Positions 1 through 64,000 of a stretch of DNA of 64,000 bases are shown one piece after another; the stretch's first letter is position 1; each line of letters starts with the position of its first letter. The position numbers were made by a program, and so were the translations under genes. The stretch covers positions 1 through 64,000 of the forward strand of contig JANYCZ010000037.1 in assembly GCA_025360015.1 (NCBI GenBank), in the 5' to 3' direction. The notes beneath the pieces were generated by a model. That model made no database searches and was not told the origin of the DNA. It saw nothing but the letters and a program-made list of their open reading frames with translations. Source of the stretch: Verrucomicrobiota bacterium. Lineage in GTDB: Bacteria > Verrucomicrobiota > Verrucomicrobiia > Verrucomicrobiales > Verrucomicrobiaceae.

Positions 1-177
1 CCGGGCGTGTACACCAGCGTGGGACTGGCCTGGCACATGACCGATCAGTTCATGCTGCAAGGATCAGTGCGCTACCAGTTCATGCGCCAGTACAGCCTGA
101 TGTCCAATGGGTCGAACGCGAACCTGAGCTTTGACTCGGCCTTGGTGCTTTCGCTGAGCGCGACGTACAAGTTCTGA
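1..177 (+). CDS. C-terminal end of an outer-membrane beta-barrel protein (5' partial)
   Basis: Frame 1 is open from the window edge to TGA at 175-177. The 58 visible residues alternate polar and hydrophobic amino acids in strand-like stretches (VYTSVGLAWHMT, FMLQGSVRYQFMRQY, ALVLSLSATYKF). The protein ends in Phe after a hydrophobic strand, the classical C-terminal beta-signal read by the BAM complex. It is therefore probably the last strands of an outer-membrane porin or OmpA-like barrel. The family cannot be named because the N-terminal part lies outside the window. Confidence 0.6.
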   Translation, partial: PGVYTSVGLAWHMTDQFMLQGSVRYQFMRQYSLMSNGSNANLSFDSALVLSLSATYKF

Positions 178-360
178 GGATTTTCGGCGCGCTGCGGGCC
201 GGCTTATCGGCGCATGGCAGCGAAGTGGTGCCCCCCGTGCGGCTTTGGAGCCTGCGATCCGAAGCGCGGAGCGAGACGCCGTGGTTCAATGAGCTGCTAT
301 TGTCGCGTCGATGACTGGGGCAGCTTGCGCCAGTCTCCAATACGTGGCGACTACGACAAA

Positions 361-384
361 GGGCAGGTCATTGTGACCTGCCCC
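361..384 (-). terminator. Hairpin, probable terminator of the lipoprotein gene
   Basis: GGGCAGGTCA and TGACCTGCCC form a perfect 10-bp stem around a 3-nt loop. It sits about 50 nt past the stop codon of the leftward gene at 432-884, and the minus strand continues with TTTGTCG, a short U-run. It could also serve rightward transcription from the barrel gene. The rest of 178-431 shows no convincing gene. Confidence 0.6.
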
Positions 385-431
385 GGGGTGTTTGCCTGCT
401 GTGCATCAACTGCACAGGTGCTGAAGCTTGT

Positions 432-884
432 TCAGCGATTTCCCTGCATGAACTGAGTGTTGAGGCTCTGCTGCAGGATGGGGGTGTTGATGTTCGTGTT
501 GGCTCTGAAACCGTTGCCCTGCGGCTGGCTGTATTGCGACCGGCCGTACTGTGGCTGGCTTTGCTGCGGCGGGTTGTACTGGGGCGTGCCGTAATGCTGA
601 TGGCTGCCGCCGTAGTAGTACTGGCCGTTGTGCTGGTACCGGTTGTTGTAGGACTGTCCTTGGTGGGTGAAGTTGCCGGTTTGATAGTTGCCGCCGGAGT
701 AATAGCGGCCGTTGTGCTGGTAGGCGCTGCCATTGTAGTTGCGGGGCAGGGTGGAGTAGGAGTTGAAGCCGCCGCCGTAGCCACTGCCGTAACCGCCGCC
801 GCCACCGAAGCCAGCGTCAACACAGGAAGAGAGGCCGACGCTGAGAGCGAGGGGAAGAAGGAGGAGAAATGAGGTGAGTTTCAT
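432..884 (-). CDS. Gly/Tyr/Gln/Asn-rich putative lipoprotein
   Basis: The 150-aa product starts with a signal peptide ending in a lipobox (LSSC, Cys21), so it is probably lipid-anchored after cleavage by signal peptidase II. The mature part is low complexity: a Gly-rich stretch at about 26-40, then Tyr/Asn/Gln/His-rich repeats of the type YQHNGRYYSGG / YQHNGQYYYGG, then a Pro/Gln-rich tail. No known domain is recognised. Such composition is seen in surface or matrix-associated proteins, but no function can be assigned. It lies 30 nt downstream of the small membrane protein gene and may share its promoter (1119-1137). A terminator-like hairpin follows at 361-384. Confidence 0.7.
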   Translation of the reverse strand: MKLTSFLLLLPLALSVGLSSCVDAGFGGGGGYGSGYGGGFNSYSTLPRNYNGSAYQHNGRYYSGGNYQTGNFTHQGQSYNNRYQHNGQYYYGGSHQHYGTPQYNPPQQSQPQYGRSQYSQPQGNGFRANTNINTPILQQSLNTQFMQGNR

Positions 885-914
885 GAAGGAATGGATGGAG
901 CTGTGTTGTGTGGA

Positions 915-1058
915 TTAAATCCGCCCGGTGACGAGCAGGATGATGAGAATGATGACAACGAGGCTGGCACCGCCGCCCATGTAATGGTTGCCGGAGCTGA
1001 AGCCGTAGCCACCGCCGCCAAGGAGCAGCAGAATGAGGATGATGACGAAGATGTTCAT
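915..1058 (-). CDS. Small hydrophobic membrane protein, DUF3309-like
   Basis: A 47-residue reading frame starts with MNIFVIILILLLLGGGGYG and ends LVVIILIILLVTGRI. It has two short hydrophobic segments joined by a glycine-rich loop. The layout matches DUF3309-type tiny membrane proteins, which often sit among stress genes. Start and stop are read directly from the sequence, and no strong Shine-Dalgarno is visible. The palindromic motif at 1119-1137 lies 62 nt upstream. The function of the family is unknown. Confidence 0.6.
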   Translation of the reverse strand: MNIFVIILILLLLGGGGYGFSSGNHYMGGGASLVVIILIILLVTGRI

Positions 1059-1118
1059 GTGGATGGGGGGGATGACTGTTTGACGGCGGCATGATGGGCG
1101 CGCCCTTGCCGCGAAGCC

Positions 1119-1137
1119 ATGGGGTATTTACCCCAAT
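1119..1137 (-). promoter_or_regulatory. Palindromic box, copy 1
   Basis: The core GGGGTATTTACCCC (1121-1134) is a perfect GGGGT/ACCCC inverted repeat with 4-nt spacing. In gene orientation it reads TTGGGGTAAATACCCCATGG. It lies 62 nt before the start at 1058. This is one of ten copies of a motif found upstream of genes in this window; see the findings. Confidence 0.65.
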
Positions 1138-1179
1138 TGTGCTGCGGCTGGCTGGGGGCACCGCACGCGCACGCCAGCT

Positions 1180-2220
1180 TTAGTCATTGGTGAGGATGAC
1201 TTTCAGGGCCTGCTCGCGCGCGGCATTGCCAAAGGTCTCGTAGGCGCTCATGACTTCGCTGAGCTTGAAGCGGTGGGAGATGAGCTGCGTGGGCAGCAGC
1301 CTGCCGGAGGTGATGGTCTTGAGAAGCAGCTGCGTGGTCACGCCATCGACGAGCCGGGTGGTGATGGTGATGTTTTGCGACCACAGGGTTTCGAGATGCA
1401 GCGGTACGCTCTCACCATGCACCCCGATATTGGCGATGTGTCCGCCGGGCGCGATGATGGACTGGCAGAGGCTGAAGGTGGCCGGGATGCCCACGGCTTC
1501 GATGGCCACGTCCACGCCGCGGCCATGGGTCATCGTCATGATCCTGCTCATGGCCTTGCCATCGCTGCTGTTGATCAGTTTGGTGGCGCCGAAGCGTTTG
1601 GCGACATCAAGACGATGGTCATCGACATCAATCATGATGATGTCCGCCGGAGTGTAGAGTTTCGCGGTCAGCAGTGTGGCGAGGCCGATGGGGCCGGCGC
1701 CGATGATGGCTACGATGTCGCCGGGTTTGACACAGCCGTTGAGCACGCCGCACTCGTAGCCGGTGGGCAGAATATCGCTGAGCATGACCATGGCCTCCGT
1801 GTCCGCATTTTCGGGGATGTGGAGCAGGCTGGTGTCTGCCCAGGGAATGCGCACAAACTCGGCCTGCGTGCCGTCAATGGTGTTGCCCAAAATCCAGCCG
1901 CCCTGCTCGCAATGGGAGCACATGCCACGGCGGCAGTACTCGCACTTCGCGCAGGAGGTGATGCAGGAGATGATGACGCTGTCTCCCTTGCGGAAGCGGG
2001 TGACGCTTGTCCCCACCTCTTCGATGATGCCGATGCCTTCGTGGCCGAGGATGCGGCCTTCCTTGACCGTGGGGACATCTCCTTTGAGAATGTGGAGGTC
2101 GGTGCCGCAGATGGTGGTCTTGGTGATGCGCACGATGGCATCCGCCGCGTCCTGCAGAGCTGGCCGGGGCATGTTCTGCAGGTTTTTCTTCCCTGGCCCC
2201 TGATAAACGAGCGCATTCAT
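1180..2220 (-). CDS. Zinc-dependent alcohol dehydrogenase (MDR family)
   Basis: This 346-aa medium-chain dehydrogenase/reductase probably oxidises or reduces a small alcohol/aldehyde with NAD(P) in the cytoplasm. The catalytic-zinc ligands are visible as ICGTDLH (Cys38) and GHEG (His60, Glu61). The structural-zinc loop has the C-x2-C-x2-C-x7-C pattern (Cys90, 93, 96, 104). The Rossmann motif GAGPIGLA lies at about 174-181. Length is typical for the family. The gene follows the Dps-like gene by 17 nt, so it is likely the second gene of that operon under the box at 2748-2765. The substrate cannot be told from sequence; a secondary-alcohol dehydrogenase is possible. Confidence 0.85.
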   Translation of the reverse strand: MNALVYQGPGKKNLQNMPRPALQDAADAIVRITKTTICGTDLHILKGDVPTVKEGRILGHEGIGIIEEVGTSVTRFRKGDSVIISCITSCAKCEYCRRGMCSHCEQGGWILGNTIDGTQAEFVRIPWADTSLLHIPENADTEAMVMLSDILPTGYECGVLNGCVKPGDIVAIIGAGPIGLATLLTAKLYTPADIIMIDVDDHRLDVAKRFGATKLINSSDGKAMSRIMTMTHGRGVDVAIEAVGIPATFSLCQSIIAPGGHIANIGVHGESVPLHLETLWSQNITITTRLVDGVTTQLLLKTITSGRLLPTQLISHRFKLSEVMSAYETFGNAAREQALKVILTND

Positions 2221-2237
2221 GTGACTGGACGGTTGAT

Positions 2238-2711
2238 TTAGTTTTTCGAGTGCGCGTGAGCGTTCATGAACCAGAGATTCATGTCGGACCCACGTGAGGC
2301 GTGGGTGGGAGTGTCCGCATCTCTGCGCTGCGCGGAATTTGTGGCGGCCTTGAGCATCAGCTCCACGTAGAAGGCAATAGCATCGGCCTGCTCCGCCATA
2401 TGCTTTCTGCCGCTGGCGATGTCCAGCATGCCGAACTTTGCGGCCGTCAAACGAAGGGCACCCTCCGCTCTGTCACCGAGCTGGACAATCCACCCAGCGA
2501 TGAGATCGACGCATTTTCGAGCGTCGGTGTCAATCTTGTCGAACAGCAGATGCAGCGCGTTGAAGCGGTGATCCTTCACCTTCTGGTGCGCCTGTCTGGC
2601 CTGCAGCATCAGGTCAATGGAGTCGGCGAGCCACTCCAGCAGAAGTGCGGTCATTTCGAGGCGCGTTTTTTCCGGCAGCCCGTCGCTGGTGTGCAGGAGC
2701 GTGTTGTTCAT
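2238..2711 (-). CDS. Dps-like ferritin-fold protein
   Basis: The 157-aa protein has a Dps/ferritin-like four-helix core. The stretch LADSIDLMLQARQAHQKV aligns with the first helix of Dps (usual QAHWNV). It is followed by HRFNALHLLFDKIDTDA, carrying the acidic residues of the intersubunit ferroxidase site, and by DLIAGWIVQLGDRAEG. The usual Trp after the conserved His is replaced by Gln, so ferroxidase geometry may differ. Dps proteins store iron and shield DNA during starvation and oxidative stress. The box at 2748-2765 lies 38 nt upstream of the start and the dehydrogenase gene follows, suggesting a stress operon. Confidence 0.75.
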   Translation of the reverse strand: MNNTLLHTSDGLPEKTRLEMTALLLEWLADSIDLMLQARQAHQKVKDHRFNALHLLFDKIDTDARKCVDLIAGWIVQLGDRAEGALRLTAAKFGMLDIASGRKHMAEQADAIAFYVELMLKAATNSAQRRDADTPTHASRGSDMNLWFMNAHAHSKN

Positions 2712-2714
2712 CGT

Positions 2715-2912
2715 TTAAGCAGTAGCCGTGGAATCCGCGTGCCCGCTATGGGGTGAATACCCCAGATGCAAAACCACCTGCTCCTCAAACCATCGCTGCA
2801 CATCCAGGATTGGCTGGGTGAGCAGGCAGGCGTTCATCGCCAGCACCGTCTTTGGCGGCCAGGAGGCAGCGGCTTGCGCGGCGGCATTCGGGGGCTGGCG
2901 AAATAGCTTCAT
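2715..2912 (-). CDS. Small ORF of unknown function
   Basis: A 65-residue frame starts 11 nt after the stop of the eRF1-like gene and ends 3 nt before the Dps-like start. The N-terminal 50 residues look like a plausible short protein (MKLFRQPPNAAAQ..., then ILDVQRWFEEQVVLHLG). The last part is read through the palindromic box at 2748-2765, so the tail is constrained by DNA function. No family is recognised. It may be a real operon member or a chance frame. Confidence 0.35.
   Translation of the reverse strand: MKLFRQPPNAAAQAAASWPPKTVLAMNACLLTQPILDVQRWFEEQVVLHLGYSPHSGHADSTATA
2748..2765 (-). promoter_or_regulatory. Palindromic box, copy 2
   Basis: The core GGGGTGAATACCCC occupies 2750-2763 and reads TGGGGTATTCACCCCATAGC toward the gene. 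It lies 38 nt before the start codon of the Dps-like gene at 2711. The core is identical to the copy at 23302-23319. Confidence 0.7.
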
Positions 2913-2923
2913 GAGTATGAAAG

Positions 2924-3352
2924 TTAATGGAGAGGGATGATCGAGTTCTTTTCTCTGAAATGATCGCGGACATGGGCGGCGATCTGGCTGTCGGTCATTT
3001 TGTCGGAGGTCTCCACGCTTACCACGCAGCTTTTGGGCAGCGCTTGTTCGAGTTCCTTGAAGAGCTGGCCCTTGGCCTCGCCAGGACCGAAAACCAGCAG
3101 CGCCTCGGCATGGCGCACATACGCCACCACCTCTGCGTAGTATTGATGCAGATGCGCCGTGAACTTGCGCTCGCTGACGTCGTCGGCATCGACTTGCTGG
3201 GCTTCAAACGCCGTGGTGGAGCGTTCGCCATGGATGCGGCCCGGCTGGCGGTCCGCGTCTGACAAGATGACGTGTATTTCTTCGCCGGCGCTGGATTCCA
3301 GCACGATGACTGCTCTGCGATGGTCGATCCACAAGCCGATGTTGGTTTTCAT
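2924..3352 (-). CDS. eRF1-domain-like protein (bacterial eRF1/'translational machinery' family)
   Basis: The 142-aa product opens with MKTNIGLWIDHRRAVIV. It contains VAYVRHAEALLVFGPGEAK and a C-terminal DKMTDSQIAAHVRDHF stretch, a pattern of short bacterial paralogues of eRF1 domains (BaeRF-like). These have been proposed to act on ribosomes or peptidyl-tRNA under stress. The peptide-release GGQ motif is not visible, so release activity should not be assumed. It lies 20 nt downstream of the dodecin gene and is probably co-transcribed from the box at 3622-3641. Family assignment is moderately sure; function is inferred. Confidence 0.6.
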   Translation of the reverse strand: MKTNIGLWIDHRRAVIVLESSAGEEIHVILSDADRQPGRIHGERSTTAFEAQQVDADDVSERKFTAHLHQYYAEVVAYVRHAEALLVFGPGEAKGQLFKELEQALPKSCVVSVETSDKMTDSQIAAHVRDHFREKNSIIPLH

Positions 3353-3372
3353 AAAGAGGGGTGTTTCGGGGT

Positions 3373-3585
3373 TCAGGTGTCCTGGATGTGGAAGCCGACT
3401 TTGAGGGTGACCTGCCAGTGCTGCACCTGGCCTTTGTCGATGCTGCCGCGTGTCTCGATGACCTGGAACCAGCTCAGGCCCTTGATGGTCTTGTGGGCAC
3501 GCTTGAGCGCCTTGCTGACGGCATCTTCAATGGTGGTAGTGGAGGTCCCGGTGAGTTCGATGATCTTATAGACAGGGTCTTTCAT
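3373..3585 (-). CDS. Dodecin family flavin-binding protein
   Basis: The 70-aa protein matches dodecin along its whole length: VYKIIELTGTSTTTIEDAV, KALKRAHKTIKGLSWFQVIE, TRGSIDKGQVQHWQVTLKVG. The Trp and Gln of the flavin pocket are present. Dodecins form hollow dodecamers that bind and buffer riboflavin or FMN. I chose the ATG at 3585 rather than the in-frame one at 3609: AGGA lies 8 nt upstream, the family starts there, and the box at 3622-3641 is then 38 nt away, as for several other genes here. It heads an operon with the eRF1-like gene. Confidence 0.9.
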   Translation of the reverse strand: MKDPVYKIIELTGTSTTTIEDAVSKALKRAHKTIKGLSWFQVIETRGSIDKGQVQHWQVTLKVGFHIQDT

Positions 3586-3621
3586 GACTGCGATCCTAGA
3601 CGCTGACACCCACCGTCTGCG

Positions 3622-3641
3622 ATGGGGTGTACACCTACCCT
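3622..3641 (-). promoter_or_regulatory. Palindromic box, copy 3 (imperfect)
   Basis: ATGGGGTGTACACCTACCCT on the plus strand. The half-site near the gene (ACCCCAT on the coding strand) is intact, while the distal half is shifted. It lies 38 nt before the dodecin start. Confidence 0.55.
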
Positions 3642-3947
3642 GGCAGGCGCGGTGCGATCACTGGTGATGTCACGAGGATTGGGCAAACTTGAGCGTGCCG
3701 GTGCAACGGAGGCGGCCCCCCCGTTCGGCAGCGCTGCTCTTCTGATGGGTGGACCCGTAGGCCATGCCCAGCGTACCACGCACGCAGGGCGGCAGCGCCC
3801 GGATGCCATAGAAATGCCCGAGGTCAACGCGCAGGCCGAATGAGGTGGGGGAACTTTCTCCTGTCACCGCGACGAGATTGCACACGCACTGAAGACCGTT
3901 GAGCTGAGTGCAGGTCATGGTGCAGTCAGGATGGGGACGACGGATGT
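3642..3947. other. Non-coding or weakly coding spacer
   Basis: No convincing gene is seen. A 93-codon minus-strand frame (3670-3951) overlaps the stop of the kinase gene by ATGA, but its Cys/Ser/Arg-rich sequence (start MNIRRPHPDCTMTCTQLNG) resembles no family and looks like a chance frame. It is noted only because of the ATGA junction. Confidence 0.4.
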
Positions 3948-6065
3948 TCATGGCGGTGGGGCAGAGCCGCTCTCGGCGAATGCCAGTGTTTCATTGAGCG
4001 TCTCCATGAATTCGTTCACTTTGATGGGCTTGGTGAGGTAGCGGAAGAAGCCGGCTTCGAGGCCTTTTTCGATGTCGCGTGGGATGGCATTGGCGCTGAG
4101 AGCGACGATGGGTATGTGCGCGGTGGTGGGATCCAGGCGAATGATTTTCATGGCCTCGATGCCGCTGATGCCGGGGAGATTGATGTCCATGAGGATGACG
4201 TCTGGCAGATAGCCATGGGCGAGGCTGATGCCGTCAGTGCCGTTCTGGGCGGTGAGCAGGCGCAGGTCTGAGCGGCGTGCGATCAACTGCTCGATGAGCT
4301 TGAGGTTGGCGGGGTTGTCCTCAATGTAGAGCAGCAGGCGGGTGCGCTTGCCGGTGCCATCGGGCATGGCGGCGAGCGAAGTGCTGACGGATTGGATGAA
4401 ATCAATGTGGGGATCCACGGCGGAACCGAGCTCGATCCAGAACACACTGCCGGTGCCCACGGTGCTGTGAGCGCCGATGCTGCCCTCCATGAGCTCCACC
4501 AAGCGCTTGCTGACCACGAGGCCGATGCCGGTGCCTTCCTCTCCTGTGGCTTCTTTGCCCAGACGATTGAAGGCCTGGAAGAGCTGCGCCATGAGTTCTG
4601 CAGAAAGCCCTGCACCGGTGTCCCGGACGCTGATGCGGAGGCGGCTGGGGAGCGTGAGATCACAGTCCACCACAACGGTGCCACCGGCGCGGTTGTATTT
4701 GATCGCGTTGGAAAGCAGATTGATCAGCACCTGCTTGAGGCGCGTGCGGTCGGCCTTGATGAAACACGGCCCTTCAAATTTCGGAAACGACATGCTGATG
4801 CCGCGCTTCTGCGCCTGCGGTTCAATCATGGCCTGGCATTCGATGAGGACCTCGGGGAGCGAGACGGCCTCCAGCGAGAGTGACAAGCGGCCGGACTCGA
4901 CGACGGCGAGATCGAGAATGTCATTGATCAGCTCCAGCAGAAACCAGCCCGCATGGAGGATCTGGTCGATGCTCGCTTTCTGCGAGGCGGTGGGCGGCGG
5001 CGTGTCTGACTCGATGAGCTGGGTGAAGCCGAGAATGGCATTGAGCGGGGAGCGCAGCTCATGGCTCATGCTGGAAAGGAAATCCGATTTCGCGAGATTC
5101 GCCTTCTCCGCCACGGCCTTGGCCTTTTGCAGTTCGACGGTGTTTTCCTGCAACACCTTGTCCCAGCGTTTGCGCTCGGTGACATCACGCGCCGCGGCAA
5201 ACACGCCCTGGAGGATGCCGTCACGATTATGAAAGGTGGTGGCGTTGTAGGAGACGTCTGTTTCGGTGCCGTCCTTGGCACGGGCGGTGAGTTCGTAGTC
5301 GGTGACTTTGCTCTCGCTGAGCACGTGTTTGATGCCGGCCTCGGCGCGCTCGGGATCGGTGAAGTAGTTTTTAAACGCGGCCCCGATGAGTTCTTCACGC
5401 GAGCGGCCGGTGAGCGTTTCCATCTGGTTGTTCACGTCGGTGATGATGCCGGAGGGATCGGTGGTCATCAGCGCATCGATATTGGATTCGATCAACGAGC
5501 GGGTGTAGAACTGCTGATCACGCAGGAGCTGGTCGAGCTTCTCCTGCTTGGCTTCGGCCTGCTTGCGCACGGTGTTGTCCGTTCCTATCAGGAGATAGCC
5601 GATGATGCTGCCATGGTCATGCACATCCCGCAATGCCGTGACGGACACCACGGCGGGAAAACGGCTGCCGTCCTTGCGGATATAGGTCAGTTCATAGATG
5701 TCCTCGATGCCGCGTGATGCCTTGAACACGAGCGCCTCGAAACCCGGGGCGATGGTGGTGCCCAGTTCCAGACTCAAGGCTGCCGCGCGGGCGATGACTT
5801 CCTGCGGGTCCGAGATTTCCGCCGGGGTGATTTTGTTCAGCACATCCGCAGCGGCGTAGCCCAGCATGCGCTCGGCACCGACATTGAAGATTTGAATGAC
5901 GCCCTTTTCGTCCGTGGCGATGCTGGAAAAGTTGGCGCTGTTGAGGATCGCATCCTGCAAGGCCCCCGTTTTAAGGAAGGCGTCATTGTGCAGCCTGTCG
6001 GTGGAAGTTCCTGCGGTCGTCGCAAGGGGATCGTTGGGAGAAATGAGCCGGGAGGGTGTTGTCAT
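3948..6065 (-). CDS. Hybrid sensor histidine kinase (PAS-PAS-HisKA-HATPase-REC)
   Basis: The 705-aa protein is soluble, with no membrane segment. Two PAS domains lie at about 35-165 and 185-300, followed by a short coiled coil. The HisKA domain carries SHELRSPLNAILGF (phospho-His335). The HATPase_c has an N-box (LLSNAIKYN) and G-boxes (DTGAGL, GTGIGL). A C-terminal receiver has Asp627 in VILMDINLPG and Lys in LTKPIK. It should autophosphorylate and pass phosphate to its own receiver and then to an unknown partner. The first PAS is nearly the same as that in the kinase at 11405-13381, a sign of module duplication. It has its own box 73 nt upstream (6137-6154), so it can be transcribed apart from the kinase genes upstream. 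Confidence 0.9.
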   Translation of the reverse strand: MTTPSRLISPNDPLATTAGTSTDRLHNDAFLKTGALQDAILNSANFSSIATDEKGVIQIFNVGAERMLGYAAADVLNKITPAEISDPQEVIARAAALSLELGTTIAPGFEALVFKASRGIEDIYELTYIRKDGSRFPAVVSVTALRDVHDHGSIIGYLLIGTDNTVRKQAEAKQEKLDQLLRDQQFYTRSLIESNIDALMTTDPSGIITDVNNQMETLTGRSREELIGAAFKNYFTDPERAEAGIKHVLSESKVTDYELTARAKDGTETDVSYNATTFHNRDGILQGVFAAARDVTERKRWDKVLQENTVELQKAKAVAEKANLAKSDFLSSMSHELRSPLNAILGFTQLIESDTPPPTASQKASIDQILHAGWFLLELINDILDLAVVESGRLSLSLEAVSLPEVLIECQAMIEPQAQKRGISMSFPKFEGPCFIKADRTRLKQVLINLLSNAIKYNRAGGTVVVDCDLTLPSRLRISVRDTGAGLSAELMAQLFQAFNRLGKEATGEEGTGIGLVVSKRLVELMEGSIGAHSTVGTGSVFWIELGSAVDPHIDFIQSVSTSLAAMPDGTGKRTRLLLYIEDNPANLKLIEQLIARRSDLRLLTAQNGTDGISLAHGYLPDVILMDINLPGISGIEAMKIIRLDPTTAHIPIVALSANAIPRDIEKGLEAGFFRYLTKPIKVNEFMETLNETLAFAESGSAPPP

Positions 6066-6136
6066 TGGGTTTCCGTGAGAACATCCAAATCGGTCGGATG
6101 TTCAATCGAAACTCGTGGCAAAGACTGAAAAATGTT

Positions 6137-6154
6137 ATGGGGTCTTCACCCCAA
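6137..6154 (-). promoter_or_regulatory. Palindromic box, copy 4
   Basis: Core GGGGTCTTCACCCC (6139-6152), perfect GGGGT/ACCCC arms, identical to the core at 15716-15733. It lies 73 nt upstream of the kinase start at 6065 and just after the stop of the preceding gene. Confidence 0.65.
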
Positions 6155-6161
6155 CTTTGCG

Positions 6162-9100
6162 TCAGACGGGTGGCTCCAGCACCTCCCGCAGCTTCTGCGC
6201 CAGCGCAGCCGGGGTGAAGGGCTTTTGCAGCAGCGCCACGCCCTGGTCCAGAACCCCTTGATGGACGATGGCGTTGGCGGTGTAGGCGGAGGTGAACAAG
6301 ATGAGGGTGCGCGGACTGAGAGCGTGCACGCGGTCAGCGAGTTCTTTGCCGCTCATCTGCGGCATGACGACATCGGTGAACAGCAGATCAATGTGCCCGG
6401 GCTGGTGGGCATCCCGCAAGCTCAAGGCTTCGATGCCGTTGGAGGCGGCGAGCACGATGTAGCCCAGGCGCTGCAGCAAGGCTGCGGCCATCTCACGCAG
6501 GGAGGGATCATCTTCGACGAGGAGGATGGTCTCAGTACCCCGTGGCAAAGCGGAGGTGGGGGCGGTGGCGCGCGGAGGAGGACCGGCCGGCATGGCGGTT
6601 ACCTGCGGCAGGTAGATTTTGAAACTCGTGCCCACATCGGGCTCGCTATACACGGTGATGTGTCCGCCGCTTTGTTTGATGATGCCATAGCAGGTGGACA
6701 GGCCCAGTCCGGTGCCTTCGCCCACGCCCTTGGTGGAGAAAAACGGCTCAAACACCCGCGCCTGCACTGCGGCGCTCATGCCCGTGCCGGTGTCGGTGAT
6801 GGCCAACATCACATAGTCACCGGGTTTCAGTTCGGGATAGCAGTTCACACTGGCCTGATCGAGTGTGATATTGGCGGTTTCGAGCGTGAGTTTGCCGCCG
6901 CCGGGCATGGCATCATGGGCGTTGATGACCATGTTCATGATGACTTGTGAAATCTGCCCGGCATCCGCCTTCACCATTCGCAGCCCGGCAGCGGGGACAC
7001 TGCGAATGTCAATGGCATGGCCGACGAGATGCCGCAGGGTGCCTGCCATGCCAGCCAGGACAGCATTCAGATTGAGCATTTCGGGCTGCAGGGTTTGCTT
7101 GCGGCCATACGCGAGGAGCTGCCGTGTCAGGATGGCAGCGCGGCCGGCAGCCTGATTGATTTCGGTCACTTTAGCGGTCAGCGGACTGCCAGCCGGGAGA
7201 TCGACAAGCAGCAGCTCACTCTGGCCGATGATGGCGGTGAGGATGCTGTTGAACTCATGCGCCACGCCCCCCGCCAGTTTGCCAACGGTTTCCATTTGCT
7301 GGGAGTGCACCAGCTGGGATTCGAGCCGTTTGCGTGCGGTGATGTCACGCTGGATGGCCACAAAGTGCGTGATGGCGCTGCTGGCATTGCGGAGTGGTGC
7401 TATCTGCCATTCAAGATCGTATTCAGTGCCGTCTTTACGGTAGTTGACCGTTTCACCGGCAAACGTGTTCCCTTGTTGGAGGTCGTGCCGCAGCCGGTCG
7501 AGCACGGCCCGGTCCGAGCGCGGGCCTTGCAGCATGCGCGGCGTCCGTCCCAGGACTTCCGCTGCGGTGTAGCCGGTCATCTGCGTGAAGGCGGGATTGA
7601 CGAAGATGATTTTGGGCCCTGGCAGCTCGAGATCCGCATCGGTGATCATGATGGACTCCTTGGACTGCTTCACGGCGGAGCTGAGCAGGCGCAGGGACTG
7701 CTCCGTGCGTTTGCGCTCGGTGATGTCCTGAATCTGGGCGATGAAGTAGCGCGGCTGCTGCTGGCTGTCGCGCACGAGCGACACGTTCAGCAAAATCGTG
7801 ATGAGGTGTCCGGCGGCATGGATGTAGCGCTTCTCAGTCTGGTAGGAACGGATGTCATCCGCGACCAACTGGCGCACACCCTTAAGACTGTCAGCGAGAT
7901 CTTCGGGATGGGTGATGTCTTGAAAGCTGCGGGTGAGGAGCTCGGCCTCGGTGTAACCGACCAGCTTGCACAGCGCCCGGTTGACTTTGATCCAGCGGCC
8001 CGTGGGAGAAGCCAGGGCCACGCCGATGGGCGCCTGCTCAAAGGCCCCGGCGAAGCGCTCCTCGCTTTCCCGCAGCGCTTCCTCCGCGCGCTTGCTCTCG
8101 GTGACGTCGTGTACCATGGCGATGAGGCCGGTCACTTTTCCATCCTTGTCGCAGACCGGCATCTTGTCCGTTTTGACCCAGAGTTCCTGACCTTTCGATC
8201 CCTGCAGTTTTTCCACAATGCCCATTTTGGGGGCATTCGAATGGATGACTTCCAGATCGTCCGCGTAATATCCGGCCGCTTCTTTGGGGAAAATTTCTTC
8301 GGCGGTTTTCCCTTCGATCTCCGCGATCGACAGCCCGGTGGCTTCTGCCACGCGTTGATTGACCTTGATGAAGCCATTGCGGGTGTCCTTGAACCAGATC
8401 ATCGCCGGCATCAGGTCAAAGAGGATGCGCAGTTCGGTCTTCTGCTTTTGCATGGCTGCCTCGCTCCCCTTGCGCGCGGTGATGTCCACGCAGGCACCCG
8501 TCATGTAGAGCGGCTTTCCGGCGGCGTCGAAGCTGGTTTTGCCCTTGTCATCCAGCCAGTGCACGCTGCCATCCGGCCAGATCACGCGGAATTCCATGTC
8601 AAAATCCGCCCCCTCCTCTGCGCAGAGTTTGCAACGTGCGATCACGCCGGAGCGATCATCGGGATGCACCGTGGCGATGAAGGTTTCCAGCGAGCGGACG
8701 GTCTGGCCAGGGGGCAGGCCGAAGAGCGCATCCAGCGCTTCATCCCAGCTCAGTTCATTGGAGCGGATGTCCCAGCGGAAAGTGCCGGTGCCGGAAGCCC
8801 AAATGGCGGCACGCAGCTGCTCTTCACGGTCTCGCAGCGTTGCTTCGGCCTGCTTGCGCTGGGTGATGTCATGAAAGGTCCAGATTCTGCCGTAGCAGGT
8901 GCCGTCTTTGCCGGTCACGGGTGAGGAGTAGCGGTCCAGCACCGTGCCGTCCTTGAGCTTAATTTCATCGTGGCTGATTTCCTCCGGATGGGAGTAGAGA
9001 TAGACCACTTTTTCGATGAACTGCGCGGGATGACTGGTCATGTCCATGACCCACTGGACTTGCAGCGTGTCATCGGGATCGTCCACGATGTGCCGTGGGA

Positions 9101-9341
9101 TTTTGAACAGGTCTGCGGCACGCTGGTTTTGCAGAATCTTCCGGCCCTGCGGGTCCACCACGATGATGCCGTCGATGGTGGAGTTCACCTGGGCCTCCAG
9201 GAATGCTGTTTTCCAGTTCAGCTCCGCCTGCACATGGTTGAGGCGGGCCACAGTTTCGCGCAGTTCAGCTTCAAGAGCTGCGCAACGGTGTTGTTCTGTA
9301 TCAGCAGATGGCGGCGGCATTGGCATGGTTGATTCAGGCAT
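6162..9341 (-). CDS. Multi-PAS hybrid sensor histidine kinase with receiver
   Basis: This 1059-aa cytoplasmic protein has five consecutive PAS domains (about 45-165, 178-292, 300-425, 428-545, 550-675). Four of them end in the linker D-V/I-T-x-R/S-K. The kinase core follows: GGVAHEFNSILTAIIG (phospho-His), INAHDAMPGGG (N-box), DTGTGM and GTGLGLS (ATP lid). A C-terminal receiver has Asp990 in LLFTDVVMPQMSG. The fifth PAS resembles LOV domains (GYTAAEVLGRTPRMLQGP) but lacks the flavin-linking Cys, so it is not a LOV photosensor. Its start overlaps the stop of the upstream kinase gene by 8 nt (ATGCCTGA), implying translational coupling in the 13381-6162 operon. Confidence 0.9.
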   Translation of the reverse strand: MPESTMPMPPPSADTEQHRCAALEAELRETVARLNHVQAELNWKTAFLEAQVNSTIDGIIVVDPQGRKILQNQRAADLFKIPRHIVDDPDDTLQVQWVMDMTSHPAQFIEKVVYLYSHPEEISHDEIKLKDGTVLDRYSSPVTGKDGTCYGRIWTFHDITQRKQAEATLRDREEQLRAAIWASGTGTFRWDIRSNELSWDEALDALFGLPPGQTVRSLETFIATVHPDDRSGVIARCKLCAEEGADFDMEFRVIWPDGSVHWLDDKGKTSFDAAGKPLYMTGACVDITARKGSEAAMQKQKTELRILFDLMPAMIWFKDTRNGFIKVNQRVAEATGLSIAEIEGKTAEEIFPKEAAGYYADDLEVIHSNAPKMGIVEKLQGSKGQELWVKTDKMPVCDKDGKVTGLIAMVHDVTESKRAEEALRESEERFAGAFEQAPIGVALASPTGRWIKVNRALCKLVGYTEAELLTRSFQDITHPEDLADSLKGVRQLVADDIRSYQTEKRYIHAAGHLITILLNVSLVRDSQQQPRYFIAQIQDITERKRTEQSLRLLSSAVKQSKESIMITDADLELPGPKIIFVNPAFTQMTGYTAAEVLGRTPRMLQGPRSDRAVLDRLRHDLQQGNTFAGETVNYRKDGTEYDLEWQIAPLRNASSAITHFVAIQRDITARKRLESQLVHSQQMETVGKLAGGVAHEFNSILTAIIGQSELLLVDLPAGSPLTAKVTEINQAAGRAAILTRQLLAYGRKQTLQPEMLNLNAVLAGMAGTLRHLVGHAIDIRSVPAAGLRMVKADAGQISQVIMNMVINAHDAMPGGGKLTLETANITLDQASVNCYPELKPGDYVMLAITDTGTGMSAAVQARVFEPFFSTKGVGEGTGLGLSTCYGIIKQSGGHITVYSEPDVGTSFKIYLPQVTAMPAGPPPRATAPTSALPRGTETILLVEDDPSLREMAAALLQRLGYIVLAASNGIEALSLRDAHQPGHIDLLFTDVVMPQMSGKELADRVHALSPRTLILFTSAYTANAIVHQGVLDQGVALLQKPFTPAALAQKLREVLEPPV

Positions 9342-10881
9342 CCAGCATCTCGCGTACTTTGCGGGTCAGGGTGGCGGGAGTGTAAGGTTTGGGCAGAAAC
9401 GCAACCCCGGTTTCCAGCACGCCGTGATGGGCGATGGCGTCATCGGTGTAACCGGAGGTGAAGAGGACTTTGAGATCGGGATACGCGACCTTCAGCCACT
9501 CAGCCATCACCTTGCCGCCCATCTGCGGCATGATGACATCGGTGATCACCAGACGGATCGGCGGCCCTTCATGCACCCGTGCCGTGTTCAGCCCATCCTG
9601 GCCGTTGATGGCGGGCAGCACGACGTAACCTTGTGTTTGCAAGACTTCCGCCGCCAGATGCCGCACGGCAGGATCATCCTCCACCACAAGCAAGGTTTCG
9701 GTGCCACGAGCCAGCGTTCCGCTCGGGACGGATGGGGCCGTGACATCGAGCGGCTGCTCGACGCAGGGGAAGTGAACTTGGAACGTCGTGCCTTTGCCAA
9801 GCTCGCTGTGAACGCTCATGCAGCCACCGGATTGATGGACAATGGTCTGACAGGTCGCCAGGCCGAGGCCGGTGCCTTTGCCTGCTGGTTTCGTGGTGAA
9901 AAACGCCTCAAAGATGCGCGCTTTGACTTCTGCACTCATGCCTGTGCCGCTGTCACTAACACTGAGCATCATGTAGTCGCCGGGCAGGGTGCCAGGATGT
10001 GCGCGCGTGAAAGGCTCAGCGAGCGTGACCTTGCTCGTGGCGATGGTGAGCTTGCCGCCGTCGGGCATGGCATCCCGGGCGTTGACGACCAAGTTCATCA
10101 GTACTTGCCCGATGTAGCCGGGGTCGGCCATGATGTTGCCAGATTGCGCTCCGGGAACGATCGTGAGGACGATGTTTTCGTCGATGAGACGCCCGAGCAT
10201 TTGTTCGAGATCGCGCAGCACAACATTGAGATCCGTGACGACGGGCTGCACCGTTTGTTTGCGGCCAAACACGAGCAGTTGCAGCGTCAGCCCCGCCGCA
10301 CGTTCGGACGCACGCCGGATTTCTCCCACATAGTTGCGCAGCGGGTCTGCGGCGGGCAGCTTCATCAGCATCATGTCGCTGTAGCCCATGATCACGCCGA
10401 GGATGTTGTTGAAGTCATGCGCCACACCGGCGGCCAGTTGGCCGATGACCTCCATCTTTTGCGCTTCAATGAACTGCGCCTCCAGCCGTTTGCGTTCCGC
10501 CCGCTCCGCGACTTCCTGCATGGCACGGCGCACTGCCGGCACGAGCCTTGTCAGGCGGGACTTCAGGACGTAATCCGTCGCACCGCTTTTGAGGGATTCG
10601 ATGGCGAAATCCTCGCCCACGGTCCCGGATACCAGAATGACCGGGAGTTCGGGCCAGCGCGCACGCACCACGGCGATGGCGGACAGCCCGTCAAAGGAAG
10701 GCAGCGTGTAGTCCGAAACGACCAGGTCAAAGCCGCCGCGTTCGAGCGCCGCCACAAACTCACCACGGTTATGCACGCAGGTGATTGCACAGCCGATGCC
10801 TCCGGCCTCCAGCGTGAACTGGATGAGCGCGGCATCGGCGGCGTTGTCTTCAAGGTGCAGGAGGTTCAGCGGAGTATTCAT
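9334..10881 (-). CDS. REC-HisKA-HATPase-REC hybrid kinase
   Basis: From the ATG at 10881 the product is 515 aa. An N-terminal receiver (LLHLEDNAADAALIQ; Asp in LVVSDYTLPSFDG) is followed by the kinase core AAGVAHDFNNILGVIMGYS (phospho-His), VNARDAMPDGG, DSGTGM and GTGLGLA. A second receiver (LLVVEDDPAVR; Asp in LVITDVIMPQMGG) ends the protein. There is no sensor domain of its own, so input probably arrives by phosphotransfer to the first receiver. The frame extends 23 codons upstream, but the Lys/Arg-rich extension would overlap the previous gene heavily. A purine-rich GGAAAGAAAGAAG just before 10881 and the receiver start favour the shorter form. It overlaps the upstream receiver gene by 32 nt and the downstream kinase gene by 8 nt. 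Confidence 0.88.
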   Translation of the reverse strand: MNTPLNLLHLEDNAADAALIQFTLEAGGIGCAITCVHNRGEFVAALERGGFDLVVSDYTLPSFDGLSAIAVVRARWPELPVILVSGTVGEDFAIESLKSGATDYVLKSRLTRLVPAVRRAMQEVAERAERKRLEAQFIEAQKMEVIGQLAAGVAHDFNNILGVIMGYSDMMLMKLPAADPLRNYVGEIRRASERAAGLTLQLLVFGRKQTVQPVVTDLNVVLRDLEQMLGRLIDENIVLTIVPGAQSGNIMADPGYIGQVLMNLVVNARDAMPDGGKLTIATSKVTLAEPFTRAHPGTLPGDYMMLSVSDSGTGMSAEVKARIFEAFFTTKPAGKGTGLGLATCQTIVHQSGGCMSVHSELGKGTTFQVHFPCVEQPLDVTAPSVPSGTLARGTETLLVVEDDPAVRHLAAEVLQTQGYVVLPAINGQDGLNTARVHEGPPIRLVITDVIMPQMGGKVMAEWLKVAYPDLKVLFTSGYTDDAIAHHGVLETGVAFLPKPYTPATLTRKVREMLDA

Positions 10882-11404
10882 TTTTAACTTCTTTCTTTCC
10901 GAGGTAGATGACTTCGCTGTTTTGAATCGGAGCTTCTTCTTTCGCTGCATGCAGCGGCGGGTGGTTGATCGCCGCCCAAAAGATCCCCAGCTGGCTGACG
11001 GCTTTCATAAAGTCCGCGAAATCCACGGGCTTCACCACATAGGCGTTCACTCCATACTTGTAGCACTCGTTGAGATCCGGCGTTTCACGTGAGGAGGTGA
11101 GCATCACCACAGGAATGGCTTTCAACTGCTCGTCCGCCTTGATGACCTTCAGCACCTCCAGTCCATCGACCTTGGGCATTTTCAGATCCAGTAGTATGAG
11201 GATGGGATTGCCACTGGTTCGGGTGCTGTATTTTCCCCGCCGGTACAGGTAATCCAGCGCCTCCTCGCCGTCATGCACGACGAAAACGAGGTTGGCCAGC
11301 TGCTGCTCCTCCAGCGCTGCCAGTGTCAGTTCCACATCCCGTTGGTCGTCTTCGACGAGGAGGATGTTTTTAAGTTGTGTGACTTCCTGGTGAGGAGTGT
11401 TCAT
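10850..11404 (-). CDS. Single-domain response regulator (Rcp1-like)
   Basis: The 184-aa protein is a lone receiver: NILLVEDDQRD acidic pocket, Asp in LILLDLKMPKVDG, Thr-Ser in VVMLTSS, Lys in VVKPVDF. The long loops (YLYRRGKYSTRTSGNP) are typical of Rcp1-type receivers that partner phytochrome-like or PAS kinases. The Pro/Glu-rich tail has no output domain. Its ATG directly abuts the TGA of the upstream kinase (TGAATG), so the kinase at 11405-13381 is the likely phosphodonor. Confidence 0.9.
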   Translation of the reverse strand: MNTPHQEVTQLKNILLVEDDQRDVELTLAALEEQQLANLVFVVHDGEEALDYLYRRGKYSTRTSGNPILILLDLKMPKVDGLEVLKVIKADEQLKAIPVVMLTSSRETPDLNECYKYGVNAYVVKPVDFADFMKAVSQLGIFWAAINHPPLHAAKEEAPIQNSEVIYLGKKEVKNEYSAEPPAP

Positions 11405-13381
11405 TCAGGTCTCGGTGGGATGTTTGGGGATTGAAAAGCTGAAGGTCGCGCCGCCTTCCACCACGCCTTCCGCCCACACCCGGCCGCCGTGCCGGTGGAT
11501 GATGCGCTGGACGTTGGCCAGGCCGATGCCCGTGCCCTCAAATTCCACATGGCTGTGCAGGCGTTGAAACACGCCAAAGAGCTTGGCTGCGTAACGCGGA
11601 TCAAAACCCGCGCCGTTGTCGCGGATGAAGATCACGCTCTCGCCCTCGGGACTGGGCGCGCAGCCGATTTCAATTTTGGCGTCGGCGCGCTTGCTGGTGA
11701 ATTTCACCGCATTGGACATCAGATTGACCAGCACCATGCGCAGCAGGGCATGGTCTGCCCGCACCGTCGGCAGCGGCTGGATGTGCCAGACGATGCTCCG
11801 CGCCAGCGTCTCCGCTTGGAAGTCACCCATGACGTCGCGGACGAGTTCATTGAGACTCACCGCCACCTTTTGGAGGTCGGCTTTCGCGATCCGCGAGAAC
11901 GTCAGCAGATCATCAATCAACTCACCCATGCGCTGGGCGGACTGTGAAATCGTGGTCAGATACCGGAGGCTTTTCTCAGACAGTGCCGCCCCGGCGTCCC
12001 GCTGCAGCAGTTCCACGAATCCGGACACATGCCGCAGCGGCGCGCGCAGGTCATGGGAGACGGAATAGCTGAACGCCTCCAGTTCCTTGTTGGCCGCTTC
12101 CAGCTGTGCGGTTCGCTCGCTCACGCTCTGTTCCAGTCCAAGGTTGAGCTGGTGATTTTTTCCCTCGGCCTGCTTCAAGGCATTAATATCCGTGTTGGTG
12201 CCAAACCATTGCATCACCGTGCCGGTTGCATCCTTTAAGGGTTGTCCGCGCGTGAGGAAGGTGCGGAACTGCCCGTCCGCCCCGCGCAAAGGAAATTCCA
12301 TTTCGAATGGGTTGCCGCTGGCAATGGCGGCTGACCACTTCTCCATGACTTTCGGGAGCACCTCAGGATCATGCACACTCTGCCAGCCCCAGCCCGCCAT
12401 TTCTTCCGGCGTCGTGCCGGTATACTCATACCAGCGCTGGTTATACCAAAAGATGAAACCGTCTGCCTTGGCGATCCATGCCAGTTGCGGCATGGAATTG
12501 GCCAGGGTCTGGAACCGCTCCTCGCTGTTCTTCACCGCCGCCTCCGCCTGTTTGCGTGCGGTGTTGTCAGTGCCGATCAGCAGATAACCAATGATGCCCT
12601 CATGCACATTTCGCAGCGCCGTGATGGACAGCAGGGCAGGGAAGCAGCTGCCGTCTTTGCGCACCTTGGTCACCTCGTAGATGTCTTCGATCCCACGCGC
12701 AGCTTTGAACACCAGCGCCTCGAATCCCGGATTGATCGCCGTGCCGCACTCGAGGCTCAGCGCCTTGGCGCGGTCGATCACCTCCTGCGGATCGTGCAGT
12801 TCAGCAGGCGTGATTTTGTTCACCACCTCGGCGGCGTTGTAGCCCAGCATCCGCTCCGCCCCGACATTGAAGATTTGGATGATGCCCTTCTCGTCTGTGG
12901 CGATGAGGGAAAAGCACGCGCTGTGGAAAATGGCAGCCTGCAAGGCCTCCGCCGTGGCCAGGGCGCTCTTGGCTTGCAGATGCTCCCGGCCGGAGAGGTC
13001 TGCCCGCCGCCGCGCCCGATGCAGCTCTTCGTTCAACACCGAGATGAACATCCCGGCCAGCACCACGAAGAACTGCTGCCAGCGATCGACGGTGGAGGCG
13101 ATCACGAAGGAATGGGCCGGCGGCATCAAATAGTAACTCGCGCCGAAATAGGAAGCCGCCGTGGCCAGCAATCCCGCCCGCAAACCGCCCACGTAGGCGC
13201 TCAGCATGATCGGCATGGTGAAGATCACCAAGGTGGGCCGCCCGCCCAAGGCTTCATCAAAGGAAATCCGCAGACCCAGCGTGATGGCCGTCACCACCAA
13301 CGCGAATGCATAAGCCTCCCAGGGTTTCCACTCTCGCCAGCGGGAAGGCTGCTCTGTTAACGCGCCAGCGTTACGGGTCAC
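11405..13381 (-). CDS. Membrane sensor histidine kinase (DUF4118-PAS-PAS-HisKA-HATPase)
   Basis: The 658-aa protein begins with hydrophobic segments at about residues 25-115 (AYAFALVVTAITLGL, LVIFTMPIMLSAYVGGL, FFVVLAGMFISVL). They match the KdpD-type DUF4118 transmembrane module. Two PAS domains follow; the first is almost the same as PAS1 of the kinase at 3948-6065. The kinase core has SYSVSHDLRAPLRHVSGF (phospho-His), MSNAVKFTS, DNGAGFD and GTGIGLA. This is a phytochrome-type kinase core commonly paired with Rcp1-like receivers, and such a receiver is the next gene. It is first in the operon to 6162. No palindromic box is visible in the 184 nt upstream. Confidence 0.9.
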   Translation of the reverse strand: MTRNAGALTEQPSRWREWKPWEAYAFALVVTAITLGLRISFDEALGGRPTLVIFTMPIMLSAYVGGLRAGLLATAASYFGASYYLMPPAHSFVIASTVDRWQQFFVVLAGMFISVLNEELHRARRRADLSGREHLQAKSALATAEALQAAIFHSACFSLIATDEKGIIQIFNVGAERMLGYNAAEVVNKITPAELHDPQEVIDRAKALSLECGTAINPGFEALVFKAARGIEDIYEVTKVRKDGSCFPALLSITALRNVHEGIIGYLLIGTDNTARKQAEAAVKNSEERFQTLANSMPQLAWIAKADGFIFWYNQRWYEYTGTTPEEMAGWGWQSVHDPEVLPKVMEKWSAAIASGNPFEMEFPLRGADGQFRTFLTRGQPLKDATGTVMQWFGTNTDINALKQAEGKNHQLNLGLEQSVSERTAQLEAANKELEAFSYSVSHDLRAPLRHVSGFVELLQRDAGAALSEKSLRYLTTISQSAQRMGELIDDLLTFSRIAKADLQKVAVSLNELVRDVMGDFQAETLARSIVWHIQPLPTVRADHALLRMVLVNLMSNAVKFTSKRADAKIEIGCAPSPEGESVIFIRDNGAGFDPRYAAKLFGVFQRLHSHVEFEGTGIGLANVQRIIHRHGGRVWAEGVVEGGATFSFSIPKHPTET

Positions 13382-13565
13382 GAGGTGATGGGAATCCTCG
13401 GCGGCGGTTGGGGGGATTCGTGAGTATGCATGGTGGCGGTGGGTGCGACTCAGCCTGCGGGTATTTCAAGGGAATAGACACATAAATCATCTAAATGTTG
13501 GCTTAAAGGCACAATCCATGAGCGGGCTGGCACAACCCCGGCCTGCTGCGCCGGTCTGCCGGGTC

Positions 13566-14744
13566 TCAGTTCAATGCGGGCTGGGCGGGAATGGAAAAGT
13601 AAAAAGTCGCGCCGCCGTCCACCACGCCGTCCGCCCACACCCGGCCACCGTGCCGGAGAATGATACGCTGGACGTTGGCCAGGCCGATGCCCGTGCCTTC
13701 GAACTTGTCCTGGCTGTGCAGTCGTTGAAACACGCCAAAGAGTTTGGCGGCGTAACTCGGATCAAATCCAGCGCCGTTGTCGCGGACAAAGACCACGGTT
13801 TCAGCCTCGCCGACGCGAGAGCCGCCGATCTCGATGCGAGTTTCAGCACGTTCACTGGTGAACTTCACGGCATTGGAGATCAGATTGACCAGCGCCATGC
13901 GCAGTAGCGCTTGGTTTCCCCACACCGGAGGCAAAGGATGGATCACCCATTCGATGTTTCGTTTGATGGTTTCCTTGTGAAAATCCCCTACCGTTCCCTG
14001 CACCATTTCATCGAGGCTGCATTCCTGCTTTTCCATGCCCGTCTGTCCGATGCGGGAGAAGGCCAGCAGGTCATCGATCAAAGCTCCCATGCGCCGCGCC
14101 GCTTGGGAGACCGTGCTCAGGTGGCGGAGACTGTTCTCAGAGAGGGTGGGCCCGGCGTCTTCCTGCAGCAGCTCCACAAAGCCCATGATATGGCGCAGCG
14201 GCGCACGCAGATCATGGGAGACGGAGTAGCTGAAAGCTTCCAGCTCCCGGTTTGCGGTCTGAAGCTGCGCGGTGCGTTCCGTGACGCGCTGCTCCAGTTC
14301 AGCATTGAGCCGCCGGATCTCATCCTCCGCTTGCTTGCGCTGCGTGATGTCGCGGATGTTGCATTGGATCACCTTGCGGTCGCCGGCTTGATAAACGTTG
14401 CTCACAAACTCCACGGCGATGCGGCGCCCGTCGCGCGTTTCCAGCGGCAGGTTTTCATAGCGGGCATAGCCATATTCCTGAAGGCGTTCCAGCATGGCCT
14501 GATTGGACTCGATGTCCTTGAAGGGACTGAGTTCACCGGCGGTTTTGCCGACCATCTCAGCGTGTGAAAAGCCCAGCAGCTCGATCAGGAAGGGGTTCAC
14601 ATCCGTGATGCGCCCAGTCTCTAGTTCCAGGATTAGAATCCCATCCCGCGCAGCCTCAAACAGCCGCCGGTAGCTGAGCTCTGAGGCACGCAATCTGGAA
14701 TCGAGCTTTGGGTGCTGGGCGGCTGCTTCGTTCGGTGAATTCAT
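13566..14744 (-). CDS. PAS sensor histidine kinase, phytochrome-type core
   Basis: From the ATG at 14744 (MNSPNEAAAQHPKLD) the product is 392 aa. One PAS domain (about 25-145, YRRLFEAARDGILILELETG) is followed by a coiled coil with AELEQRVTERTAQL. The kinase core has SYSVSHDLRAPLRHIMGF (phospho-His), ISNAVKFTS, DNGAGFD and GTGIGLA. No membrane segment or receiver is present. The chosen start overlaps the CheB stop as ATGA and lies 38 nt after the box at 14781-14798; a longer in-frame start would read through that box. The kinase core closely resembles that at 11405-13381, and the PAS resembles that at 23480-25414. Confidence 0.9.
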   Translation of the reverse strand: MNSPNEAAAQHPKLDSRLRASELSYRRLFEAARDGILILELETGRITDVNPFLIELLGFSHAEMVGKTAGELSPFKDIESNQAMLERLQEYGYARYENLPLETRDGRRIAVEFVSNVYQAGDRKVIQCNIRDITQRKQAEDEIRRLNAELEQRVTERTAQLQTANRELEAFSYSVSHDLRAPLRHIMGFVELLQEDAGPTLSENSLRHLSTVSQAARRMGALIDDLLAFSRIGQTGMEKQECSLDEMVQGTVGDFHKETIKRNIEWVIHPLPPVWGNQALLRMALVNLISNAVKFTSERAETRIEIGGSRVGEAETVVFVRDNGAGFDPSYAAKLFGVFQRLHSQDKFEGTGIGLANVQRIILRHGGRVWADGVVDGGATFYFSIPAQPALN

Positions 14745-15454
14745 GGAGGAAGCAAGGTGTCTGCTCTGTTTGCAAGAACCATGGGGTGTACTACCCATTT
14801 GCCCCCCCGAGCCGGAAACCTTGGCTTCACGCCTTGCCAAAATGAATCAACTCGATCAGCATGGGGGGCGATTTCGTTCAGAGGCAGGATGAAATCGACA
14901 GTGCCGGTCGCGATCGAACTCAGCGGCATGCTGAAGTCCTGCGACGTGGGGCGGTCTTGGGCGATGACTTTGCCACCGCGCTCTTTGATGATCTGCACTC
15001 CGAATGAGCCATCACCATCGCCACCGGTGAGCACCACCGCGATGGCATGTTTCCGATAGACGTCCGCCACGGAGGCAAGCAGGGGCTCGGCGGAGGGACG
15101 GGCAAAATGAACCTTTTGCGCATCGTCGGCGGACAGCGCAATGCGGCCGCCCTGGACCACGGACATGTGATGATTGGGCGGTGCGACAAAGACACTCGCG
15201 TGGCACAGGATGTCCCCGGTCTGCGCCTGCCGGACCTTCAACTGCGAGCGGCTGCTCAAGATCTCCGCGAGGAGGCTTTTGTGTGCGGGGGAAAGGTGCA
15301 TCACGATGGCGATGGCCGCCGGGAAGTCCGCCGGCAGGCCGCCCAGGATGACCGACAACGCATGCAAGCCGCCAGCTGAGGCCGCCATGGCGATGACGCT
15401 CTGAGCTGGTACGCAGGGAAGGTCATTCATGAATGATTGGGTGGTTGTGCTCAT
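14741..15454 (-). CDS. CheB-type protein-glutamate methylesterase, catalytic domain only
   Basis: The 237-aa protein is a free-standing CheB esterase domain. The triad residues are visible in AASAGGLHAL (Ser), IAIVMHLSP (His) and LTGGDGDGSFG (Asp). The usual N-terminal receiver is absent. CheB hydrolyses methyl-glutamate on chemoreceptors, but no receptor or CheA lies here, so it may act in another signalling pathway. The last 30 or so residues extend beyond the domain and are read through the palindromic box at 14781-14798. Start and stop both form ATGA overlaps with neighbours (15454 and 14744), so it is translationally coupled to the DUF2934 and kinase genes. An alternative start is Met9 at 15430. 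Confidence 0.88.
   Translation of the reverse strand: MSTTTQSFMNDLPCVPAQSVIAMAASAGGLHALSVILGGLPADFPAAIAIVMHLSPAHKSLLAEILSSRSQLKVRQAQTGDILCHASVFVAPPNHHMSVVQGGRIALSADDAQKVHFARPSAEPLLASVADVYRKHAIAVVLTGGDGDGSFGVQIIKERGGKVIAQDRPTSQDFSMPLSSIATGTVDFILPLNEIAPHADRVDSFWQGVKPRFPARGGKWVVHPMVLANRADTLLPP
14781..14798 (-). promoter_or_regulatory. Palindromic box inside the 3' end of cheB, copy 5
   Basis: ATGGGGTGTACTACCCAT on the plus strand: intact proximal half (ACCCCAT toward the gene) and a 4-base distal half. It lies 38 nt before the kinase start at 14744 but within the CheB reading frame, so it could be an internal promoter or operator. Confidence 0.6.
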
Positions 15455-15678
15455 CAGTGGCCTACGAGCTGCCCCTCAGCGGTCAGTTCTGCCTCGGCCT
15501 GGAGCCAGTCTTGCACATCGCGACCACTGGCTTCGCCGTGGTTTTCAAAGTGCAGGTGGGCCCGGCGGGCCACTTGCTCGGCATCAGGAATAAAGACGCC
15601 CTGCGGCGACGTTGTTTCCACGAATTCGTGGCTGGCCTGGGGATGATGACGCGCTGGGGATACTGGGCTGGGTGTCAT
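15454..15678 (-). CDS. DUF2934 domain small protein
   Basis: The 74-aa product contains the DUF2934 signature: EQVARRAHLHFENHGEASG followed by DVQDWLQAEAEL. This short helical domain is common in proteobacterial stress-associated genes and has no known biochemical role. I chose the ATG at 15678 because the in-frame ATG at 15717 is part of the palindromic box; from 15678 the box lies 39 nt upstream, matching other genes. GGA precedes the start by 7 nt. The stop overlaps the cheB start as ATGA. It heads the DUF2934-cheB-kinase operon. Confidence 0.75.
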   Translation of the reverse strand: MTPSPVSPARHHPQASHEFVETTSPQGVFIPDAEQVARRAHLHFENHGEASGRDVQDWLQAEAELTAEGQLVGH

Positions 15679-15715
15679 AAGAAGTCCAGCATCCAGTCCA
15701 CACACTGTGTTCACC

Positions 15716-15733
15716 ATGGGGTCTTCACCCCAT
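15716..15733 (-). promoter_or_regulatory. Palindromic box, copy 6 (perfect)
   Basis: CTATGGGGTGAAGACCCCATGG toward the gene: core 15718-15731, with arms extended to ATGGGGT/ACCCCAT. It lies 39 nt before the DUF2934 start. Because it directly follows the end of the Kai operon, it marks the operon boundary. Confidence 0.7.
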
Positions 15734-15738
15734 AGAGT

Positions 15739-16416
15739 TCAGATGATCGTCACCTGCACGCTGCTCTCGATGATGCCCATGGAGATGGCGTAGCGGGTGA
15801 GGCCGGCGGTGTCGTGGATGTTGAGCTTGTCCATCAGGCTCTGGCGGTGTTTTTCGACGGTCTTGACGCTGATGTTGAGTTCATCTGCGGTTTCCTTGTT
15901 GGCCTTGCCTTCTGCAATGAGCTGCAGCACCTCCATCTCGCGCGTGCTGAGGGGAATGACGGCTTTGCCCGGCAGTTCGCCTTGATCGTGGGCCTTCTGC
16001 TTTTGATGATTGCGGCGTTTGGCGATGATGGGGCTGAAAAAATTGTTCCCTTGATGGACGGAGCGGATCGCCTCGGGCAGCACATGGGCGGCGGTTTGTT
16101 TGATGAGATAGCCTGAAGCACCGATGGCCATGACCATGGCGACGTAGGCATCATCGCTGTGGGCGGAGAGGATCAGCACCTTGGTGCCGGGAAAGGCCTG
16201 GAGGATCTGGCGGGTGGCCTCCATGCCGTTGAGCAGCGGCATGGCGATGTCCATGACGACGACGTCCGGACGCACCTTGGCGAAGAGTTCCACGGCTTGG
16301 CGGCCATTCTCAGCTTCGCCGACGACTGTGATGTCGGTCTCCAGATTTAACATGGCGCGCAGGCCTTCGCGGACGATCTGGTGGTCTTCAGCGAGCAGGA
16401 CGTTGATGGAGTTCAT
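15739..16416 (-). CDS. NarL/FixJ-family response regulator (REC + LuxR HTH)
   Basis: The 225-aa transcription factor has an N-terminal receiver (VLLAEDHQIVREGLR, phospho-Asp56 in VVVMDIAMPLLNG, Lys in YLIKQT). A LuxR-type helix-turn-helix lies at about 152-210 (LSTREMEVLQLIAEGKANKE, then VKTVEKHRQSLMDKL). It is the only DNA-binding output in the Kai operon and follows the HisKA_3 kinase gene by 18 nt, so those two are the likely cognate pair. Its receiver resembles the three stand-alone receivers further upstream, which could compete for the same phosphodonors. The target promoters are unknown. Confidence 0.92.
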   Translation of the reverse strand: MNSINVLLAEDHQIVREGLRAMLNLETDITVVGEAENGRQAVELFAKVRPDVVVMDIAMPLLNGMEATRQILQAFPGTKVLILSAHSDDAYVAMVMAIGASGYLIKQTAAHVLPEAIRSVHQGNNFFSPIIAKRRNHQKQKAHDQGELPGKAVIPLSTREMEVLQLIAEGKANKETADELNISVKTVEKHRQSLMDKLNIHDTAGLTRYAISMGIIESSVQVTII

Positions 16417-16434
16417 AAGTCAGTTAAGTTCGGT

Positions 16435-17631
16435 TCAGTTTACAGTTGAGCTGCCTGGCGAAAGGAGAATTTTCACCTCGATTTCCGTGCCGGTGCGGCG
16501 TACGGATTTGACGGTAAGGGTGCCGCCGACATAGGCGGCGCGCTCGCGCATGCCGAGCAGACCCAGGCGGCTGCCGCCTTTGCTGCTGGCCGGTGGACGC
16601 TGCGTGTTGAAGCCGACACCGTCGTCTTTGATGAGCAGTTGCACGGTGTTGCCATGGCGCGCGAGATGCACGCTCACCTGATGGGCGCGGGCGTGTTTAT
16701 GCACGTTTTTCAGCGCCTCTTGAAGGATGCGGTAGAGCGCCAGCTCGGTGTCTGGGGGGAGACGTGCGGTCAATGCCACGCCTGTGAGGGTGACGACTAC
16801 GCCGGTACGCGCAGTGAACTCGGTGCTGGTGGCACGCAGCACGGCGTCCAGCCCCAGCAGTTCCAGCACTCCGGGGCGCAGATTGCGCGTGATGCACTCC
16901 ACTTCTTCAGCCGTGTGGCCGAGCAGATCGCGAAGTTTCAGTGCTTCCTGCTGCGCGGGCCCGTCGTGCGTCGAGAGCTGGTCCGCGAGTGTCTGGCTGC
17001 GCACGAGGATGGCGCAGAGGAGCTGGGTGATGTTGTCGTGCAGTTCGAGCGCCACCTGGCCCCGCTCCGCCTCCTGCACCTGCACGACGCGCTGAGTCAG
17101 GGCGCGCAGCGTTTCCTCAGTCCGGCGTGACTCGGTCAGGTCCGTGACCACCATGCCGATGATCAGATTTTTGCCGCCTTCTTTGGCCAGCGGGCGAATG
17201 GAGATTTGCACCGGCAGTTTGGAGCCGTCACCTGCATGCAGCAGCAGTTGGATTTTGACGCCGGTTTGCGCGGCCACTTTCATGTGGGCACGGAGCGTGG
17301 CCCCGTCTGCAGCGGAGAGAAAGCGGCGGAATGAGCTGCCCGTCACCTGCTCCAGCGGGCATTTGACCATGCGTGCGAAGCACTCGTTGGCGTAGAGAAT
17401 CATCTTCTCCGTCGTCAGCGTCAGCGCGCCCTCGTTCATGGCTTCGATGAGCATGCGGTAGGCGTGCTCGGCACCAGCCAGGGAGAACACCTGGCCGCCT
17501 TGTCTGCCCGGCCCCAGGAGCGCATCCACTTCGCCATGGCGGATGGCGCGCAGTGTTTCCTCCGCCTCGGCCAGACGCAGGCGGAGTGCGACGAGTTCAG
17601 CGGCGGGACCTGGGGGGCGGGCAGTTTTCAT
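16435..17631 (-). CDS. PAS-HisKA_3 sensor histidine kinase (NarX/DegS-type core)
   Basis: The 398-aa soluble kinase has a PAS domain at about 50-170 (EAMNEGALTLTTEKMILYAN). A HisKA_3 dimerisation domain carries VALELHDNITQLLCAIL (phospho-His198), and the HATPase_c has LQEALKNVHKHARA, DDGVGFN and LGLLGMRERA. Such kinases phosphorylate NarL/FixJ regulators, and one is the next gene. The start overlaps the kaiB stop as ATGA, linking kinase translation to KaiB. This gives a plausible KaiB/KaiC to kinase to regulator output chain, by analogy with SasA-RpaA in cyanobacteria. The kinase itself carries no KaiB-like sensor domain. Confidence 0.9.
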   Translation of the reverse strand: MKTARPPGPAAELVALRLRLAEAEETLRAIRHGEVDALLGPGRQGGQVFSLAGAEHAYRMLIEAMNEGALTLTTEKMILYANECFARMVKCPLEQVTGSSFRRFLSAADGATLRAHMKVAAQTGVKIQLLLHAGDGSKLPVQISIRPLAKEGGKNLIIGMVVTDLTESRRTEETLRALTQRVVQVQEAERGQVALELHDNITQLLCAILVRSQTLADQLSTHDGPAQQEALKLRDLLGHTAEEVECITRNLRPGVLELLGLDAVLRATSTEFTARTGVVVTLTGVALTARLPPDTELALYRILQEALKNVHKHARAHQVSVHLARHGNTVQLLIKDDGVGFNTQRPPASSKGGSRLGLLGMRERAAYVGGTLTVKSVRRTGTEIEVKILLSPGSSTVN

Positions 17632-18005
17632 AGCGCGATTTTCACCTTGGTGCTCAGGTTTAATTCGATGACGAGGCCGTTGATGTTGGTCAGGTTGCCG
17701 ATGAACCGGCGCGCTGGCGTGGGCAGTTCGATGATGAGCGTCGGTGTGGCGACGATTTGGTTGCTGCGCGCCAGGGCCGGCTGCTGATAAATATCAATCA
17801 CTTCCAGGGTGCAGTTGTCCTGCAGTTCCGCCGCGCACAGCTCACGCACGCGCAGCAGGGCCTGGCGGGAGCGGGCGGTGGCTCCTGCCACGAACAGACG
17901 TAGAATGAACTGGTCTGCACGTCGGAGAGCCGGGGGCTTCTTTTTGGCAGGCGGTCTGGCACTGCTGTTTTTTGTAACCTTCACAGGCCTGGGTGCGGTT
18001 TTCAT
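17628..18005 (-). CDS. kaiB: KaiB-like protein
   Basis: The 125-aa product carries a full KaiB thioredoxin-like domain at about 32-120: FILRLFVAGATARSRQALLR, then LEVIDIYQQPALARSNQIVA, then TPTLIIELPTPARRFIGNLT. A Lys/Pro/Ala-rich N-terminal extension of about 30 residues precedes it. In cyanobacteria KaiB switches fold and binds the KaiC CI ring. Here it overlaps kaiC upstream and a histidine kinase downstream (ATGA at both ends), so it belongs to a KaiBC module. Whether it fold-switches cannot be read from sequence. Confidence 0.92.
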   Translation of the reverse strand: MKTAPRPVKVTKNSSARPPAKKKPPALRRADQFILRLFVAGATARSRQALLRVRELCAAELQDNCTLEVIDIYQQPALARSNQIVATPTLIIELPTPARRFIGNLTNINGLVIELNLSTKVKIAL

Positions 18006-19777
18006 GCGCTTTTTCTCACGGTTCTGGATTTGTTCTGCGGAATGACCACGACCTTGGCATCTGCCTGGCGCAGAATGCCGGAGGCGGTGCGCTCGGTGGT
18101 GAGCATGAGCGTGCGGGTGCCGACCTGCTCGGCAATGCGCCGCAGTTCCAGCGCTTCGCCTTCATAATCGGAACGCAGATCGCCGATCTGCCGGTCCATC
18201 GCCTTGCGCTTGCGCTCCACTTCGCGCTTGAGCTGGGCGGCCTCCTGCTGGCCGGCCAGCACGGCGGCTTTTTCCAGCGCGTTTTGAGCGGCACGGGCCG
18301 AGCCGGTCAGCACACCGCTGGCGCCGATGTAGGCGTCCACGACATCAATGCCGCGGTCAGAAATCAGGAACTCGCGGATCTGGTTCGAATGCTTCATGCC
18401 GCGCGCCTTGAGCACGTAGAGCACGCGGTTGCGCTCACCGTTGCCTTCAAAGTCCTGAAGCAGGACCCAGGAGTCCATCAGCGAGGACATGGCGGCCTCA
18501 CCCTGCTGGAGCGCATGTCCGCCCTGCGTCAGGCTGGTGAACAGGGAGGTGACCTGGCCGGCCTTGAGATAATCGATGAGCCGCGTCACCATCGCCTTGC
18601 CCTCGGAGTCGGAGCCGGAGTCCATCAGACTGGTGATGGGATCAATGATGACGACGTGCGGCTTGAACGTGGCGATCTCCTTGAACATGGTGGCCAGATG
18701 CATTTCCAGGCCGTAGAGCGAGGGCCTAGCCGAGTGAAATCGCAGCAGTCCCTTGTTTACCAGCGGCTCCAGCCGCAGACCGATGGAATGCATGTTGCGC
18801 ATGATCTGGTCAGGCGATTCCTCGAACGAAAAATACAGCACGCGCTCGCCGCGCCGGGCGGCGGCCTGCGCAAAGTTGCAGGAGATGATGGTCTTCCCGG
18901 TGCCGGGTGTGCCGGTGAGCAGAATGCTGCTGCCGCGAAAAAATCCCTTTCCCCCTAGCATGGCGTCGAGCCGGAGAATGCCGGTGGCGATGCGCTCGCT
19001 CGACACTTTGTGATTCAGCGACAGAGACGTGATCGGCAGCACGCTGATGCCATCATCACCGATGAGAAACGGAAACTCGTTGGTGCCGTGCATGGCCCCG
19101 CGATATTTCACCACGCGCAGATGGCGAGTGGCGATCTGATCATTCACGCGGTGGTCGAGCACGATGACGCAGTCGGACACATACTCCTCCAGACCGTGGC
19201 GCGTGAGCTGTTCGCGCCCGCGCTCGGCGGTGATGACGGCGGTGACGCCCTTGTCCTTGAGCCAGCGAAAGAGCCGGCGCAGCTCGCTGCGCAGGGCGGC
19301 CTCATTGGGCAGATTGGCAAACAGCACTTCCAGCGTGTCGAGCACGACGCGCTTGGCACCGATGGTGTCGATGGCATGACCGAGGCGGACAAAGATTCCC
19401 TCCAGGTCATACTCGCCGCTTTCCTGAAATTCGCTGCGCTCGATGTGTACATAATCCACGAGGATTTTGCCCCGGCGGACCAGACCTTCCAGATCAAAGC
19501 CGAGGGAGGCGACGTTGGACTTCAGCTCTTTTTCCGTTTCCTCGAAGGCCATGAGCACTCCCGGCTCGTCGAACTGCGCGGCACCACGCACCAGAAATTC
19601 GGCGGCCAGCAGCGTCTTGCCGCAGCCTGCGCCACCGCAGACCAGCGTGGGGCGCCCGCGCGGGAGACCGCCGCCGGTGATCTCATCGAGGCCCTGGATG
19701 CCAGTGGGGCACTTGGGCAGCAGCTTGACTGCGGGGGCTTGGCTTTGGCCGTTGTATCGGGCTCTGAGTTGTTTCAT
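18002..19777 (-). CDS. kaiC: KaiC-like double RecA/ATPase domain protein
   Basis: From the ATG at 19777 the product is 591 aa with two KaiC domains. CI has Walker A GGAGCGKT (48-55), Glu79-Glu80 and Walker B ending LDTLE. CII has Walker A GTPGTGKT (289-296), Glu319-Glu320 and Walker B VVIIDP (to 380). The phosphosite region reads EAAMSSLMDS, so Ser431-Ser432 stand where Synechococcus KaiC has Ser431-Thr432, and autokinase activity is plausible. After CII a charged helical tail (about 495-560, EAAQLKREVERKRKAMDRQ) extends beyond cyanobacterial KaiC and should form a coiled coil, as known for KaiC of Rhodobacter-type KaiBC systems. The start forms ATGA with the preceding receiver gene; a 66-codon upstream extension of the frame is rejected. 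Confidence 0.93.
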   Translation of the reverse strand: MKQLRARYNGQSQAPAVKLLPKCPTGIQGLDEITGGGLPRGRPTLVCGGAGCGKTLLAAEFLVRGAAQFDEPGVLMAFEETEKELKSNVASLGFDLEGLVRRGKILVDYVHIERSEFQESGEYDLEGIFVRLGHAIDTIGAKRVVLDTLEVLFANLPNEAALRSELRRLFRWLKDKGVTAVITAERGREQLTRHGLEEYVSDCVIVLDHRVNDQIATRHLRVVKYRGAMHGTNEFPFLIGDDGISVLPITSLSLNHKVSSERIATGILRLDAMLGGKGFFRGSSILLTGTPGTGKTIISCNFAQAAARRGERVLYFSFEESPDQIMRNMHSIGLRLEPLVNKGLLRFHSARPSLYGLEMHLATMFKEIATFKPHVVIIDPITSLMDSGSDSEGKAMVTRLIDYLKAGQVTSLFTSLTQGGHALQQGEAAMSSLMDSWVLLQDFEGNGERNRVLYVLKARGMKHSNQIREFLISDRGIDVVDAYIGASGVLTGSARAAQNALEKAAVLAGQQEAAQLKREVERKRKAMDRQIGDLRSDYEGEALELRRIAEQVGTRTLMLTTERTASGILRQADAKVVVIPQNKSRTVRKSA

Positions 19778-20193
19778 GGGGTTTGCATGGCGGTGTGTTG
19801 GATGGGCTTGAAGTAAACGTGGCCTTGGTAAATCTCGCGGATTGCCCAGGCCAGGACATGCGAGTCGCTTTGCTTGACGAGGTAGCCGGAGGCACCCAGG
19901 GATCTGGCCTGCTGGATGTAGGCAGGCTCGTCGTAGGAGGAGAGTACGAGGATCTTGGTGGAAGCGGGGGTGCACTCACGAATGCGTGTGATGGCGTCCA
20001 GGCCATTGAGCAGCGGCATGGCCAGATCCATGACCACGACATCCGGCGCGAGCTTGCTGGCGAGGGCGACGGCCTGATGCCCGTTCGCCGCTTCACCGAC
20101 CACGTGCATGTCCTGTTCTAAATCGAGCAGGGCACGCAGGCCATTGCGCATGATGGCGTGATCATCCGCGAGCAGGACGGTGATGGGGGTCAT
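19774..20193 (-). CDS. Stand-alone receiver domain protein, third of three
   Basis: The 139-aa protein is a NarL-type receiver without a DNA-binding domain: TVLLADDHAIMRNGLRALL, phospho-Asp56 in VVVMDLAMPLLNG, Ser-Ser in ILVLSSYDEPAY, Lys in YLVKQSD. It ends after about 20 extra residues. I chose 20193 because it forms ATGA with the previous stop and matches the paralogues; the frame is open to 20226. The position just before kaiC suggests that it carries phosphate to or from the Kai module or acts as a phosphate sink. Confidence 0.88.
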   Translation of the reverse strand: MTPITVLLADDHAIMRNGLRALLDLEQDMHVVGEAANGHQAVALASKLAPDVVVMDLAMPLLNGLDAITRIRECTPASTKILVLSSYDEPAYIQQARSLGASGYLVKQSDSHVLAWAIREIYQGHVYFKPIQHTAMQTP

Positions 20194-20606
20194 GGGCATT
20201 GCGGGCTGGGGAATCGGCTGGGACAAAGGAAAGAGGTGCCGTGGTACGCCCGGCGGATGGCGTCCGGCAGCATGAGCGTGTCGGTTTGCTTGACGAGGTA
20301 GCCCGACGCGCCGAGGGCCATGGCCTGTTCGATGTACACGTCGTCATTGTGCGAGGAAAACATCAGCACTTTGGTTTTGACGGTGGCCTGCATGATCTGC
20401 CGCGTGGCTGCCATGCCATTGATGAGCGGCATGGAGACGTCCATGATGACCACGTCCGGGGAGAGCTTGAGAGCCAGGGACACGGCCTGGCGGCCGTTCT
20501 CGGCTTCAGCGATGACCTTGAGGTCCGTCTCCGAGAGCAGGAGTTCGCGCAGACCCTCGCGGATGATGCGGTGGTCTTCAGCCAGCAGGACGGTGATGGG
20601 GCTCAT
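20190..20606 (-). CDS. Stand-alone receiver domain protein, second of three
   Basis: This 138-aa receiver (VLLAEDHRIIREGLRELLLS, phospho-Asp56 in VVIMDVSMPLINGM, Lys in YLVKQTD) has no output domain. It is very close to the next receiver upstream (20603-21019), sharing AEDHRIIREGLRELLLSE and DVVIMDVSMPLING, so the two are recent tandem duplicates. Both ends form ATGA overlaps (20606 and 20193). Confidence 0.9.
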   Translation of the reverse strand: MSPITVLLAEDHRIIREGLRELLLSETDLKVIAEAENGRQAVSLALKLSPDVVIMDVSMPLINGMAATRQIMQATVKTKVLMFSSHNDDVYIEQAMALGASGYLVKQTDTLMLPDAIRRAYHGTSFLCPSRFPSPQCP

Positions 20607-21019
20607 GGGCGGACGGGGAAGGGAAGTTTGCTGGGGCAGATAAAGGAGCTGCCGTGATAGGCACTGCGAACCGCGTCTGGCAGCATGGGAGCGTCGCTGT
20701 GTTTGACGAGGTAGCCCGCCGCGCCGGAGGCCCTGGCCTGCTCGATGTACATGTCGTCACTGTGCGCGGAAAACATCAGTACTTTGGTTTTGGCGTTGGA
20801 CAGCATGATCTGCCGTGCGGCTTCGATGCCATTGATGAGCGGCATGGAGACGTCCATGATGACCACGTCTGGGCAGAGCTTGAGAGCCAGCGACACGGCC
20901 TGGTGGCCGTTCTCGGCTTCGCCGATGACGAGGAGATCGGGCTCCGAGAGGAGCAGCTCGCGCAGCCCTTCGCGGATGATGCGGTGGTCTTCAGCCAGCA
21001 GGATGGTGATGGGGATCAT
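20603..21019 (-). CDS. Stand-alone receiver domain protein, first of three
   Basis: A 138-aa NarL-type receiver without output domain: ITILLAEDHRIIREGLREL, phospho-Asp56 in VVIMDVSMPLINGI, Lys in YLVKHSD. The ATG at 21019 forms ATGA with the stop of the upstream RsbU_N kinase, so that kinase is the natural phosphodonor. The frame is open 30 codons further upstream, but that stretch lies within the kinase gene and is not receiver-like. Confidence 0.9.
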   Translation of the reverse strand: MIPITILLAEDHRIIREGLRELLLSEPDLLVIGEAENGHQAVSLALKLCPDVVIMDVSMPLINGIEAARQIMLSNAKTKVLMFSAHSDDMYIEQARASGAAGYLVKHSDAPMLPDAVRSAYHGSSFICPSKLPFPVRP

Positions 21020-22167
21020 GAGGGTATGGCGGAAGCTTGTGGTTGATGAGCGCTCACAGGAATCTCCACGCGGATGGTGGTGCCCTGGCCGGGGGAGGAG
21101 ACCACGCAAAACGTGCCGCCGATCATCTCGACGCGCTCACGCATGCCGAGCAGTCCCAGGCGGTTGTGCTTTTTCGCACTGCCTTTTCCTTCCACGGCAA
21201 AGCCGCAGCCGTTGTCGATGATCTCCATGCAGATGACGCCGTCGTCATTCTGGATGCTGAGACCCGCATGGCTGGCCTGGGCATGGCGTGCCACATTGGT
21301 CAGCGCCTCTTGGGCGATGCGGTAGAGGACTGTCCGTGTGTTGCCGTCCGCCTGTTCAATGCCGACGAAGGATTTCAAGGCCACGCGGATGCCGGTGTCC
21401 TGCATGTAGCTGGTCATGAAGGACTGCAGCGCAGGGATCAGCCCCAGATCATCCAGCACCGAAGGGCGCAGCTCACGCGCGAAGCGGTGGACAATATCCA
21501 CCGACTGCTCCACCAGCTGCTGCGTGCTGATGATCCTGCTCTGCAGCTCCTTGTTGCTGACCGTGGAATCTGTTTTCAGGGCGGCCAGCCGCACATTGAT
21601 GCCGGTCAGCGTCTGGGCGATGACATCATGCAGCTCACGGCTGATTTTTTTGCGCTCCTCCTCCTGCGCGGACAGGAGCTGGCGTGAGAGCTGCCGCAGC
21701 TCCTCCTGCAATTGGTGCGACTTCTTCAGCAACTGGCTGGACGTCTCCTGGCTGATGCGGAGAGACTCCTCGATGGATCTGCGCTGCACGACCTCCTGTT
21801 TGAGATCCTCCACCGAGGAGGCCAGTTCGCGGGTGCGCTGGCTCAGCGTCTGCACCAGTTGATTGAGGTGGACGTTAGCCTCGCGTGCGCCGCGGTGTGT
21901 TTCCTCGATCGGTGTGATGGCTTCGGCAAAAAACAAACCGGCCCGCCCCATCAATCCATCATTCGTGCTGGAGGAGTAGCCGGGCAGCACCAGGGCAACC
22001 AAGGCGACCTCGTGCATGCGTGCGAGGTCCAGCGTCTCCAGTCCATGGGCGATGGCCTGATGGCCCAGCTCATGGGCTGGCTGCATGCTCGCTGCGGGTC
22101 CTTCCCTCAAGAAGTGCTGCAAAGCCGCGTGATAAAGCCGCGAAAGATCCGTGCGCTTAGGGTTCAT
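21016..22167 (-). CDS. Histidine kinase with N-terminal RsbU_N/KaiA-superfamily domain
   Basis: From the ATG at 22167 the product is 383 aa and soluble. Residues 5-92 match the RsbU N-terminal domain: MQPAHELGHQAIAHGLETLD, then LARMHEVAL, then FFAEAITPIEETHR. RsbU_N and the KaiA C-terminal domain are placed in one fold superfamily. A coiled coil follows (95-165), then HisKA_3 with ISRELHDVIAQTLTGINVR (phospho-His180) and HATPase_c with AQEALTNVARHAQA, DNGCGF and LGLLGMRERV. In RsbU this domain receives a partner protein (RsbT). It overlaps the upstream gene by 11 nt and the downstream receiver by ATGA. The 32 upstream codons of open frame are rejected as part of the previous gene. Confidence 0.85.
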   Translation of the reverse strand: MNPKRTDLSRLYHAALQHFLREGPAASMQPAHELGHQAIAHGLETLDLARMHEVALVALVLPGYSSSTNDGLMGRAGLFFAEAITPIEETHRGAREANVHLNQLVQTLSQRTRELASSVEDLKQEVVQRRSIEESLRISQETSSQLLKKSHQLQEELRQLSRQLLSAQEEERKKISRELHDVIAQTLTGINVRLAALKTDSTVSNKELQSRIISTQQLVEQSVDIVHRFARELRPSVLDDLGLIPALQSFMTSYMQDTGIRVALKSFVGIEQADGNTRTVLYRIAQEALTNVARHAQASHAGLSIQNDDGVICMEIIDNGCGFAVEGKGSAKKHNRLGLLGMRERVEMIGGTFCVVSSPGQGTTIRVEIPVSAHQPQASAIPS

Positions 22168-22879
22168 GGGAAATGCCGATTTCGTGCGCGAGCTGGTTGA
22201 TGTTGGTAACGGCGGACTCCACCAACTGCTGGGTGGTGGCGATTTCCTCCGTGAGGCCCACATGCCGGGTGGCCACCTGCTTTTTCAGCGTCAGCAGCCG
22301 CACATGGATGCCGAGCAAGGTTTGGCCGATGTCGTCGTGGAGCTGGAGACTCATCTTCTTCCGCTCCACCTCATCCGCCGCCATGATCTGGCGTGTCAGG
22401 TCCTTCAGCTGCCGTTCCAGCCGCCGGGATTCCTGTAGAAGCTGGCCCGAGATCCGTTTGCTTCTCTCCAGCTCCGCCTCAGCGGTCATCCGCTGGGTGA
22501 TGCCTTGTTTGAGGTCGCGATGGGAATCTGCCAGATCCAGTGTGCGCTGCCCCAGCCGCTGCTGCATGTGCCGCAAGTCCGCACCGGCTGCTTGGGCGAA
22601 GCGGTGTGTTTTTTCGATGGGCACGATGGCTTCGGTAAAAAACACCTCCGCACGCGCGCTCATTTCATCACGCGCCCCAGGGGAGCAGTCCGGCAGCAGC
22701 AGCCTCGTCAGCGCCTGTTCGTGGAGCTTGGCAAGATCCAGCGTCTCCAGGCGGAGGTTCACGGCTACGGTGCCCAGTGCATGGGCTGGCTGCAGATTTG
22801 CCTGGTGGCCTGGTTCCAAATGGAGGCGCAATGCCGCCAGATACTGGTCTGACAGCAGGCTCAATAAGGATTCACTCAT
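22157..22879 (-). CDS. RsbU_N/KaiA-like domain protein with HisKA_3 but no ATPase domain
   Basis: From the ATG at 22879 the product is 240 aa. Residues 8-95 are an RsbU_N-like domain paralogous to the next gene (LQPAHALGTVAVNLRLETLD, LAKLHEQAL, FFTEAIVPIEKTHR). A coiled coil and a HisKA_3 segment follow, with MSLQLHDDIGQTLLGIHVR (phospho-His181). The chain stops right after it (INQLAHEIGISHEP), so no HATPase_c is present. It might heterodimerise with the complete kinase downstream, be phosphorylated in trans, or be a decayed copy. The frame is open to a TTG at 22948, which would place the box at 22976-22993 29 nt upstream; the true start is uncertain. It is first in the Kai operon. Confidence 0.78.
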   Translation of the reverse strand: MSESLLSLLSDQYLAALRLHLEPGHQANLQPAHALGTVAVNLRLETLDLAKLHEQALTRLLLPDCSPGARDEMSARAEVFFTEAIVPIEKTHRFAQAAGADLRHMQQRLGQRTLDLADSHRDLKQGITQRMTAEAELERSKRISGQLLQESRRLERQLKDLTRQIMAADEVERKKMSLQLHDDIGQTLLGIHVRLLTLKKQVATRHVGLTEEIATTQQLVESAVTNINQLAHEIGISHEP

Positions 22880-22975
22880 GCTTGTTCTGGAAAGCCGGCA
22901 CCCTGGGCATCGAGTCTCGATCTGGGGGGGTGCATAGGCTTTGGTCAACTATCGGGCAGTGGCGGTGGACAGGCT

Positions 22976-22993
22976 ATGGGGTGAAACCCTACC
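22976..22993 (-). promoter_or_regulatory. Palindromic box, copy 7 (imperfect), ahead of the Kai operon
   Basis: ATGGGGTGAAACCCTACC on the plus strand. The proximal half (TTTCACCCCATAG toward the gene) is intact and the distal half is degenerate. It precedes the first gene of the Kai operon by 98 nt (start 22879) or 29 nt (TTG at 22948). Confidence 0.5.
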
Positions 22994-23007
22994 TGCCGAT
23001 ATTGGGG

Positions 23008-23241
23008 TCAGCTCACCGGTTCTTGCTCTGAAGCGGCTGTCGCTGCCGTGAAAATGACTGCAGGTGGCAGCAGGACGGACGCTCCGGTGTAGGCGTTGAT
23101 GGCGCGCTTGTGCGCCAGCTCTGCCTCGGTGTCCTGGCCTGATTTGGCTGCTTCCAAGGCTTGATCCAGCACCCGTCGGGAGGCTTGGACATTCATCTTG
23201 GGGGTGGTTGCGGTAAGGGGGAGGAAGGAAGGCGTACTCAT
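23008..23241 (-). CDS. Small protein of unknown function
   Basis: A 77-aa product from the ATG at 23241 (MSTPSFLPLTATTPKMNVQ). It contains a helical, Ala/Glu/Lys-rich middle (SRRVLDQALEAAKSGQDTEAE) and a hydrophobic Ala-rich end (LLPPAVIFTAATAAS). No family is recognised. The box at 23302-23319 lies 62 nt upstream. A longer frame starts inside that box (23319) and is unlikely. An alternative start is the internal Met at 23196. Confidence 0.45.
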   Translation of the reverse strand: MSTPSFLPLTATTPKMNVQASRRVLDQALEAAKSGQDTEAELAHKRAINAYTGASVLLPPAVIFTAATAASEQEPVS

Positions 23242-23301
23242 GGTCGGTTTGAGCGGGGGGTTGATTTGCCGCCACCCTCGTCCGCCGGACCGCATGCTGC
23301 C

Positions 23302-23319
23302 ATGGGGTGAATACCCCAT
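23302..23319 (-). promoter_or_regulatory. Palindromic box, copy 8 (perfect)
   Basis: CATGGGGTGAATACCCCATA on the plus strand; core 23304-23317 is identical to the copy at 2748-2765, with arms extended to ATGGGGT/ACCCCAT. It lies 62 nt before the leftward small gene and could also serve the divergent kinase gene, which starts at 23429 or 23480. Confidence 0.65.
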
Positions 23320-23479
23320 AGCGTCAGTGGAGGGTCATCATCCATTGTATGGCTATAGCTACAGGAGAAATCCATGAAGCTTTAGAGCAAGCTGGCTGTC
23401 TGGTTAAGCGGTTTGCTTTCAATGTTGAATGCGGTCACCCCATTTTTCGAAGTTTGCAGTTGGAATCAATAAACACCCG

Positions 23480-25414
23480 ATGGAAAAATTTACCGATTCA
23501 GGCAGGCTTGGTTTGACCGGGGAGCAGCGCGCCGTGGAGACACTGCGGCTGTCTGAAGCACGCTACCGTCGGTTGTTTGAAACCGCGCAGGATGGCATCC
23601 TCATCCTCCATGCTGACACGGGTCAGGTGGTGGATGCGAACCCGTTCTTGAAGGAGCTGCTGGGCTACTCACAGGAGGAGTTTCTGGGCCGCAAGCTGTG
23701 GGAGATCGGCCCCTTCAAAGGCGAGGACGCCTCCAAAAGCGCGTTCGCCGAACTGCAGGTCAATGACCGGCTGCATTATCAGGGGCTGTCCTTGGAGACC
23801 AAAGACGGGCGGCGGGTCGAGGTGGAGTTCATCAGCAACGCGTATGTGGCGGACGGGACGCGTTTCATCCAGTGCAACATCCGCGACATGACGGAGCGCA
23901 AGCGTGCGGAGGAGCTGGTGCGTGAGCAGGCGTCAATGCTCGACCATGCGCATGATGCGATCATCGTGCGCGACATCAACACCCGGCAGATCACGTTCTG
24001 GAATCAAGGAGCGGAACGCCTGTATGGCTGGACCTCCAGCGAGGCGGTGGGTCAGAATCTCGGTGAGCTGATCTTCGCCGAGCGGAACGCGCCAGACACA
24101 GTGACCGGGGAGCTGCTGCGCGCTGGCGAATGGCGTGGCGAAGGCCGGCATGTGACCAAAGCAGCCAAAGAGCTGATGGTCAGCAGTCACAGCACACTCG
24201 TGCGTGATGCAAGCGGGATGCCGAAGTCCGCGCTCATCATCAACATCGACATCACGGAGCAGAAGAAGCTGGAGCAGCAGTTTCTGCGTGCCCAGCGCAT
24301 GGAGAGCCTCGGCACACTGGCGGGGGGCATTGCGCATGATCTTAACAACGTGCTCCTCCCGATCATGATGTCCATCGACCTGCTCAAGATGACCAGCAGC
24401 GATGAGCGCACGGGGGAAATTCTGGCCACCATCGAGACCAGCACACGGCGTGGTGCGGACATGGTGCAGCAGATTCTCTCCTTTGCCCGTGGCGTGGAGG
24501 GCCGGCGTGCCATGATCGATCCGCTGGAGATCATCCCGGACATGCAGCACCTCGTGCAGGACACCTTCCCCAAGAATATTCTGTTCCACGCTGAACTGCC
24601 CGCCACCCTGCCGATGTTTCTGGGGGATCACACGCAGGTGCATCAGGTGCTGCTCAATCTCTGCGTCAATGCCCGCGATGCCATGCCCGATGGCGGCACG
24701 CTCACCGTTTCCGCTGACAGTCTGAGGATGGATGAGCATGCTGCGGCGATGCATCCAGACGCAAGGCCCGGCACCTATGTCAGCATCAAAGTCACGGACA
24801 CGGGCACCGGCATCCCGCAGGAGGTGGTGGACAAGATCTTTGATCCCTTCTTCACCACCAAGGAGCTGGGCAAAGGGACGGGGCTGGGTCTGTCCACCGT
24901 CCTCGCCATCATCAAGAGTCATGGCGGCTTCCTCAGTGTCCACAGCAAGCCCGGCCAGGGCACGACATTCACCGTGTGTTTCCCCGTGGGAGTGTCACCC
25001 GAAGACGTCATGCCCGAGGTGCCGGAGGCAATGCATCCGCGTGGACATGGCGAACTGATTCTCATCGTGGACGATGAAGTCGCCGTGCTCTCCATCACCC
25101 AGCAGGTGCTGGAAGCCTACGGCTACGAGGTTTTGATCGCCGCAAACGGAGTGGACGCCCTCTCACTTTACAAGCTGCATCAGACTTCGGTGGCTGCCGT
25201 ACTGACGGACATGATGATGCCTCTGATGGATGGAGCCGCGACCATCCGGGCGCTGCGGCAAATGAAGTCCACCGTCAAGATCATCGCCGCCAGCGGCCTC
25301 GCCAGTGATGGCAGTTCGGCCAGGGCCCTGGGCGTGAAGTTATTTCTACCGAAGCCCTACACCGCACAGACCGTTTTGATGGCACTGAGCGAGGTGCTGA
25401 ACGACGACTGCTAA
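23480..25414 (+). CDS. Hybrid sensor histidine kinase (PAS-PAS-HisKA-HATPase-REC)
   Basis: From the ATG at 23480 (MEKFTDSGRLGL) the product is 644 aa; an in-frame ATG at 23429 would add 17 residues, and neither has a good Shine-Dalgarno. PAS1 (YRRLFETAQDGILILHADTG) resembles the PAS of the kinase at 13566-14744. PAS2 follows (LDHAHDAIIVRDINTRQITF). The kinase core has LAGGIAHDLNNVLLPIMMSI (phospho-His), VNARDAMPDGG, DTGTGIP and GTGLGLS. The C-terminal receiver has LILIVDDEVAV and Asp in AVLTDMMMPLMDG. No membrane segment is seen. It is monocistronic, divergent from the small gene at 23008-23241 and convergent with the DoxX gene. Confidence 0.9.
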   Translation: MEKFTDSGRLGLTGEQRAVETLRLSEARYRRLFETAQDGILILHADTGQVVDANPFLKELLGYSQEEFLGRKLWEIGPFKGEDASKSAFAELQVNDRLHYQGLSLETKDGRRVEVEFISNAYVADGTRFIQCNIRDMTERKRAEELVREQASMLDHAHDAIIVRDINTRQITFWNQGAERLYGWTSSEAVGQNLGELIFAERNAPDTVTGELLRAGEWRGEGRHVTKAAKELMVSSHSTLVRDASGMPKSALIINIDITEQKKLEQQFLRAQRMESLGTLAGGIAHDLNNVLLPIMMSIDLLKMTSSDERTGEILATIETSTRRGADMVQQILSFARGVEGRRAMIDPLEIIPDMQHLVQDTFPKNILFHAELPATLPMFLGDHTQVHQVLLNLCVNARDAMPDGGTLTVSADSLRMDEHAAAMHPDARPGTYVSIKVTDTGTGIPQEVVDKIFDPFFTTKELGKGTGLGLSTVLAIIKSHGGFLSVHSKPGQGTTFTVCFPVGVSPEDVMPEVPEAMHPRGHGELILIVDDEVAVLSITQQVLEAYGYEVLIAANGVDALSLYKLHQTSVAAVLTDMMMPLMDGAATIRALRQMKSTVKIIAASGLASDGSSARALGVKLFLPKPYTAQTVLMALSEVLNDDC

Positions 25415-25439
25415 AACCGGGCTGGGAAGTGTGAATGGG

Positions 25440-25454
25440 AGGCACTCAGTGCCT
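25440..25454. repeat. Short palindrome between convergent genes
   Basis: AGGCACT-C-AGTGCCT is a perfect inverted repeat overlapping the stop codon of the DoxX gene, 26 nt past the kinase stop. The 1-nt centre makes a hairpin poor; it might be a protein site or a weak bidirectional terminator. Confidence 0.3.
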
Positions 25455-25835
25455 GCTCTGATCTGCGCGTGCGAGGCGTGTCAAACCTGCATGATAGACC
25501 CAGGCGATGAACACGAACTGCAGCGGGAGGCGTGCCCATAGCACCCATGTGGGAATCACGACACCCGCCAGACCATGAAGGGCCATGTGAATGTTGGCCG
25601 GGAAAACTGCCACGAGCAGAGCGATCAGCCCCCAGGCCGCAGCGCGTCGAAGCCACGGAATGAGGATGCCGATGCCGCCAGCGATCTCTGCAGCGCCACT
25701 GATGACATTCAACGCGTCCGGAAAGGGGAGATAGGGTGGAATCATCGCCACATAGGTTGCGGGATGCAGGAAATGGTTCAGGCCCGCGAGTACAAAAAGT
25801 ACGGCGAGCAGGAGGCGGGAAAGGGTGTGCAGCAT
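25446..25835 (-). CDS. DoxX family inner-membrane protein
   Basis: The 129-aa protein has four hydrophobic helices (LSRLLLAVLFVLAGLNHFL, VISGAAEIAGGIGILIPWL, AAWGLIALLVAVFPANIHM, LPLQFVFIAWVYHAG) and the DoxX-like pattern LAGLNHFLHPATYVAMIPP. DoxX proteins are small integral membrane proteins linked to thiol or oxidative stress. A reduced palindrome at 25884-25895 lies about 48 nt upstream of the start. It appears monocistronic and convergent with the kinase gene. Confidence 0.8.
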   Translation of the reverse strand: MLHTLSRLLLAVLFVLAGLNHFLHPATYVAMIPPYLPFPDALNVISGAAEIAGGIGILIPWLRRAAAWGLIALLVAVFPANIHMALHGLAGVVIPTWVLWARLPLQFVFIAWVYHAGLTRLARADQSRH

Positions 25836-25883
25836 GGAGGGCGGAATCCTGCAGACTACACCTCATGGTTGACGCGGCAATGC

Positions 25884-25895
25884 GGGTTCAACCCC
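25884..25895 (-). promoter_or_regulatory. Possible degenerate palindromic box ahead of DoxX gene
   Basis: GGGTTCAACCCC on the plus strand (GGGGTTGAACCC toward the gene), 48 nt before the DoxX start. It keeps the G-run/C-run arms and similar distance but lacks the ACCCCATRG flank, so membership in the motif family is uncertain and it is not counted among the ten copies. Confidence 0.25.
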
Positions 25896-25981
25896 GCTCG
25901 TGAATGAAGCGCACATCCTTGCCCTGGCTGAACTGTGCCATGCCTTCAGTGCAGGAGTATTTAGCCGATGAACCGATAGTC

Positions 25982-25996
25982 GGGTTTCACCCCATG
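25982..25996 (+). promoter_or_regulatory. Palindromic box, copy 9 (rightward)
   Basis: GGGTTTCACCCCATG: the ACCCCATGG half faces the rightward DUF4142 gene, 84 nt before its start; the distal half is GGGT. This is the only copy oriented to the plus strand, and its asymmetric half also points toward its gene, which supports a directional element. Confidence 0.55.
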
Positions 25997-26077
25997 GTGA
26001 TTGCACGGCAGGTCAACTAACCCTGTGTCCTGTGAAACAATAACAACAACCCACAGATCAACCCATCAGACACATCC

Positions 26078-26605
26078 ATGAAAACCCAATCCATCACCCG
26101 CCTGACCTCCACCACGCTTGCCCTGTGCAGCCTGTTTGCGCTCGCGTCATACAGCAACGCCGCCCCGAAGGATACCCTCGATGCCGCTGACGTCAAATTC
26201 GTCAAAACCGAATCCGCCGCCGGTTCCGCTGAGCTGAAGATCGCCGAACTCGGTGTGAAAAAAGCCGAACGGGCCGACGTCAAGGCTTACGCCGAGATGC
26301 TGGTCACCGACCACACCCAGGCTCACAAGGAACTCAATGCTCTGGCCACTGAAAAGGGCGTGGACGTTTCCGCCGTCATTGATCCGAAACACGCCGAAGA
26401 ATTCCAGAAGCTGGAAAAAGCCAGCAAGGCGGATTTCGACAAAGAATTCCTGGCCGACATGGTCAGCGACCACAAGAAGTGCGTCAGCAACTTCGAGGAA
26501 GCCGCCAAGGAAGCCAAGAACCACGACGTGAAAATGTGGGCTGAAAAGATGCTGCCAACGCTGAAGGCGCACCTCGCCAAGGCCAAGGAGCTTGCCGCCA
26601 AATAA
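26078..26605 (+). CDS. DUF4142 periplasmic protein
   Basis: The 175-aa protein starts with a Sec signal peptide (MKTQSITRLTSTTLALCSLF, cleavage probably after SNA). It is followed by a helical DUF4142 domain: KIAELGVKKAERADVKAYAE, MLVTDHTQAHKEL, DFDKEFLADMVSDHKKCVSN, MLPTLKAHLAKAKEL. The His-containing helices resemble ferritin-like bundles. DUF4142 proteins are secreted and often stress-induced, with no settled function. A strong terminator follows at 26668-26716 and the box at 25982-25996 precedes it. Confidence 0.88.
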   Translation: MKTQSITRLTSTTLALCSLFALASYSNAAPKDTLDAADVKFVKTESAAGSAELKIAELGVKKAERADVKAYAEMLVTDHTQAHKELNALATEKGVDVSAVIDPKHAEEFQKLEKASKADFDKEFLADMVSDHKKCVSNFEEAAKEAKNHDVKMWAEKMLPTLKAHLAKAKELAAK

Positions 26606-26667
26606 TTTGCGCGAGAGGGGCAGGAAACCGGCTTGCCTGATTTCCTGATGCACCTTTCACCGCATCC

Positions 26668-26716
26668 AGCTGTGGCAGTTGAGGCGACCCCCCGCCCGGC
26701 TGCCACAGCTCTTTTT
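26668..26716 (+). terminator. Rho-independent terminator of the DUF4142 gene
   Basis: AGCTGTGGCAG (26668-26678) pairs perfectly with CTGCCACAGCT (26700-26710), an 11-bp stem around a 21-nt loop, followed directly by CTTTTTG. It lies about 60 nt after the stop. Confidence 0.85.
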
Positions 26717-26765
26717 GCGAACTGCGGCTGAATGCCGCAAAGAAAAAATCCTGCATCCCCATTCC

Positions 26766-27131
26766 ATTACTGCCACTGACGAGACTCTCAACACTTGCAA
26801 CGCGCTGCTGATCAGCGAAATCGCTGCGGTTGAAACCTACAGCCAGGTGATTGGCAAGTTTGACACTGCGACCGCCGACACGGCGCTTGAGCGCATCCTC
26901 GCCGATCATCAGGCGAATGTCTTTGAACTGCACAAATTCATTTCGGATATCGCGGTGGAACTGCCGACTGGCTGCGGGACCTGGGCCGGCTTTGAGCAGG
27001 CGCTGCAGGAGGCGGACGCGCTGTGTGGCGAAGCAGAGATGCACGGCGCTGTTCTCTGGCAGCAGCCTGCGAAAGCGGCGTCGCGCCCAGGCTTGCCGCA
27101 CGCAGTCCAAGACGCTGTCGCGTTCGCGTGA
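26766..27131 (+). CDS. DUF2383-like ferritin-fold protein, start and 3' end doubtful
   Basis: The frame encodes TDETLNTCNALLISEIAAVE, then TYSQVIGKF, then ERILADHQANVFELHKFI. This matches DUF2383/ferritin-like small proteins, which bind through a helical bundle. No ATG is present at the expected place: family alignment points to ATT at 26766 (ATTACTGCCACTGAC). The only other candidates upstream are TTG at 26715 or CTG at 26751, and none has a good ribosome site. The last 30 or so residues (QQPAKAASRPGLPHAVQ) no longer look like the family, suggesting an early frameshift. It may be a decaying gene, or use a rare start codon. Confidence 0.5.
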   Translation: MTATDETLNTCNALLISEIAAVETYSQVIGKFDTATADTALERILADHQANVFELHKFISDIAVELPTGCGTWAGFEQALQEADALCGEAEMHGAVLWQQPAKAASRPGLPHAVQDAVAFA

Positions 27132-27257
27132 GTGCTTGACCCGAAGCTGTCGGCAGGCCGCGATAACGAACGCCTTCCCGCCATAACCGAGCGCCATTCA
27201 GGCGTGACATGGATGCCCACGATGACAGCCCCTGCAGGCAGCCTATGCCGCATTAGT

Positions 27258-27467
27258 TCATGCGAACAGACTGTCAGCGGCGGGCAGTCGGTGCTCCATG
27301 CACTGATGCAGATGCCGCACGTCCATCTGCTGCGGCAGGGCCCTGGATTTGAGCGCTGCTTTGGCAATGGCGACGCTTTCAGCTTCGCGTAAATCGCGCC
27401 CCTCGACCAGGCATTCCATCAGGAAACGCCCGGTGGTGAGATGATGGATGCTGGCCTGATAGCTCAT
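27258..27467 (-). CDS. Small hypothetical protein
   Basis: A 69-aa frame (MSYQASIHHLTTGRFLMECL, then VEGRDLREAESVAIAKAAL) with ordinary amino-acid composition. It begins 30 nt after the glycine-zipper lipoprotein gene on the same strand, so it may be its operon partner. No family is recognised. Confidence 0.45.
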   Translation of the reverse strand: MSYQASIHHLTTGRFLMECLVEGRDLREAESVAIAKAALKSRALPQQMDVRHLHQCMEHRLPAADSLFA

Positions 27468-27497
27468 AGGGGGTGAGGCAGAGAAGGTGGACCGATC

Positions 27498-27719
27498 TTA
27501 ATAGTAGCGGCGGCGGTCACGGCGGCCGCCGATGTAGTTGCCAGCTAGAGCGCCGACTCCGGCACCAATGGCGGCACCACCAATGCTTCTGGAGGCGATG
27601 CCGCCGACGGCAGCTCCGCCGAGGGCACCGATGATGGTGCCATTGCGGGCACTGGGTCCGTTGGTGCAGGAGACCATGGAGGCGGACGAGAGCAGGATTG
27701 CGATGTAGAGTGTTTTCAT
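27498..27719 (-). CDS. Glycine-zipper lipoprotein
   Basis: The 73-aa protein has a signal peptide ending in a lipobox (SMVSC, Cys18). A glycine-zipper segment follows (GTIIGALGGAAVGGIASRSI, GGAAIGAGVGALAGNYIGG), and the tail is basic (RRDRRRYY). Such Gly-zipper lipoproteins (17-kDa antigen/OmpA-like class) insert into or bridge the outer membrane. The box at 27755-27772 lies 37 nt before its start. Confidence 0.8.
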   Translation of the reverse strand: MKTLYIAILLSSASMVSCTNGPSARNGTIIGALGGAAVGGIASRSIGGAAIGAGVGALAGNYIGGRRDRRRYY

Positions 27720-27754
27720 GGCGGACAGCTAGCAGCATGCGCCTCCCGATCACC

Positions 27755-27772
27755 ATGGGGTGTTTCCCCCAG
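27755..27772 (-). promoter_or_regulatory. Palindromic box, copy 10
   Basis: ATGGGGTGTTTCCCCCAG on the plus strand; proximal half CACCCCATGG toward the gene is intact and the distal half is GGGGG. It lies 37 nt before the lipoprotein start and 90 nt before the divergent CheB-CheR gene. Confidence 0.65.
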
Positions 27773-27860
27773 GCGCAGTGCTGCTCAGCGTGCTCGACAA
27801 GCGGTCAATTATGGAGTCTGCTGAAGGCACAGCCGCTACCGAGGGGCTCGTGACCGAGCC

Positions 27861-30581
27861 ATGAAAAAGTCCGCACCTCTTCCTGCGCGAAAGCGTACGG
27901 TTAAAACAGCCAAGCCAGCGCCCCCGAAAACTCTGCTGAAGAAAGACGCTGCATGCCCCATCGTTGGCATCGGTGCATCCGCCGGAGGGTTGGAGGCCCT
28001 GGTGCAGCTCCTTGAGCATGTGCCCAAGGACAGCGGCATGGCGTATGTGATCGTGCAGCATCTCGACCCCACGCAGAAAGGCATGATGCCCGAGCTGCTG
28101 CAACGCGCCACGACGATGAAGGTGTTCCAGGTCGCTGACCGCACCAAGGTGCAGCCGAACTGCGTCTATGTGATCCCGCCAAACAGCGACATGTCCGTCC
28201 TGCGCGGTGTGCTGCATCTGCTGGTTCCCGTCGAAATGCGCGGGCTGCGGCTGCCGATTGACTTCTTCTTCCGCTCGCTCGCCGAAGATCAGCGTGAGCA
28301 GAGCATTGGCATCATCCTCTCCGGCATGGGCAGCGATGGCACGCTGGGGCTCCGCGCCATCAAGGAGAAAGCAGGCATCGTGCTGGTGCAGGATCCGGCC
28401 ACGGCCAAGTTTGACGCCATGCCGCGCAGTGTCATCGAAGCGGGGCTGGCGGACATCGTGGCCTTGGCTGAAGAACTGCCGGACAGACTCATCGCCTACC
28501 GGAGGCATCTGCCCCAGCTGGACAAGTCCGAGCTGCATCTGGAGGAAAAGGTGCAAAGCGCGCTGGAAAAGATCGTCATCCTGCTGCGCGGGCACAGCGG
28601 GCATGATTTCACCCTGTACCGCCGCAGCACGCTGTACCGCCGCGTGGAACGCCGCATGGGGATCCATAAGGTGGGCAGGATCAGCGGCTACGTCCGCTAC
28701 TTGCAGGAAAATCCGCAGGAGCTGGGCATCCTCTTCAAAGAGCTGCTCATCGGCGTGACGAATTTTTTCCGCGACAAAAGCGCCTGGGAGCAGCTGGCCA
28801 CCAAGGCGCTGCCGCTGCTGCTCAAAGGCCGGCCCTCAGGCAGCACACTGCGCGCCTGGGTGGCGGGCTGCTCCACCGGTGAGGAGGCGTACTCGCTCGC
28901 CATGGTCTTCAAGGAGACGCTGAAGCACCTCAAGTACACGGACAACATCTCCCTGCAAATCTATGCCACCGATCTGGACAAGGACGCCATCGACAAGGCC
29001 CGCCTCGGGCTCTTTCCCGAGAACATCGTCGCCGATGTATCACCCACGCGCCTGACCCGCTTTTTCAACAAGGAAGAAGGCGGCTACCGGGTGAACAAAG
29101 AGATCCGCTCCATGGTGGTCTTTGCGCCGCAAAACCTCATCATGGACCCGCCGTTCACCAAGCTGGACCTCCTGTGCTGCCGGAACCTGCTGATCTATCT
29201 CACCCCGGAATTGCAGAAGAAGCTGTTCCCACTGTTCCACTACAGCCTGAACCCAGGCGGCGTGCTGTTTCTTGGCAGTGCGGAGAGCATCGGCAGCTTC
29301 ACGCACCTGTTCACCGCGCTGGCGCTCAAGGAACGCCTTTTCCAGCGCAACGAAACCGCCATGCAGGGCAGCCACCTGGACTTCCCCGCCGTGTATTTGC
29401 CAGCCCACGCGAGCCGCCAGGAATCTCAAACGGCAGCGCGTGTTCCAGTGCCCAGCCTGCAAACCCTCGCCGACCAGATGCTGCAGCAGCGCTACGCGCC
29501 GCCGGCGGTGCTGGTGAACGAGAATGGCGACATCCTCTACGTCAGCGGCAAAACGGGCAAATTTTTGGAACCAGCCGCCGGCAAGGCCAACTGGAATGTC
29601 ATTGCCATGGCCCGTGACGGCCTGCGCAACGAACTCTCCAGCGCGATGCAAAAAGTCATCCGCAAAAAAGGCACGGTCACTGTCCGTGGCATCAAACTCG
29701 CCCCCCCGGCAGACACCCGAGCCGTGGACATCCTGGTGCAGGCCATTGAGGCACCGAAAGAACTCTTCGGCATGCTCCTCATCGTGTTTTCTGAAGCCGT
29801 CGTCCCTCCCGAGCCACCCCCTGACCGTGGGAGGGGCAAAATTTCGGTCAGCAGCGGCGCCCGGCAGCGCGAGCTGCAAAATGAACTCAAGCATGCCCGC
29901 GATGAAGTGCAGGCCGGACGCGAGGAAATGCAGACCTCGCAGGAAGAGCTCAAGTCCATGAACGAGGAGCTGCAATCGACCAACGAGGAACTGCAATCGA
30001 CCAACGAGGAGCTCATGACTTCGAAGGAGGAGATGCAGTCGCTCAATGAAGAGCTGCAAACCGTCAATGCTGAGCTGCAGGCCAAGCTGGACGAACTCTC
30101 CGGAACGAACAACGACATGAAGAACCTGCTCAACAGCACGGACATCGCCACCGTGTTTCTGGACAACGACCTGCAGGTGCGCCGCTTCACCTTGCAGGCC
30201 AAGACGATCATCAAGTTCATCGCCACGGACGTGGGCCGTCCCATCACCGACCTCGCCTCCGACCTCCTCTACCCCGGGCTGGTCAAAGACGCCCATGAGG
30301 TGCTGCGCACGCTCATTTTCAGCGAGCGCTCCATCGCCACTGAGAATGGGCGCTGGTTCACCGTGCGCATCATGCCCTACCGCACCATGGACAATCGCAT
30401 CGACGGCGTTGTCATCACCTTTGCCGACATCACCGCAGCGAAGAAAATCGAGGCCGAGCTGCGTGAGCAGCACCGCAAGCTGTCCAAGCACTCCGTCGAG
30501 CAGGGGCGCGCGCTGGACAAAGCCCTCGGCAAACCCAAGGAGCGCCGCGTGGCCGCTCCAGCGCGGAAATCCAAATCATGA
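27861..30581 (+). CDS. CheB-CheR-coiled coil-PAS fusion protein
   Basis: The 906-aa protein joins four modules. A CheB methylesterase (about 33-215) has the triad in GIGASAGGLEAL, VQHLDP and GMGSDGTLG. A CheR methyltransferase (about 230-500) has an SAM site in LRAWVAGCSTGEEAYSLAM and the motif CRNLLIYL. A long coiled coil of EELxSTN-type repeats (about 670-755) follows, then a PAS domain (about 755-870). Such CheB/CheR hybrids occur outside chemotaxis operons, often next to kinases, and may modify or scaffold signalling proteins. The stop overlaps the next kinase gene as ATGA. No receptor, CheA or CheW gene is in the window. Confidence 0.92.
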   Translation: MKKSAPLPARKRTVKTAKPAPPKTLLKKDAACPIVGIGASAGGLEALVQLLEHVPKDSGMAYVIVQHLDPTQKGMMPELLQRATTMKVFQVADRTKVQPNCVYVIPPNSDMSVLRGVLHLLVPVEMRGLRLPIDFFFRSLAEDQREQSIGIILSGMGSDGTLGLRAIKEKAGIVLVQDPATAKFDAMPRSVIEAGLADIVALAEELPDRLIAYRRHLPQLDKSELHLEEKVQSALEKIVILLRGHSGHDFTLYRRSTLYRRVERRMGIHKVGRISGYVRYLQENPQELGILFKELLIGVTNFFRDKSAWEQLATKALPLLLKGRPSGSTLRAWVAGCSTGEEAYSLAMVFKETLKHLKYTDNISLQIYATDLDKDAIDKARLGLFPENIVADVSPTRLTRFFNKEEGGYRVNKEIRSMVVFAPQNLIMDPPFTKLDLLCCRNLLIYLTPELQKKLFPLFHYSLNPGGVLFLGSAESIGSFTHLFTALALKERLFQRNETAMQGSHLDFPAVYLPAHASRQESQTAARVPVPSLQTLADQMLQQRYAPPAVLVNENGDILYVSGKTGKFLEPAAGKANWNVIAMARDGLRNELSSAMQKVIRKKGTVTVRGIKLAPPADTRAVDILVQAIEAPKELFGMLLIVFSEAVVPPEPPPDRGRGKISVSSGARQRELQNELKHARDEVQAGREEMQTSQEELKSMNEELQSTNEELQSTNEELMTSKEEMQSLNEELQTVNAELQAKLDELSGTNNDMKNLLNSTDIATVFLDNDLQVRRFTLQAKTIIKFIATDVGRPITDLASDLLYPGLVKDAHEVLRTLIFSERSIATENGRWFTVRIMPYRTMDNRIDGVVITFADITAAKKIEAELREQHRKLSKHSVEQGRALDKALGKPKERRVAAPARKSKS
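29961..30014 (+). repeat. 21-bp tandem repeat encoding heptad coil
   Basis: Two 21-bp units differing at one base (29961-29981 and 29982-30002) and a partial third encode NEELQST heptads in the coiled coil of the CheB-CheR protein. Leu at heptad core positions explains the repeat. Confidence 0.7.
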
Positions 30582-32311
30582 AAAAACGTGCCGCCGACCT
30601 GCGCCACCGTGCTGAACGCCAGCTGCGCGAACACCCTGTGAAAAAGCTGTCGGTGGCAGATCATGCCGATGCGAAGCGCATGCTCCAGGAACTGCAGATC
30701 CACCAGATCGAGCTGGAACTGCAAAACGAGGAGCTCAAGCTCACCAAGGCCGAGGTGGATGCGGGTTTGGAGAAGTACACCGACCTCTACGACTTCGCTC
30801 CCGTCGGTTACTTCACTCTGACCCACGACGGCACCATCCAGCAGGTCAATCTCACCGGCACGAGCATGGTCGGCGTGCAGCGCTCCCGGCTGCTGGGGCA
30901 GCGTTTTGTCGCGCTGATTGATCCCAAACATCGCCGGGACTTCAACGCCTTTCTTGCCAAGGTCTTCATCGACGACGCCAGGCAATCAGGCGATTTCGAG
31001 CTGACGCGCCCGGACCAGCCGACCCTCATAGTCAACATCGCGGCCAAGTGCCAGATCAACGGGAAAGAATGCCACACCGTGGTGGTGGACATCACCGATC
31101 GCAAAAAGGTCGAGGACATCCTGCGCCGCAATGAGGCGCTGTTTGCCGCACTCCTCAACCAGGCACCCATCGGCGTGTATGTCGTGGATGATCAGTTGCG
31201 CATGGTCCAGGTGAATCCTAGAGCGGAGCCTTTGTTCAGCAAGATCGAGCCGCTGCTGGGGCGCAGCTTTGCTGAGATTATTCGCACGATCTGGCCCAAG
31301 CGCGTGGCGGATGATGCGGAAAAACGCTTCCGGCACACGCTGAAGACCGGGGAGCCGTATCAGTCGCTCGAGTTTGTCGAGCGGCGCAAGGACACGCACG
31401 TCAAGGAGGCCTATGAATGGCAGATCCAGCGGGTGACCCTGCCTTCCGGCGACCACAGGGTGGTCTGCTTTTTCAACGACATCACCGAGCGCAAGCGTGC
31501 TGAGGAAACCCAGCGCCGCGTTGAGGTGCTGGCCGCCTCCAACGCGAAGCTCAAGCAGGAAATCATACGCCGTCAGGCAGTGGAAACCGCGCTCACGAAA
31601 AGCGAGCAGCAGGCCCAGGCCTTGCTGAAGCAATCGCGTCTGCTGCAGAAAAAACTGCGCGAGTCGTCGCATCAGAACCTCCTCGCTTTGGAAAATCAGC
31701 GCAAAGAGATCAGCCATGAACTGCATGACAAAATCAGCCAGGTGTTGATCGGCATCAATGTGCGGCTCGCTGTCTTCACCCGCACGGCGGGGGTCGATTC
31801 AGAGGCCATGGCACCGGTGCGCGAGCTGGTGGAGGAGTCCGTGCGCATCGTCCACGACTACGCCCGTGAACTCCGTCCTGCCATGCTCGACCAGCTCGGC
31901 CTCATCCCCACGCTCAGCACCTACATCAACGAAATTCCCCGGCGCAAAGGCCGCCAGATTCTCTTCACCGCCTCTCCGGATGTCGAAGCGCTCGACAATG
32001 ACAAGCGCACCGTGCTTTACCGTGTTGCGCAGGAAGCCCTCGTCAACGTCACCAAACATGCGCAGGCGCGGAACGTGAACGTGACCCTGCGCCATGCGCG
32101 GGGCGGAGTGTGCCTGGAAATCACGGACGATGGCAAAGCCTTCGACGTGGACCTGCTCGCCTCCCCGCAATGGAGCCAGCGCCTCGGGCTCACCGGCATG
32201 CGCGAACGGGTGGAAATGGTCAATGGCGTGTTCAGCATTGTATCCACTCCAGGGAAGGGCACCACGATCCGCGCGGTGATTCCCATCGGGAAAAGTAGCC
32301 GGCGCAAGTAA
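30578..32311 (+). CDS. PAS-PAS-HisKA_3 sensor histidine kinase
   Basis: The 577-aa soluble kinase starts with a helical segment (ADAKRMLQELQIHQIELELQ), common in proteins paired with CheB-CheR hybrids. PAS1 (YTDLYDFAPVGYFTLTHDGT) and PAS2 (LNQAPIGVYVVDDQLRMVQV) follow, then a coiled coil and HisKA_3 with ISHELHDKISQVLIGINVR (phospho-His). HATPase_c has AQEALVNVTKHAQA, DDGKAF and LGLTGMRERV. Translation is coupled to the CheB-CheR fusion (ATGA). No response regulator follows, so the partner is elsewhere; the LuxR-type regulator or lone receivers of this island are candidates. Confidence 0.9.
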   Translation: MKKRAADLRHRAERQLREHPVKKLSVADHADAKRMLQELQIHQIELELQNEELKLTKAEVDAGLEKYTDLYDFAPVGYFTLTHDGTIQQVNLTGTSMVGVQRSRLLGQRFVALIDPKHRRDFNAFLAKVFIDDARQSGDFELTRPDQPTLIVNIAAKCQINGKECHTVVVDITDRKKVEDILRRNEALFAALLNQAPIGVYVVDDQLRMVQVNPRAEPLFSKIEPLLGRSFAEIIRTIWPKRVADDAEKRFRHTLKTGEPYQSLEFVERRKDTHVKEAYEWQIQRVTLPSGDHRVVCFFNDITERKRAEETQRRVEVLAASNAKLKQEIIRRQAVETALTKSEQQAQALLKQSRLLQKKLRESSHQNLLALENQRKEISHELHDKISQVLIGINVRLAVFTRTAGVDSEAMAPVRELVEESVRIVHDYARELRPAMLDQLGLIPTLSTYINEIPRRKGRQILFTASPDVEALDNDKRTVLYRVAQEALVNVTKHAQARNVNVTLRHARGGVCLEITDDGKAFDVDLLASPQWSQRLGLTGMRERVEMVNGVFSIVSTPGKGTTIRAVIPIGKSSRRK

Positions 32312-32332
32312 CACGCAGGATTCAGAGGCAGC

Positions 32333-33400
32333 TCAGCGCGGGGTGGCGTGAAACTTAAACAGTGGCTGTTTGGTGGAGGGGGGAGTTGTCTCTGAGGCTT
32401 TTTTGGAGTCAGATCCTGACGTGGAGTTGCGCGGAAAGAGGGTTTCCTCGGGATATTTTTTGGTGCTGGGCCAGATCAGCCGCCATGGCTGGTGCTTCAA
32501 GGTGTCGCTGCCTTCTTTGAGGTTTTCAGCGGTGGCGCTGAGCTTGCCGGTGAACTGTTTTAACTGACGGTCGAGGTTCTCCGAGGCGGTGCGCAGATTG
32601 TGCAGCGTGGCATCGATGTCCTTGTTGTCCTCCAGCTTGCCGGTGAACTTTTCCGCGTGGGCGAGCGTCTTGGCCAGATCACCGTCCGGGCCGGTCATTT
32701 TGGCGATTTGATCGAATGAAGTCGCCAGCTTGCCGTCGTCGCCGGTGAGTTTTTTGATGTTCTCCAAAGAGCCGCGCAGCGCCCCGTCTGGGCCGATGAC
32801 TTCATTGAGATGCTTGGTGAACTTTTTGAATTCTGCCAGTGCCTGGGGGAGATCTGAGTTTTGCTGGGTGAGCTTGTTGAGGTTGTCCGCCGTTTTTTGC
32901 AGGCCTTCAAAGGTGGCGGTGGCGGTCTTGAGTGCGGGGTCGAGTTTTTCCAACAACGTGGGCACGGCATCTGCGAGGCCGGGATCGCGCTCGCCAACGA
33001 AGCCGGTGCCTTCAGGGGCGAGTCCGCTGGACTCCACACCTGTGGTGAAATCGATGACCGGCTTGCCGAGGAGGCTGGGCAGCGTCATGCGGGCTTTGAC
33101 CTTGTTGAAGATCTGCGCGGACTTGTCCACCTGGATGTCCACCGAGGTTTCAAGCTTCGGGTCGGGGCGTTCTTTTTCCGGCACGGGCGAGTGCAGCTCG
33201 ATGACCTGGCCGATCCTGCGACCTGCCAGCAGCACGGGTGCGCCAGGGGAAAGGCTGGAGGCGTTGTCCAGATAGATGCGGAATTTTTTCTGCGCCACGA
33301 AGACCCCCGGCGCGCCGAGGTAGAGGAGCAGGCAGACGAGCGCGGTGAGCGTCACGACGACGAGCACGCCGGTGCGGATTTCATTGCGGAAAATAGTCAT
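32333..33400 (-). CDS. mlaD: MlaD-like MCE domain lipid-transport protein
   Basis: The 355-aa protein has one N-terminal membrane anchor (VLVVVTLTALVCLLLYLGAP) and an MCE domain (about 38-120: IYLDNASSLSPGAPVLLAGR). A long helical C-terminal part has recurring TGDDGKLATSF / TGPDGDLAKTL segments. MlaD forms a periplasmic hexamer passing phospholipids between the inner-membrane ABC transporter and the outer membrane. It is the last gene of the mlaE-mlaF-mlaD operon (ATGA overlap at 33397-33400). The extended tail is longer than in E. coli MlaD (183 aa), closer to tube-forming MCE proteins. Confidence 0.88.
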   Translation of the reverse strand: MTIFRNEIRTGVLVVVTLTALVCLLLYLGAPGVFVAQKKFRIYLDNASSLSPGAPVLLAGRRIGQVIELHSPVPEKERPDPKLETSVDIQVDKSAQIFNKVKARMTLPSLLGKPVIDFTTGVESSGLAPEGTGFVGERDPGLADAVPTLLEKLDPALKTATATFEGLQKTADNLNKLTQQNSDLPQALAEFKKFTKHLNEVIGPDGALRGSLENIKKLTGDDGKLATSFDQIAKMTGPDGDLAKTLAHAEKFTGKLEDNKDIDATLHNLRTASENLDRQLKQFTGKLSATAENLKEGSDTLKHQPWRLIWPSTKKYPEETLFPRNSTSGSDSKKASETTPPSTKQPLFKFHATPR

Positions 33401-34173
33401 GAGGGTGTGGACTGGAGGATGGGGCCCTGGGTGTCCCCGGCGATGAACTGGGCAACGACGGGGTCGGTGGATGCTTTGAAATTTTCCGGTGTGTCGCAGG
33501 CGATGATCTTGCCCTTGTAGAGCATGGCCATCTGGGTGGCGACTTTGAAGGCGCTGCCCATCTCATGCGTGACGATGATGGAGGTGGCGCCGATCTTTTC
33601 ACTGAGGCTGATGATGAGCTCATCAATGACGGCGCTGATGACGGGATCGAGACCGGCGGTGGGCTCGTCATAGAGGATGAGCTCGGGATCCATGATAATG
33701 CCACGGGCGAGGCCGATGCGCTTGCGCATGCCGCCGCTAAGTTCAGCGGGCATCTTGTCGCGCACCTCCGACATGCCTACCAGGGCGAGCTTTTCATCGA
33801 CCAGCTGGTCGATCTCCGAGCGGGACTTGCTGGTGAGTTCTTCCAGCGGCAGCGCGAGATTGTCCCGCACGCTGAGGGAGCTGATGAGCGCGCTGTATTG
33901 ATAGACCATGCCGATCTTCTGGCGCATGCGGTTGAGGCGCAGGCGACCCATGCGGTTGACCTTGAGGCCGTTGAACAGGATCTCGCCCGCGCTTGGTTTC
34001 AGCAGGCCGAGGATGAGGCGGAGCAGGGTGCTCTTGCCGCCGCCGGACTGGCCGAGGACGACCAGGCGCGAGCGGGAGGGCACGGACAGACTCACCCCGC
34101 CGAGGATTTCCTTCTCATCAAAGGAGAGGTGAACGTCGCGCAGTTCCACGCTGTTTTTTTGGGGCTCGCTCAT
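33397..34173 (-). CDS. mlaF: MlaF-like ABC transporter ATPase
   Basis: The 258-aa ATPase shows Walker A GQSGGGKST, signature LSGGMRKRIGLARG, Walker B LILYDEPTAGLD and switch His in VTHEMG. The sequence around the signature is typical of the Mla/Ttg2A lipid-transport ATPases. It drives MlaE in moving phospholipids. It overlaps both neighbours by ATGA. Confidence 0.92.
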   Translation of the reverse strand: MSEPQKNSVELRDVHLSFDEKEILGGVSLSVPSRSRLVVLGQSGGGKSTLLRLILGLLKPSAGEILFNGLKVNRMGRLRLNRMRQKIGMVYQYSALISSLSVRDNLALPLEELTSKSRSEIDQLVDEKLALVGMSEVRDKMPAELSGGMRKRIGLARGIIMDPELILYDEPTAGLDPVISAVIDELIISLSEKIGATSIIVTHEMGSAFKVATQMAMLYKGKIIACDTPENFKASTDPVVAQFIAGDTQGPILQSTPS

Positions 34174-34991
34174 GAGTTGAAAAGTGCGACGAGGACGATG
34201 TTGCAGAGGGTGTCGAAGGCGATGACGACGGTGATCGCCGTGACGACGCTCTGAGTTGTGGCGGCTCCGACACCAGCGGCGCCGCCACGCACGGAGAGGC
34301 CTTTGTAGCAGGCGACGAGTCCGATGATGAGGCCAAAGAGAAAGCTCTTCACCGTGCCGGCGATGATGTCGCGGATGAGCATGCTCTCCAAGGCGGCATG
34401 CACGAAGTGGTGGACTGAGGTGTCAAACGCCCAGCGGGAGATGAGGGCGGCGCCGACCATGGCGGTGAAATTGGAAACGACGACGAGGCAGGGCAGCAGC
34501 AGGAACACCGCGAGGACGCGCGGGCCCACAAGGAAGCGCAGCGGGCCGATGCCCATGGCCTCGATGGCCTCCACCTCCTCCGACACGACCATGGTGCCCA
34601 GCTCGGCGGTATAGGCCGCGCCGATGCGTGCGGCGACCATGATGCCGGTCATCAGCGGGCCGAGTTCACGGGTGAAAGAGATGGCCACGAGGCCGGGCAC
34701 CATCTGCTCCTGGCCAAAGGTCTGGAGCTGATATCCGGTGAGAAGCGCCATGGTGAGACCGATGAAAAAAGAGACCAGAGACACCAGCCCGATGGAGCCC
34801 ACGCCGGTGCGGTCTGTTTGCGCAAAGAAGATGGAAAGGCGGAAGGGCATGCGCCCGCGCACCACGCGGTCTCCCATCTCCTGAATCGTGTCTATGAGAA
34901 GCCATACGACGCTGCTGAGGTGCTGGAGCGACGTTCGAATGGCGGACCAGGGACCAAACATACTCCCAAGCATCGTCCATGGGCGGTACAT
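34170..34991 (-). CDS. mlaE: MlaE-like ABC permease
   Basis: From the ATG at 34991 (AAGGA 7 nt upstream) the product is 273 aa with several membrane helices (IGLVSLVSFFIGLTMALLTG, VLAVFLLLPCLVVVSNFTAM, LFGLIIGLVACYKGL). The MlaE signature region includes RELGPLMTGIMVAARIGAAY and EVEAIEAMGIGPLRFLVGPR. It is the inner-membrane permease of the lipid-transport complex and first gene of the operon. A longer in-frame start at 35063 lacks family similarity. Confidence 0.9.
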   Translation of the reverse strand: MYRPWTMLGSMFGPWSAIRTSLQHLSSVVWLLIDTIQEMGDRVVRGRMPFRLSIFFAQTDRTGVGSIGLVSLVSFFIGLTMALLTGYQLQTFGQEQMVPGLVAISFTRELGPLMTGIMVAARIGAAYTAELGTMVVSEEVEAIEAMGIGPLRFLVGPRVLAVFLLLPCLVVVSNFTAMVGAALISRWAFDTSVHHFVHAALESMLIRDIIAGTVKSFLFGLIIGLVACYKGLSVRGGAAGVGAATTQSVVTAITVVIAFDTLCNIVLVALFNS

Positions 34992-35147
34992 TGGATGTTC
35001 CTTATTGCCGTGTCGTGTCTTCCTTGGGCCTGTGCCGGGTAGCAGGCCGCAGAGAACTGTCATCTCCTACGAAGGTAGGCATGCCGGGGGATTGGCGCAC
35101 GATGTCCCGCAGCCCTTCAGGCCGCGATAGCTCTCTCACGACCTTTG

Positions 35148-36692
35148 TCACATGCCCAATTCCGGCTTTGGCCAGTCATCCGGGGCTGACTTGTCCGGAG
35201 CGACCGGCTCCAGCGGGGTCTCGGCGGGGCCGGTGATGACCTTGCCCTGAGCGGTGAAGATGGAGCCATGGCAGGGGCAGTCCCAGGTCTGGTCGGCGTG
35301 ATTCCACCCGACTACGCAGCCTAGGTGCGGGCAGATGGCGCTGAGGAGCGTGACCTTGCCGTCTTTGTCTTTGGAGGCGGCCACTTTTTTGCCGTGGAGG
35401 CGGAGGATGGCCCCCTCCCCGGGTGCAAGTTCTCGGGGATCGCGGCCTGCACCGATGAAGAGGCTTTTGGTGAGGTAGTAGGGGTAGTCTTTGTTTTCCT
35501 TCAGGTAGTCCCAGGTGCTGGAGAGCTCCTTGCGCTCGACGCGGAAAAGTTCCTGCCATGGATTGGAGATATCGAGGACATGGTCAGCGAACATCCGGGC
35601 GGCAAGCGTGCCGAAGGTCATGCCGGTGCCGGAGAATCCGGTGGCGACAAACTGCCCGGCGTATTCGCCGATGAAGGGCAGGCCGTCCACGGTCTCGATG
35701 ACCTGGCCTGACCAGCGGCGGAGAAAGGTGGCGGTGGGGAAAAGCGCATGGAGGCGCTTTTCCAGTGCGGTGTATGAGGCGTCGGTGTTTTTTTCCTGCC
35801 CGGTCTTGTGGTCTTCACCGCCGGCGATGATGCGCAGCTTGTCTCCGACCTTGTCGGTGCGGAAGTAGAAGTAGGGATCTGAAGTGTCCCACCACAGGGC
35901 TTCGGGAACGGATGCCTCCGGCAGCTCCGCCTCCATGGCGTACGTAGAGTAGCCAGCGAGCTTGGTCTGGAGCAGCATGGAGCTCAGGGTGCCGGCCGCG
36001 CCCTGCAAGGGGACATGCGTGGCGATGAAGACATGCTGGTAGGAAAGGGTATGGCCGTTGCAGCGCACGGTGCGTTTTTCGGAATCGAATTCCAAGACTT
36101 CGCTGTTTTCGTGAATCTGCGCGCCCATTTTGCGTGCGGCCTCAGCGAGCGCCTGGACATACTTGGTGGGGTGAAACTTCAGCAGATTGGAAAAGAGCAC
36201 CGCAGGCTGGTCGGTGACGGGGCACTCCGGGAGGAACTGCGCATCAAATCCCATCTCGGTGGCGAGTGCGGCGTCTTCGCGCAGGGAGTCAGACTCCTCT
36301 TTTTCAGAGCCGGGAGCCGCGTAGAGATAAGCGGGCACATGGGTGAACTCGCAGTCGATTTCCTCGGCGCAGACATTGCGGCGGATCTGTTCGGCGGAGG
36401 CCTTGCAGGCATCCCAGACAGCCTCGGCATGATCGCGGCCGAATTTCTTGACGAGATCATGCAGGCGCTCATCGGTGGGGTAGCTGATGTGGGCGGTGGT
36501 GCACATCGTCTGGCCGGCGCACAGCTTTTCCTTTTCCACCAGGATGACGGAGCACCCCGCCTGGGCCAGCAGGTAGGCCGCCGTGGCGCCAGTGATGCCG
36601 CCGCCGATGATCAGCGCCTCTGCCGTGGCATCCTGCGCAAGAGGAGGGAATGAAGGGGGGGAGGAAAGCTTCCAGGGGGACTCGTGTTGCAT
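35148..36692 (-). CDS. FAD-dependent oxidoreductase with C-terminal Rieske domain
   Basis: From the ATG at 36692 the product is 514 aa. An N-terminal FAD-binding DAO fold (ALIIGGGITGATAAYLLAQA, FIGEYAGQFVATGFSGTGMT) spans about 1-410. It is followed by a Rieske [2Fe-2S] domain with CPHLGC and CPCHGS as the Cys-His ligand pairs. This DAO-Rieske fusion is widespread in bacteria; the substrate is unknown, with amine or amino-acid oxidation usually presumed. The 51-codon upstream open frame is Pro/His-rich and rejected. The gene is isolated, 167 nt from the ligD pair. Confidence 0.88.
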   Translation of the reverse strand: MQHESPWKLSSPPSFPPLAQDATAEALIIGGGITGATAAYLLAQAGCSVILVEKEKLCAGQTMCTTAHISYPTDERLHDLVKKFGRDHAEAVWDACKASAEQIRRNVCAEEIDCEFTHVPAYLYAAPGSEKEESDSLREDAALATEMGFDAQFLPECPVTDQPAVLFSNLLKFHPTKYVQALAEAARKMGAQIHENSEVLEFDSEKRTVRCNGHTLSYQHVFIATHVPLQGAAGTLSSMLLQTKLAGYSTYAMEAELPEASVPEALWWDTSDPYFYFRTDKVGDKLRIIAGGEDHKTGQEKNTDASYTALEKRLHALFPTATFLRRWSGQVIETVDGLPFIGEYAGQFVATGFSGTGMTFGTLAARMFADHVLDISNPWQELFRVERKELSSTWDYLKENKDYPYYLTKSLFIGAGRDPRELAPGEGAILRLHGKKVAASKDKDGKVTLLSAICPHLGCVVGWNHADQTWDCPCHGSIFTAQGKVITGPAETPLEPVAPDKSAPDDWPKPELGM

Positions 36693-36859
36693 AAGAGCGA
36701 AGGGTGGGGAGGGAAGTGGCGGGTGGGGGGGGTGCACGCTTTCGGAGTAATCGCATGCGCGTCTGTGGGCAGCCGTACGTCCGATGACCCCTGAGAGTGA
36801 ACGGCGGTGAAGCACGGGTCGGAAGAGGGTCCAGTTGCGGCGCAACTGGACAACTTTCG

Positions 36860-37762
36860 CTACTGAATGGCGGGCAGCTTTTGCTTCAGAGTGAGGACTG
36901 GCGCGAAGAGATCTCCCATTTTTTTTACGCGCTTCAGGACATCGCTGGCTTCAAAGCTCAGCTTCTTTTTGCGTTTCACGGCGGCGGCCACTTCGTCCCA
37001 GGTCAGCGGCGTGGAGACGGTGGGGTGGTCTTTGGCGCGGAGGGAGTAGGCGCAGACGGTGGTCTTGTGATCGTCATTCTGGCTCCAGTCCACGAGCACC
37101 TTGCCTTCGCGCAGTTTTTTGAGCATGTTGGAAACTACCAGATCCGGACACTGGCTTTCCAGCGTCTGCGCGATGGTGCGGGCAAAGGCCTTGGTACGCT
37201 CATAGGTCACGGGGGTGTTCAGCGGCACATAGACCTGCAAGCCCTTGGAGCCGGAGGTTTTGGGGAATGACTGCAGGCCGAGGGAGTCAAAGCAGCTCTT
37301 CAGAAGCAGGGCCACCCGGCAGCAGGTGAGGATGTCCGCAGGCGCGCCGGGATCGAGATCAAAGGCGAGCGCGGCGGGGCGTTTGATGGCGGTTTTGCGG
37401 TGGAGAAAAGTATGGAACTCGATGTTGGCGAGATTCGCCGCCCACACGAGAGAGGGTAGATCGCCGATGACGCAGTAATTGATTTTGCCCTCAGACTTGG
37501 CCACCTCCGTTGTCTTCACCCACTTCGGGCGGTGCTGCGGGCACTCCTTCTCATAGAAGAAGAAGCCGTTCACGCCATCGGGGTAGCGCTTCAGGGTAAG
37601 CGCGCGTGATTGCAAATGCGGCAGCAGATATTCGGAGATGCCGATGTAGTACTGAATGACGTCGCTCTTGGTGAAGCCGGTTTCGGGATACATCACCTTT
37701 TCCAGATTGCTCACGGGCACCTGAACACCATGGACTTCGAGCTGTGATTTCTGGCTGCTCAT
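36860..37762 (-). CDS. ligD: LigD-type DNA primase-polymerase (PolDom)
   Basis: The 300-aa protein is the archaeo-eukaryotic primase-like polymerase domain of LigD as a separate gene. The metal-binding residues are visible in LAFDLDPG (Asp135, Asp137) and KVLVDWSQND (Asp225). SGSKGLQVYVPL matches the nucleotide-binding motif, and VMYPETGFTKSDVIQYYIGI is the typical N-terminus. It would fill gaps with NTPs during non-homologous end joining. Its start overlaps the ligase gene by ATGA, so the two are translated together. No Ku gene lies in this window. Confidence 0.9.
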   Translation of the reverse strand: MSSQKSQLEVHGVQVPVSNLEKVMYPETGFTKSDVIQYYIGISEYLLPHLQSRALTLKRYPDGVNGFFFYEKECPQHRPKWVKTTEVAKSEGKINYCVIGDLPSLVWAANLANIEFHTFLHRKTAIKRPAALAFDLDPGAPADILTCCRVALLLKSCFDSLGLQSFPKTSGSKGLQVYVPLNTPVTYERTKAFARTIAQTLESQCPDLVVSNMLKKLREGKVLVDWSQNDDHKTTVCAYSLRAKDHPTVSTPLTWDEVAAAVKRKKKLSFEASDVLKRVKKMGDLFAPVLTLKQKLPAIQ

Positions 37763-39384
37763 GATTCTTGGATGCGTTCGCGCACCACCTCACGTGCGGG
37801 CTTGTCTTCGCGCATGCCCAAAAAGACGGGCTGGCGCAGGCGGTTGTCCTGAGTCCATTCGGCAAATTTGACCTGGCAGACCAGCTTGGGCTTGAGCCAG
37901 GTGCAGTGCTTCATTTCAGACTTGGTAATGCCCTGCCCCCAGCGTCCGCTGCTGTCGGCGGGCAAATTGGCGAAGGGGCACTTGTCTTGAATCAGCGGCT
38001 CAAATCTATCGTGGAGCTCTCGCAGCAGCTTGGTGTCGAAGCCGGTGCCAACTTTGCCGGTGCTTTGCAGTTTGCCTTCGACATGCACGCCGACGATGAG
38101 CGCGCCGATGTGCTTGCGGCTGCCGGTGGGCTGGGTGTAGCCACCGATGACCACCTCCTGCTCATGATGGAGCTTGAGCTTGATCCACTGCCCGCTGCGG
38201 CGGCCAACCTCATACTTGGAGTCGGGACGTTTGCCGATGAGTCCTTCCAGCCCGAGTTTTTTGGCCTGCTTGAGCAGTTCATTCACATCGCCTTCGAGCG
38301 AGTCCGAGTAGCGGATCACGTCGGAGTCCTTGAAGAGCTCACGCAGCGCCTCTTTGCGTTTCTGCAAAGGCTGGCCGGTGAGATCGCGACCTTTCAGGCG
38401 CAGGAGATCAAAGACGTAGTAGCACAGCGGCGGGCGCTCGCGGCCGAGGTCATACGCCTGCAGCAGTTGAAAGGATGAGTGGCCTTTCTCATCAAGAGCG
38501 ACGATTTCGCCATCGAGGATGCAGTCCGGCAATGAGAGTGCGTGCAGGGCCTCCGTGACTTCAGGAAACTTGTCCGTCATGTCTTTCTCAGTTCGTGAGA
38601 TCAGCGAGGTGTGCTTGCCCTGTTTGATGGTGAGGGCGCGAAAGCCGTCGAATTTGATTTCGTAAACCCAGTTTTCATCCGTCGGCGGGGCGGTCAGCGC
38701 CTTGGCTTTCATGGGCTCCACAAACAACGCGGAGTGAGAGGCCGGTGGCGGACCCTTGGCAGGTTTGGCGGCGGGCTTCTCCTTCGCCTTTGGCGTGGGC
38801 TCAGGCTTCGCGTTCAGCTTCTTTCTTGAGCTAGTCCACGGCTCCGCATCGGCCAGGCTTTTCATGTTGCGGCCAGACAAAGCAGAGGTGTCATCCGCCC
38901 GTTTGCTCACGGGTTTCATGTCCTCGCCACCACGGATGAGCAGCCATTGGTTTTCATGACGCAGGCGCACGAGATACCATTCTCCTTTGAGCTTTTTGCC
39001 GTGGAGGGTGAAGTGCAGCTTGCCGCCTTGCAGTTCCTTCAGCGGTGCCTTCGAGGCTGGCACGTAGGTGCCGGTGTCCCACACCATGACGGTGCCGCCG
39101 CCATACTGCCCCTGCGGGATGGGGCCTTCGAAGTGGATGTAGGAGAGCGGGTGATCCTCCACCTCCACGGCGAGGCGTTTTTCACCTTTCACGAATGGGA
39201 TGCCCTTCGGCACGGCCCAGGATTTCAACTGCCCGTCGAGTTCCAGGCGGAAGTCATAATGCAGGTGAGAAGCTGCGTGCTTCTGAATGACAAAGCGCCG
39301 CACTGCGCTACTCTTTTCTTTTTTGCCTGGGGGCTCGGCGGTCTTTTTGAAGTCCCGCTTTTTCTGATATTCTCGGAGAGACAT
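37759..39384 (-). CDS. ligD: LigD phosphoesterase plus ATP-dependent DNA ligase
   Basis: The 541-aa protein joins the 3'-phosphoesterase domain (about 1-155: HLHYDFRLELDGQLKSWAVP, FEGPIPQGQYGGGT) to an ATP-dependent ligase. They are linked by a Lys/Pro-rich stretch (about 180-215). The adenylated Lys is Lys244 in YEIKFDGFRA; other ligase motifs include LDGEIVALD and EGLIGKRPDSKY. The C-terminal OB domain contains GKVGTGFDTKLLREL. The polymerase domain of three-domain LigD is encoded by the next gene. TAAGGA lies about 12 nt before the start. Confidence 0.93.
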   Translation of the reverse strand: MSLREYQKKRDFKKTAEPPGKKEKSSAVRRFVIQKHAASHLHYDFRLELDGQLKSWAVPKGIPFVKGEKRLAVEVEDHPLSYIHFEGPIPQGQYGGGTVMVWDTGTYVPASKAPLKELQGGKLHFTLHGKKLKGEWYLVRLRHENQWLLIRGGEDMKPVSKRADDTSALSGRNMKSLADAEPWTSSRKKLNAKPEPTPKAKEKPAAKPAKGPPPASHSALFVEPMKAKALTAPPTDENWVYEIKFDGFRALTIKQGKHTSLISRTEKDMTDKFPEVTEALHALSLPDCILDGEIVALDEKGHSSFQLLQAYDLGRERPPLCYYVFDLLRLKGRDLTGQPLQKRKEALRELFKDSDVIRYSDSLEGDVNELLKQAKKLGLEGLIGKRPDSKYEVGRRSGQWIKLKLHHEQEVVIGGYTQPTGSRKHIGALIVGVHVEGKLQSTGKVGTGFDTKLLRELHDRFEPLIQDKCPFANLPADSSGRWGQGITKSEMKHCTWLKPKLVCQVKFAEWTQDNRLRQPVFLGMREDKPAREVVRERIQES

Positions 39385-39525
39385 GGCGCGTGGGGTTCCT
39401 TATTATCCCCGGTATTCGCATGGCCGGGAGTCGGCGCGCTTGTCGTTTTGCAAGTGACAAAGGACACGGCCAGCCGCACTGCGGCTGCGATTTAATGACG
39501 CTTTAGAAAAAATGAGAGAGCCGCA

Positions 39526-40230
39526 ATGACCCACGCCCTTCCATGCCAGCCGCCGAGTTCCCTGCGCGCACTCGCCACAGATTATGACGGCACGCTGGCG
39601 CATGATGGCAAGGTCACTGATGCCACGCTGCAAGCCATGGAACGTCTGAAGCAGGCGGGCTTCAAGCTCATCCTGGTGACGGGTCGCGAACTGAATGACC
39701 TTATCGCCACGTTTCCGCAGATCGGCCTCTTTGACCTGATGGTGATGGAAAACGGCGCGGTGCTGTATGAGCCCGCCACGGGAAACACTGAACTGCTGGG
39801 CGCGCTGCCACCACCTGAGTTCATCACGCGCCTGATCGAAAAAGGCATGCCGGTGGATGTCGGCAAGGTCATCGTGGCCACGTGGGAGCCGCATGAGGCG
39901 GAAGTGCTTGCGGCCATCAAGGAACTGGGGCTGGACCTGCAGGTCATCTTTAACAAAGGAGCGGTCATGATTTTGCCCAGCGGCGTGAACAAGGCGACCG
40001 GGCTGCGTGCGGCGCTGGCCGCACTGGGACTTGATGCGGCGGAGGTGGTGGGCGTGGGCGATGCGGAAAACGACCATGCGTTTCTGAACATCTGCGGCTG
40101 GTCGGTGGCGGTGGCCAACGCGCTGCCATCCGTGCGCGAAAAAGTGCAGCACGTCACGGCGGCGGGCCATGGTGACGGTGTGGCGGAACTGATCGACTGC
40201 CTGCTAACCCCTCGCCCAATCCAAGCATGA
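39526..40230 (+). CDS. HAD-family phosphatase (Cof/IIB type)
   Basis: The 234-aa protein shows HAD motif I ATDYDGTLA, motif II LILVTGRE, Lys in the GAVMILPSGVNKATGLR cap/core junction and motif IV VVGVGDAENDHAFL. This is the Cof-type IIB layout, acting on small sugar phosphates or nucleotides. Its stop overlaps the ROK-type sugar kinase gene (ATGA), suggesting opposing steps on a sugar phosphate. It is divergent from the ligase gene. Confidence 0.88.
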   Translation: MTHALPCQPPSSLRALATDYDGTLAHDGKVTDATLQAMERLKQAGFKLILVTGRELNDLIATFPQIGLFDLMVMENGAVLYEPATGNTELLGALPPPEFITRLIEKGMPVDVGKVIVATWEPHEAEVLAAIKELGLDLQVIFNKGAVMILPSGVNKATGLRAALAALGLDAAEVVGVGDAENDHAFLNICGWSVAVANALPSVREKVQHVTAAGHGDGVAELIDCLLTPRPIQA

Positions 40231-40910
40231 AAGTCCTGATGATCGATGTCGGTGGAACGAATGTGAAACTGATGGCCAGCGGGCATGAGGGCTTTCGCCG
40301 CTTCCCGTCCGGACGTACCCTGACGGCGGAGAAGATGGTGAAGGGCGTGCTGGCCCACACCGAAGACTGGGAGTATGAAGCGATCTCGCTCGGGTTCCCC
40401 GGGCTGGTGCGCAACGGCAAGATCGCGCGAGATCCGCTGAACCTCTGTGGCGGGTGGATGAAGTATGATTTTGAAAAGGCCTTTGGGCGGCCGGTGCGCA
40501 TTGTCAATGATGCGGCGATGCAGGCGTTGGCGAACTATGACAGTGGTCGTCTGCTGTTTCTGGGCCTGGGCACGAGCGTGGGCGCGACGCTGATCGCGGA
40601 TGACGTGGTGGTGCCGCTGGAGATCGGTATCATTCCTTTGTCAAAGTCGGAGGTCTTCATGGACCGGCTGAGCAAGAAGGCGCTGAATTCGTTTGGGAAA
40701 CGCCGCTGGCAAAAGGCCGTAAACCGCGCGGTGTCTCTGCTGCGTGATATTTTCTGGCCGGACCATTTCCAGCTGGGTGGCGGGAACACCAAGCACCTGG
40801 ACCCGATCCCTGAAGGATGCGTGGCCGGCAGCAATCAGGATCCTTTCGAGGTGCGGTGCGCCTGTGGCCGGGGGCGGACATGCTGGCGGAGATGCAGGCC
40901 ACGACGCTGA
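40227..40910 (+). CDS. ROK/polyphosphate-glucokinase-like sugar kinase with 3' frameshift
   Basis: The protein begins VLMIDVGGTNVKLMASG (phosphate 1 site) and carries SLGFPGLV, IVNDAAMQALANY (catalytic Asp) and LGLGTSVGATL, as in ROK-type or polyphosphate glucokinases. After LGGGNTKHLDPIP and about residue 206 the frame becomes Arg/Cys-rich (EVRCACGRGRTCWRRCRPRR). The frame offset by one base instead reads GAVRLWPGADMLAEMQ and ends VEDK at a TAA at 40942. Adding one base near 40844-40848 would restore a normal 238-aa protein. So the gene is either recently frameshifted or carries a sequencing error. The core domain is intact. Confidence 0.8.
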   Translation: MKVLMIDVGGTNVKLMASGHEGFRRFPSGRTLTAEKMVKGVLAHTEDWEYEAISLGFPGLVRNGKIARDPLNLCGGWMKYDFEKAFGRPVRIVNDAAMQALANYDSGRLLFLGLGTSVGATLIADDVVVPLEIGIIPLSKSEVFMDRLSKKALNSFGKRRWQKAVNRAVSLLRDIFWPDHFQLGGGNTKHLDPIPEGCVAGSNQDPFEVRCACGRGRTCWRRCRPRR

Positions 40911-40981
40911 AGATTACGAGGACGCCGGTGGAGGATAAGTAAGAGCGTGGACTTTGTTTGCAGCAATTGGACATAACGAGA

Positions 40982-41018
40982 CGCTCCGAATTTACCAGAT
41001 GCTTGTAAGTTCGGAGCG
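40982..41018. terminator. Long hairpin between convergent genes
   Basis: CGCTCCGAATTTAC (40982-40995) pairs with GTAAGTTCGGAGCG (41005-41018): 14-bp stem with one G-T position and a 9-nt loop. It lies between the sugar kinase and cytochrome genes, which converge. No U-run follows on either strand, so it may be a Rho-independent-like stop only in part, or the remnant of an inverted-repeat element. Confidence 0.5.
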
Positions 41019-41068
41019 CCAAGTGTTGGAGGCGTGCAGCGGGATCAATTCCGCGCGACGAAGAGGGC

Positions 41069-42619
41069 TCACAGCGTTCGCAGAAACTCCGCAAGATCCT
41101 GCTTCTCGGCTTCATTCAAATGCGTTTGAAGCACGAGGTTGAAGAACTCCACGGTGTCTTCCAGCGTGAGGCAGCGGCCGTCGTGAAGGTAGGGAGGGCT
41201 GTCCTTGATGCCGCGCAGCGTGAAGCTCTTGATGGGGCCGAGGGGGGCTTCGTTGAGGAAGCGTTCGGTCTTCAGGTCGTGATAGAGCTGGTCGAGATAG
41301 AATGGGGCGGGATGGCAGTTGGCGCACTGGGCTTTGCCAAAGAAGAGCTGCTCACCGCGCAGTTCGGATTCGGAGGCTTTGGATTTGTCGAGACGACCGG
41401 TGACGGGGTCGAGCTTGGGCGCGGGTGGGAAGTCGAGCATGTTTTGCATTTGAGCCATGTGGCTGACCTGGACGCGGTCCAGAATGACGGCGCCTTTCTT
41501 GAAGGCGTGAATCTGGTCGCCGTTGAAATAGGCGGTGCGCTGCTCGAACTCGGTGAAGTCCTCCACGGAGCGCAGGCTGCGTTTGGAGCCGTGGATTTGC
41601 TGATTGAAGAGGCCGCGCAGGCTCACGGTGTCCAGCCGCATGCGGCGCTGCTGTGGACGCGTGTCCGGATTGAGATGGAACTGGCCGGTGGTATGGCCGT
41701 TCACATGGCAGTCAAAGCAGGTGACGCCGAGGCTGGGCTGCTCGGTCTTGCGGTCATCCGTGGGATTGAACTCCTCCTGTGGCATTGGCGTTAGAAGCAG
41801 GCGCAGGCCGTCGAGCTGCACGGGAGTGATGAGGTCTTTGAAGAGCTTGTAGTAGTTGTTGATGGAGACGATTTCACCGCGTGAGACATCGCCAAGCTCG
41901 GGGCGGTTTTGCAGAAAAATGGCGGGCGGGAATTCAGGCAGAAAGGCATCGGGAAGATCGAAGTCCACGTCGTAGCGTTGCAGACGGGGAAACATCGCGA
42001 TCTGCATGGCGGGAAAGGTTTGTCCGCCCGCGACTTGTTTGGGATGGGGCAGGGCAGGGTAGGGAAAGGCATCGGCGTTTTTGATGTCCTCCGGCTTCAT
42101 CGCGTCCAGAGCGGCCCAAGTTTGAGAGGTTTTGAGTTTCGCGGTGGGGCCCATGGGCACGGGCTTCCCACGGCTCATTTTGGCGGTGGGATGAGCTTTG
42201 GGTTCCAGTTGATAGCGGGCTTCCAGAAGCTTCTTTTGAGCCTCCATGACGGCGGCCTTGGCGTGCTTGTCAGCGGTCATGATTTCACCCAGGGTTTGCA
42301 TGGGCTTGTCGGCATTGAGCGGGTCACGATAAAAATCAAAGCCGGTGATGGCTCCCTCCTTCGGCTGGCCTTTCACGGCAGCATTGACGGGTGGTGCCTG
42401 GTCCGGCTTGAAGAGGTCTGCATCCGCATCGTGCGTGGTCTTCGTCTGTTCTGGGCGGGCGCCCTCCGACGCGCGCGGTGTCTGCGCCTCCTCAACAGCA
42501 TCTGGCAAAGGGGCGGGTTTCTTGTCGGCGACCTTTTTGTTTTGCGCCAGCAGGGTGCCCACCGTGAGGAGGCAGATGATCACGGCCGGACGCAGTGAGG
42601 GGTGCGGGATGGTTTTCAT
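41069..42619 (-). CDS. Dihaem cytochrome c, peroxidase-like periplasmic protein
   Basis: The 516-aa protein has a signal peptide (PAVIICLLTVGTLLAQ) and two haem-binding CxxCH motifs: VTCFDCHVNG and AQCANCHPAP. The second lies in a domain resembling the C-terminal half of cytochrome c peroxidase/MauG-like proteins (LRGIKDSPPYLHDGRCLTLEDTVEFF). A Pro/Ala/Lys-rich linker follows the signal. The first haem lies in a longer, less familiar N-terminal part. Haem attachment and function would be periplasmic; the electron partner is unknown. It is monocistronic. Confidence 0.85.
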   Translation of the reverse strand: MKTIPHPSLRPAVIICLLTVGTLLAQNKKVADKKPAPLPDAVEEAQTPRASEGARPEQTKTTHDADADLFKPDQAPPVNAAVKGQPKEGAITGFDFYRDPLNADKPMQTLGEIMTADKHAKAAVMEAQKKLLEARYQLEPKAHPTAKMSRGKPVPMGPTAKLKTSQTWAALDAMKPEDIKNADAFPYPALPHPKQVAGGQTFPAMQIAMFPRLQRYDVDFDLPDAFLPEFPPAIFLQNRPELGDVSRGEIVSINNYYKLFKDLITPVQLDGLRLLLTPMPQEEFNPTDDRKTEQPSLGVTCFDCHVNGHTTGQFHLNPDTRPQQRRMRLDTVSLRGLFNQQIHGSKRSLRSVEDFTEFEQRTAYFNGDQIHAFKKGAVILDRVQVSHMAQMQNMLDFPPAPKLDPVTGRLDKSKASESELRGEQLFFGKAQCANCHPAPFYLDQLYHDLKTERFLNEAPLGPIKSFTLRGIKDSPPYLHDGRCLTLEDTVEFFNLVLQTHLNEAEKQDLAEFLRTL

Positions 42620-42754
42620 GCATGCTCTTCGTAGCAGCCGGGGAGGCTGGCTGCTTCTGGCAGGGTTTTAAGGGGACCTGAATGCTCCGTCAGAGTGAGG
42701 CCTGAAGTATGGCGCGGCGAAAGCATGAATGAGGTCAGGCGGCGGGAGACTTGA

Positions 42755-42777
42755 ACCCTAGGGGATAGCGCTAGGGT
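42755..42777 (+). promoter_or_regulatory. Inverted repeat upstream of alcohol dehydrogenase
   Basis: ACCCTAG-N9-CTAGGGT is a perfect 7-bp inverted repeat ending 28 nt before the ATG at 42806. The position suits an operator. It differs from the GGGGT-N4-ACCCC box. Confidence 0.4.
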
Positions 42778-42805
42778 GCGTATCTGCGGCGATGAAAGGT
42801 GACTT

Positions 42806-44002
42806 ATGAAAGCCGCCGTATTTCATCGCCCGGGGAAGATCAGCATCGACAATGTGGCTGATCCAAAAATTGAAGATCCACAAGACGCCATTGTGAGAGT
42901 CACCGCGACCGCCATCTGCGGTTCAGATCTGCACATCTACAATGGCTTCAGCCCGCAGTTGAAACCTATGGTCATGGGCCATGAATTCATGGGCATCGTG
43001 GAGGAAGTAGGAAGCGCGGTCACCAAGGTAAAGAAGGGTGATCGAGTGGTGGTGCCGTTTCCGATTGCCTGCGGCGGCTGCTTTTTCTGCGGTCATGGCC
43101 TGCCGGGCCACTGCGAGCACTCCAATCCTTCCAAGTATGGGCCCGAGGGCGGGCTGCTGAGCGGCAAGGGCGGCGGCCTGTTTGGCTACACGGACTTGTA
43201 CGGCGGCTATGACGGCGGCCAGGCGGAGTATGTGCGGGTGCCGTATGCCAACACCGGGCCACGACATGTCAGTGCGAATCTGGCGGATGAGCAGGTGCTT
43301 TTCCTCACGGACGTCTTTCCCACCGGCTACTCAGCGGTGGAGTGGGCGGGGGTGAAAGGCGGCGAGACGGTGGCGGTGTTTGGCTGCGGGCCGGTGGGCC
43401 TGATGGCGCAGAAGGTGGCGTGGATTCGCGGCGCGAAGCGCGTCATCGGCGTGGACATCGAAGACTATCGCCTGCGGATGGCGGAGAAAGCCTGCGGGTC
43501 TGAAACGGTCAATCTCCATAGGATGGATCCGATTGAATACATCCGCGAGATCACCGAGGGGCGCGGTGCGGATGTGTGCATTGATGCGGTGGGGCAGGAG
43601 GCCGAGCGCAGCATCTGGGAGCGGATTGCCAATGTGGTGCACCTGCAGGTGGGCAGCCTCAATGCGCTGCGCATGTGCCTGAGCGCGGTGCGGCGTGGCG
43701 GTGTGGTCAGTGTGGTGGGTGTGTATGCCATGCCGTATGACAACTTTCCACTCGGTCAGATCTTTGACAAGGGCATCACCATGCGGTTTGGCCAGGCGCC
43801 GGTGCAGGCCTGTATCGACAATCTGCTGCAATGGGTGGAGAACAAATCCATCCGGCTGGATGACATCATCACGCATCGTCTGGCCCTGCGCGAGGCACCG
43901 AATGCCTACCACATCTTCAACCGCAAGCAGGACGGCTGCGTGAAGGTGGTGCTCTACCCCGGCCAGACGGCTGAACCCGCCGCCGCCGGTGCGCAGCTTT
44001 GA
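42806..44002 (+). CDS. Zinc-dependent alcohol/formaldehyde dehydrogenase-like (MDR)
   Basis: The 398-aa MDR enzyme has catalytic-zinc ligands in AICGSDLH (Cys38) and MGHEFMG (His59, Glu60). The structural zinc loop is CGGCFFCGHGLPGHC and the Rossmann motif is FGCGPVGLMA. An insert (LLSGKGGGLFGYTDLYGGYDG) and HEFMGIVEEVG are typical of the glutathione-independent formaldehyde dehydrogenase-like subgroup. It is 346 versus 398 aa compared with the other dehydrogenase in this window. It precedes an SDR gene by 49 nt, probably the same transcript. The substrate is not determinable. Confidence 0.88.
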   Translation: MKAAVFHRPGKISIDNVADPKIEDPQDAIVRVTATAICGSDLHIYNGFSPQLKPMVMGHEFMGIVEEVGSAVTKVKKGDRVVVPFPIACGGCFFCGHGLPGHCEHSNPSKYGPEGGLLSGKGGGLFGYTDLYGGYDGGQAEYVRVPYANTGPRHVSANLADEQVLFLTDVFPTGYSAVEWAGVKGGETVAVFGCGPVGLMAQKVAWIRGAKRVIGVDIEDYRLRMAEKACGSETVNLHRMDPIEYIREITEGRGADVCIDAVGQEAERSIWERIANVVHLQVGSLNALRMCLSAVRRGGVVSVVGVYAMPYDNFPLGQIFDKGITMRFGQAPVQACIDNLLQWVENKSIRLDDIITHRLALREAPNAYHIFNRKQDGCVKVVLYPGQTAEPAAAGAQL

Positions 44003-44051
44003 AGGCGACTCTGCATTTCACCCTACAACCCACCATAACCTCATACATCCC

Positions 44052-44900
44052 ATGAAGATCAAACCTGAAATGACACTCATCACCGGAGCCTCCAGCGGCA
44101 TCGGATTTCATCTGGCGCACGAATTCGCCCGACACGGCCACCCGCTGGTGCTGGTGGCTCCGCAGCAGGAGGAGCTGAACATTCTCGCCTCCAATCTACA
44201 CACCACGTACGGCATTGTCACCCATGCCATCGCCGCAGATCTGGAACAGGCGGACTCAGCGCAGACGCTGTTTGACAAGACCTGCGGATTGAACCTGGAG
44301 ATCGGCATCTTGGCCAACAACGCCGGTCATGGCTTTCACGGCAAGTTCTGGGAGCTGCCGATCGAAAAAGATCTTTCGATCATTCGGCTGAACATCGAAG
44401 CGGTGTTGCGGCTGACGAAGCTCTATCTGCCACCGATGATCTCCCGCGGCCGTGGCCGCGTCCTCAACACGGCCTCCGTCGCCGGCTTTGAACCGGGGCC
44501 GATGCTGAATGTGTATCATGCGAGCAAAGCCTTCGTGCTGTCATGGAGCGAGGCGCTGGCCGCCGAACTCAAGGACACAGGCGTCAAGGTGACCGCGCTC
44601 TGCCCCGGGCCGACGGACACGGACTTCTTCCCCAAGGCGAACATGGAAGGCGTACGGGGCTTTCAGCAGGGCAATCTGATGGCACCTCAGGAGGTGGCCA
44701 GGGCCGCCTATGAAGGCCTGGAAAACGAAGAACTCTTCGTGGTGCCGGGCTTTATGAACAAAGCGCTCGTGGCGGCGCGGCGCATCCTCTCTGAGTCAGC
44801 CCAGGCAAGCCTGAACGCGAAATTTTATGAAGAGCTGCCACCGGACCAATGGAAGCGCAAACGCGGTGACATCGAGTCAGAAGCGGCGATGCGGTCCTGA
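44052..44900 (+). CDS. Short-chain dehydrogenase/reductase (SDR)
   Basis: From the ATG at 44052 the product is 282 aa. The classical SDR motifs are TLITGASSGIG (cofactor), LANNAGHG, NTASVAG (Ser) and YHASK (catalytic Tyr and Lys), followed by CPGPTDTDFF. It belongs to the DltE/YqjQ-like SDR group. It is likely co-transcribed with the preceding dehydrogenase. An upstream 21-codon extension to 43989 overlaps the dehydrogenase end and is not SDR-like. Confidence 0.9.
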   Translation: MKIKPEMTLITGASSGIGFHLAHEFARHGHPLVLVAPQQEELNILASNLHTTYGIVTHAIAADLEQADSAQTLFDKTCGLNLEIGILANNAGHGFHGKFWELPIEKDLSIIRLNIEAVLRLTKLYLPPMISRGRGRVLNTASVAGFEPGPMLNVYHASKAFVLSWSEALAAELKDTGVKVTALCPGPTDTDFFPKANMEGVRGFQQGNLMAPQEVARAAYEGLENEELFVVPGFMNKALVAARRILSESAQASLNAKFYEELPPDQWKRKRGDIESEAAMRS

Positions 44901-44913
44901 GTGCTGCAAGGAA

Positions 44914-45038
44914 GGGGGACCCTCTTGATCCCCCGTGGGAAGAAGCGCAGCGGCGAGGGATCAGATGATCCCTCGCCTGCCATTGCTCTGGTCCCTCGCC
45001 TAGCGGCATTTAGGTAGCACACTCGATGGCGCGCTACC
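44914..45038. repeat. Cluster of three inverted repeats between convergent genes
   Basis: Three hairpins lie in the 138-nt gap. GGGGGA/TCCCCC (44914-44934) is the first. GGCGAGGGATCA-GA-TGATCCCTCGCC (44952-44977) is a perfect 12-bp stem. GGTAGC/GCTACC (45013-45038) abuts the DUF2252 stop. A further GGTCCCTCGCC at about 44991-45000 repeats part of the second. They probably terminate both converging transcripts, but the repeated GAGGGATC/CCCTCGCC words also look like a REP-type element. Confidence 0.5.
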
Positions 45039-46256
45039 CTAATTCTCCAAGGCCGCCTCAGACGCAAACTGGCGGCAGTGCTCGAGGTAGGCGGCTTCAT
45101 GGCTCACCATGAGCTCGACCACGGCGCTCCAAAGCCAGGAGGGGGCGTTCAGGGTTTTGCTGCGGTTGCGGAGGAGTTCCCTCTGCCACGCCGCGCGGGC
45201 CGGCTGATCAAGCTGGCGTGCATGGGCCCTGCCCACCACGCAAGCGAGGTAGCGGGCGAGTTTCACGGCTTCCACAGGTGAAAGTCTGGCGTCTTCAAAT
45301 TTGAGATCCTGTGGCAGCAGTTCGCGCACAAACACTTCCCGCTCCTGAATGCTGCCGGCAAACATGCGCTCTCCCAGGGCAGGGGAGAGATGCCGTGCGC
45401 CCGTGACGACACGCTGCGCATTGCCCACAGGCATCGCCACCTTGAGGTCATTGGGGGCGTCGGCCTTGACGGCTTCCTTGATGTCAAAGAGACAGAGTTC
45501 TCCGTTTTTGCCGCCCACCTTGAGGAGGACGGCGTAGCGCCGCCGGCCAAGAGAACTGCAGCCCTTGACCCAAAAAGCCGCGTCCACCACTTCAACGCCA
45601 TCCTTGGAATCGCGTGAATGCAAGGATGAGACCAGCCGCTGGATCTCCGGCTGATCGAAGAGCTTGTGAATGTCTTTGGTCTCTGCGGGCGTGACCGGCC
45701 AAAAGCGTTTGCCAAGCGGGATGGTGGGTGAGGTGTCTTCGATATGCTGGTGGGCCAGGTCGCGCCATTTGCGATTGAGCGCCTGTCGCATCACCTTGCG
45801 GACGAGCGGGGGAGTGGAGACATCGCCCAGCGGAATGACCAGCTGGGAAGCGACCACACTGGTGTAGCCTTCCATCATTTGTTCGAGCATCTGGGCAGTG
45901 GTGATGCCGGGCAGGTTGGAGCTGCGGGCCGCGCTGGCGAGAGAAAGACCGAGGCGCACGAGGTCATGCGCGGGATTGCCAATCACGGTCTGGTCGAGAT
46001 CGCGGATATCAATGTCCACATGCCCCGTGGCGTTGGCGAGAGGGCCGAGATTGCCGACATGGCAGTCACCGCAGATCCAGATGGGCGGACCTTCGGGGAG
46101 CTGGGTGCCGCTCGCCGATTCCAGCCATGCGTAAAATTTCGCCGTGTTGCCGCGCACGTAGGCGTGGGCGGAGCGTGTCATTTTAAGGTTTCGTTTTTTG
46201 ACCAGGATGGGAAGCCTTTCCCGCATGCCGTGGACGCTTTTCGATTTGGAATTCAT
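45039..46256 (-). CDS. DUF2252 family protein
   Basis: From the ATG at 46256 (MNSKSKSVHGMRERLP) the product is 405 aa. It shows the DUF2252 pattern: RSAHAYVRGNTAKFYAWLES, PIWICGDCHVGNLGPLAN, DIDIRDLDQTVIGNPAHDLV, FDIKEAVKADAP. The HxGN and D-x-D/DLDQT motifs resemble the catalytic loops of aminoglycoside-phosphotransferase/kinase-like folds, so a small-molecule kinase activity is conceivable but unproven. A 64-codon upstream extension is rejected. The region 46257-46446 is a divergent intergenic spacer. Confidence 0.85.
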   Translation of the reverse strand: MNSKSKSVHGMRERLPILVKKRNLKMTRSAHAYVRGNTAKFYAWLESASGTQLPEGPPIWICGDCHVGNLGPLANATGHVDIDIRDLDQTVIGNPAHDLVRLGLSLASAARSSNLPGITTAQMLEQMMEGYTSVVASQLVIPLGDVSTPPLVRKVMRQALNRKWRDLAHQHIEDTSPTIPLGKRFWPVTPAETKDIHKLFDQPEIQRLVSSLHSRDSKDGVEVVDAAFWVKGCSSLGRRRYAVLLKVGGKNGELCLFDIKEAVKADAPNDLKVAMPVGNAQRVVTGARHLSPALGERMFAGSIQEREVFVRELLPQDLKFEDARLSPVEAVKLARYLACVVGRAHARQLDQPARAAWQRELLRNRSKTLNAPSWLWSAVVELMVSHEAAYLEHCRQFASEAALEN

Positions 46257-46446
46257 GAGGGTGATTGTTCCAGCGGTGGGTTTTGAAAAGTCATGCCGAC
46301 AACCATCGTGCTCCCTGCCGCCGCTGGATGTCCCATTAGAACGTGGTGCTCTGCGGCAGCTGCGATCTGCACAGGAACACCAAATCACACACGGCCACGT
46401 GCCTGCGCAGTGACGATCATTTTTCTCCACGCTCAATTTCCTCCTC

Positions 46447-47556
46447 ATGAAACCTTACGTCTGCTCCTGCGGCAACACGCTTTACTTCGACAACTCACGC
46501 TGCCTGGTGTGCCAGACGGAGGTGGGGTATGACAGCCTGCAGGACTGCATGGTGCCGGTGGGTCCGGGAGAGTCGCACCTCCGCTGCGCGAATGGTGTCG
46601 CGAATGGTGTGTGCAACTGGGCGGTGCCACCTTCCGCGCAGGCCCAGTTCTGTCCTGCCTGCGCCTTGACGAGAGTGATCCCGCCTTTGAGCGTGCCCGA
46701 CGTGCTGCCGCTGTGGAAACTGATGGAAGAGGCGAAGCGCCACCTGGTTTATTCACTGTACCGGCATCAGCTTCCGGTGGTGTCCCGGAATGCCGATCCG
46801 ACGGCCGGGCTCGCCGTTGAATTTAAAATGTCCATGCCAGATCAACCCGTGGCCACGGAGCACAATGACGGGGTGATCGTGATCAATTTGGAGGAGGCGG
46901 ACGACGCGCTGCGGGAGCGGAACAAGAAAAACCTGCATGAACCCTACCGCACGCTGCTGGGGCACTTCCGCCACGAGGTCGGCCACTACTACTGGTTCCT
47001 GTGGTTCCAGAGAGGGCGTGCGCAGCCGGGCGTGCTGGAAGCCTGTCGTCAGGTGTTCGGGGACGAACGTGCGAGCTACGAGGCCGCGATGAAGAAGCAC
47101 TATGAGCAGGGTGCGCCAGCGGGCTGGGAAAATTCCTTCATCAGCTCCTACTCAACTATGCATCCATGGGAAGACTGGGCGGAGACGTGGGCGCAGTACC
47201 TGCACATCTGCGATGGCTTGGAAACTGCCAGTAGCTTTGGTCTGGAGACAGGTGTGAAAACCAAACAAATCGATCTCTTCACGAAGGAAGCGGTCCAGCT
47301 TCCGGCGCCCTTTGCCAAGATTGATCCCACCGCCTTCCTCACGCTGCTGCACCGCTGGGTGCGGCTGTCACCGGCGCTGAACGCCTTCAGCCAGAGCCTG
47401 GGATACAAGAATGTCTATCCGTTTGTGCTTTCTATCCCCGTGGCCCGCAAGCTGCACTTCATCCATGCCTGTGTCACGACGATCGGGTCCCCGCAGGTGG
47501 AGCAGCCGCGGAAGGGCTGGTTGAAATCGTTGTTTGCAGGGCAGCCTTCTGCCTGA
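46447..47556 (+). CDS. Putative zinc-ribbon metallopeptidase (zinc-binding HExxH protein)
   Basis: The 369-aa protein begins with a zinc-ribbon (YVCSCGNTLYFDNSRCLVCQ) and more Cys pairs (RCANGV, FCPAC). A large domain follows with the metallopeptidase motif HEVGHYYW (HExxH) and a likely third ligand region (MHPWEDWAETWAQYLH, Glu). It matches the conserved family annotated as putative zinc-binding metallopeptidase. No signal peptide is seen, so it acts in the cytoplasm. Substrates are unknown. Confidence 0.85.
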   Translation: MKPYVCSCGNTLYFDNSRCLVCQTEVGYDSLQDCMVPVGPGESHLRCANGVANGVCNWAVPPSAQAQFCPACALTRVIPPLSVPDVLPLWKLMEEAKRHLVYSLYRHQLPVVSRNADPTAGLAVEFKMSMPDQPVATEHNDGVIVINLEEADDALRERNKKNLHEPYRTLLGHFRHEVGHYYWFLWFQRGRAQPGVLEACRQVFGDERASYEAAMKKHYEQGAPAGWENSFISSYSTMHPWEDWAETWAQYLHICDGLETASSFGLETGVKTKQIDLFTKEAVQLPAPFAKIDPTAFLTLLHRWVRLSPALNAFSQSLGYKNVYPFVLSIPVARKLHFIHACVTTIGSPQVEQPRKGWLKSLFAGQPSA

Positions 47557-47678
47557 GGTAAGGGCAGGTGAAGTCAGCCTTGCACACATCCGCCTGAGGC
47601 GTGCTGCACGATGATAGCGGACATCTTCAGAGCGTGCCGCAGCACAGACTCGGATGGTGTCCAACACACACGCTTCCC

Positions 47679-49544
47679 ATGCCCGCCAAAACATCCGCCG
47701 CATCTTCCGCTCGTTCCGCCAAAACAAAAAAATCAGCGCCGCCTGAGGAGGCCGCCCCCCAGGGTGGCATGGGGGCCATTCCTTTCGCGGGCGGCACGGC
47801 CTTCCGGGTGTGGGCTCCGCACGCGGAGAGCGTCTCGGTGGCGGGCACATTCAATGAGTTCAAAGACGATGCCGCCCCGCTCAAACCAGAAGACAATGGC
47901 TACTGGTATGGCGAGGTCGCCACGGCGAAGGCGGGGGATGAATACAAATTCGTCATTCGCAATGGCGGGCAGGTGCTGTCGAGGATCGATCCCTACGCCC
48001 GGGAAGTCACGAATTCCGTGGGGAATGGTGTGATCTACCAGGACGACTTTGACTGGGGCGGAGACAATTTCCGTGCGCCAGCCTGGAACGAGATGGTCAT
48101 CTATGAGCTGCATATCGGCACCTTTGCGCGCAGCGTGGAAGGAAAGCCCGGCACGTTTGACGATGCCATCAAACGCCTGCGCTACCTCAAGGCGATGGGC
48201 ATCAATGCCATCGAAGTGATGCCGATTGCAGAGTTTGCCGGTGATCTCTCCTGGGGCTACAATCCCGCGCAGCCATTCGCGGTCGAGAGCGCCTACGGCG
48301 GCCCCAACGCCTTCAAGCGGTTTGTCAAAGCCGCGCATGAGCATGGTATCGCCGTGATTCAGGATGTGGTGTACAATCACTTTGGCCCGTCCGATCTGGA
48401 CCTGTGGCAGTTTGACGGCTGGAGCGAGAACGACAAGGGCGGTATCTATTTCTACAGCGACTGGCGCTCCGCGACACCCTGGGGTGACACAAGGCCGGAC
48501 TACGGGCGTGGCGAGGTGCGCCGCTACATCCATGACAACGCCATGATGTGGCTGGGCGAGTTTAGGGTGGATGGCCTGCGCTATGACATGACTCTCTACA
48601 TCCGCTCTGTTTCCGGCAATGGCGGTGACGAAATTCCTGAAGGCTGGTCACTGACGCAGTGGATCAACCGGGATGTGGCGGAGCGCTTTCCTGGGAAGCT
48701 CACCATCGCGGAGGATCTGCGGGGTAATGAAGGCATCACCAACCATGAAAACGAAGGGGGAGCCAATTTTTCCACGCAGTGGGACGCAGAGTTTGTACAC
48801 CCGATCCGCGCTGCGGTCATTGCCGCAGAAGATGCGCACCGCGACATGGACTCCGTGCGGAACGCGCTGCTGCACAGCTATGGCGGCGATGTGTTCAAGC
48901 GGGTCATTTACACCGAGTCCCATGATGAGGTGGCCAATGGCAAGGCCCGCGTGACCTCTGAGATAGACGCCTCCGATCCGGAAGGCTGGTATGCGCTGAA
49001 ACGCTCCACGCTGGGAGCCGGACTGGTGATGACGGCACCGGGGATTCCCATGCTTTTTCAAGGACAGACGATGCTGGAGGACGGCTGGTTTCAGGACACT
49101 GACGCGATCGACTGGTCGAACACGCGCAAGTTTTCGGGAGTGACGAAGCTTTACCGCGATCTCGTCCGCCTGCGCTTGAACAGTGATGGCGTTTCTGGCG
49201 GGCTCACGGGGCAGCACATCGTGGTGCAGCATGTGAACAATGAGCAAAAGGTGATCGCGTTTCTGCGTCACAAAGAAGGCGGAGAGAATGATCACGTCCT
49301 CGTTGTGGCCAATTTTTCCGCGAGCAACTGTGAAGGCTACGAGGTCGGTGTGCCCGTGGCAGGTCGATGGGCCGCGCGGTTCAACAGCGACTGGGAGGGC
49401 TACCGCGCGGATCTGGAAAATTTCTCCGTGCAGGATGTCATGGCCGTGGCCGAGGAACGGGACGGACAACCTGCGAAGGCCACGGTTTCCGTGGCCGCCT
49501 ACTCGCTGAGCATCTATTCGCTGGCTGAGGCCGAAGGGCGGTGA
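47679..49544 (+). CDS. GH13 alpha-glucan branching-type enzyme with CBM48
   Basis: From the ATG at 47679 the product is 621 aa. A Ser/Ala/Lys-rich N-terminus is followed by a CBM48 domain (about 35-120: FRVWAPHAESVSVAGTFNEF). The GH13 barrel shows QDVVYNHFGPSDL, VDGLRYDMT (nucleophile Asp303), LTIAEDL (acid/base Glu345) and ESHDEV (Asp416). Motif IV has Ser-His-Asp instead of Asn-His-Asp. It is related to 1,4-alpha-glucan branching enzymes and malto-oligosyltrehalose hydrolases; the exact reaction is unsure. The frame is open to 47601, but the Met at 47679 fits the family better. Confidence 0.85.
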   Translation: MPAKTSAASSARSAKTKKSAPPEEAAPQGGMGAIPFAGGTAFRVWAPHAESVSVAGTFNEFKDDAAPLKPEDNGYWYGEVATAKAGDEYKFVIRNGGQVLSRIDPYAREVTNSVGNGVIYQDDFDWGGDNFRAPAWNEMVIYELHIGTFARSVEGKPGTFDDAIKRLRYLKAMGINAIEVMPIAEFAGDLSWGYNPAQPFAVESAYGGPNAFKRFVKAAHEHGIAVIQDVVYNHFGPSDLDLWQFDGWSENDKGGIYFYSDWRSATPWGDTRPDYGRGEVRRYIHDNAMMWLGEFRVDGLRYDMTLYIRSVSGNGGDEIPEGWSLTQWINRDVAERFPGKLTIAEDLRGNEGITNHENEGGANFSTQWDAEFVHPIRAAVIAAEDAHRDMDSVRNALLHSYGGDVFKRVIYTESHDEVANGKARVTSEIDASDPEGWYALKRSTLGAGLVMTAPGIPMLFQGQTMLEDGWFQDTDAIDWSNTRKFSGVTKLYRDLVRLRLNSDGVSGGLTGQHIVVQHVNNEQKVIAFLRHKEGGENDHVLVVANFSASNCEGYEVGVPVAGRWAARFNSDWEGYRADLENFSVQDVMAVAEERDGQPAKATVSVAAYSLSIYSLAEAEGR

Positions 49545-49642
49545 TTTCCGAGAGGAATCTGCGACCATCAACAGGGCTTCCCGCGAGGACCGGGGTGGGC
49601 GGAGTGATGTGCGCCCCGCCCTAACATCGGACTGCCACTCTC

Positions 49643-49966
49643 ATGAACCCAAGCGCCAGCACGGACCCCGACAAGCCCCAGCCGCTGGGTGTGCAGCATG
49701 AGGTCGAAATTTTCGCCAAAGGCCTGGCCAAGCTGAAGCCGCAGGTGCCGGTGGCTTTTCAAGATCTGAAGCAGCAGGCGCGGGAGAAGATGCGGCCGGA
49801 GGCCTTCGGTTATGTGTCGGGCAATGCCGGAGCCGGGGACACGGCGCGGGCAAACCGCAGCGCTTTTGAGCATTGGCAGATGACGGCGCGAGCGTCCTTG
49901 GCGGAGCTGAAGGAGCTTGTCTCTGCGGTGGAAGAGGGGCCGAGGTTCTCATCTGTGGCGCGATGA
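49643..49966 (+). pseudogene. Truncated FMN-dependent alpha-hydroxy-acid oxidase (lactate 2-monooxygenase-like) remnant
   Basis: The 107-aa frame matches only the first fifth of lactate 2-monooxygenase-type flavoproteins (usually about 390 aa): VEIFAKGLAKLKPQVPVAFQ, then EAFGYVSGNAGAGDTARANR, then SAFEHWQMTAR. It then passes into an unrelated end (LAELKELVSAVEEGPRFSSV) and stops. The FMN barrel, catalytic His and Arg residues are all missing. It is most likely a gene remnant left by a large internal deletion, possibly fused to the tail of another gene. Expression of a short peptide is possible. Confidence 0.6.
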
Positions 49967-49991
49967 AGCGTGCCTCATACCAGGCATTTTT

Positions 49992-50306
49992 TCACCTGCG
50001 AGGAAACTTCGACGCCTGTAGCGTGCGATCTGTTGCCTGCTGCCCAGCCACTGGCTGCTTCCACGCCTCGGCCTGGCGCTGGCGCTCCTCCGCGCGCTGC
50101 TGCTGCCGCGCCTTTTCCACGGACTCACGGCTTTCCATCTGCGTGCGGTAAACGGGGCTGCGACTTTCAAACGCCTGCCACACAAACCACAGGCACGTCA
50201 CAAACAATCCCAGCGCGAGGATCGGCCCGCCGTAATGCCGGATGAAGCGCGTCTGCCGACGCCATGCCAGGAAGTATTGAATCTCATCATGTCGGGGATT
50301 GTGCAT
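49992..50306 (-). CDS. Single-pass membrane protein of unknown function
   Basis: From the ATG at 50306 (MHNPRHDEIQYFLAWRRQ) the product is 104 aa. One membrane helix (GGPILALGLFVTCLWFVWQAF) is followed by an Arg/Gln/Glu-rich helix (about 60-90, EKARQQQRAEERQRQAEAW). It resembles no known family. The frame is open 12 codons further upstream. Confidence 0.6.
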   Translation of the reverse strand: MHNPRHDEIQYFLAWRRQTRFIRHYGGPILALGLFVTCLWFVWQAFESRSPVYRTQMESRESVEKARQQQRAEERQRQAEAWKQPVAGQQATDRTLQASKFPRR

Positions 50307-50658
50307 GCGCCTATCATTGGGAAGCGGCACGCACAGGCTCAATCACGAACGCGTCACAATAATGTTGCCGCCTTGCGTGGTTGGAGGTTAGACCATGAGA
50401 CCCTGCTGGGGTGGAATCGAAGTTTCAGGGCCTCTAAGAACCGATGTGGCAGGGAGGAAGAGGGAGGCTGGAGCACTGCCGGGGAGCTTACTGCCACGTT
50501 GTCTGACTGACTGTCTCCCTGTCTGATTGCCTCTCCCGCCTGTAGCGCCCGCAGCCACCTCCTACGGTACCGGTTTCGAGGGGCTCTGCGACGAGATCGT
50601 AACACGCTTGTCTTTGGCAGGACTTCATTCCTGCCGTCACAGTCCCGTCACCCGAAAC
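50307..50658. other. Intergenic region before the PhoB/PhoR-like pair
   Basis: No gene is supported here. The stretch 50500-50530 has three TGTCT words (TTGTCTGACTGACTGTCTCC, then CTGTCTGATTG), reminiscent of Pho-box words but not in the 11-bp period. The in-period repeat nearer the start is listed separately. Confidence 0.35.
50634..50651 (+). promoter_or_regulatory. Direct repeat with 11-bp period, Pho-box-like
   Basis: CCGTCAC-AGTC-CCGTCAC: two identical 7-mers with 4-nt spacing, the geometry of PhoB-type sites (CTGTCAT-N4-CTGTCAT), ending 7 nt before the regulator start codon. Possible autoregulatory site; the closeness to the ATG would favour repression. Confidence 0.35.
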
Positions 50659-51357
50659 ATGAGCAGAATCCTGGTAGTCGATGACGAGAAGGACATTGTC
50701 GAACTCGTGAGCCTTCATTTACAGCGCGAAGGCCACGAAGTCGTCTCCGTGGGCAATGGCCTCGCCGTGCTTCCGATGGCCGTGAAGACCGCGCCCGACT
50801 TGATCGTGCTCGACATCATGCTTCCGGGCATCGATGGAGTCCAGGTCCACCGCCGCCTCCGCGCAGACACCCGTACGCGGCACATCCCCGTGATCATGCT
50901 CACCGCACGGGCGCAAACGAATGACCGCATCGCGGGATTGGAAAGCGGCGCGGATGATTACCTCACCAAACCCTTCAGCCCGCGCGAGCTGATGCTCCGC
51001 ATCGGTGCCGTGCTGCGCCGCTCGCAAAAGGTCGTCATGCTCGCGGAGCAGCGCATCGGCGAGTTTCTGCTGGACCGCAAAAACATGTCTCTGTCCATCA
51101 GCGGCAAGCTCATCGAGCTCACCATCACCGAGCTCAAGCTCATCACTACCCTCATGGCCAATCCGGATGTGATTCACTCGCGCGGCGAGCTGCTCAGCGC
51201 CGTCTGGGGCTACGCCGACGACACGCACTCACGCACGCTCGACACCCATATCAAGCGCCTGCGCGACAAGCTGGGCGATCACGGCAGGCACATCGGCACG
51301 CTGCGCCGCCAGGGCTATCTGTTTCAAAGCGTCGTTCAGGAGCTGACAGACGCATGA
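50659..51357 (+). CDS. OmpR/PhoB-family response regulator
   Basis: From the ATG at 50659 the product is 232 aa. The receiver has ILVVDDEKDIVELV, phospho-Asp in LIVLDIMLPGIDG and Lys in YLTKPFSPREL. The winged-helix output domain has LTITELKLITTLM, SRGELLSAVWGY and RTLDTHIKRLRDKLG. It resembles PhoB. Its stop overlaps the PhoR-like kinase gene (ATGA), its evident partner. Upstream in-frame codons to 50527 are not receiver-like. Confidence 0.92.
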   Translation: MSRILVVDDEKDIVELVSLHLQREGHEVVSVGNGLAVLPMAVKTAPDLIVLDIMLPGIDGVQVHRRLRADTRTRHIPVIMLTARAQTNDRIAGLESGADDYLTKPFSPRELMLRIGAVLRRSQKVVMLAEQRIGEFLLDRKNMSLSISGKLIELTITELKLITTLMANPDVIHSRGELLSAVWGYADDTHSRTLDTHIKRLRDKLGDHGRHIGTLRRQGYLFQSVVQELTDA

Positions 51358-52526
51358 CCTCAGAGGCAATGACGGCCCCCGCGCAGCCGGAGACGGGATG
51401 GAAATCACAGCGCACTGCAGCAGCAGAAGCGCCGGCGGCCACAGCAGCGGCGGAGATGGCCGCGCTCTCAGCCATGTGCATGCCGGATGACCACCGCCTC
51501 TTTGGTACGCTGCTCAATGAGGCACCGCAGGGCATCCTCGTCCTGGATGACACGGGGCTTATCGTCTTCGCGAATCTCGCCATGAACGTCCTCTTTCTCC
51601 CGCATCCGCTGGAGGAGGGCCGACCCCTGGCGGCGGTGCCCGCGCTGGAGCCGATCACCCGCATCGTCAAAGACGCCCGCACGCGCCGGACGCGCGTGGA
51701 GACAGAACTCCGCCTGCCGCTGCCCCACACCTACGCCGCCGAGTGGAGCCATGCGCGCCACTATCACCTCTGCGCCTCCCCGTGGAGCGAGGGCCACCGC
51801 ACCGGCATCTGGGTCATGGTCCAGGACCACACGGAGCACGACATGATCGCACAGACGCGGCAGGACTTCGTGACCAGCGCGGGTCACGAGCTGCGCACCC
51901 CGCTCTCCTTGATCCACGGCTACATCGAGACGTTGAAGAGCGGAATGATCAAAAACACCGCCTCATTGGTGCGCTGTCTGGACGTCATGGAAAAGCACAG
52001 CCGCCGCATGATGCGCATCATTGATGACATGCTCACCCTCTCCCGCCTCGAAGGCCTGGAAGAGCCCCTCAAGAGCGAGACCTTCCTGGTGCGCGGCTCC
52101 GTGCAGGATGCGCTGGAGCACCTCACCCCGATGATCGAGCTGCGCCAGCCCCACATCACGCTGGACTTCCCCGCAGACGGCGGCCTCCTCAGCGGCGATC
52201 GCTTCTACTGGGATCAGATTTTTTCGAACCTCATCGAAAACGCCCTCAAAGAAAATCCCCGTACCGGCCTCCGCCTGACCATCAGCGGCCGCTGGACCCG
52301 GCACGAGTGCCTCATCACCCTTAGCGATGACGGTATCGGCATCCGCCCGGAAGACATCCCCAATGTCTTCAAACGGTTTTACCGTGGCACTCAGGAATCC
52401 AAAGGCACGGGACTCGGCCTCTCCATCGTCAAGCGCGCCATCGAACTCCACGGCGGCACCATTGAACTCGAAAGCCAGCCCGGCCGCAGCACGGTTTTTA
52501 CCATTCGCGTACCTTTGCCCGGTTAG
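51354..52526 (+). CDS. PhoR-like sensor histidine kinase without membrane segment
   Basis: The 390-aa protein has an Ala/Thr/Pro-rich N-terminus and a PAS domain (about 45-165: LLNEAPQGILVLDDTGLIVF). The kinase core has TSAGHELRTPLSLIHGYIET (phospho-His), LIENALKENP (N-box), DDGIGI, FKRFYRG (F-box) and GTGLGLSIVKRAIELHGG. The core is PhoR-like, but the usual N-terminal membrane helices are absent. It should sense a cytoplasmic or membrane-partner signal and phosphorylate the regulator just upstream. PhoU and Pst genes are not in the window, so a phosphate role is only a guess. Confidence 0.9.
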   Translation: MTSEAMTAPAQPETGWKSQRTAAAEAPAATAAAEMAALSAMCMPDDHRLFGTLLNEAPQGILVLDDTGLIVFANLAMNVLFLPHPLEEGRPLAAVPALEPITRIVKDARTRRTRVETELRLPLPHTYAAEWSHARHYHLCASPWSEGHRTGIWVMVQDHTEHDMIAQTRQDFVTSAGHELRTPLSLIHGYIETLKSGMIKNTASLVRCLDVMEKHSRRMMRIIDDMLTLSRLEGLEEPLKSETFLVRGSVQDALEHLTPMIELRQPHITLDFPADGGLLSGDRFYWDQIFSNLIENALKENPRTGLRLTISGRWTRHECLITLSDDGIGIRPEDIPNVFKRFYRGTQESKGTGLGLSIVKRAIELHGGTIELESQPGRSTVFTIRVPLPG

Positions 52527-52864
52527 AATCGTCCGCGTCTTTCGAAAGTTCAAAAACTAATCAGTCACGCATCTGCGGTGCTATCTGGTGCGCATGAACG
52601 CCGTGCCTTCAGTCAGCCACGCCAGGTTGAAAACATGATAGTTCCGGCTGGAGATCAGATGAATGCGCCATGGGGGCCTTGCGCCTGCTGCCGCTTCAGC
52701 TGGCGTGCTTAGATTGAGCACGGGCTATGTCGCAGGTCGGATTGCACGCTTTCAATGAAGAACTTCGCCAAACAGCAGGGCTGAAAAAGCCTCGTTCTCC
52801 CTGCCTGCACCAACCTTTTCTGTAATGGTGGCAGAGTTGCGCGTTTCTTAAAACCCCTCTCCTC
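52527..52864. other. Intergenic region between convergent genes
   Basis: About 340 nt with no supported gene, no clear terminator with a U-run, and no palindromic box. Short inverted words are present (CTTTCGAAAG at about 52539-52548) but nothing convincing. Confidence 0.4.
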
Positions 52865-54643
52865 TCACAGCGCTCTATTCAAAAACGCCTTCTCCTCCTC
52901 CAGCAGCAGAGCGCCGGAGATCTTTTCTGCCATTTGAAATGCGCGGTCGGGCTTGCCCGCCAACGTTAGCAGGCCTGCCAAAACGGCGCGTGGGCCGGGG
53001 GGGAGGGTTTCGGTGCGGGGCAGGGTGGCCAGATGTTTTTGCATAGCCTCACGGTCTCCCAAGCGATAGGCCGCCAGCGCCAGCAGCAGCTCCGGCGGCA
53101 GGCGTTCCACCGTCACGCTGAAGGCGGCGTTGAGTTCGTTCTGCTTTGCCAGCGTGCTCACGTCCACCGTCTCCATTTCCACGCCCAGCACCAGGCGCAG
53201 GTACACAAAGCGGTCTGCAAAGGCCGCGCTGCTCGGGCTCAGCTCATGCAGCCGCCGGGCCGCCTCCAGCAGCGTGTCCGTGTCCTTCGCGCGCAGCGCC
53301 AGCTCCACGCTCTTCTGCAGGTTTTGCAGCGCCGCCTCACTTGCCTTGTCCGCCGCCGCCTGCACCCCCGCCGCCAGGAACGCCTGGCAGGCGATGTCCG
53401 CCAAGTTCAGCCTTTCCGCCAGCGCCGCTGCCGAGTGCAGCGTCGCCACATCCCCGGCTTGCGTCGCGTTGCTCAGCGTCCCGTGCAGAAGCCGGCGTGA
53501 CTCCCGCATGTCCGGCTGCAGGTGGCTCTGCACCTCCGCCATCGCCAGGTCCAGCAGGCTCCCGGGCACCGGCGGGCGTTGCAACTTCAGCAGGTTTTGC
53601 AGTTCTTCCCAGTGCTTCGCCTGCGCCAGCGCCTGCATCAGGATTGGGTACAGCTCGCGCGACTGCACGGCCAGATCCTTCGGCACCAGCACAAACACTT
53701 CGTCATTGAAATTCTCCCGCATCAGCCAGTACGCCATCTCTTCGCGCCGACCGTTTTTCATCGTGCCAAAACGCTGGATCTCCGCCGCCGCCATCGCCGC
53801 ACGCCGCTCCGGCTGCAGCCGCATCAGCGCGGACACCACCTGTAGCCGGGCTGTCAGCGTCTTCAGCGCATGCCGCTCCTCCAGTTCCAGCAGCCGCCTC
53901 CCCTCCGCCGCCGTCAGCGCCGGGCTCAGCGCCAGTTGCGTGATCGCCTCCAGCCCCGTCGGCGTGCTCAGTTCCGCCAGTTGCCAGAGCTGCCTGCGCG
54001 CCATGGTTTGCACCTCCGCAAATTGGCTGCTCAGATCCGCCACCGCCGTTTGCAGGTGCGTGTCCGCCGTCGCCGTGCCCTGCGCCGCCGCACGCCGCGC
54101 GATTTCCGCCGCCTCCTTCTCATGCCCCTCCGCGCTCAGGATGCTGGAGAGCAGTTCCAGGCCGGATTGCCGCGTGCTCTGCTGCGCTGGCAGCTTTTCG
54201 TAAACCACACGAGCATCCTTCGTCTTCCCGCCCGTGATCAGCGCACGTCCCAGCAGCAGCTCCTCCTCCTCCGTCAGCGCACGCTGCTTCGCCAGCATCC
54301 GCAGGTTCTGCGCCAGCCCGCTCGGGTCCGACCCCGTCGCCTTCAGAAACCCCACCATTGCCGTCAGCACCTCCACGTCCTCAGGCGCGCGCTGCCGTGC
54401 CAGCGTCAGCGCCTGGTACGCACGCACCCAGTCCTTCGCCTCTGTGGCCTCCCGCGCCTCCTTCGCATTCTGCCGCGCCAGCGCCGCCTTCGCCGCTGTC
54501 ATCACGGGGTGCCACGCAAACAAGCTCACGATCAGCAGCCCAAAAGCCCCCAGCACCAGCAGCGAAAATTTGCCGATGCGCTCCCGCGGTGGTCTGGAGG
54601 TGGGGATCTTCTGCTGCGAGTCGGAGTCAAATTGGAAGGCCAT
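52865..54643 (-). CDS. Membrane-anchored TPR-like helical repeat protein
   Basis: The 592-aa protein has a short cytoplasmic N-terminus and one membrane helix (about 26-44, FSLLVLGAFGLLIVSLFAWH). A long Ala/Leu-rich array of helical pairs follows with TPR spacing (AKEAREATEAKDWVRAYQAL, AEGHEKEAAEIARRAAAQ, LLRRLHELSP-like units near the end). It would be mostly periplasmic. It begins 27 nt after the stop of the giant haemagglutinin-like gene, so it may serve its secretion, anchoring or assembly. No catalytic motif is seen. Confidence 0.75.
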   Translation of the reverse strand: MAFQFDSDSQQKIPTSRPPRERIGKFSLLVLGAFGLLIVSLFAWHPVMTAAKAALARQNAKEAREATEAKDWVRAYQALTLARQRAPEDVEVLTAMVGFLKATGSDPSGLAQNLRMLAKQRALTEEEELLLGRALITGGKTKDARVVYEKLPAQQSTRQSGLELLSSILSAEGHEKEAAEIARRAAAQGTATADTHLQTAVADLSSQFAEVQTMARRQLWQLAELSTPTGLEAITQLALSPALTAAEGRRLLELEERHALKTLTARLQVVSALMRLQPERRAAMAAAEIQRFGTMKNGRREEMAYWLMRENFNDEVFVLVPKDLAVQSRELYPILMQALAQAKHWEELQNLLKLQRPPVPGSLLDLAMAEVQSHLQPDMRESRRLLHGTLSNATQAGDVATLHSAAALAERLNLADIACQAFLAAGVQAAADKASEAALQNLQKSVELALRAKDTDTLLEAARRLHELSPSSAAFADRFVYLRLVLGVEMETVDVSTLAKQNELNAAFSVTVERLPPELLLALAAYRLGDREAMQKHLATLPRTETLPPGPRAVLAGLLTLAGKPDRAFQMAEKISGALLLEEEKAFLNRAL

Positions 54644-54669
54644 GATCGCGAGTGGGGTGCTGGCGGAGA

Positions 54670-57600
54670 TTACTCACCTGGCTGGTCATTGCCACGCTTG
54701 AGATCATCATTGACCCCGCCCGTGCCGCCGCCATAGCCCAGCACCTCCACCGTGATCGTTGAGGGCGCTTCCTCAGCCAGCGCCTGCTGCTGCTGGCTCT
54801 GCGCGGGAGGTTGCGCGTTGGTCCCCGTCGTCGCCGCGCCGGCAGAGGCCGCCGCCGCTGCACCGCCCAGGCTCGGGGCCGCCACCGCCGCCGCCGTCGG
54901 CGTACCCGAGCTCGCCCCACCCACCGCGATGTTCGCTGAGTTCAGCACAATCGTCGCCGCGATGTTCAGATTCCCCGTGGCACGGATGCCCGCGTCACCC
55001 GCATCCACCGCACCGATGGGGGCGATAAGGTCCACATTCCCCGGACGCACGCCCGCCACCGTCGCCAGCACGCCGATGCCGCCGCCCGTCGCCAGACCCG
55101 CGAGGTCCGTGGTCACGTTCGCGCTCTGCGGATCGATCAGCACGCGCGTCGGCGGCGCAGACTGCACCGTCTTCGACGAAGAGCCCGCCGCGATGTCTCC
55201 CGTGGAGGACCAGATCGTGACGTCTCCACCCTTGAGGGTGAAGATACGTGAGACGCCGATGTTGATGCTGTTGTTGGCGAAGATGGAGATGCTCCCCCCG
55301 GCTTCAGTGATGACGCCTGGAGGGGCTTGGTTATTATTCCCTTGGAGCACCTGCGCCAGCTGCAGGCCGCCGTCTGGTGCCAGGATGCTGATGTCCCCGC
55401 CGCTCTTGGTGCGCACATCGCGTGTCTGCGTCTGGATGCTGCCCGGGCTGGTGGTGGTGATAAGCGCTTGGATGGCCGCGTCTCCCTGAGCATAGGTGCC
55501 CGCGTCAGGGCTGTCCGGGTTGTTGTGATCACGCCCGGCGTCACGCAGCACCAGGTAGTAAATCTTCAAAGCCAGCTCTCTTTGCTGCGCGAGGCTTAGC
55601 GTGGGGTCTGACACGTTCAGCAGATTGCTGCCGGGGGTGACGCCCAGCTCCTGCGTGACGCCGTTGCGCACAACGGTGAGCGAGGTGGCCTGGCCGAGGG
55701 GAATGCCACTCGACAAATAGGAGTCGTCATAGCTGCTGGTGACAGCCTTGTCAGCAATCTGAAGGATGACGTCCCCGGCTTTGACGCCAGCCTTGTCCGC
55801 AGCGCCGCCGGGAGTGACTGAGCTGACCCTGATGCCGGTGGTGCTGGAGTATGTCGAATCCACCAGGATACCGAGGATGCCTTCGGCCTCTGCGAGGTAG
55901 CGGTCACCGGCAGGGCTGCTGGCAAACTGGGAGATGAACGTGGTGAAGTCCGCGCTGGTGCCTGAGAGACCCACCGCGACTCTGCCCATGCCTGCGGCCA
56001 GCAGGACGTCCGCACCGGCGAAGGGCAGGTAAGGATTGCGCCCGTTGCCGATGCTGGTGATGCCGACGCCGGTGCCGTCTGAGTTGCTGGCACCGGTGCC
56101 CAGGTCGAGATTGCGGCCCGTGAGCACCTGCAATGAGCCGGGGCCGCTGATCTGGATGTCCCCGGCCCTGGGCGTTTCATTCAGGATCGTAAAATTCCCC
56201 GTGCTCAGGGCCTGGCTGCGCAGTGCCGAGTTGGCGTTGTACGCCACGATGTCACGCCCGCTGGACACAACGCTGACGTCCGTGCTGCGTACGTTTTGGA
56301 TGTAGAAGGCGATGTCGGTGATGTCCTGCTGCGCGAGGATGACGGCGGCCTTGGCGGAGAAGAGGGTGAGGCCGGAAAGGCTGCCGCCTTTGGCGTAGAG
56401 CAGCACGGGTTTGCTGTCGTTGGCGTGCAGCAGGCCTTTGGTGTGAAGGGTCTGCTTGCTTTGGGTGGAGGCGTGATCTCCGGTAGTGGATCCAGATTCG
56501 TTGAACAGGGCGTTCAAGTTGGTCAGGAAGGTAGCGTTGGTGACGCGAAGGTCGTTGTTGAAGGGGGTTAAAATCGGTGGATTGCTTGAAATTACTCCGT
56601 AGTAAGAAAGTGGATTAGTGAGGCTGGGAATTGCCTTGGGGTCGGCGTCGGAGAGATTGACGGTCGAGGAAGCCCACAGGGTGGTTTCCACACCGGCGAC
56701 GATGGAGTTGGAAACGCCGGTGGGTTGCAGGCCGTTGAAAGCACCAGCAGCCAGCAGCTCCAGGCTGCCGGTGGCGGAAGGTGCGAGGGTCAGATTGCCA
56801 ACGAGATTGATGTCGCCGGAGTAGGCGGTGGCGTGCAGGTTGGAGGGGAAGAGAGCGCCGAGGGTAGAGAACTGGCCGGAGTCTGTTTCCGCCAAGCGCA
56901 GCCAGGGCAGATAAAAGGCGGAGGAGCCGGACTGCATCTCCAGTTCATTCTTCATCCAGAGACTGAGCATGGTCTGGAGCTGGATGCTGTCCGGGGTGTT
57001 TGCCGCCAAGCGGAAGGTGACGTTGCCGCCGAGAGATGCAGCGGTGATGGAGCTGCTGTCGTTGTAAGTGGAGAAATAGGTCTTGTACCAGTGGCGGTTA
57101 GTGAGCCCCTGGGGCAGCAGCATGGTGTTGGCCACGGGGCCTAGAAGGACGTTGCCGCGGGCGTTGACGTTGAAGCTGCTTTTGCCGACAAACAGGGTGG
57201 TTGGCAGCCAGGTGCTCTGGTAGATGGGGTCCGTCATTGCCTGATCGGGTGTCAGGATGCCCCCTGAGAGAGACCCCGTGGTCGGCGCGCGCGTGGCGTT
57301 GGTGGTGATGGAGCCGCCCGCCGTGAGAGTGCCCGAGCCGCGCTCGACGTAGTAAACACCGGCGTCGATGTTGCGTCCGGCCTGGACGACGAGGTCACCC
57401 CCGCCGAGTTCCAGCAGGTTGGTGCTGGTTGCGGCACCCTTGGGCGCGCGGGCGTTGGTGGGGGTGCTGGCGTCCACATTTTGGACGTCGCGTCCAGCCT
57501 TGAGCGTCACATTGCCGCCGCCCAGGGCGGCGACACCGTCGAAGAAGTTGCTGAAGTTGATCCACCAGGCGGTGGACGCAGCGGTGTCATTGACCTTGGG

Positions 57601-60600
57601 GGTGCCGAAGGAGATGGCGCCGTAGTTGCCGGAGGAATCGACATAGTCACGGCGCATGAGCCAGTTGTTGGGGAGTTCGCGCTCGGAGTCCATGAGCAGG
57701 TTTCCTGCCGCGTCGGTGGTGGTATGCAGGATGTCATTCAGAGCGCTGACGGACACATTGCCCCCGGCCATGCTGAACTGAGCGGCATAGAGCTGCTGCA
57801 CCGATCCCAGCAGGCCCTGATTGGGGGAGGCGGAGGAAGCCAGGGCGACGAGGGGAGTGACAAAGTCGCCTGCGGTGAACACCGTCGTCCCGCTCGATAC
57901 CTGCGCCCCGGCGGTGTAGATGGAGGCGAACTGATTGACCAGCCGGACATCTCCACCCACGGCGATGTCGATGTCACCGGTGCCCGTGCGGATGACCTGG
58001 AAATAACTGTAGCCACTGGTGGTGGTGTTGTTGGTGGGATTGATGGCGAGGCGGGTCAACGCTCCGACATCGCCACCGGAATTGCCGCCGACGGCGTTGA
58101 AGGCATCTTTGCCCAGCAGCAGGGAGCCCGCAGGTGCAGGCGCGACGGTGGAACCGTCCGCGACAGGCTTCAGGCTGCCAGGCAGGACGGCACGGAAACT
58201 GGCAGCGGAGAAGTCCGACCCCGCAGTGAGGCGGAAGGACCAAGACTGGTCATTCACGGGCTTCAGCGTGCTCAGCGCCATCAAGGGGGCCAGCCACATG
58301 CGTTCCGCACCGTTGCCGGTGGTGGGTACCTGAAAGCCGTCACTGAGAGCGTTGTAAAGGACCAGGTTGGTGGCGGAGCGGATGGTCAGCACGCCGGGGG
58401 CGCTCTTCGGGCCAAAACGGTAGCTGGCGAGGTCCCAGTCGTTCAAATAGGCCGAGGAGGACGCAAGCCCCAGCGCGTTGGAACCCAGAGTGATGCTGCC
58501 CTGGGTGTTGTCGAGCTCGATGCCGGGCTCGATCATGACCACACCGCCGGTGAGCTGGTTTTCCAGAGCCATGATGCCTGCATTGCCGCCGACCAGCCGG
58601 GCGAACATGGCGGTGTAGCTGGCGTTGCCGATGCCGAAGAAAGCCAAGGCATCCGCTTTGAGAGTGGCGGCTTTCCAGGTGGCGCCGGTGATGGCCCCGG
58701 TGGCGGTCGTGGTGCCGGTGGAGACCTGAATGATGGCATTGACCTGGGCGGTGGTGTAGAGCTTGTAACCTTCGATCACAATGTTGGAAGGATCCTTCAA
58801 GGTGCCCTGAATGGCGCTGACCTGGATGAAATCCGAGCTGGTGGTCTGCGGCGCACGGATGTGGAGCGTGCCGCTGAACTGCCCACGGGAGGCGCTCGTG
58901 CCCACGGTGGTCACATCACCGGCCACTTTGGAAGCCACGGACAAATCCAGGGTGGAACCGGCCAGAATGCTGACATAGCCGGAGCCCACTACGCCATTGA
59001 TCGCCGCACCGGATTCGAGCGAGATGGAGCCGCCCTTGCCAGCGCTGCTGAAGGTCTGGCCCGCCACGGTCAGGAGGGAACCCCCGCTCAGGGAGAGATT
59101 GCCGTTTGAAATCAACTGAATCGTCCCGCCCGTCAGCCCGGAGGCATTGATGGTGCCATTGACGGTGATGGAGCCCTGATCAACGCTGAGCATGTAGGTG
59201 CTGGAGGTGACGGTGCCGTCAATGGCCACGCTGCCGCTGCGCAGGCGGATGTTTTGCGCGCTGCTGAAGCTGCCGCCGGTGAGGGCGGTGTTGAGGGTCG
59301 TGTAAGCCGTGAGCGAAGGCGCGGCAACGAGGCTATTGACGTCCAGGGTGAAGGAGCCGGTGAGGCCTGTTCCCGCAGCCTGGCCATAAAGGGCTCCCGA
59401 TGTGGGAACCGTGAACGATCCATAGGGGGCGGACACCCCCAGGCTGCCGGCATTGCCGGTGCCGGGGGCAGAGAGGTTGACCGAGCCGCCCGCAGAGAGC
59501 ACGACATTTCCCAGATCTGCGTTCAACTGGACGACACCGGCGTCTGTGTAGCGGACCACGTCAAAGAAGGTCTGGGCGGTGCCGCTGGCGTTGAGGACGC
59601 CGCCCACCGTGATGCTGCCGGAGAGCGCATGCAGGGTGATGAGGCCGCTGGGAAGGTAAACGCCGGTGTTTTCCACAATGCTGGTGCCGGTGAGGGTGAG
59701 CTGCGCCCCCAGGCCCAGAGTGGTGGGCATTGAGGAGGGGCCGGAGGGAGGTGTCAGGGACAGCACTCCGCCGGCCGTGAGATTTTGAGAAGCCTTGCTC
59801 GACCCGGTGAGGAACGGCGTGATCGCCGCCAGATTTCCCTGGGCGCTGAACGCCCCGCTGCCCTGCATGAGGATGCCATTGGAGACATTCAGCGTCACGT
59901 TCGAATACTGGTTCACCTGCAGGGCGTTCTGGCCGATGGTGATTTTGGCTGCCGAGAGGTTCAGGCTTCCGGACATCCCGCCCGGAGTGGACACGGTGCC
60001 AGTCGAGCTGTTGTCCAGCAGGAGGGACTGGGCCGCCAGATTCACCGTGCCACCGGAGGTGTTGATGCCACGGATTTCTCCCGCATGCAGCGCCAGATTT
60101 CCGGTGAAAGTCAGCGTGCTGCCGCTCATGCCGGTCGTGTTGCCGTAAAGATCAATGGAGGTGTAGCTGGTCAGTGAGAGCGAGCCGGTGCTCTGCAGGG
60201 TGGCGAGAGTGGTGCCGCCAAGCACGAGGCTGCCGCTGCTCTGCAACGAACCCGGACTGTTCAGGAGCAGAGAAATGCGGCCGCTGCTGAGGTTGATGGC
60301 CTGGCCGCTCAAAACGGTGCTGTTGTCCAGCGTGGTGGTGTTGCTAGAGTCCAGCGTGATGCTGGGGCCGGAGAGGGTGACACCGGCAGCGACCTGCAAT
60401 TGGGGCAGAGCCGAGCTCGTCACTCCGGTGCGGGAGGTCTGAGCGCCCGCCACGCCGCTGACGCGCACCAGCGCGCCGTTGCCGTTGACGACCAGGGAAT
60501 CGGCAGTGCTTTGCGTGCCAGACTGGGTGATTTTGCTGCCAGCGGCCAGCGTCAGGGTCTGACTGGCCGCCAGAATGACCTCGGTGCCGCTCAAGGCAGC

Positions 60601-63600
60601 GCCGGTGTTGAGAGTCAGGTTCTGCGTGCTGACACTGATCGTGGTGGCGCTGCTGCCAAAGCTGCGGCGGCCGCCGACGAGCAGACTGCCGGCATTCCAG
60701 CCACCCAGGAGGCTGGCGTCGAGAATGAGTTTTTTGACGGGGCTGGCCTGATTGAGCGCATTGAGAGCGGGGACATCTGAGGACAAGGCAAGCACGATGT
60801 CGAGGGGGCTGTTAATGTCCGCGCGGCCGCCGGTGCCGGTCGAGAATCCCGCCGCTTCCAGGCTGCCAGAGATCTGCATGGTCTGCTGGGCTGAAAGCAG
60901 CACATAACCGCCATCATAGGGGGTGCGTGTCACGGGCAGGCCCAGGCTTTGCTGCTGAGCGGGAAGGAAATTGGTGGCGAGATACTGGTTGTACTGGGCG
61001 CGCACGTTGACGACGTTCTGCGAAGCCACTTCATACTGCTGGACGACGCTGCCGGAGACCGCCGGGTTCAAGCCGTTGAACATGTAGCCGCTGGTCAGCA
61101 CCGCGCCACCGGGCTTGACCAGGGAATCCGTGGGCGATCCAGAGCTGGGGCTGATCAGCAGAGCCCCTGGCAGCAGCGCATACCGGGCTGGGAGCAGGGT
61201 GTAGCTGCCAGCGGCATTGAGGGTGCTGGCATTGAGGTAGATCTTCTCACCGACCTTCAGGCTGGAGCTGGCATAGCCGAGGTCTCCGCTCAGATTGGAG
61301 GAGTTGATGCTGGAGGTCGAATAGGGGGCGAAGGGGGCGGCCAGAGACGAGTAGCCGGGAATGATGGCAAAGCTGGTAGTGGAGGCCAGGATGTCCACCG
61401 TGCCACCGTTGCCGGTGACCCATTGATAGCCGAAGAGATTGCCCCCGCCGCGGATGTCGATGGCGGAACCTGCTGCGGTGGCAAGATTGACCGACGAAAT
61501 CAAAATGGATTTGTCAGGCGCTCCCGAAGTAGTGATGTCAAGGCCGGTGGGGTCAATCCATGAGGTGCCGTTTAAAATGATGCCATAAGGGATCGACACT
61601 CCCGCACCGGAGAGGGGATCAATCGCAGAAACCGAGGTGAGGCTGGAGCTCTGCAGGGTGATCTGTTGCGCCACTGGCACAGCAACGTTGCTGATCAGGC
61701 CCACCGGAGCGGTGCCGCTGCCGTCCCAGCCGAGGGTGATGGTGCCCAAGGGCGCGCGCAGCGTGCCGCCCTGCGTGATGGTAGCGGCATAAATGTTCAG
61801 CCTGCCGCCGCCCGACAAGGGAAACTGGGGCGTGAGGCCTGAGGACTGGATGGTCACCGAGCCATTGTGCGCGGTACCGCCTGAGGCATAGTTGTAGGCG
61901 GTGATGGTGAAGGTGGAGGCGGTGGTGGGGTACACTTGGCCGGCGGTGAGGGTGAGATCTCCTGCGACGTCCAAATAACCGTTGCCACGCAGATCCTGGC
62001 GCGCGGTGAGGCTGGCCTGGCCGATGTTTTGCAGAGAGAGGAAACCTGTCTCAATCAAATCAGCGGTGACGACCAGCCTGCCCGTGCCGAAGGAAGGGCC
62101 AAAGTAGCTGGGGACATCGGAGTCGGCGGTCTTGAAATGATAAGGATCGACGAGTTCCGCCTCGCGAGTCGGCAGCATGAGGGGGCGTCCCAGAGCCACG
62201 TAAGGGGCGGTCAGACTGACGAGGGCATCCGCCGCGAGAACACCGCCGTCGGCGATGTGGAGGGAACCGCTGGCAGACAGACTGACCGCGCCGTTAAACT
62301 GGACATTGCCCGAGAGGGTGAGCGAGTCGAAGCCGCCGCTCTGGAAGGAAGTGGCACCAAAATAACCCTGGGCCTTGATGGCGGTCCCGCCGGAGGTCAG
62401 CAGGCTCTGGCCCAGTACGCCTCCGGTAAAGACCGGCTGGGTAAAGGAAGACATGTCCTGGGCCGCCTGCAGACTGATCTCTTTGTCATCCGAAGCGCCG
62501 AGGATGAAACGCCCAGAGGAGACGACGAGGCTGCCGCCTTGGGCCGTGGGGCCGCCCGCATCACCCAGAAGGGTGGCATTGCTGAAGAGAAACTCAGCGC
62601 CTTTGAGAGTGATGGTGCCGCCGCCGCTGTCCACCTGCGTGGGCACCGAGTAGGAGGCGGTCAACGCCTGTGAGATGGCATCCAGGCTCATACCGGCCTG
62701 CGGCGGGGTCAAATCCAGCACGGCAGTAGCACCTGAAACATTGAGGACGGCGCCGGAGTCTGCCACGATGTTTCCAAACACCTGAATGCTGCCCCCGGCA
62801 TAGACGGTGCCCGTTCTTCTGTTAAAAGGATCAGCCGTATAAACGGTCTTGCCTGCGGTGGAGATCACACTTGCCGCACCCAGATGCACCGTCGCGAAAG
62901 CCACCACCGGGCTGCTGTTGTCCGCGTAATTCCCCGCGCCATTGATGGAGAGCGAGACCGTGCCAGCCGGTGCGGAGATCTGCCCTAGCATCTCGATGGT
63001 TTGCGCCTGCAGGGTCACCGAGCCCAGCGCATCCGTGATGATCTGTGAGCCGGCACCCACGGTGACGTTGCCACGGATTTTGAGAAGGTGGTCGAGCGTG
63101 CCCGTGATGCCTGATGCCAGCAACGACAGCTTAACCGGGCTGCGATAACCTTCCGGGAGGACGGTCGTGCTCAGAGAAATCGAACTGGAGGTTCCCACGG
63201 TGATGGAATTGACGGTCAGGGAGCTGACGACCGGCTGGAGGAGGGTGGCCGGAGCAATGAGCACGCCCGGGACGGAGACGATATCGCCGCCGCCTGGCGG
63301 AGTGATGTCCTGCCCCAGTCCCTTCAAGGTGAACTGACTGAAGCCGCCCGAACTGAAAAAGTCCGGCTGAAGCAGCAGAGTCCCTGCGTACGTGGGCGAG
63401 CCGCCGACCTGGATGATGGGAGCCTGCAAGACCAGAGAACCGCCTGAAGCGCCAGAAAAACCCTGCAGGCTGCCGTCCAAGGTGAGGTGGCCGCCCAGCA
63501 GGGAGGTGAACAGCGGATCATTGCCCGCCTGAATGGAAAGAGTTCCCGCATTGCCAAAGGTGAAGGCTCTGTCCGCCACCAGTCCGCCAGTGACCGTGAG

Positions 63601-64000
63601 CACGCTGCCAGGCGCGGCTTCAACCGAATAGCCCTTGATGCTGATGCTGCCGCCCTGCGTGGTGCTGGCATACGTGGCGACACCTGCGGTGACGGATCTG
63701 GCCACCTGCGTGGGCAGGGTCAAAGCAGCTGCGGCCATGGAGCGGTTGTCCACCACGAGCCCGGCGGTGCTGAGCACTGCGGCGCTGCCGATTTTGACCA
63801 CGCCATTGGTGGTGGGGGGGACAACCACGGTTGTCGAGTTTTGCACCACGAGCAAAGCTGTGGTGTCTGGAGAGATGTTGTAGGCGGTAAGGTTCAGGCT
63901 GCCACCAGGGGCTGAGAGCTGGCCTTCCACATCCAGATTGGCCCCGGTAAAGGTGATGGAACCGGTGGGAGAGGCGGCGAGGGTGACCCCTGCCGGGACG
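54670..64000 (-). CDS. Giant filamentous haemagglutinin-like surface protein with PDZ domain (5' partial)
   Basis: The frame is open from the right edge to TGA at 54670: over 3100 residues, start outside the window. Most of it is Gly/Ser/Thr/Ala-rich beta-helix repeats typical of FhaB-like proteins (e.g. GGSLVLQAPIIQVGG, GSITVNGTINASGLTGGTI). A DUF3739-like region lies near 57.3-57.6 kb (LGGGNVTLKAGRDVQNVDAS, GGDLVVQAGRNIDAGVYYVE). Near 55.63-55.87 kb sits a PDZ-like domain (VSSVTPGGAADKAGVKAGDV), unusual in this family. The C-terminus is Gln/Ala-rich (AQPPAQSQQQQALAEE). It is presumably a secreted adhesin or matrix protein; the signal peptide, TPS domain and any TpsB partner are out of view. 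Confidence 0.88.
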   Translation of the reverse strand, partial: VPAGVTLAASPTGSITFTGANLDVEGQLSAPGGSLNLTAYNISPDTTALLVVQNSTTVVVPPTTNGVVKIGSAAVLSTAGLVVDNRSMAAAALTLPTQVARSVTAGVATYASTTQGGSISIKGYSVEAAPGSVLTVTGGLVADRAFTFGNAGTLSIQAGNDPLFTSLLGGHLTLDGSLQGFSGASGGSLVLQAPIIQVGGSPTYAGTLLLQPDFFSSGGFSQFTLKGLGQDITPPGGGDIVSVPGVLIAPATLLQPVVSSLTVNSITVGTSSSISLSTTVLPEGYRSPVKLSLLASGITGTLDHLLKIRGNVTVGAGSQIITDALGSVTLQAQTIEMLGQISAPAGTVSLSINGAGNYADNSSPVVAFATVHLGAASVISTAGKTVYTADPFNRRTGTVYAGGSIQVFGNIVADSGAVLNVSGATAVLDLTPPQAGMSLDAISQALTASYSVPTQVDSGGGTITLKGAEFLFSNATLLGDAGGPTAQGGSLVVSSGRFILGASDDKEISLQAAQDMSSFTQPVFTGGVLGQSLLTSGGTAIKAQGYFGATSFQSGGFDSLTLSGNVQFNGAVSLSASGSLHIADGGVLAADALVSLTAPYVALGRPLMLPTREAELVDPYHFKTADSDVPSYFGPSFGTGRLVVTADLIETGFLSLQNIGQASLTARQDLRGNGYLDVAGDLTLTAGQVYPTTASTFTITAYNYASGGTAHNGSVTIQSSGLTPQFPLSGGGRLNIYAATITQGGTLRAPLGTITLGWDGSGTAPVGLISNVAVPVAQQITLQSSSLTSVSAIDPLSGAGVSIPYGIILNGTSWIDPTGLDITTSGAPDKSILISSVNLATAAGSAIDIRGGGNLFGYQWVTGNGGTVDILASTTSFAIIPGYSSLAAPFAPYSTSSINSSNLSGDLGYASSSLKVGEKIYLNASTLNAAGSYTLLPARYALLPGALLISPSSGSPTDSLVKPGGAVLTSGYMFNGLNPAVSGSVVQQYEVASQNVVNVRAQYNQYLATNFLPAQQQSLGLPVTRTPYDGGYVLLSAQQTMQISGSLEAAGFSTGTGGRADINSPLDIVLALSSDVPALNALNQASPVKKLILDASLLGGWNAGSLLVGGRRSFGSSATTISVSTQNLTLNTGAALSGTEVILAASQTLTLAAGSKITQSGTQSTADSLVVNGNGALVRVSGVAGAQTSRTGVTSSALPQLQVAAGVTLSGPSITLDSSNTTTLDNSTVLSGQAINLSSGRISLLLNSPGSLQSSGSLVLGGTTLATLQSTGSLSLTSYTSIDLYGNTTGMSGSTLTFTGNLALHAGEIRGINTSGGTVNLAAQSLLLDNSSTGTVSTPGGMSGSLNLSAAKITIGQNALQVNQYSNVTLNVSNGILMQGSGAFSAQGNLAAITPFLTGSSKASQNLTAGGVLSLTPPSGPSSMPTTLGLGAQLTLTGTSIVENTGVYLPSGLITLHALSGSITVGGVLNASGTAQTFFDVVRYTDAGVVQLNADLGNVVLSAGGSVNLSAPGTGNAGSLGVSAPYGSFTVPTSGALYGQAAGTGLTGSFTLDVNSLVAAPSLTAYTTLNTALTGGSFSSAQNIRLRSGSVAIDGTVTSSTYMLSVDQGSITVNGTINASGLTGGTIQLISNGNLSLSGGSLLTVAGQTFSSAGKGGSISLESGAAINGVVGSGYVSILAGSTLDLSVASKVAGDVTTVGTSASRGQFSGTLHIRAPQTTSSDFIQVSAIQGTLKDPSNIVIEGYKLYTTAQVNAIIQVSTGTTTATGAITGATWKAATLKADALAFFGIGNASYTAMFARLVGGNAGIMALENQLTGGVVMIEPGIELDNTQGSITLGSNALGLASSSAYLNDWDLASYRFGPKSAPGVLTIRSATNLVLYNALSDGFQVPTTGNGAERMWLAPLMALSTLKPVNDQSWSFRLTAGSDFSAASFRAVLPGSLKPVADGSTVAPAPAGSLLLGKDAFNAVGGNSGGDVGALTRLAINPTNNTTTSGYSYFQVIRTGTGDIDIAVGGDVRLVNQFASIYTAGAQVSSGTTVFTAGDFVTPLVALASSASPNQGLLGSVQQLYAAQFSMAGGNVSVSALNDILHTTTDAAGNLLMDSERELPNNWLMRRDYVDSSGNYGAISFGTPKVNDTAASTAWWINFSNFFDGVAALGGGNVTLKAGRDVQNVDASTPTNARAPKGAATSTNLLELGGGDLVVQAGRNIDAGVYYVERGSGTLTAGGSITTNATRAPTTGSLSGGILTPDQAMTDPIYQSTWLPTTLFVGKSSFNVNARGNVLLGPVANTMLLPQGLTNRHWYKTYFSTYNDSSSITAASLGGNVTFRLAANTPDSIQLQTMLSLWMKNELEMQSGSSAFYLPWLRLAETDSGQFSTLGALFPSNLHATAYSGDINLVGNLTLAPSATGSLELLAAGAFNGLQPTGVSNSIVAGVETTLWASSTVNLSDADPKAIPSLTNPLSYYGVISSNPPILTPFNNDLRVTNATFLTNLNALFNESGSTTGDHASTQSKQTLHTKGLLHANDSKPVLLYAKGGSLSGLTLFSAKAAVILAQQDITDIAFYIQNVRSTDVSVVSSGRDIVAYNANSALRSQALSTGNFTILNETPRAGDIQISGPGSLQVLTGRNLDLGTGASNSDGTGVGITSIGNGRNPYLPFAGADVLLAAGMGRVAVGLSGTSADFTTFISQFASSPAGDRYLAEAEGILGILVDSTYSSTTGIRVSSVTPGGAADKAGVKAGDVILQIADKAVTSSYDDSYLSSGIPLGQATSLTVVRNGVTQELGVTPGSNLLNVSDPTLSLAQQRELALKIYYLVLRDAGRDHNNPDSPDAGTYAQGDAAIQALITTTSPGSIQTQTRDVRTKSGGDISILAPDGGLQLAQVLQGNNNQAPPGVITEAGGSISIFANNSINIGVSRIFTLKGGDVTIWSSTGDIAAGSSSKTVQSAPPTRVLIDPQSANVTTDLAGLATGGGIGVLATVAGVRPGNVDLIAPIGAVDAGDAGIRATGNLNIAATIVLNSANIAVGGASSGTPTAAAVAAPSLGGAAAAASAGAATTGTNAQPPAQSQQQQALAEEAPSTITVEVLGYGGGTGGVNDDLKRGNDQPGE

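Follow-up and report, generated by a model that had tools for sequence, protein, structure and literature searches.

An operon of nine minus-strand genes in the window, the 64,000-nucleotide stretch of DNA analyzed here, is probably, though by no means certainly, a two-component stress switch that carries a KaiBC timer. Comparison of related loci has shown that the putative core of this switch has three members: an RsbU_N-like histidine kinase (HK), a headless paralogue of HK (HKx) and a response regulator of the NarL type (RR). The Kai genes are not the core of the operon and form a cassette lying between the HK/HKx pair and RR.

The first gene encodes HKx (22157–22879, 240 residues), composed of an RsbU_N/KaiA-C-like domain, a coiled coil and HisKA_3 DHp helices, and the second encodes HK (21016–22167, 383 residues), a complete RsbU_N-like/HisKA_3/HATPase_c histidine kinase. 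These are followed by three stand-alone receivers, namely R1 (20603–21019, 138 residues), which has the Asp of IMD and the Lys of LVK, R2 (20190–20606, 138 residues) and R3 (19774–20193, 139 residues), then by KaiC (18002–19777, 591 residues), KaiB (17628–18005, 125 residues) and the PAS-HisKA_3-HATPase_c kinase of the Kai cassette (16435–17631, 398 residues), and finally by RR (15739–16416, 225 residues), a NarL/LuxR-type receiver-GerE protein. Re-inspection confirmed the nine consecutive genes and the junctions originally described: six ATGA overlaps (HK/R1, R1/R2, R2/R3, R3/kaiC, kaiC/kaiB and kaiB/PAS kinase), an 11-nt overlap of the first two genes (22157–22167) and an 18-nt gap between the PAS kinase and RR genes at the end of the operon. 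The originally described region ends at 22993, but the first gene does not start there, because the furthest upstream start codon, TTG at 22948, directly follows a stop; the most likely start is the ATG at 22879, giving 240 residues. Pfam agrees with the predicted identities of KaiC, KaiB, the three receivers, the PAS-HisKA_3 kinase and the receiver-GerE regulator, and the combination of a HisKA_3 plus HATPase_c kinase with a receiver plus GerE regulator is that of a NarL-type two-component system. The gene after the RR gene encodes a CheB-type methylesterase (14741–15454), and the divergent gene across from the operon (23429–25414) encodes a probable PAS hybrid kinase as judged by eye.

A Kai gene lies within 7 kb of 10 of the 63 distinct full RsbU_N kinases. 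For another 51, no Kai gene is present in the available stretch, which is only about 3.5 kb in some cases, and the remaining two are cut by a contig end. The HK/HKx pair with its NarL-type regulator is therefore a module that mostly occurs without linked Kai genes. The RR of the window is 88% and 86% identical to the RRs of two non-Kai loci, G027 and G042. It is 91% identical to the RR of Kai-linked G037, which belongs to the same genus, 71% to that of G022 and 63–69% to those of the Kai loci L041, L050, G070, G078, G122 and G150, while KaiC is 78–92% identical throughout. RR thus appears to be an orthologue of the regulator located after the HK/HKx pair in non-Kai loci. An AU test with nine taxa and two candidate trees has shown, at the level of sequence, a separate history for the kaiC–kaiB–PAS kinase cassette and for HK and RR: the HK plus RR data reject the KaiC plus PAS kinase tree (p-AU effectively 0), and the KaiC plus PAS kinase data reject the HK plus RR tree (p-AU 0.004). 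The single-gene tests are marginal (PAS kinase, 0.039; KaiC, 0.048, with a KH value of 0.060). Two short L132 pieces occupy extreme branches of the KaiC tree, and no conclusion was drawn from them.

The predicted conserved linkage with Kai holds for one KaiC type, defined by at least 75% identity. An RsbU_N protein lies within 7 kb in 6 of the 15 KaiB-first contigs of this type, the window included, versus 0 of 46 contigs with other KaiC, and linkage is seen in 10 of 16 genomes when G201, in which no KaiC was seen, and the contig-end pieces of G022, G047 and G122 are added; kinship and genome size confound co-occurrence. In a scan of contigs reaching beyond the class, each of the 20 loci belonged to Verrucomicrobia or to a bin with no title other than "bacterium". 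The cassette is linked to the switch in several lineages, mostly between HK and RR; G183 and G201 are exceptions, with the RsbU_N kinase and RR next to the cassette rather than surrounding it. Since the cassette brings its own kinase, the linkage could be mere co-transcription. In that case the cassette would have been captured in a stress operon as a useful timer, with PAS kinase–KaiBC and HK/HKx–RR operating without protein crosstalk. The separate histories fit this explanation, and so does G145, where the cassette lacks the pair, which is on another contig, and a palindrome described below lies, with one mismatch, 6 bp ahead of the KaiC open frame. However, a single RR, of the stress-switch type, was seen for both kinases in the window, L041, L050, G070, G078, G122 and G150, and same-order linkage recurs in several families, making co-regulation alone a somewhat unlikely account.

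HisKA_3 and HATPase_c domains are found in HK by Pfam (1.3e-13 and 2e-14, respectively). HKx has HisKA_3 (2.6e-7) and stops there; no ATP-binding domain was found in it by Pfam, and the protein ends past the DHp helices. HKx is thus, judging from its domains, a headless paralogue of HK. The two had been introduced as RsbU_N proteins; HisKA_3 in both makes them kinases instead, and the RsbU_N fold itself gains some structural support. Headless copies recur across Verrucomicrobia, and a class-wide search with an HKx profile can miss copies because at most seven candidates were scored per genome. Between the window and three relatives, dN of HKx is 0.16–0.23 versus a dS of 0.73–0.79, suggesting that HKx is under purifying selection where tested. 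A decaying pseudogene was considered and rejected, because dN is well below dS in the tested pairs and HKx recurs in 49 rows, which are those not cut by a stretch end and include near-copies. HKx has decayed at two Kai-linked loci, being reduced to 138 residues in G070 and missing most of the RsbU_N region in G150, which indicates that these two loci do not strictly require an intact HKx.

The phosphorylatable histidine is kept in 63 of 63 full kinases versus 19 of the 49 HKx rows and is gone in 29 of 48 scorable HKx copies. The remaining 30 rows have Gln (23), Asn (3), Arg (2), Lys (1) or a gap (1) at this position. Because most copies have lost the histidine, HKx would have a regulatory role instead of carrying phosphate, pairing with HK through the N-terminal domain, the coiled coil and the DHp helices. 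HKx of the window retains the histidine (LHDD), as do all nine members of its closest group, and this group of loci is where the extra receivers occur. This is what would be seen if HKx were an HPt-like phosphocarrier, its histidine being phosphorylated in trans by HK and its phosphate passed to the stand-alone receivers. As an obligatory carrier, HKx is marked down by the predominance of rows without histidine, and this possibility is considered quite unlikely. A regulatory HKx would resemble DivL-type pseudo-histidine kinases, kinase relatives that probably regulate rather than phosphorylate (PMC9430884, in the part available); unlike DivL, HKx has no ATPase domain at all and lies in tandem with its presumed partner, of which it is a paralogue.

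The N-terminal domains of HKx and HK score 20.1 and 20.3 bits against Pfam RsbU_N (PF08673), below the curated cut-off of 25.5, so they are not filed as members by sequence; the whole genome gives no further RsbU_N match by Pfam, even below threshold. A profile search of the PDB returned RsbU at E 0.13–0.25 together with two chance chains. Foldseek alone gave nothing below E 0.7, with an RsbR-type domain ranked first, and KaiA-C became prominent only in a second look by VIA. KaiA C-terminal entries head both VIA lists for the HK and HKx models (Z 9.5 and 10.1), occupying ranks 1–5, 8 and 12 in one and 1–5 and 9 in the other (Z 8.1–10.1), and RsbU (1w53) has a Z of 7.6. The KaiA C-terminal domain therefore appears to lie closest to the modeled N-terminal domain in these lists. 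The suggested KaiA/RsbU link is in this way favored by VIA and left without significant support by Foldseek, and helical bundles can attain Z values of this size by chance. Pfam detects neither a receiver nor a pseudoreceiver fused as in KaiA in either protein.

The KaiC match in Pfam (1.6e-111) covers two stretches, corresponding to the two KaiC ATPase domains. The closest PDB entry is Rhodobacter KaiC (8DBA, 626 bits), with an alignment that reaches into its coiled coil and extends to residue 536 of 568, so that the C-terminal extension is present. AMSSLMD of the window KaiC aligns with GLSSLMD of Rhodobacter, placing the Ser-Ser phosphorylation site. KaiB scores 74 bits against a cut-off of 27 (8e-21), and its best PDB match is 8fwj. 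By these features, KaiC is assigned to the double-serine, long-tailed KaiC2 type that is independent of KaiA; the Rhodobacter type works without KaiA (PMC10076222, in the part available). The RsbU_N proteins had been proposed to take the place of KaiA, and this assignment weakens the idea. In such a system, the RsbU_N-like domains of HK and HKx would bind the KaiC tail in the manner of KaiA and raise autophosphorylation, so that a kinase would carry the KaiA part of a KaiABC-like oscillator. The KaiA C-terminal domains at the head of both VIA lists agree with this, the full kinase gene immediately precedes kaiC in L041, L050, G070, G078, G122 and G150, and KaiA3, which consists of a receiver and a KaiA-C-like domain, serves as KaiA in Synechocystis and is found in kai clusters also outside cyanobacteria (available part of PMC11372060). 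However, a Z of 9–10 is modest for a helical bundle, since unrelated and designed proteins reach 8–9.3 in the same lists; most loci with the pair lack linked Kai genes; and the same cassette adjoins other HisKA_3 kinases, PAS-like by eye, in G348, G354 and G226. Replacement of KaiA is therefore very unlikely.

The palindrome ATGGGGTGWWCACCCCAT is probably the operator of RR. In the window it occurs upstream of the operon as ATGGGGTGAATACCCCAT (23302–23319), before the divergent gene, and as ATGGGGTCTTCACCCCAT (15716–15733), between the RR and CheB-type methylesterase genes. With one mismatch it is found at 2748–2765, beside a minus-strand gene (2241–2711) whose product shares 58% identity with a ferritin/Dps-type protein from G021 and has no Pfam match at 1e-5; at 6137–6154, beside a minus-strand PAS-HisKA-receiver hybrid kinase gene (3951–6065); and at 1119–1136, with no clear gene served. 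Of 72 module loci, 37 have a palindrome in the 600 bp upstream, including 34 of 53 with the headless gene versus 3 of 19 without. The other 35 have none in these 600 bp, among them the relatives of the window L056–L060 and also L055, which has no upstream sequence. Family genomes with RsbU_N proteins have 7.2 sites on average (24 of 24 non-zero) versus 1.5 in the others (22 of 44 non-zero; p 1e-7). A REP-like repeat or RNA hairpin unconnected with the regulator would account for the sites 3' of the RR gene (15716 in the window and 7060 in L057) and for those in the 22 genomes without an RsbU_N protein, which hold up to 11 copies (G034). Set against this are the scarcity of sites (10 at up to one mismatch in 6.6 Mb, five of them in the window), the position of 28 of the 37 upstream sites, across families, at 52–179 bp ahead of the module's first domain, and the conservation of an AT-rich center, in which 136 of 152 sites have A or T at each of the two middle bases although the center was unconstrained in the search, with a T-rich flank in only 6 of 152. 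A repeat or hairpin is therefore unlikely. Genes adjacent to the palindrome, hand-picked by proximity and eye, encode UspA in three genomes, YkuD (L,D-transpeptidase) in three, a ferritin/Dps protein and PRC-BON; the scan covered 20 of 63 distinct candidate frames, without a gene caller or background set. Other scanned neighbors encode acetate kinase, ATP synthase beta, an amidase, an AI-2E transporter, a sugar hydrolase and ice-binding proteins. The module had been predicted to act in timing or stress signaling, and this fits some of the genes beside the palindrome.

In the favored stress switch with a KaiBC timer, RR would bind ATGGGGTGWWCACCCCAT, control its own operon and turn on stress genes. 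As in Rhodobacter, KaiC would need no KaiA for its cycle of Ser-Ser phosphorylation, which ATP/ADP and KaiB would drive, and its state may be relayed to the PAS kinase, the HK/HKx pair or both. If the PAS kinase and HK/HKx both feed the one RR, an hourglass timer would thereby gate the stress program, and the three extra receivers may buffer or compete for phosphate. A broader proposal, for which the probability is low, is an undescribed general stress response of Verrucomicrobia, in which a heterodimeric RsbU_N kinase with one headless subunit and a NarL-type regulator would act on the operator ATGGGGTGWWCACCCCAT, a horizontally moving KaiC–KaiB–PAS kinase cassette would be plugged in as a timer in several lineages, and the KaiA-like N-terminal fold would physically read KaiC.

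The KaiBC hourglass of Rhodobacter sphaeroides (KaiC2 type; PMC10076222, in part) resembles the present system in the 8DBA/8FWI match, the double-serine site, the C-terminal tail and KaiB, and KaiA is not among the nine genes. The present system, a putative timer, differs in its linkage to an RsbU_N kinase pair and regulator and in a KaiC tail end that diverges past residue 552. The RsbU_N-histidine kinases in the available part of PMC12143880, where an NreB-like kinase is mentioned and Heinz et al. 2022 is the reference given on stressosome operons, share the order of RsbU_N-like domain, coiled coil and histidine kinase. Here, in contrast, a tandem headless paralogue and Kai genes are joined to the kinase, and RsbT is not among the nine genes. 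KaiA and KaiA3 (PMC11372060, in part) are comparable in that, among solved folds in the VIA lists, the KaiA C-terminal fold comes nearest to the N-terminal domain, but HK and HKx have no fused receiver, are of the kinase-fused form and mostly occur without linked Kai genes. No account of a Kai-linked RsbU_N kinase system was found in searches of an open-licence library.

The inputs and outputs of non-cyanobacterial Kai systems are described as mainly unclear in the available part of PMC5520375. The sequence suggests a Kai output here, in the form of a single regulator with a single palindrome and a set of candidate genes, and therefore what a KaiA-less timer controls becomes testable. The conserved headless partner, together with the occurrence of a KaiA-like fold in a kinase adjacent to kaiC, bears on the possible recruitment of KaiA from stress-signaling domains, and the presence of Kai genes inside a putative general stress-response operon suggests that an internal timer may tune the stress program.

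The genome around the window comprises 6.6 Mb in 79 contigs, and its nearest named relatives are Verrucomicrobia, a Prosthecobacter MAG among them. The predicted operon of nine minus-strand genes is confirmed with its junctions, namely six ATGA overlaps, one 11-nt overlap and one 18-nt gap. A stop codon rules out the operon start at 22993 given by the original prediction, ATG at 22879 being the most likely start codon and TTG at 22948 the furthest possible. The first two genes, thought to encode RsbU_N proteins, both encode HisKA_3 kinases according to Pfam, and their RsbU_N match of 20 bits lies under the cut-off of 25.5. HK, the product of gene 2, is a complete kinase by Pfam, and HKx, its headless paralogue encoded by gene 1, is 46% identical to HK and ends past the DHp helices. 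Another HisKA_3 kinase, encoded at 30578–32311 on the plus strand about 8 kb from the RsbU_N kinase, has a PAS-like sensor as judged by eye, and its coil and DHp are closely related to those of the RsbU_N kinase. Similar kinases lie 4–10 kb from the pair in genomes G021, G039, G040, G042 and G047.

AlphaFold models of the N-terminal domain of HK (67 sequences, pLDDT 91) and of full-length HKx (35 sequences, pLDDT 86, pTM 0.46) were compared with solved structures. Foldseek gave no significant match to the HK-domain model among solved structures; the best hit was an RsbR-type stressosome domain (E 0.71), and KaiA-C chains were listed at probabilities up to 0.77, though none significant. In a second look using VIA, KaiA C-terminal domains took ranks 1–5, 8 and 12 with one model (Z 9.5–8.1) and ranks 1–5 and 9 with the other (Z 10.1–8.6), and the Z scores were 7.6 (1w53) and 7.1 (2j70) for RsbU and 7.2–8.7 for RsbR-type domains. 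Since Z scores of about 8–10 are modest for helical bundles, and unrelated or designed proteins attain 8–9.3, the predicted KaiA/RsbU fold is supported by the top VIA ranks but unproven.

The solved proteins closest to the KaiC of the window are Rhodobacter sphaeroides KaiC (8DBA, 626 bits) and its variants, the rest scoring 371 bits or less, and the window protein has both the Ser-Ser site and a long C-terminal tail. PMC10076222 describes autophosphorylation of R. sphaeroides KaiC without KaiA. A second Kai locus of the same genome, kaiC-kaiB-kaiB at about 76454–78910 of contig C31 (stretch L076, 6455–8910), is followed by a receiver-bearing protein, and its KaiC is 59% identical to that of the window.

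In the Kai survey, for which every KaiB locus found was fetched, KaiB is present in 47 of 384 class-sample and 12 of 68 family genomes. One type of KaiC is at least 75% identical to that of the window, and the others are at most 66% identical. Window-type KaiC is accompanied by a PAS-HisKA_3 kinase on 14 of 15 contigs; the remaining contig, L144, stops inside kaiC. Six of the 15, the window included, encode an RsbU_N protein at a distance of up to 7 kb, versus 0 of 46 contigs with other KaiC; of three more KaiB loci without a scorable KaiC, one (G201) has an RsbU_N kinase. Adding contig-end pieces of G022, G047 and G122 gives linkage in 10 of 16 genomes. Loci L041 and L050 have the same arrangement and were excluded from these counts, having been found via HKx. 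The cassettes of G305 and G229 both lie at contig ends, and the kinase beside kaiC in G229 looks PAS-type from its visible end. G354, G348 and G226 have other HisKA_3 kinases instead of an RsbU_N protein at the cassette, and G145 has neither in the pair's place. By manual count, the RsbU_N kinase and KaiB are side by side in 7 of the 16 class genomes with both. In G201, the 19-kb stretch L139 encodes an RsbU_N kinase, a regulator, KaiB and a PAS kinase, and KaiC is absent from it. In G047, a KaiC fragment appears to lie beside the pair's receivers (L083, G047:C57, 3267–4049) and a complete KaiC cassette on another contig (L080).

The pair's profile matched at 1e-20 in 67 of 68 family genomes, mostly via the kinase parts, and manual reading of the search results gives a protein with an RsbU_N-like domain in 24 of 68. 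The HKx profile matched in 59 of 384 class-sample genomes, covering the N-terminal domain in 33 by manual count. The commonest locus order is HKx-HK-regulator or HK-regulator, without Kai; a Kai gene lies at most 7 kb away for 10 of the 63 distinct full kinases and is absent from the available stretch for 51, the remaining 2 being cut off. The window regulator is 88% and 86% identical to those of the non-Kai loci in G027 and G042, 91% to that of Kai-linked G037, 71% to that of G022, and 63–69% to the regulators at six Kai loci from other genera (L041, L050, G070, G078, G122 and G150). HK identities follow this pattern, and KaiC remains at 78–92%. Joint trees of nine taxa disagree: HK plus regulator rejects the tree of KaiC plus PAS kinase (p-AU 5e-58, effectively 0), and the converse holds at p-AU 0.004, with single-gene AU values of 0.039 for the PAS kinase and 0.048 for KaiC (KH 0.060). 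From these differing identities and conflicting trees, we conclude that the resident switch consists of the kinase pair and regulator, and that kaiC-kaiB-PAS kinase is a cassette whose history is separate. Kai linkage requires 8 changes on the kinase tree, in which gain and loss are indistinguishable.

The phospho-histidine is kept in 63 of 63 full kinases. Among 49 HKx rows that no stretch end truncates, near-copies included, 19 keep it, and the others have Q (23), N (3), R (2), K (1) or a gap (1) at that position. Decay of HKx in the window's group is rejected by dN of 0.16–0.23 against dS of 0.73–0.79 in three comparisons. HKx is shortened differently at two Kai-linked loci, having lost the coil and histidine helix in G070 (L136, 5220–5636) and most of the RsbU_N region in G150 (L140, 6505–7005).

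A palindrome spotted by eye, ATGGGGTNNNNACCCCAT, stands at both operon ends. Ten sites with at most one mismatch occur in the genome, versus none for the reversed control. Five are in the window (1119, 2748, 6137, 15716 and 23302), amid several sensor-kinase genes, and the window, with half the sites, may be a stress-signalling island. A site with at most two mismatches lies in the 600 bp upstream of the first domain at 37 of 72 module loci (28 of 37 at 52–179 bp), against a background of 0.075 per 600 bp across all 72; the share is 34 of 53 where a headless gene is present and 3 of 19 where it is absent. In the family, the mean number of sites is 7.2 for genomes encoding RsbU_N proteins, all 24 of which have at least one, and 1.5 for the other 44, of which 22 have at least one and seven have 4–11 (p 1e-7); the reversed control gave one site each in four genomes. 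Sorted by presence of the regulator (at least 59% identity), the palindrome is in 23 of 24 versus 23 of 44 genomes (p 3e-6). The middle bases, left unconstrained, are both A or T at 136 of the 152 distinct sites. A T-rich flank occurs at only 6 of 152, which speaks against terminators. A 7-2-7 dyad suits NarL-type regulators.

Near sites in G000 (the window's genome), G021, G027 and G011, 20 of 63 distinct candidate frames were picked by eye for Pfam, which identified UspA and L,D-transpeptidase, each in three genomes. A ferritin/Dps protein lies near the palindrome in G021, and its 58% relative in the window has no Pfam match. Other hand-picked neighbours are PRC-BON and ice-binding proteins, sensor kinases, CheB, acetate kinase, an amidase, ATP synthase beta, an AI-2E transporter and a sugar hydrolase. 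As a set of hand-picked frames, the candidate stress regulon is a lead. Small open frames near two sites (22950–23260, minus strand, and L207 1579–1797, plus strand) share by eye an ALEA/alanine-rich pattern and may encode small regulon proteins.

RsbU_N kinases and KaiA3 are already known (PMC12143880 and PMC11372060, respectively). KaiC2 hourglasses are also known. The portions of the open-licence literature searched describe neither the combination of the pair with Kai, nor the headless partner, nor the palindrome. Alongside the gene order, domain make-up, conservation, separate histories and KaiC type established here, we propose that HKx and HK would form a heterodimer, that the receivers would act as phosphate buffers, and that two kinases would converge on a single regulator, which would bind the palindrome, so that the timer may gate stress genes.
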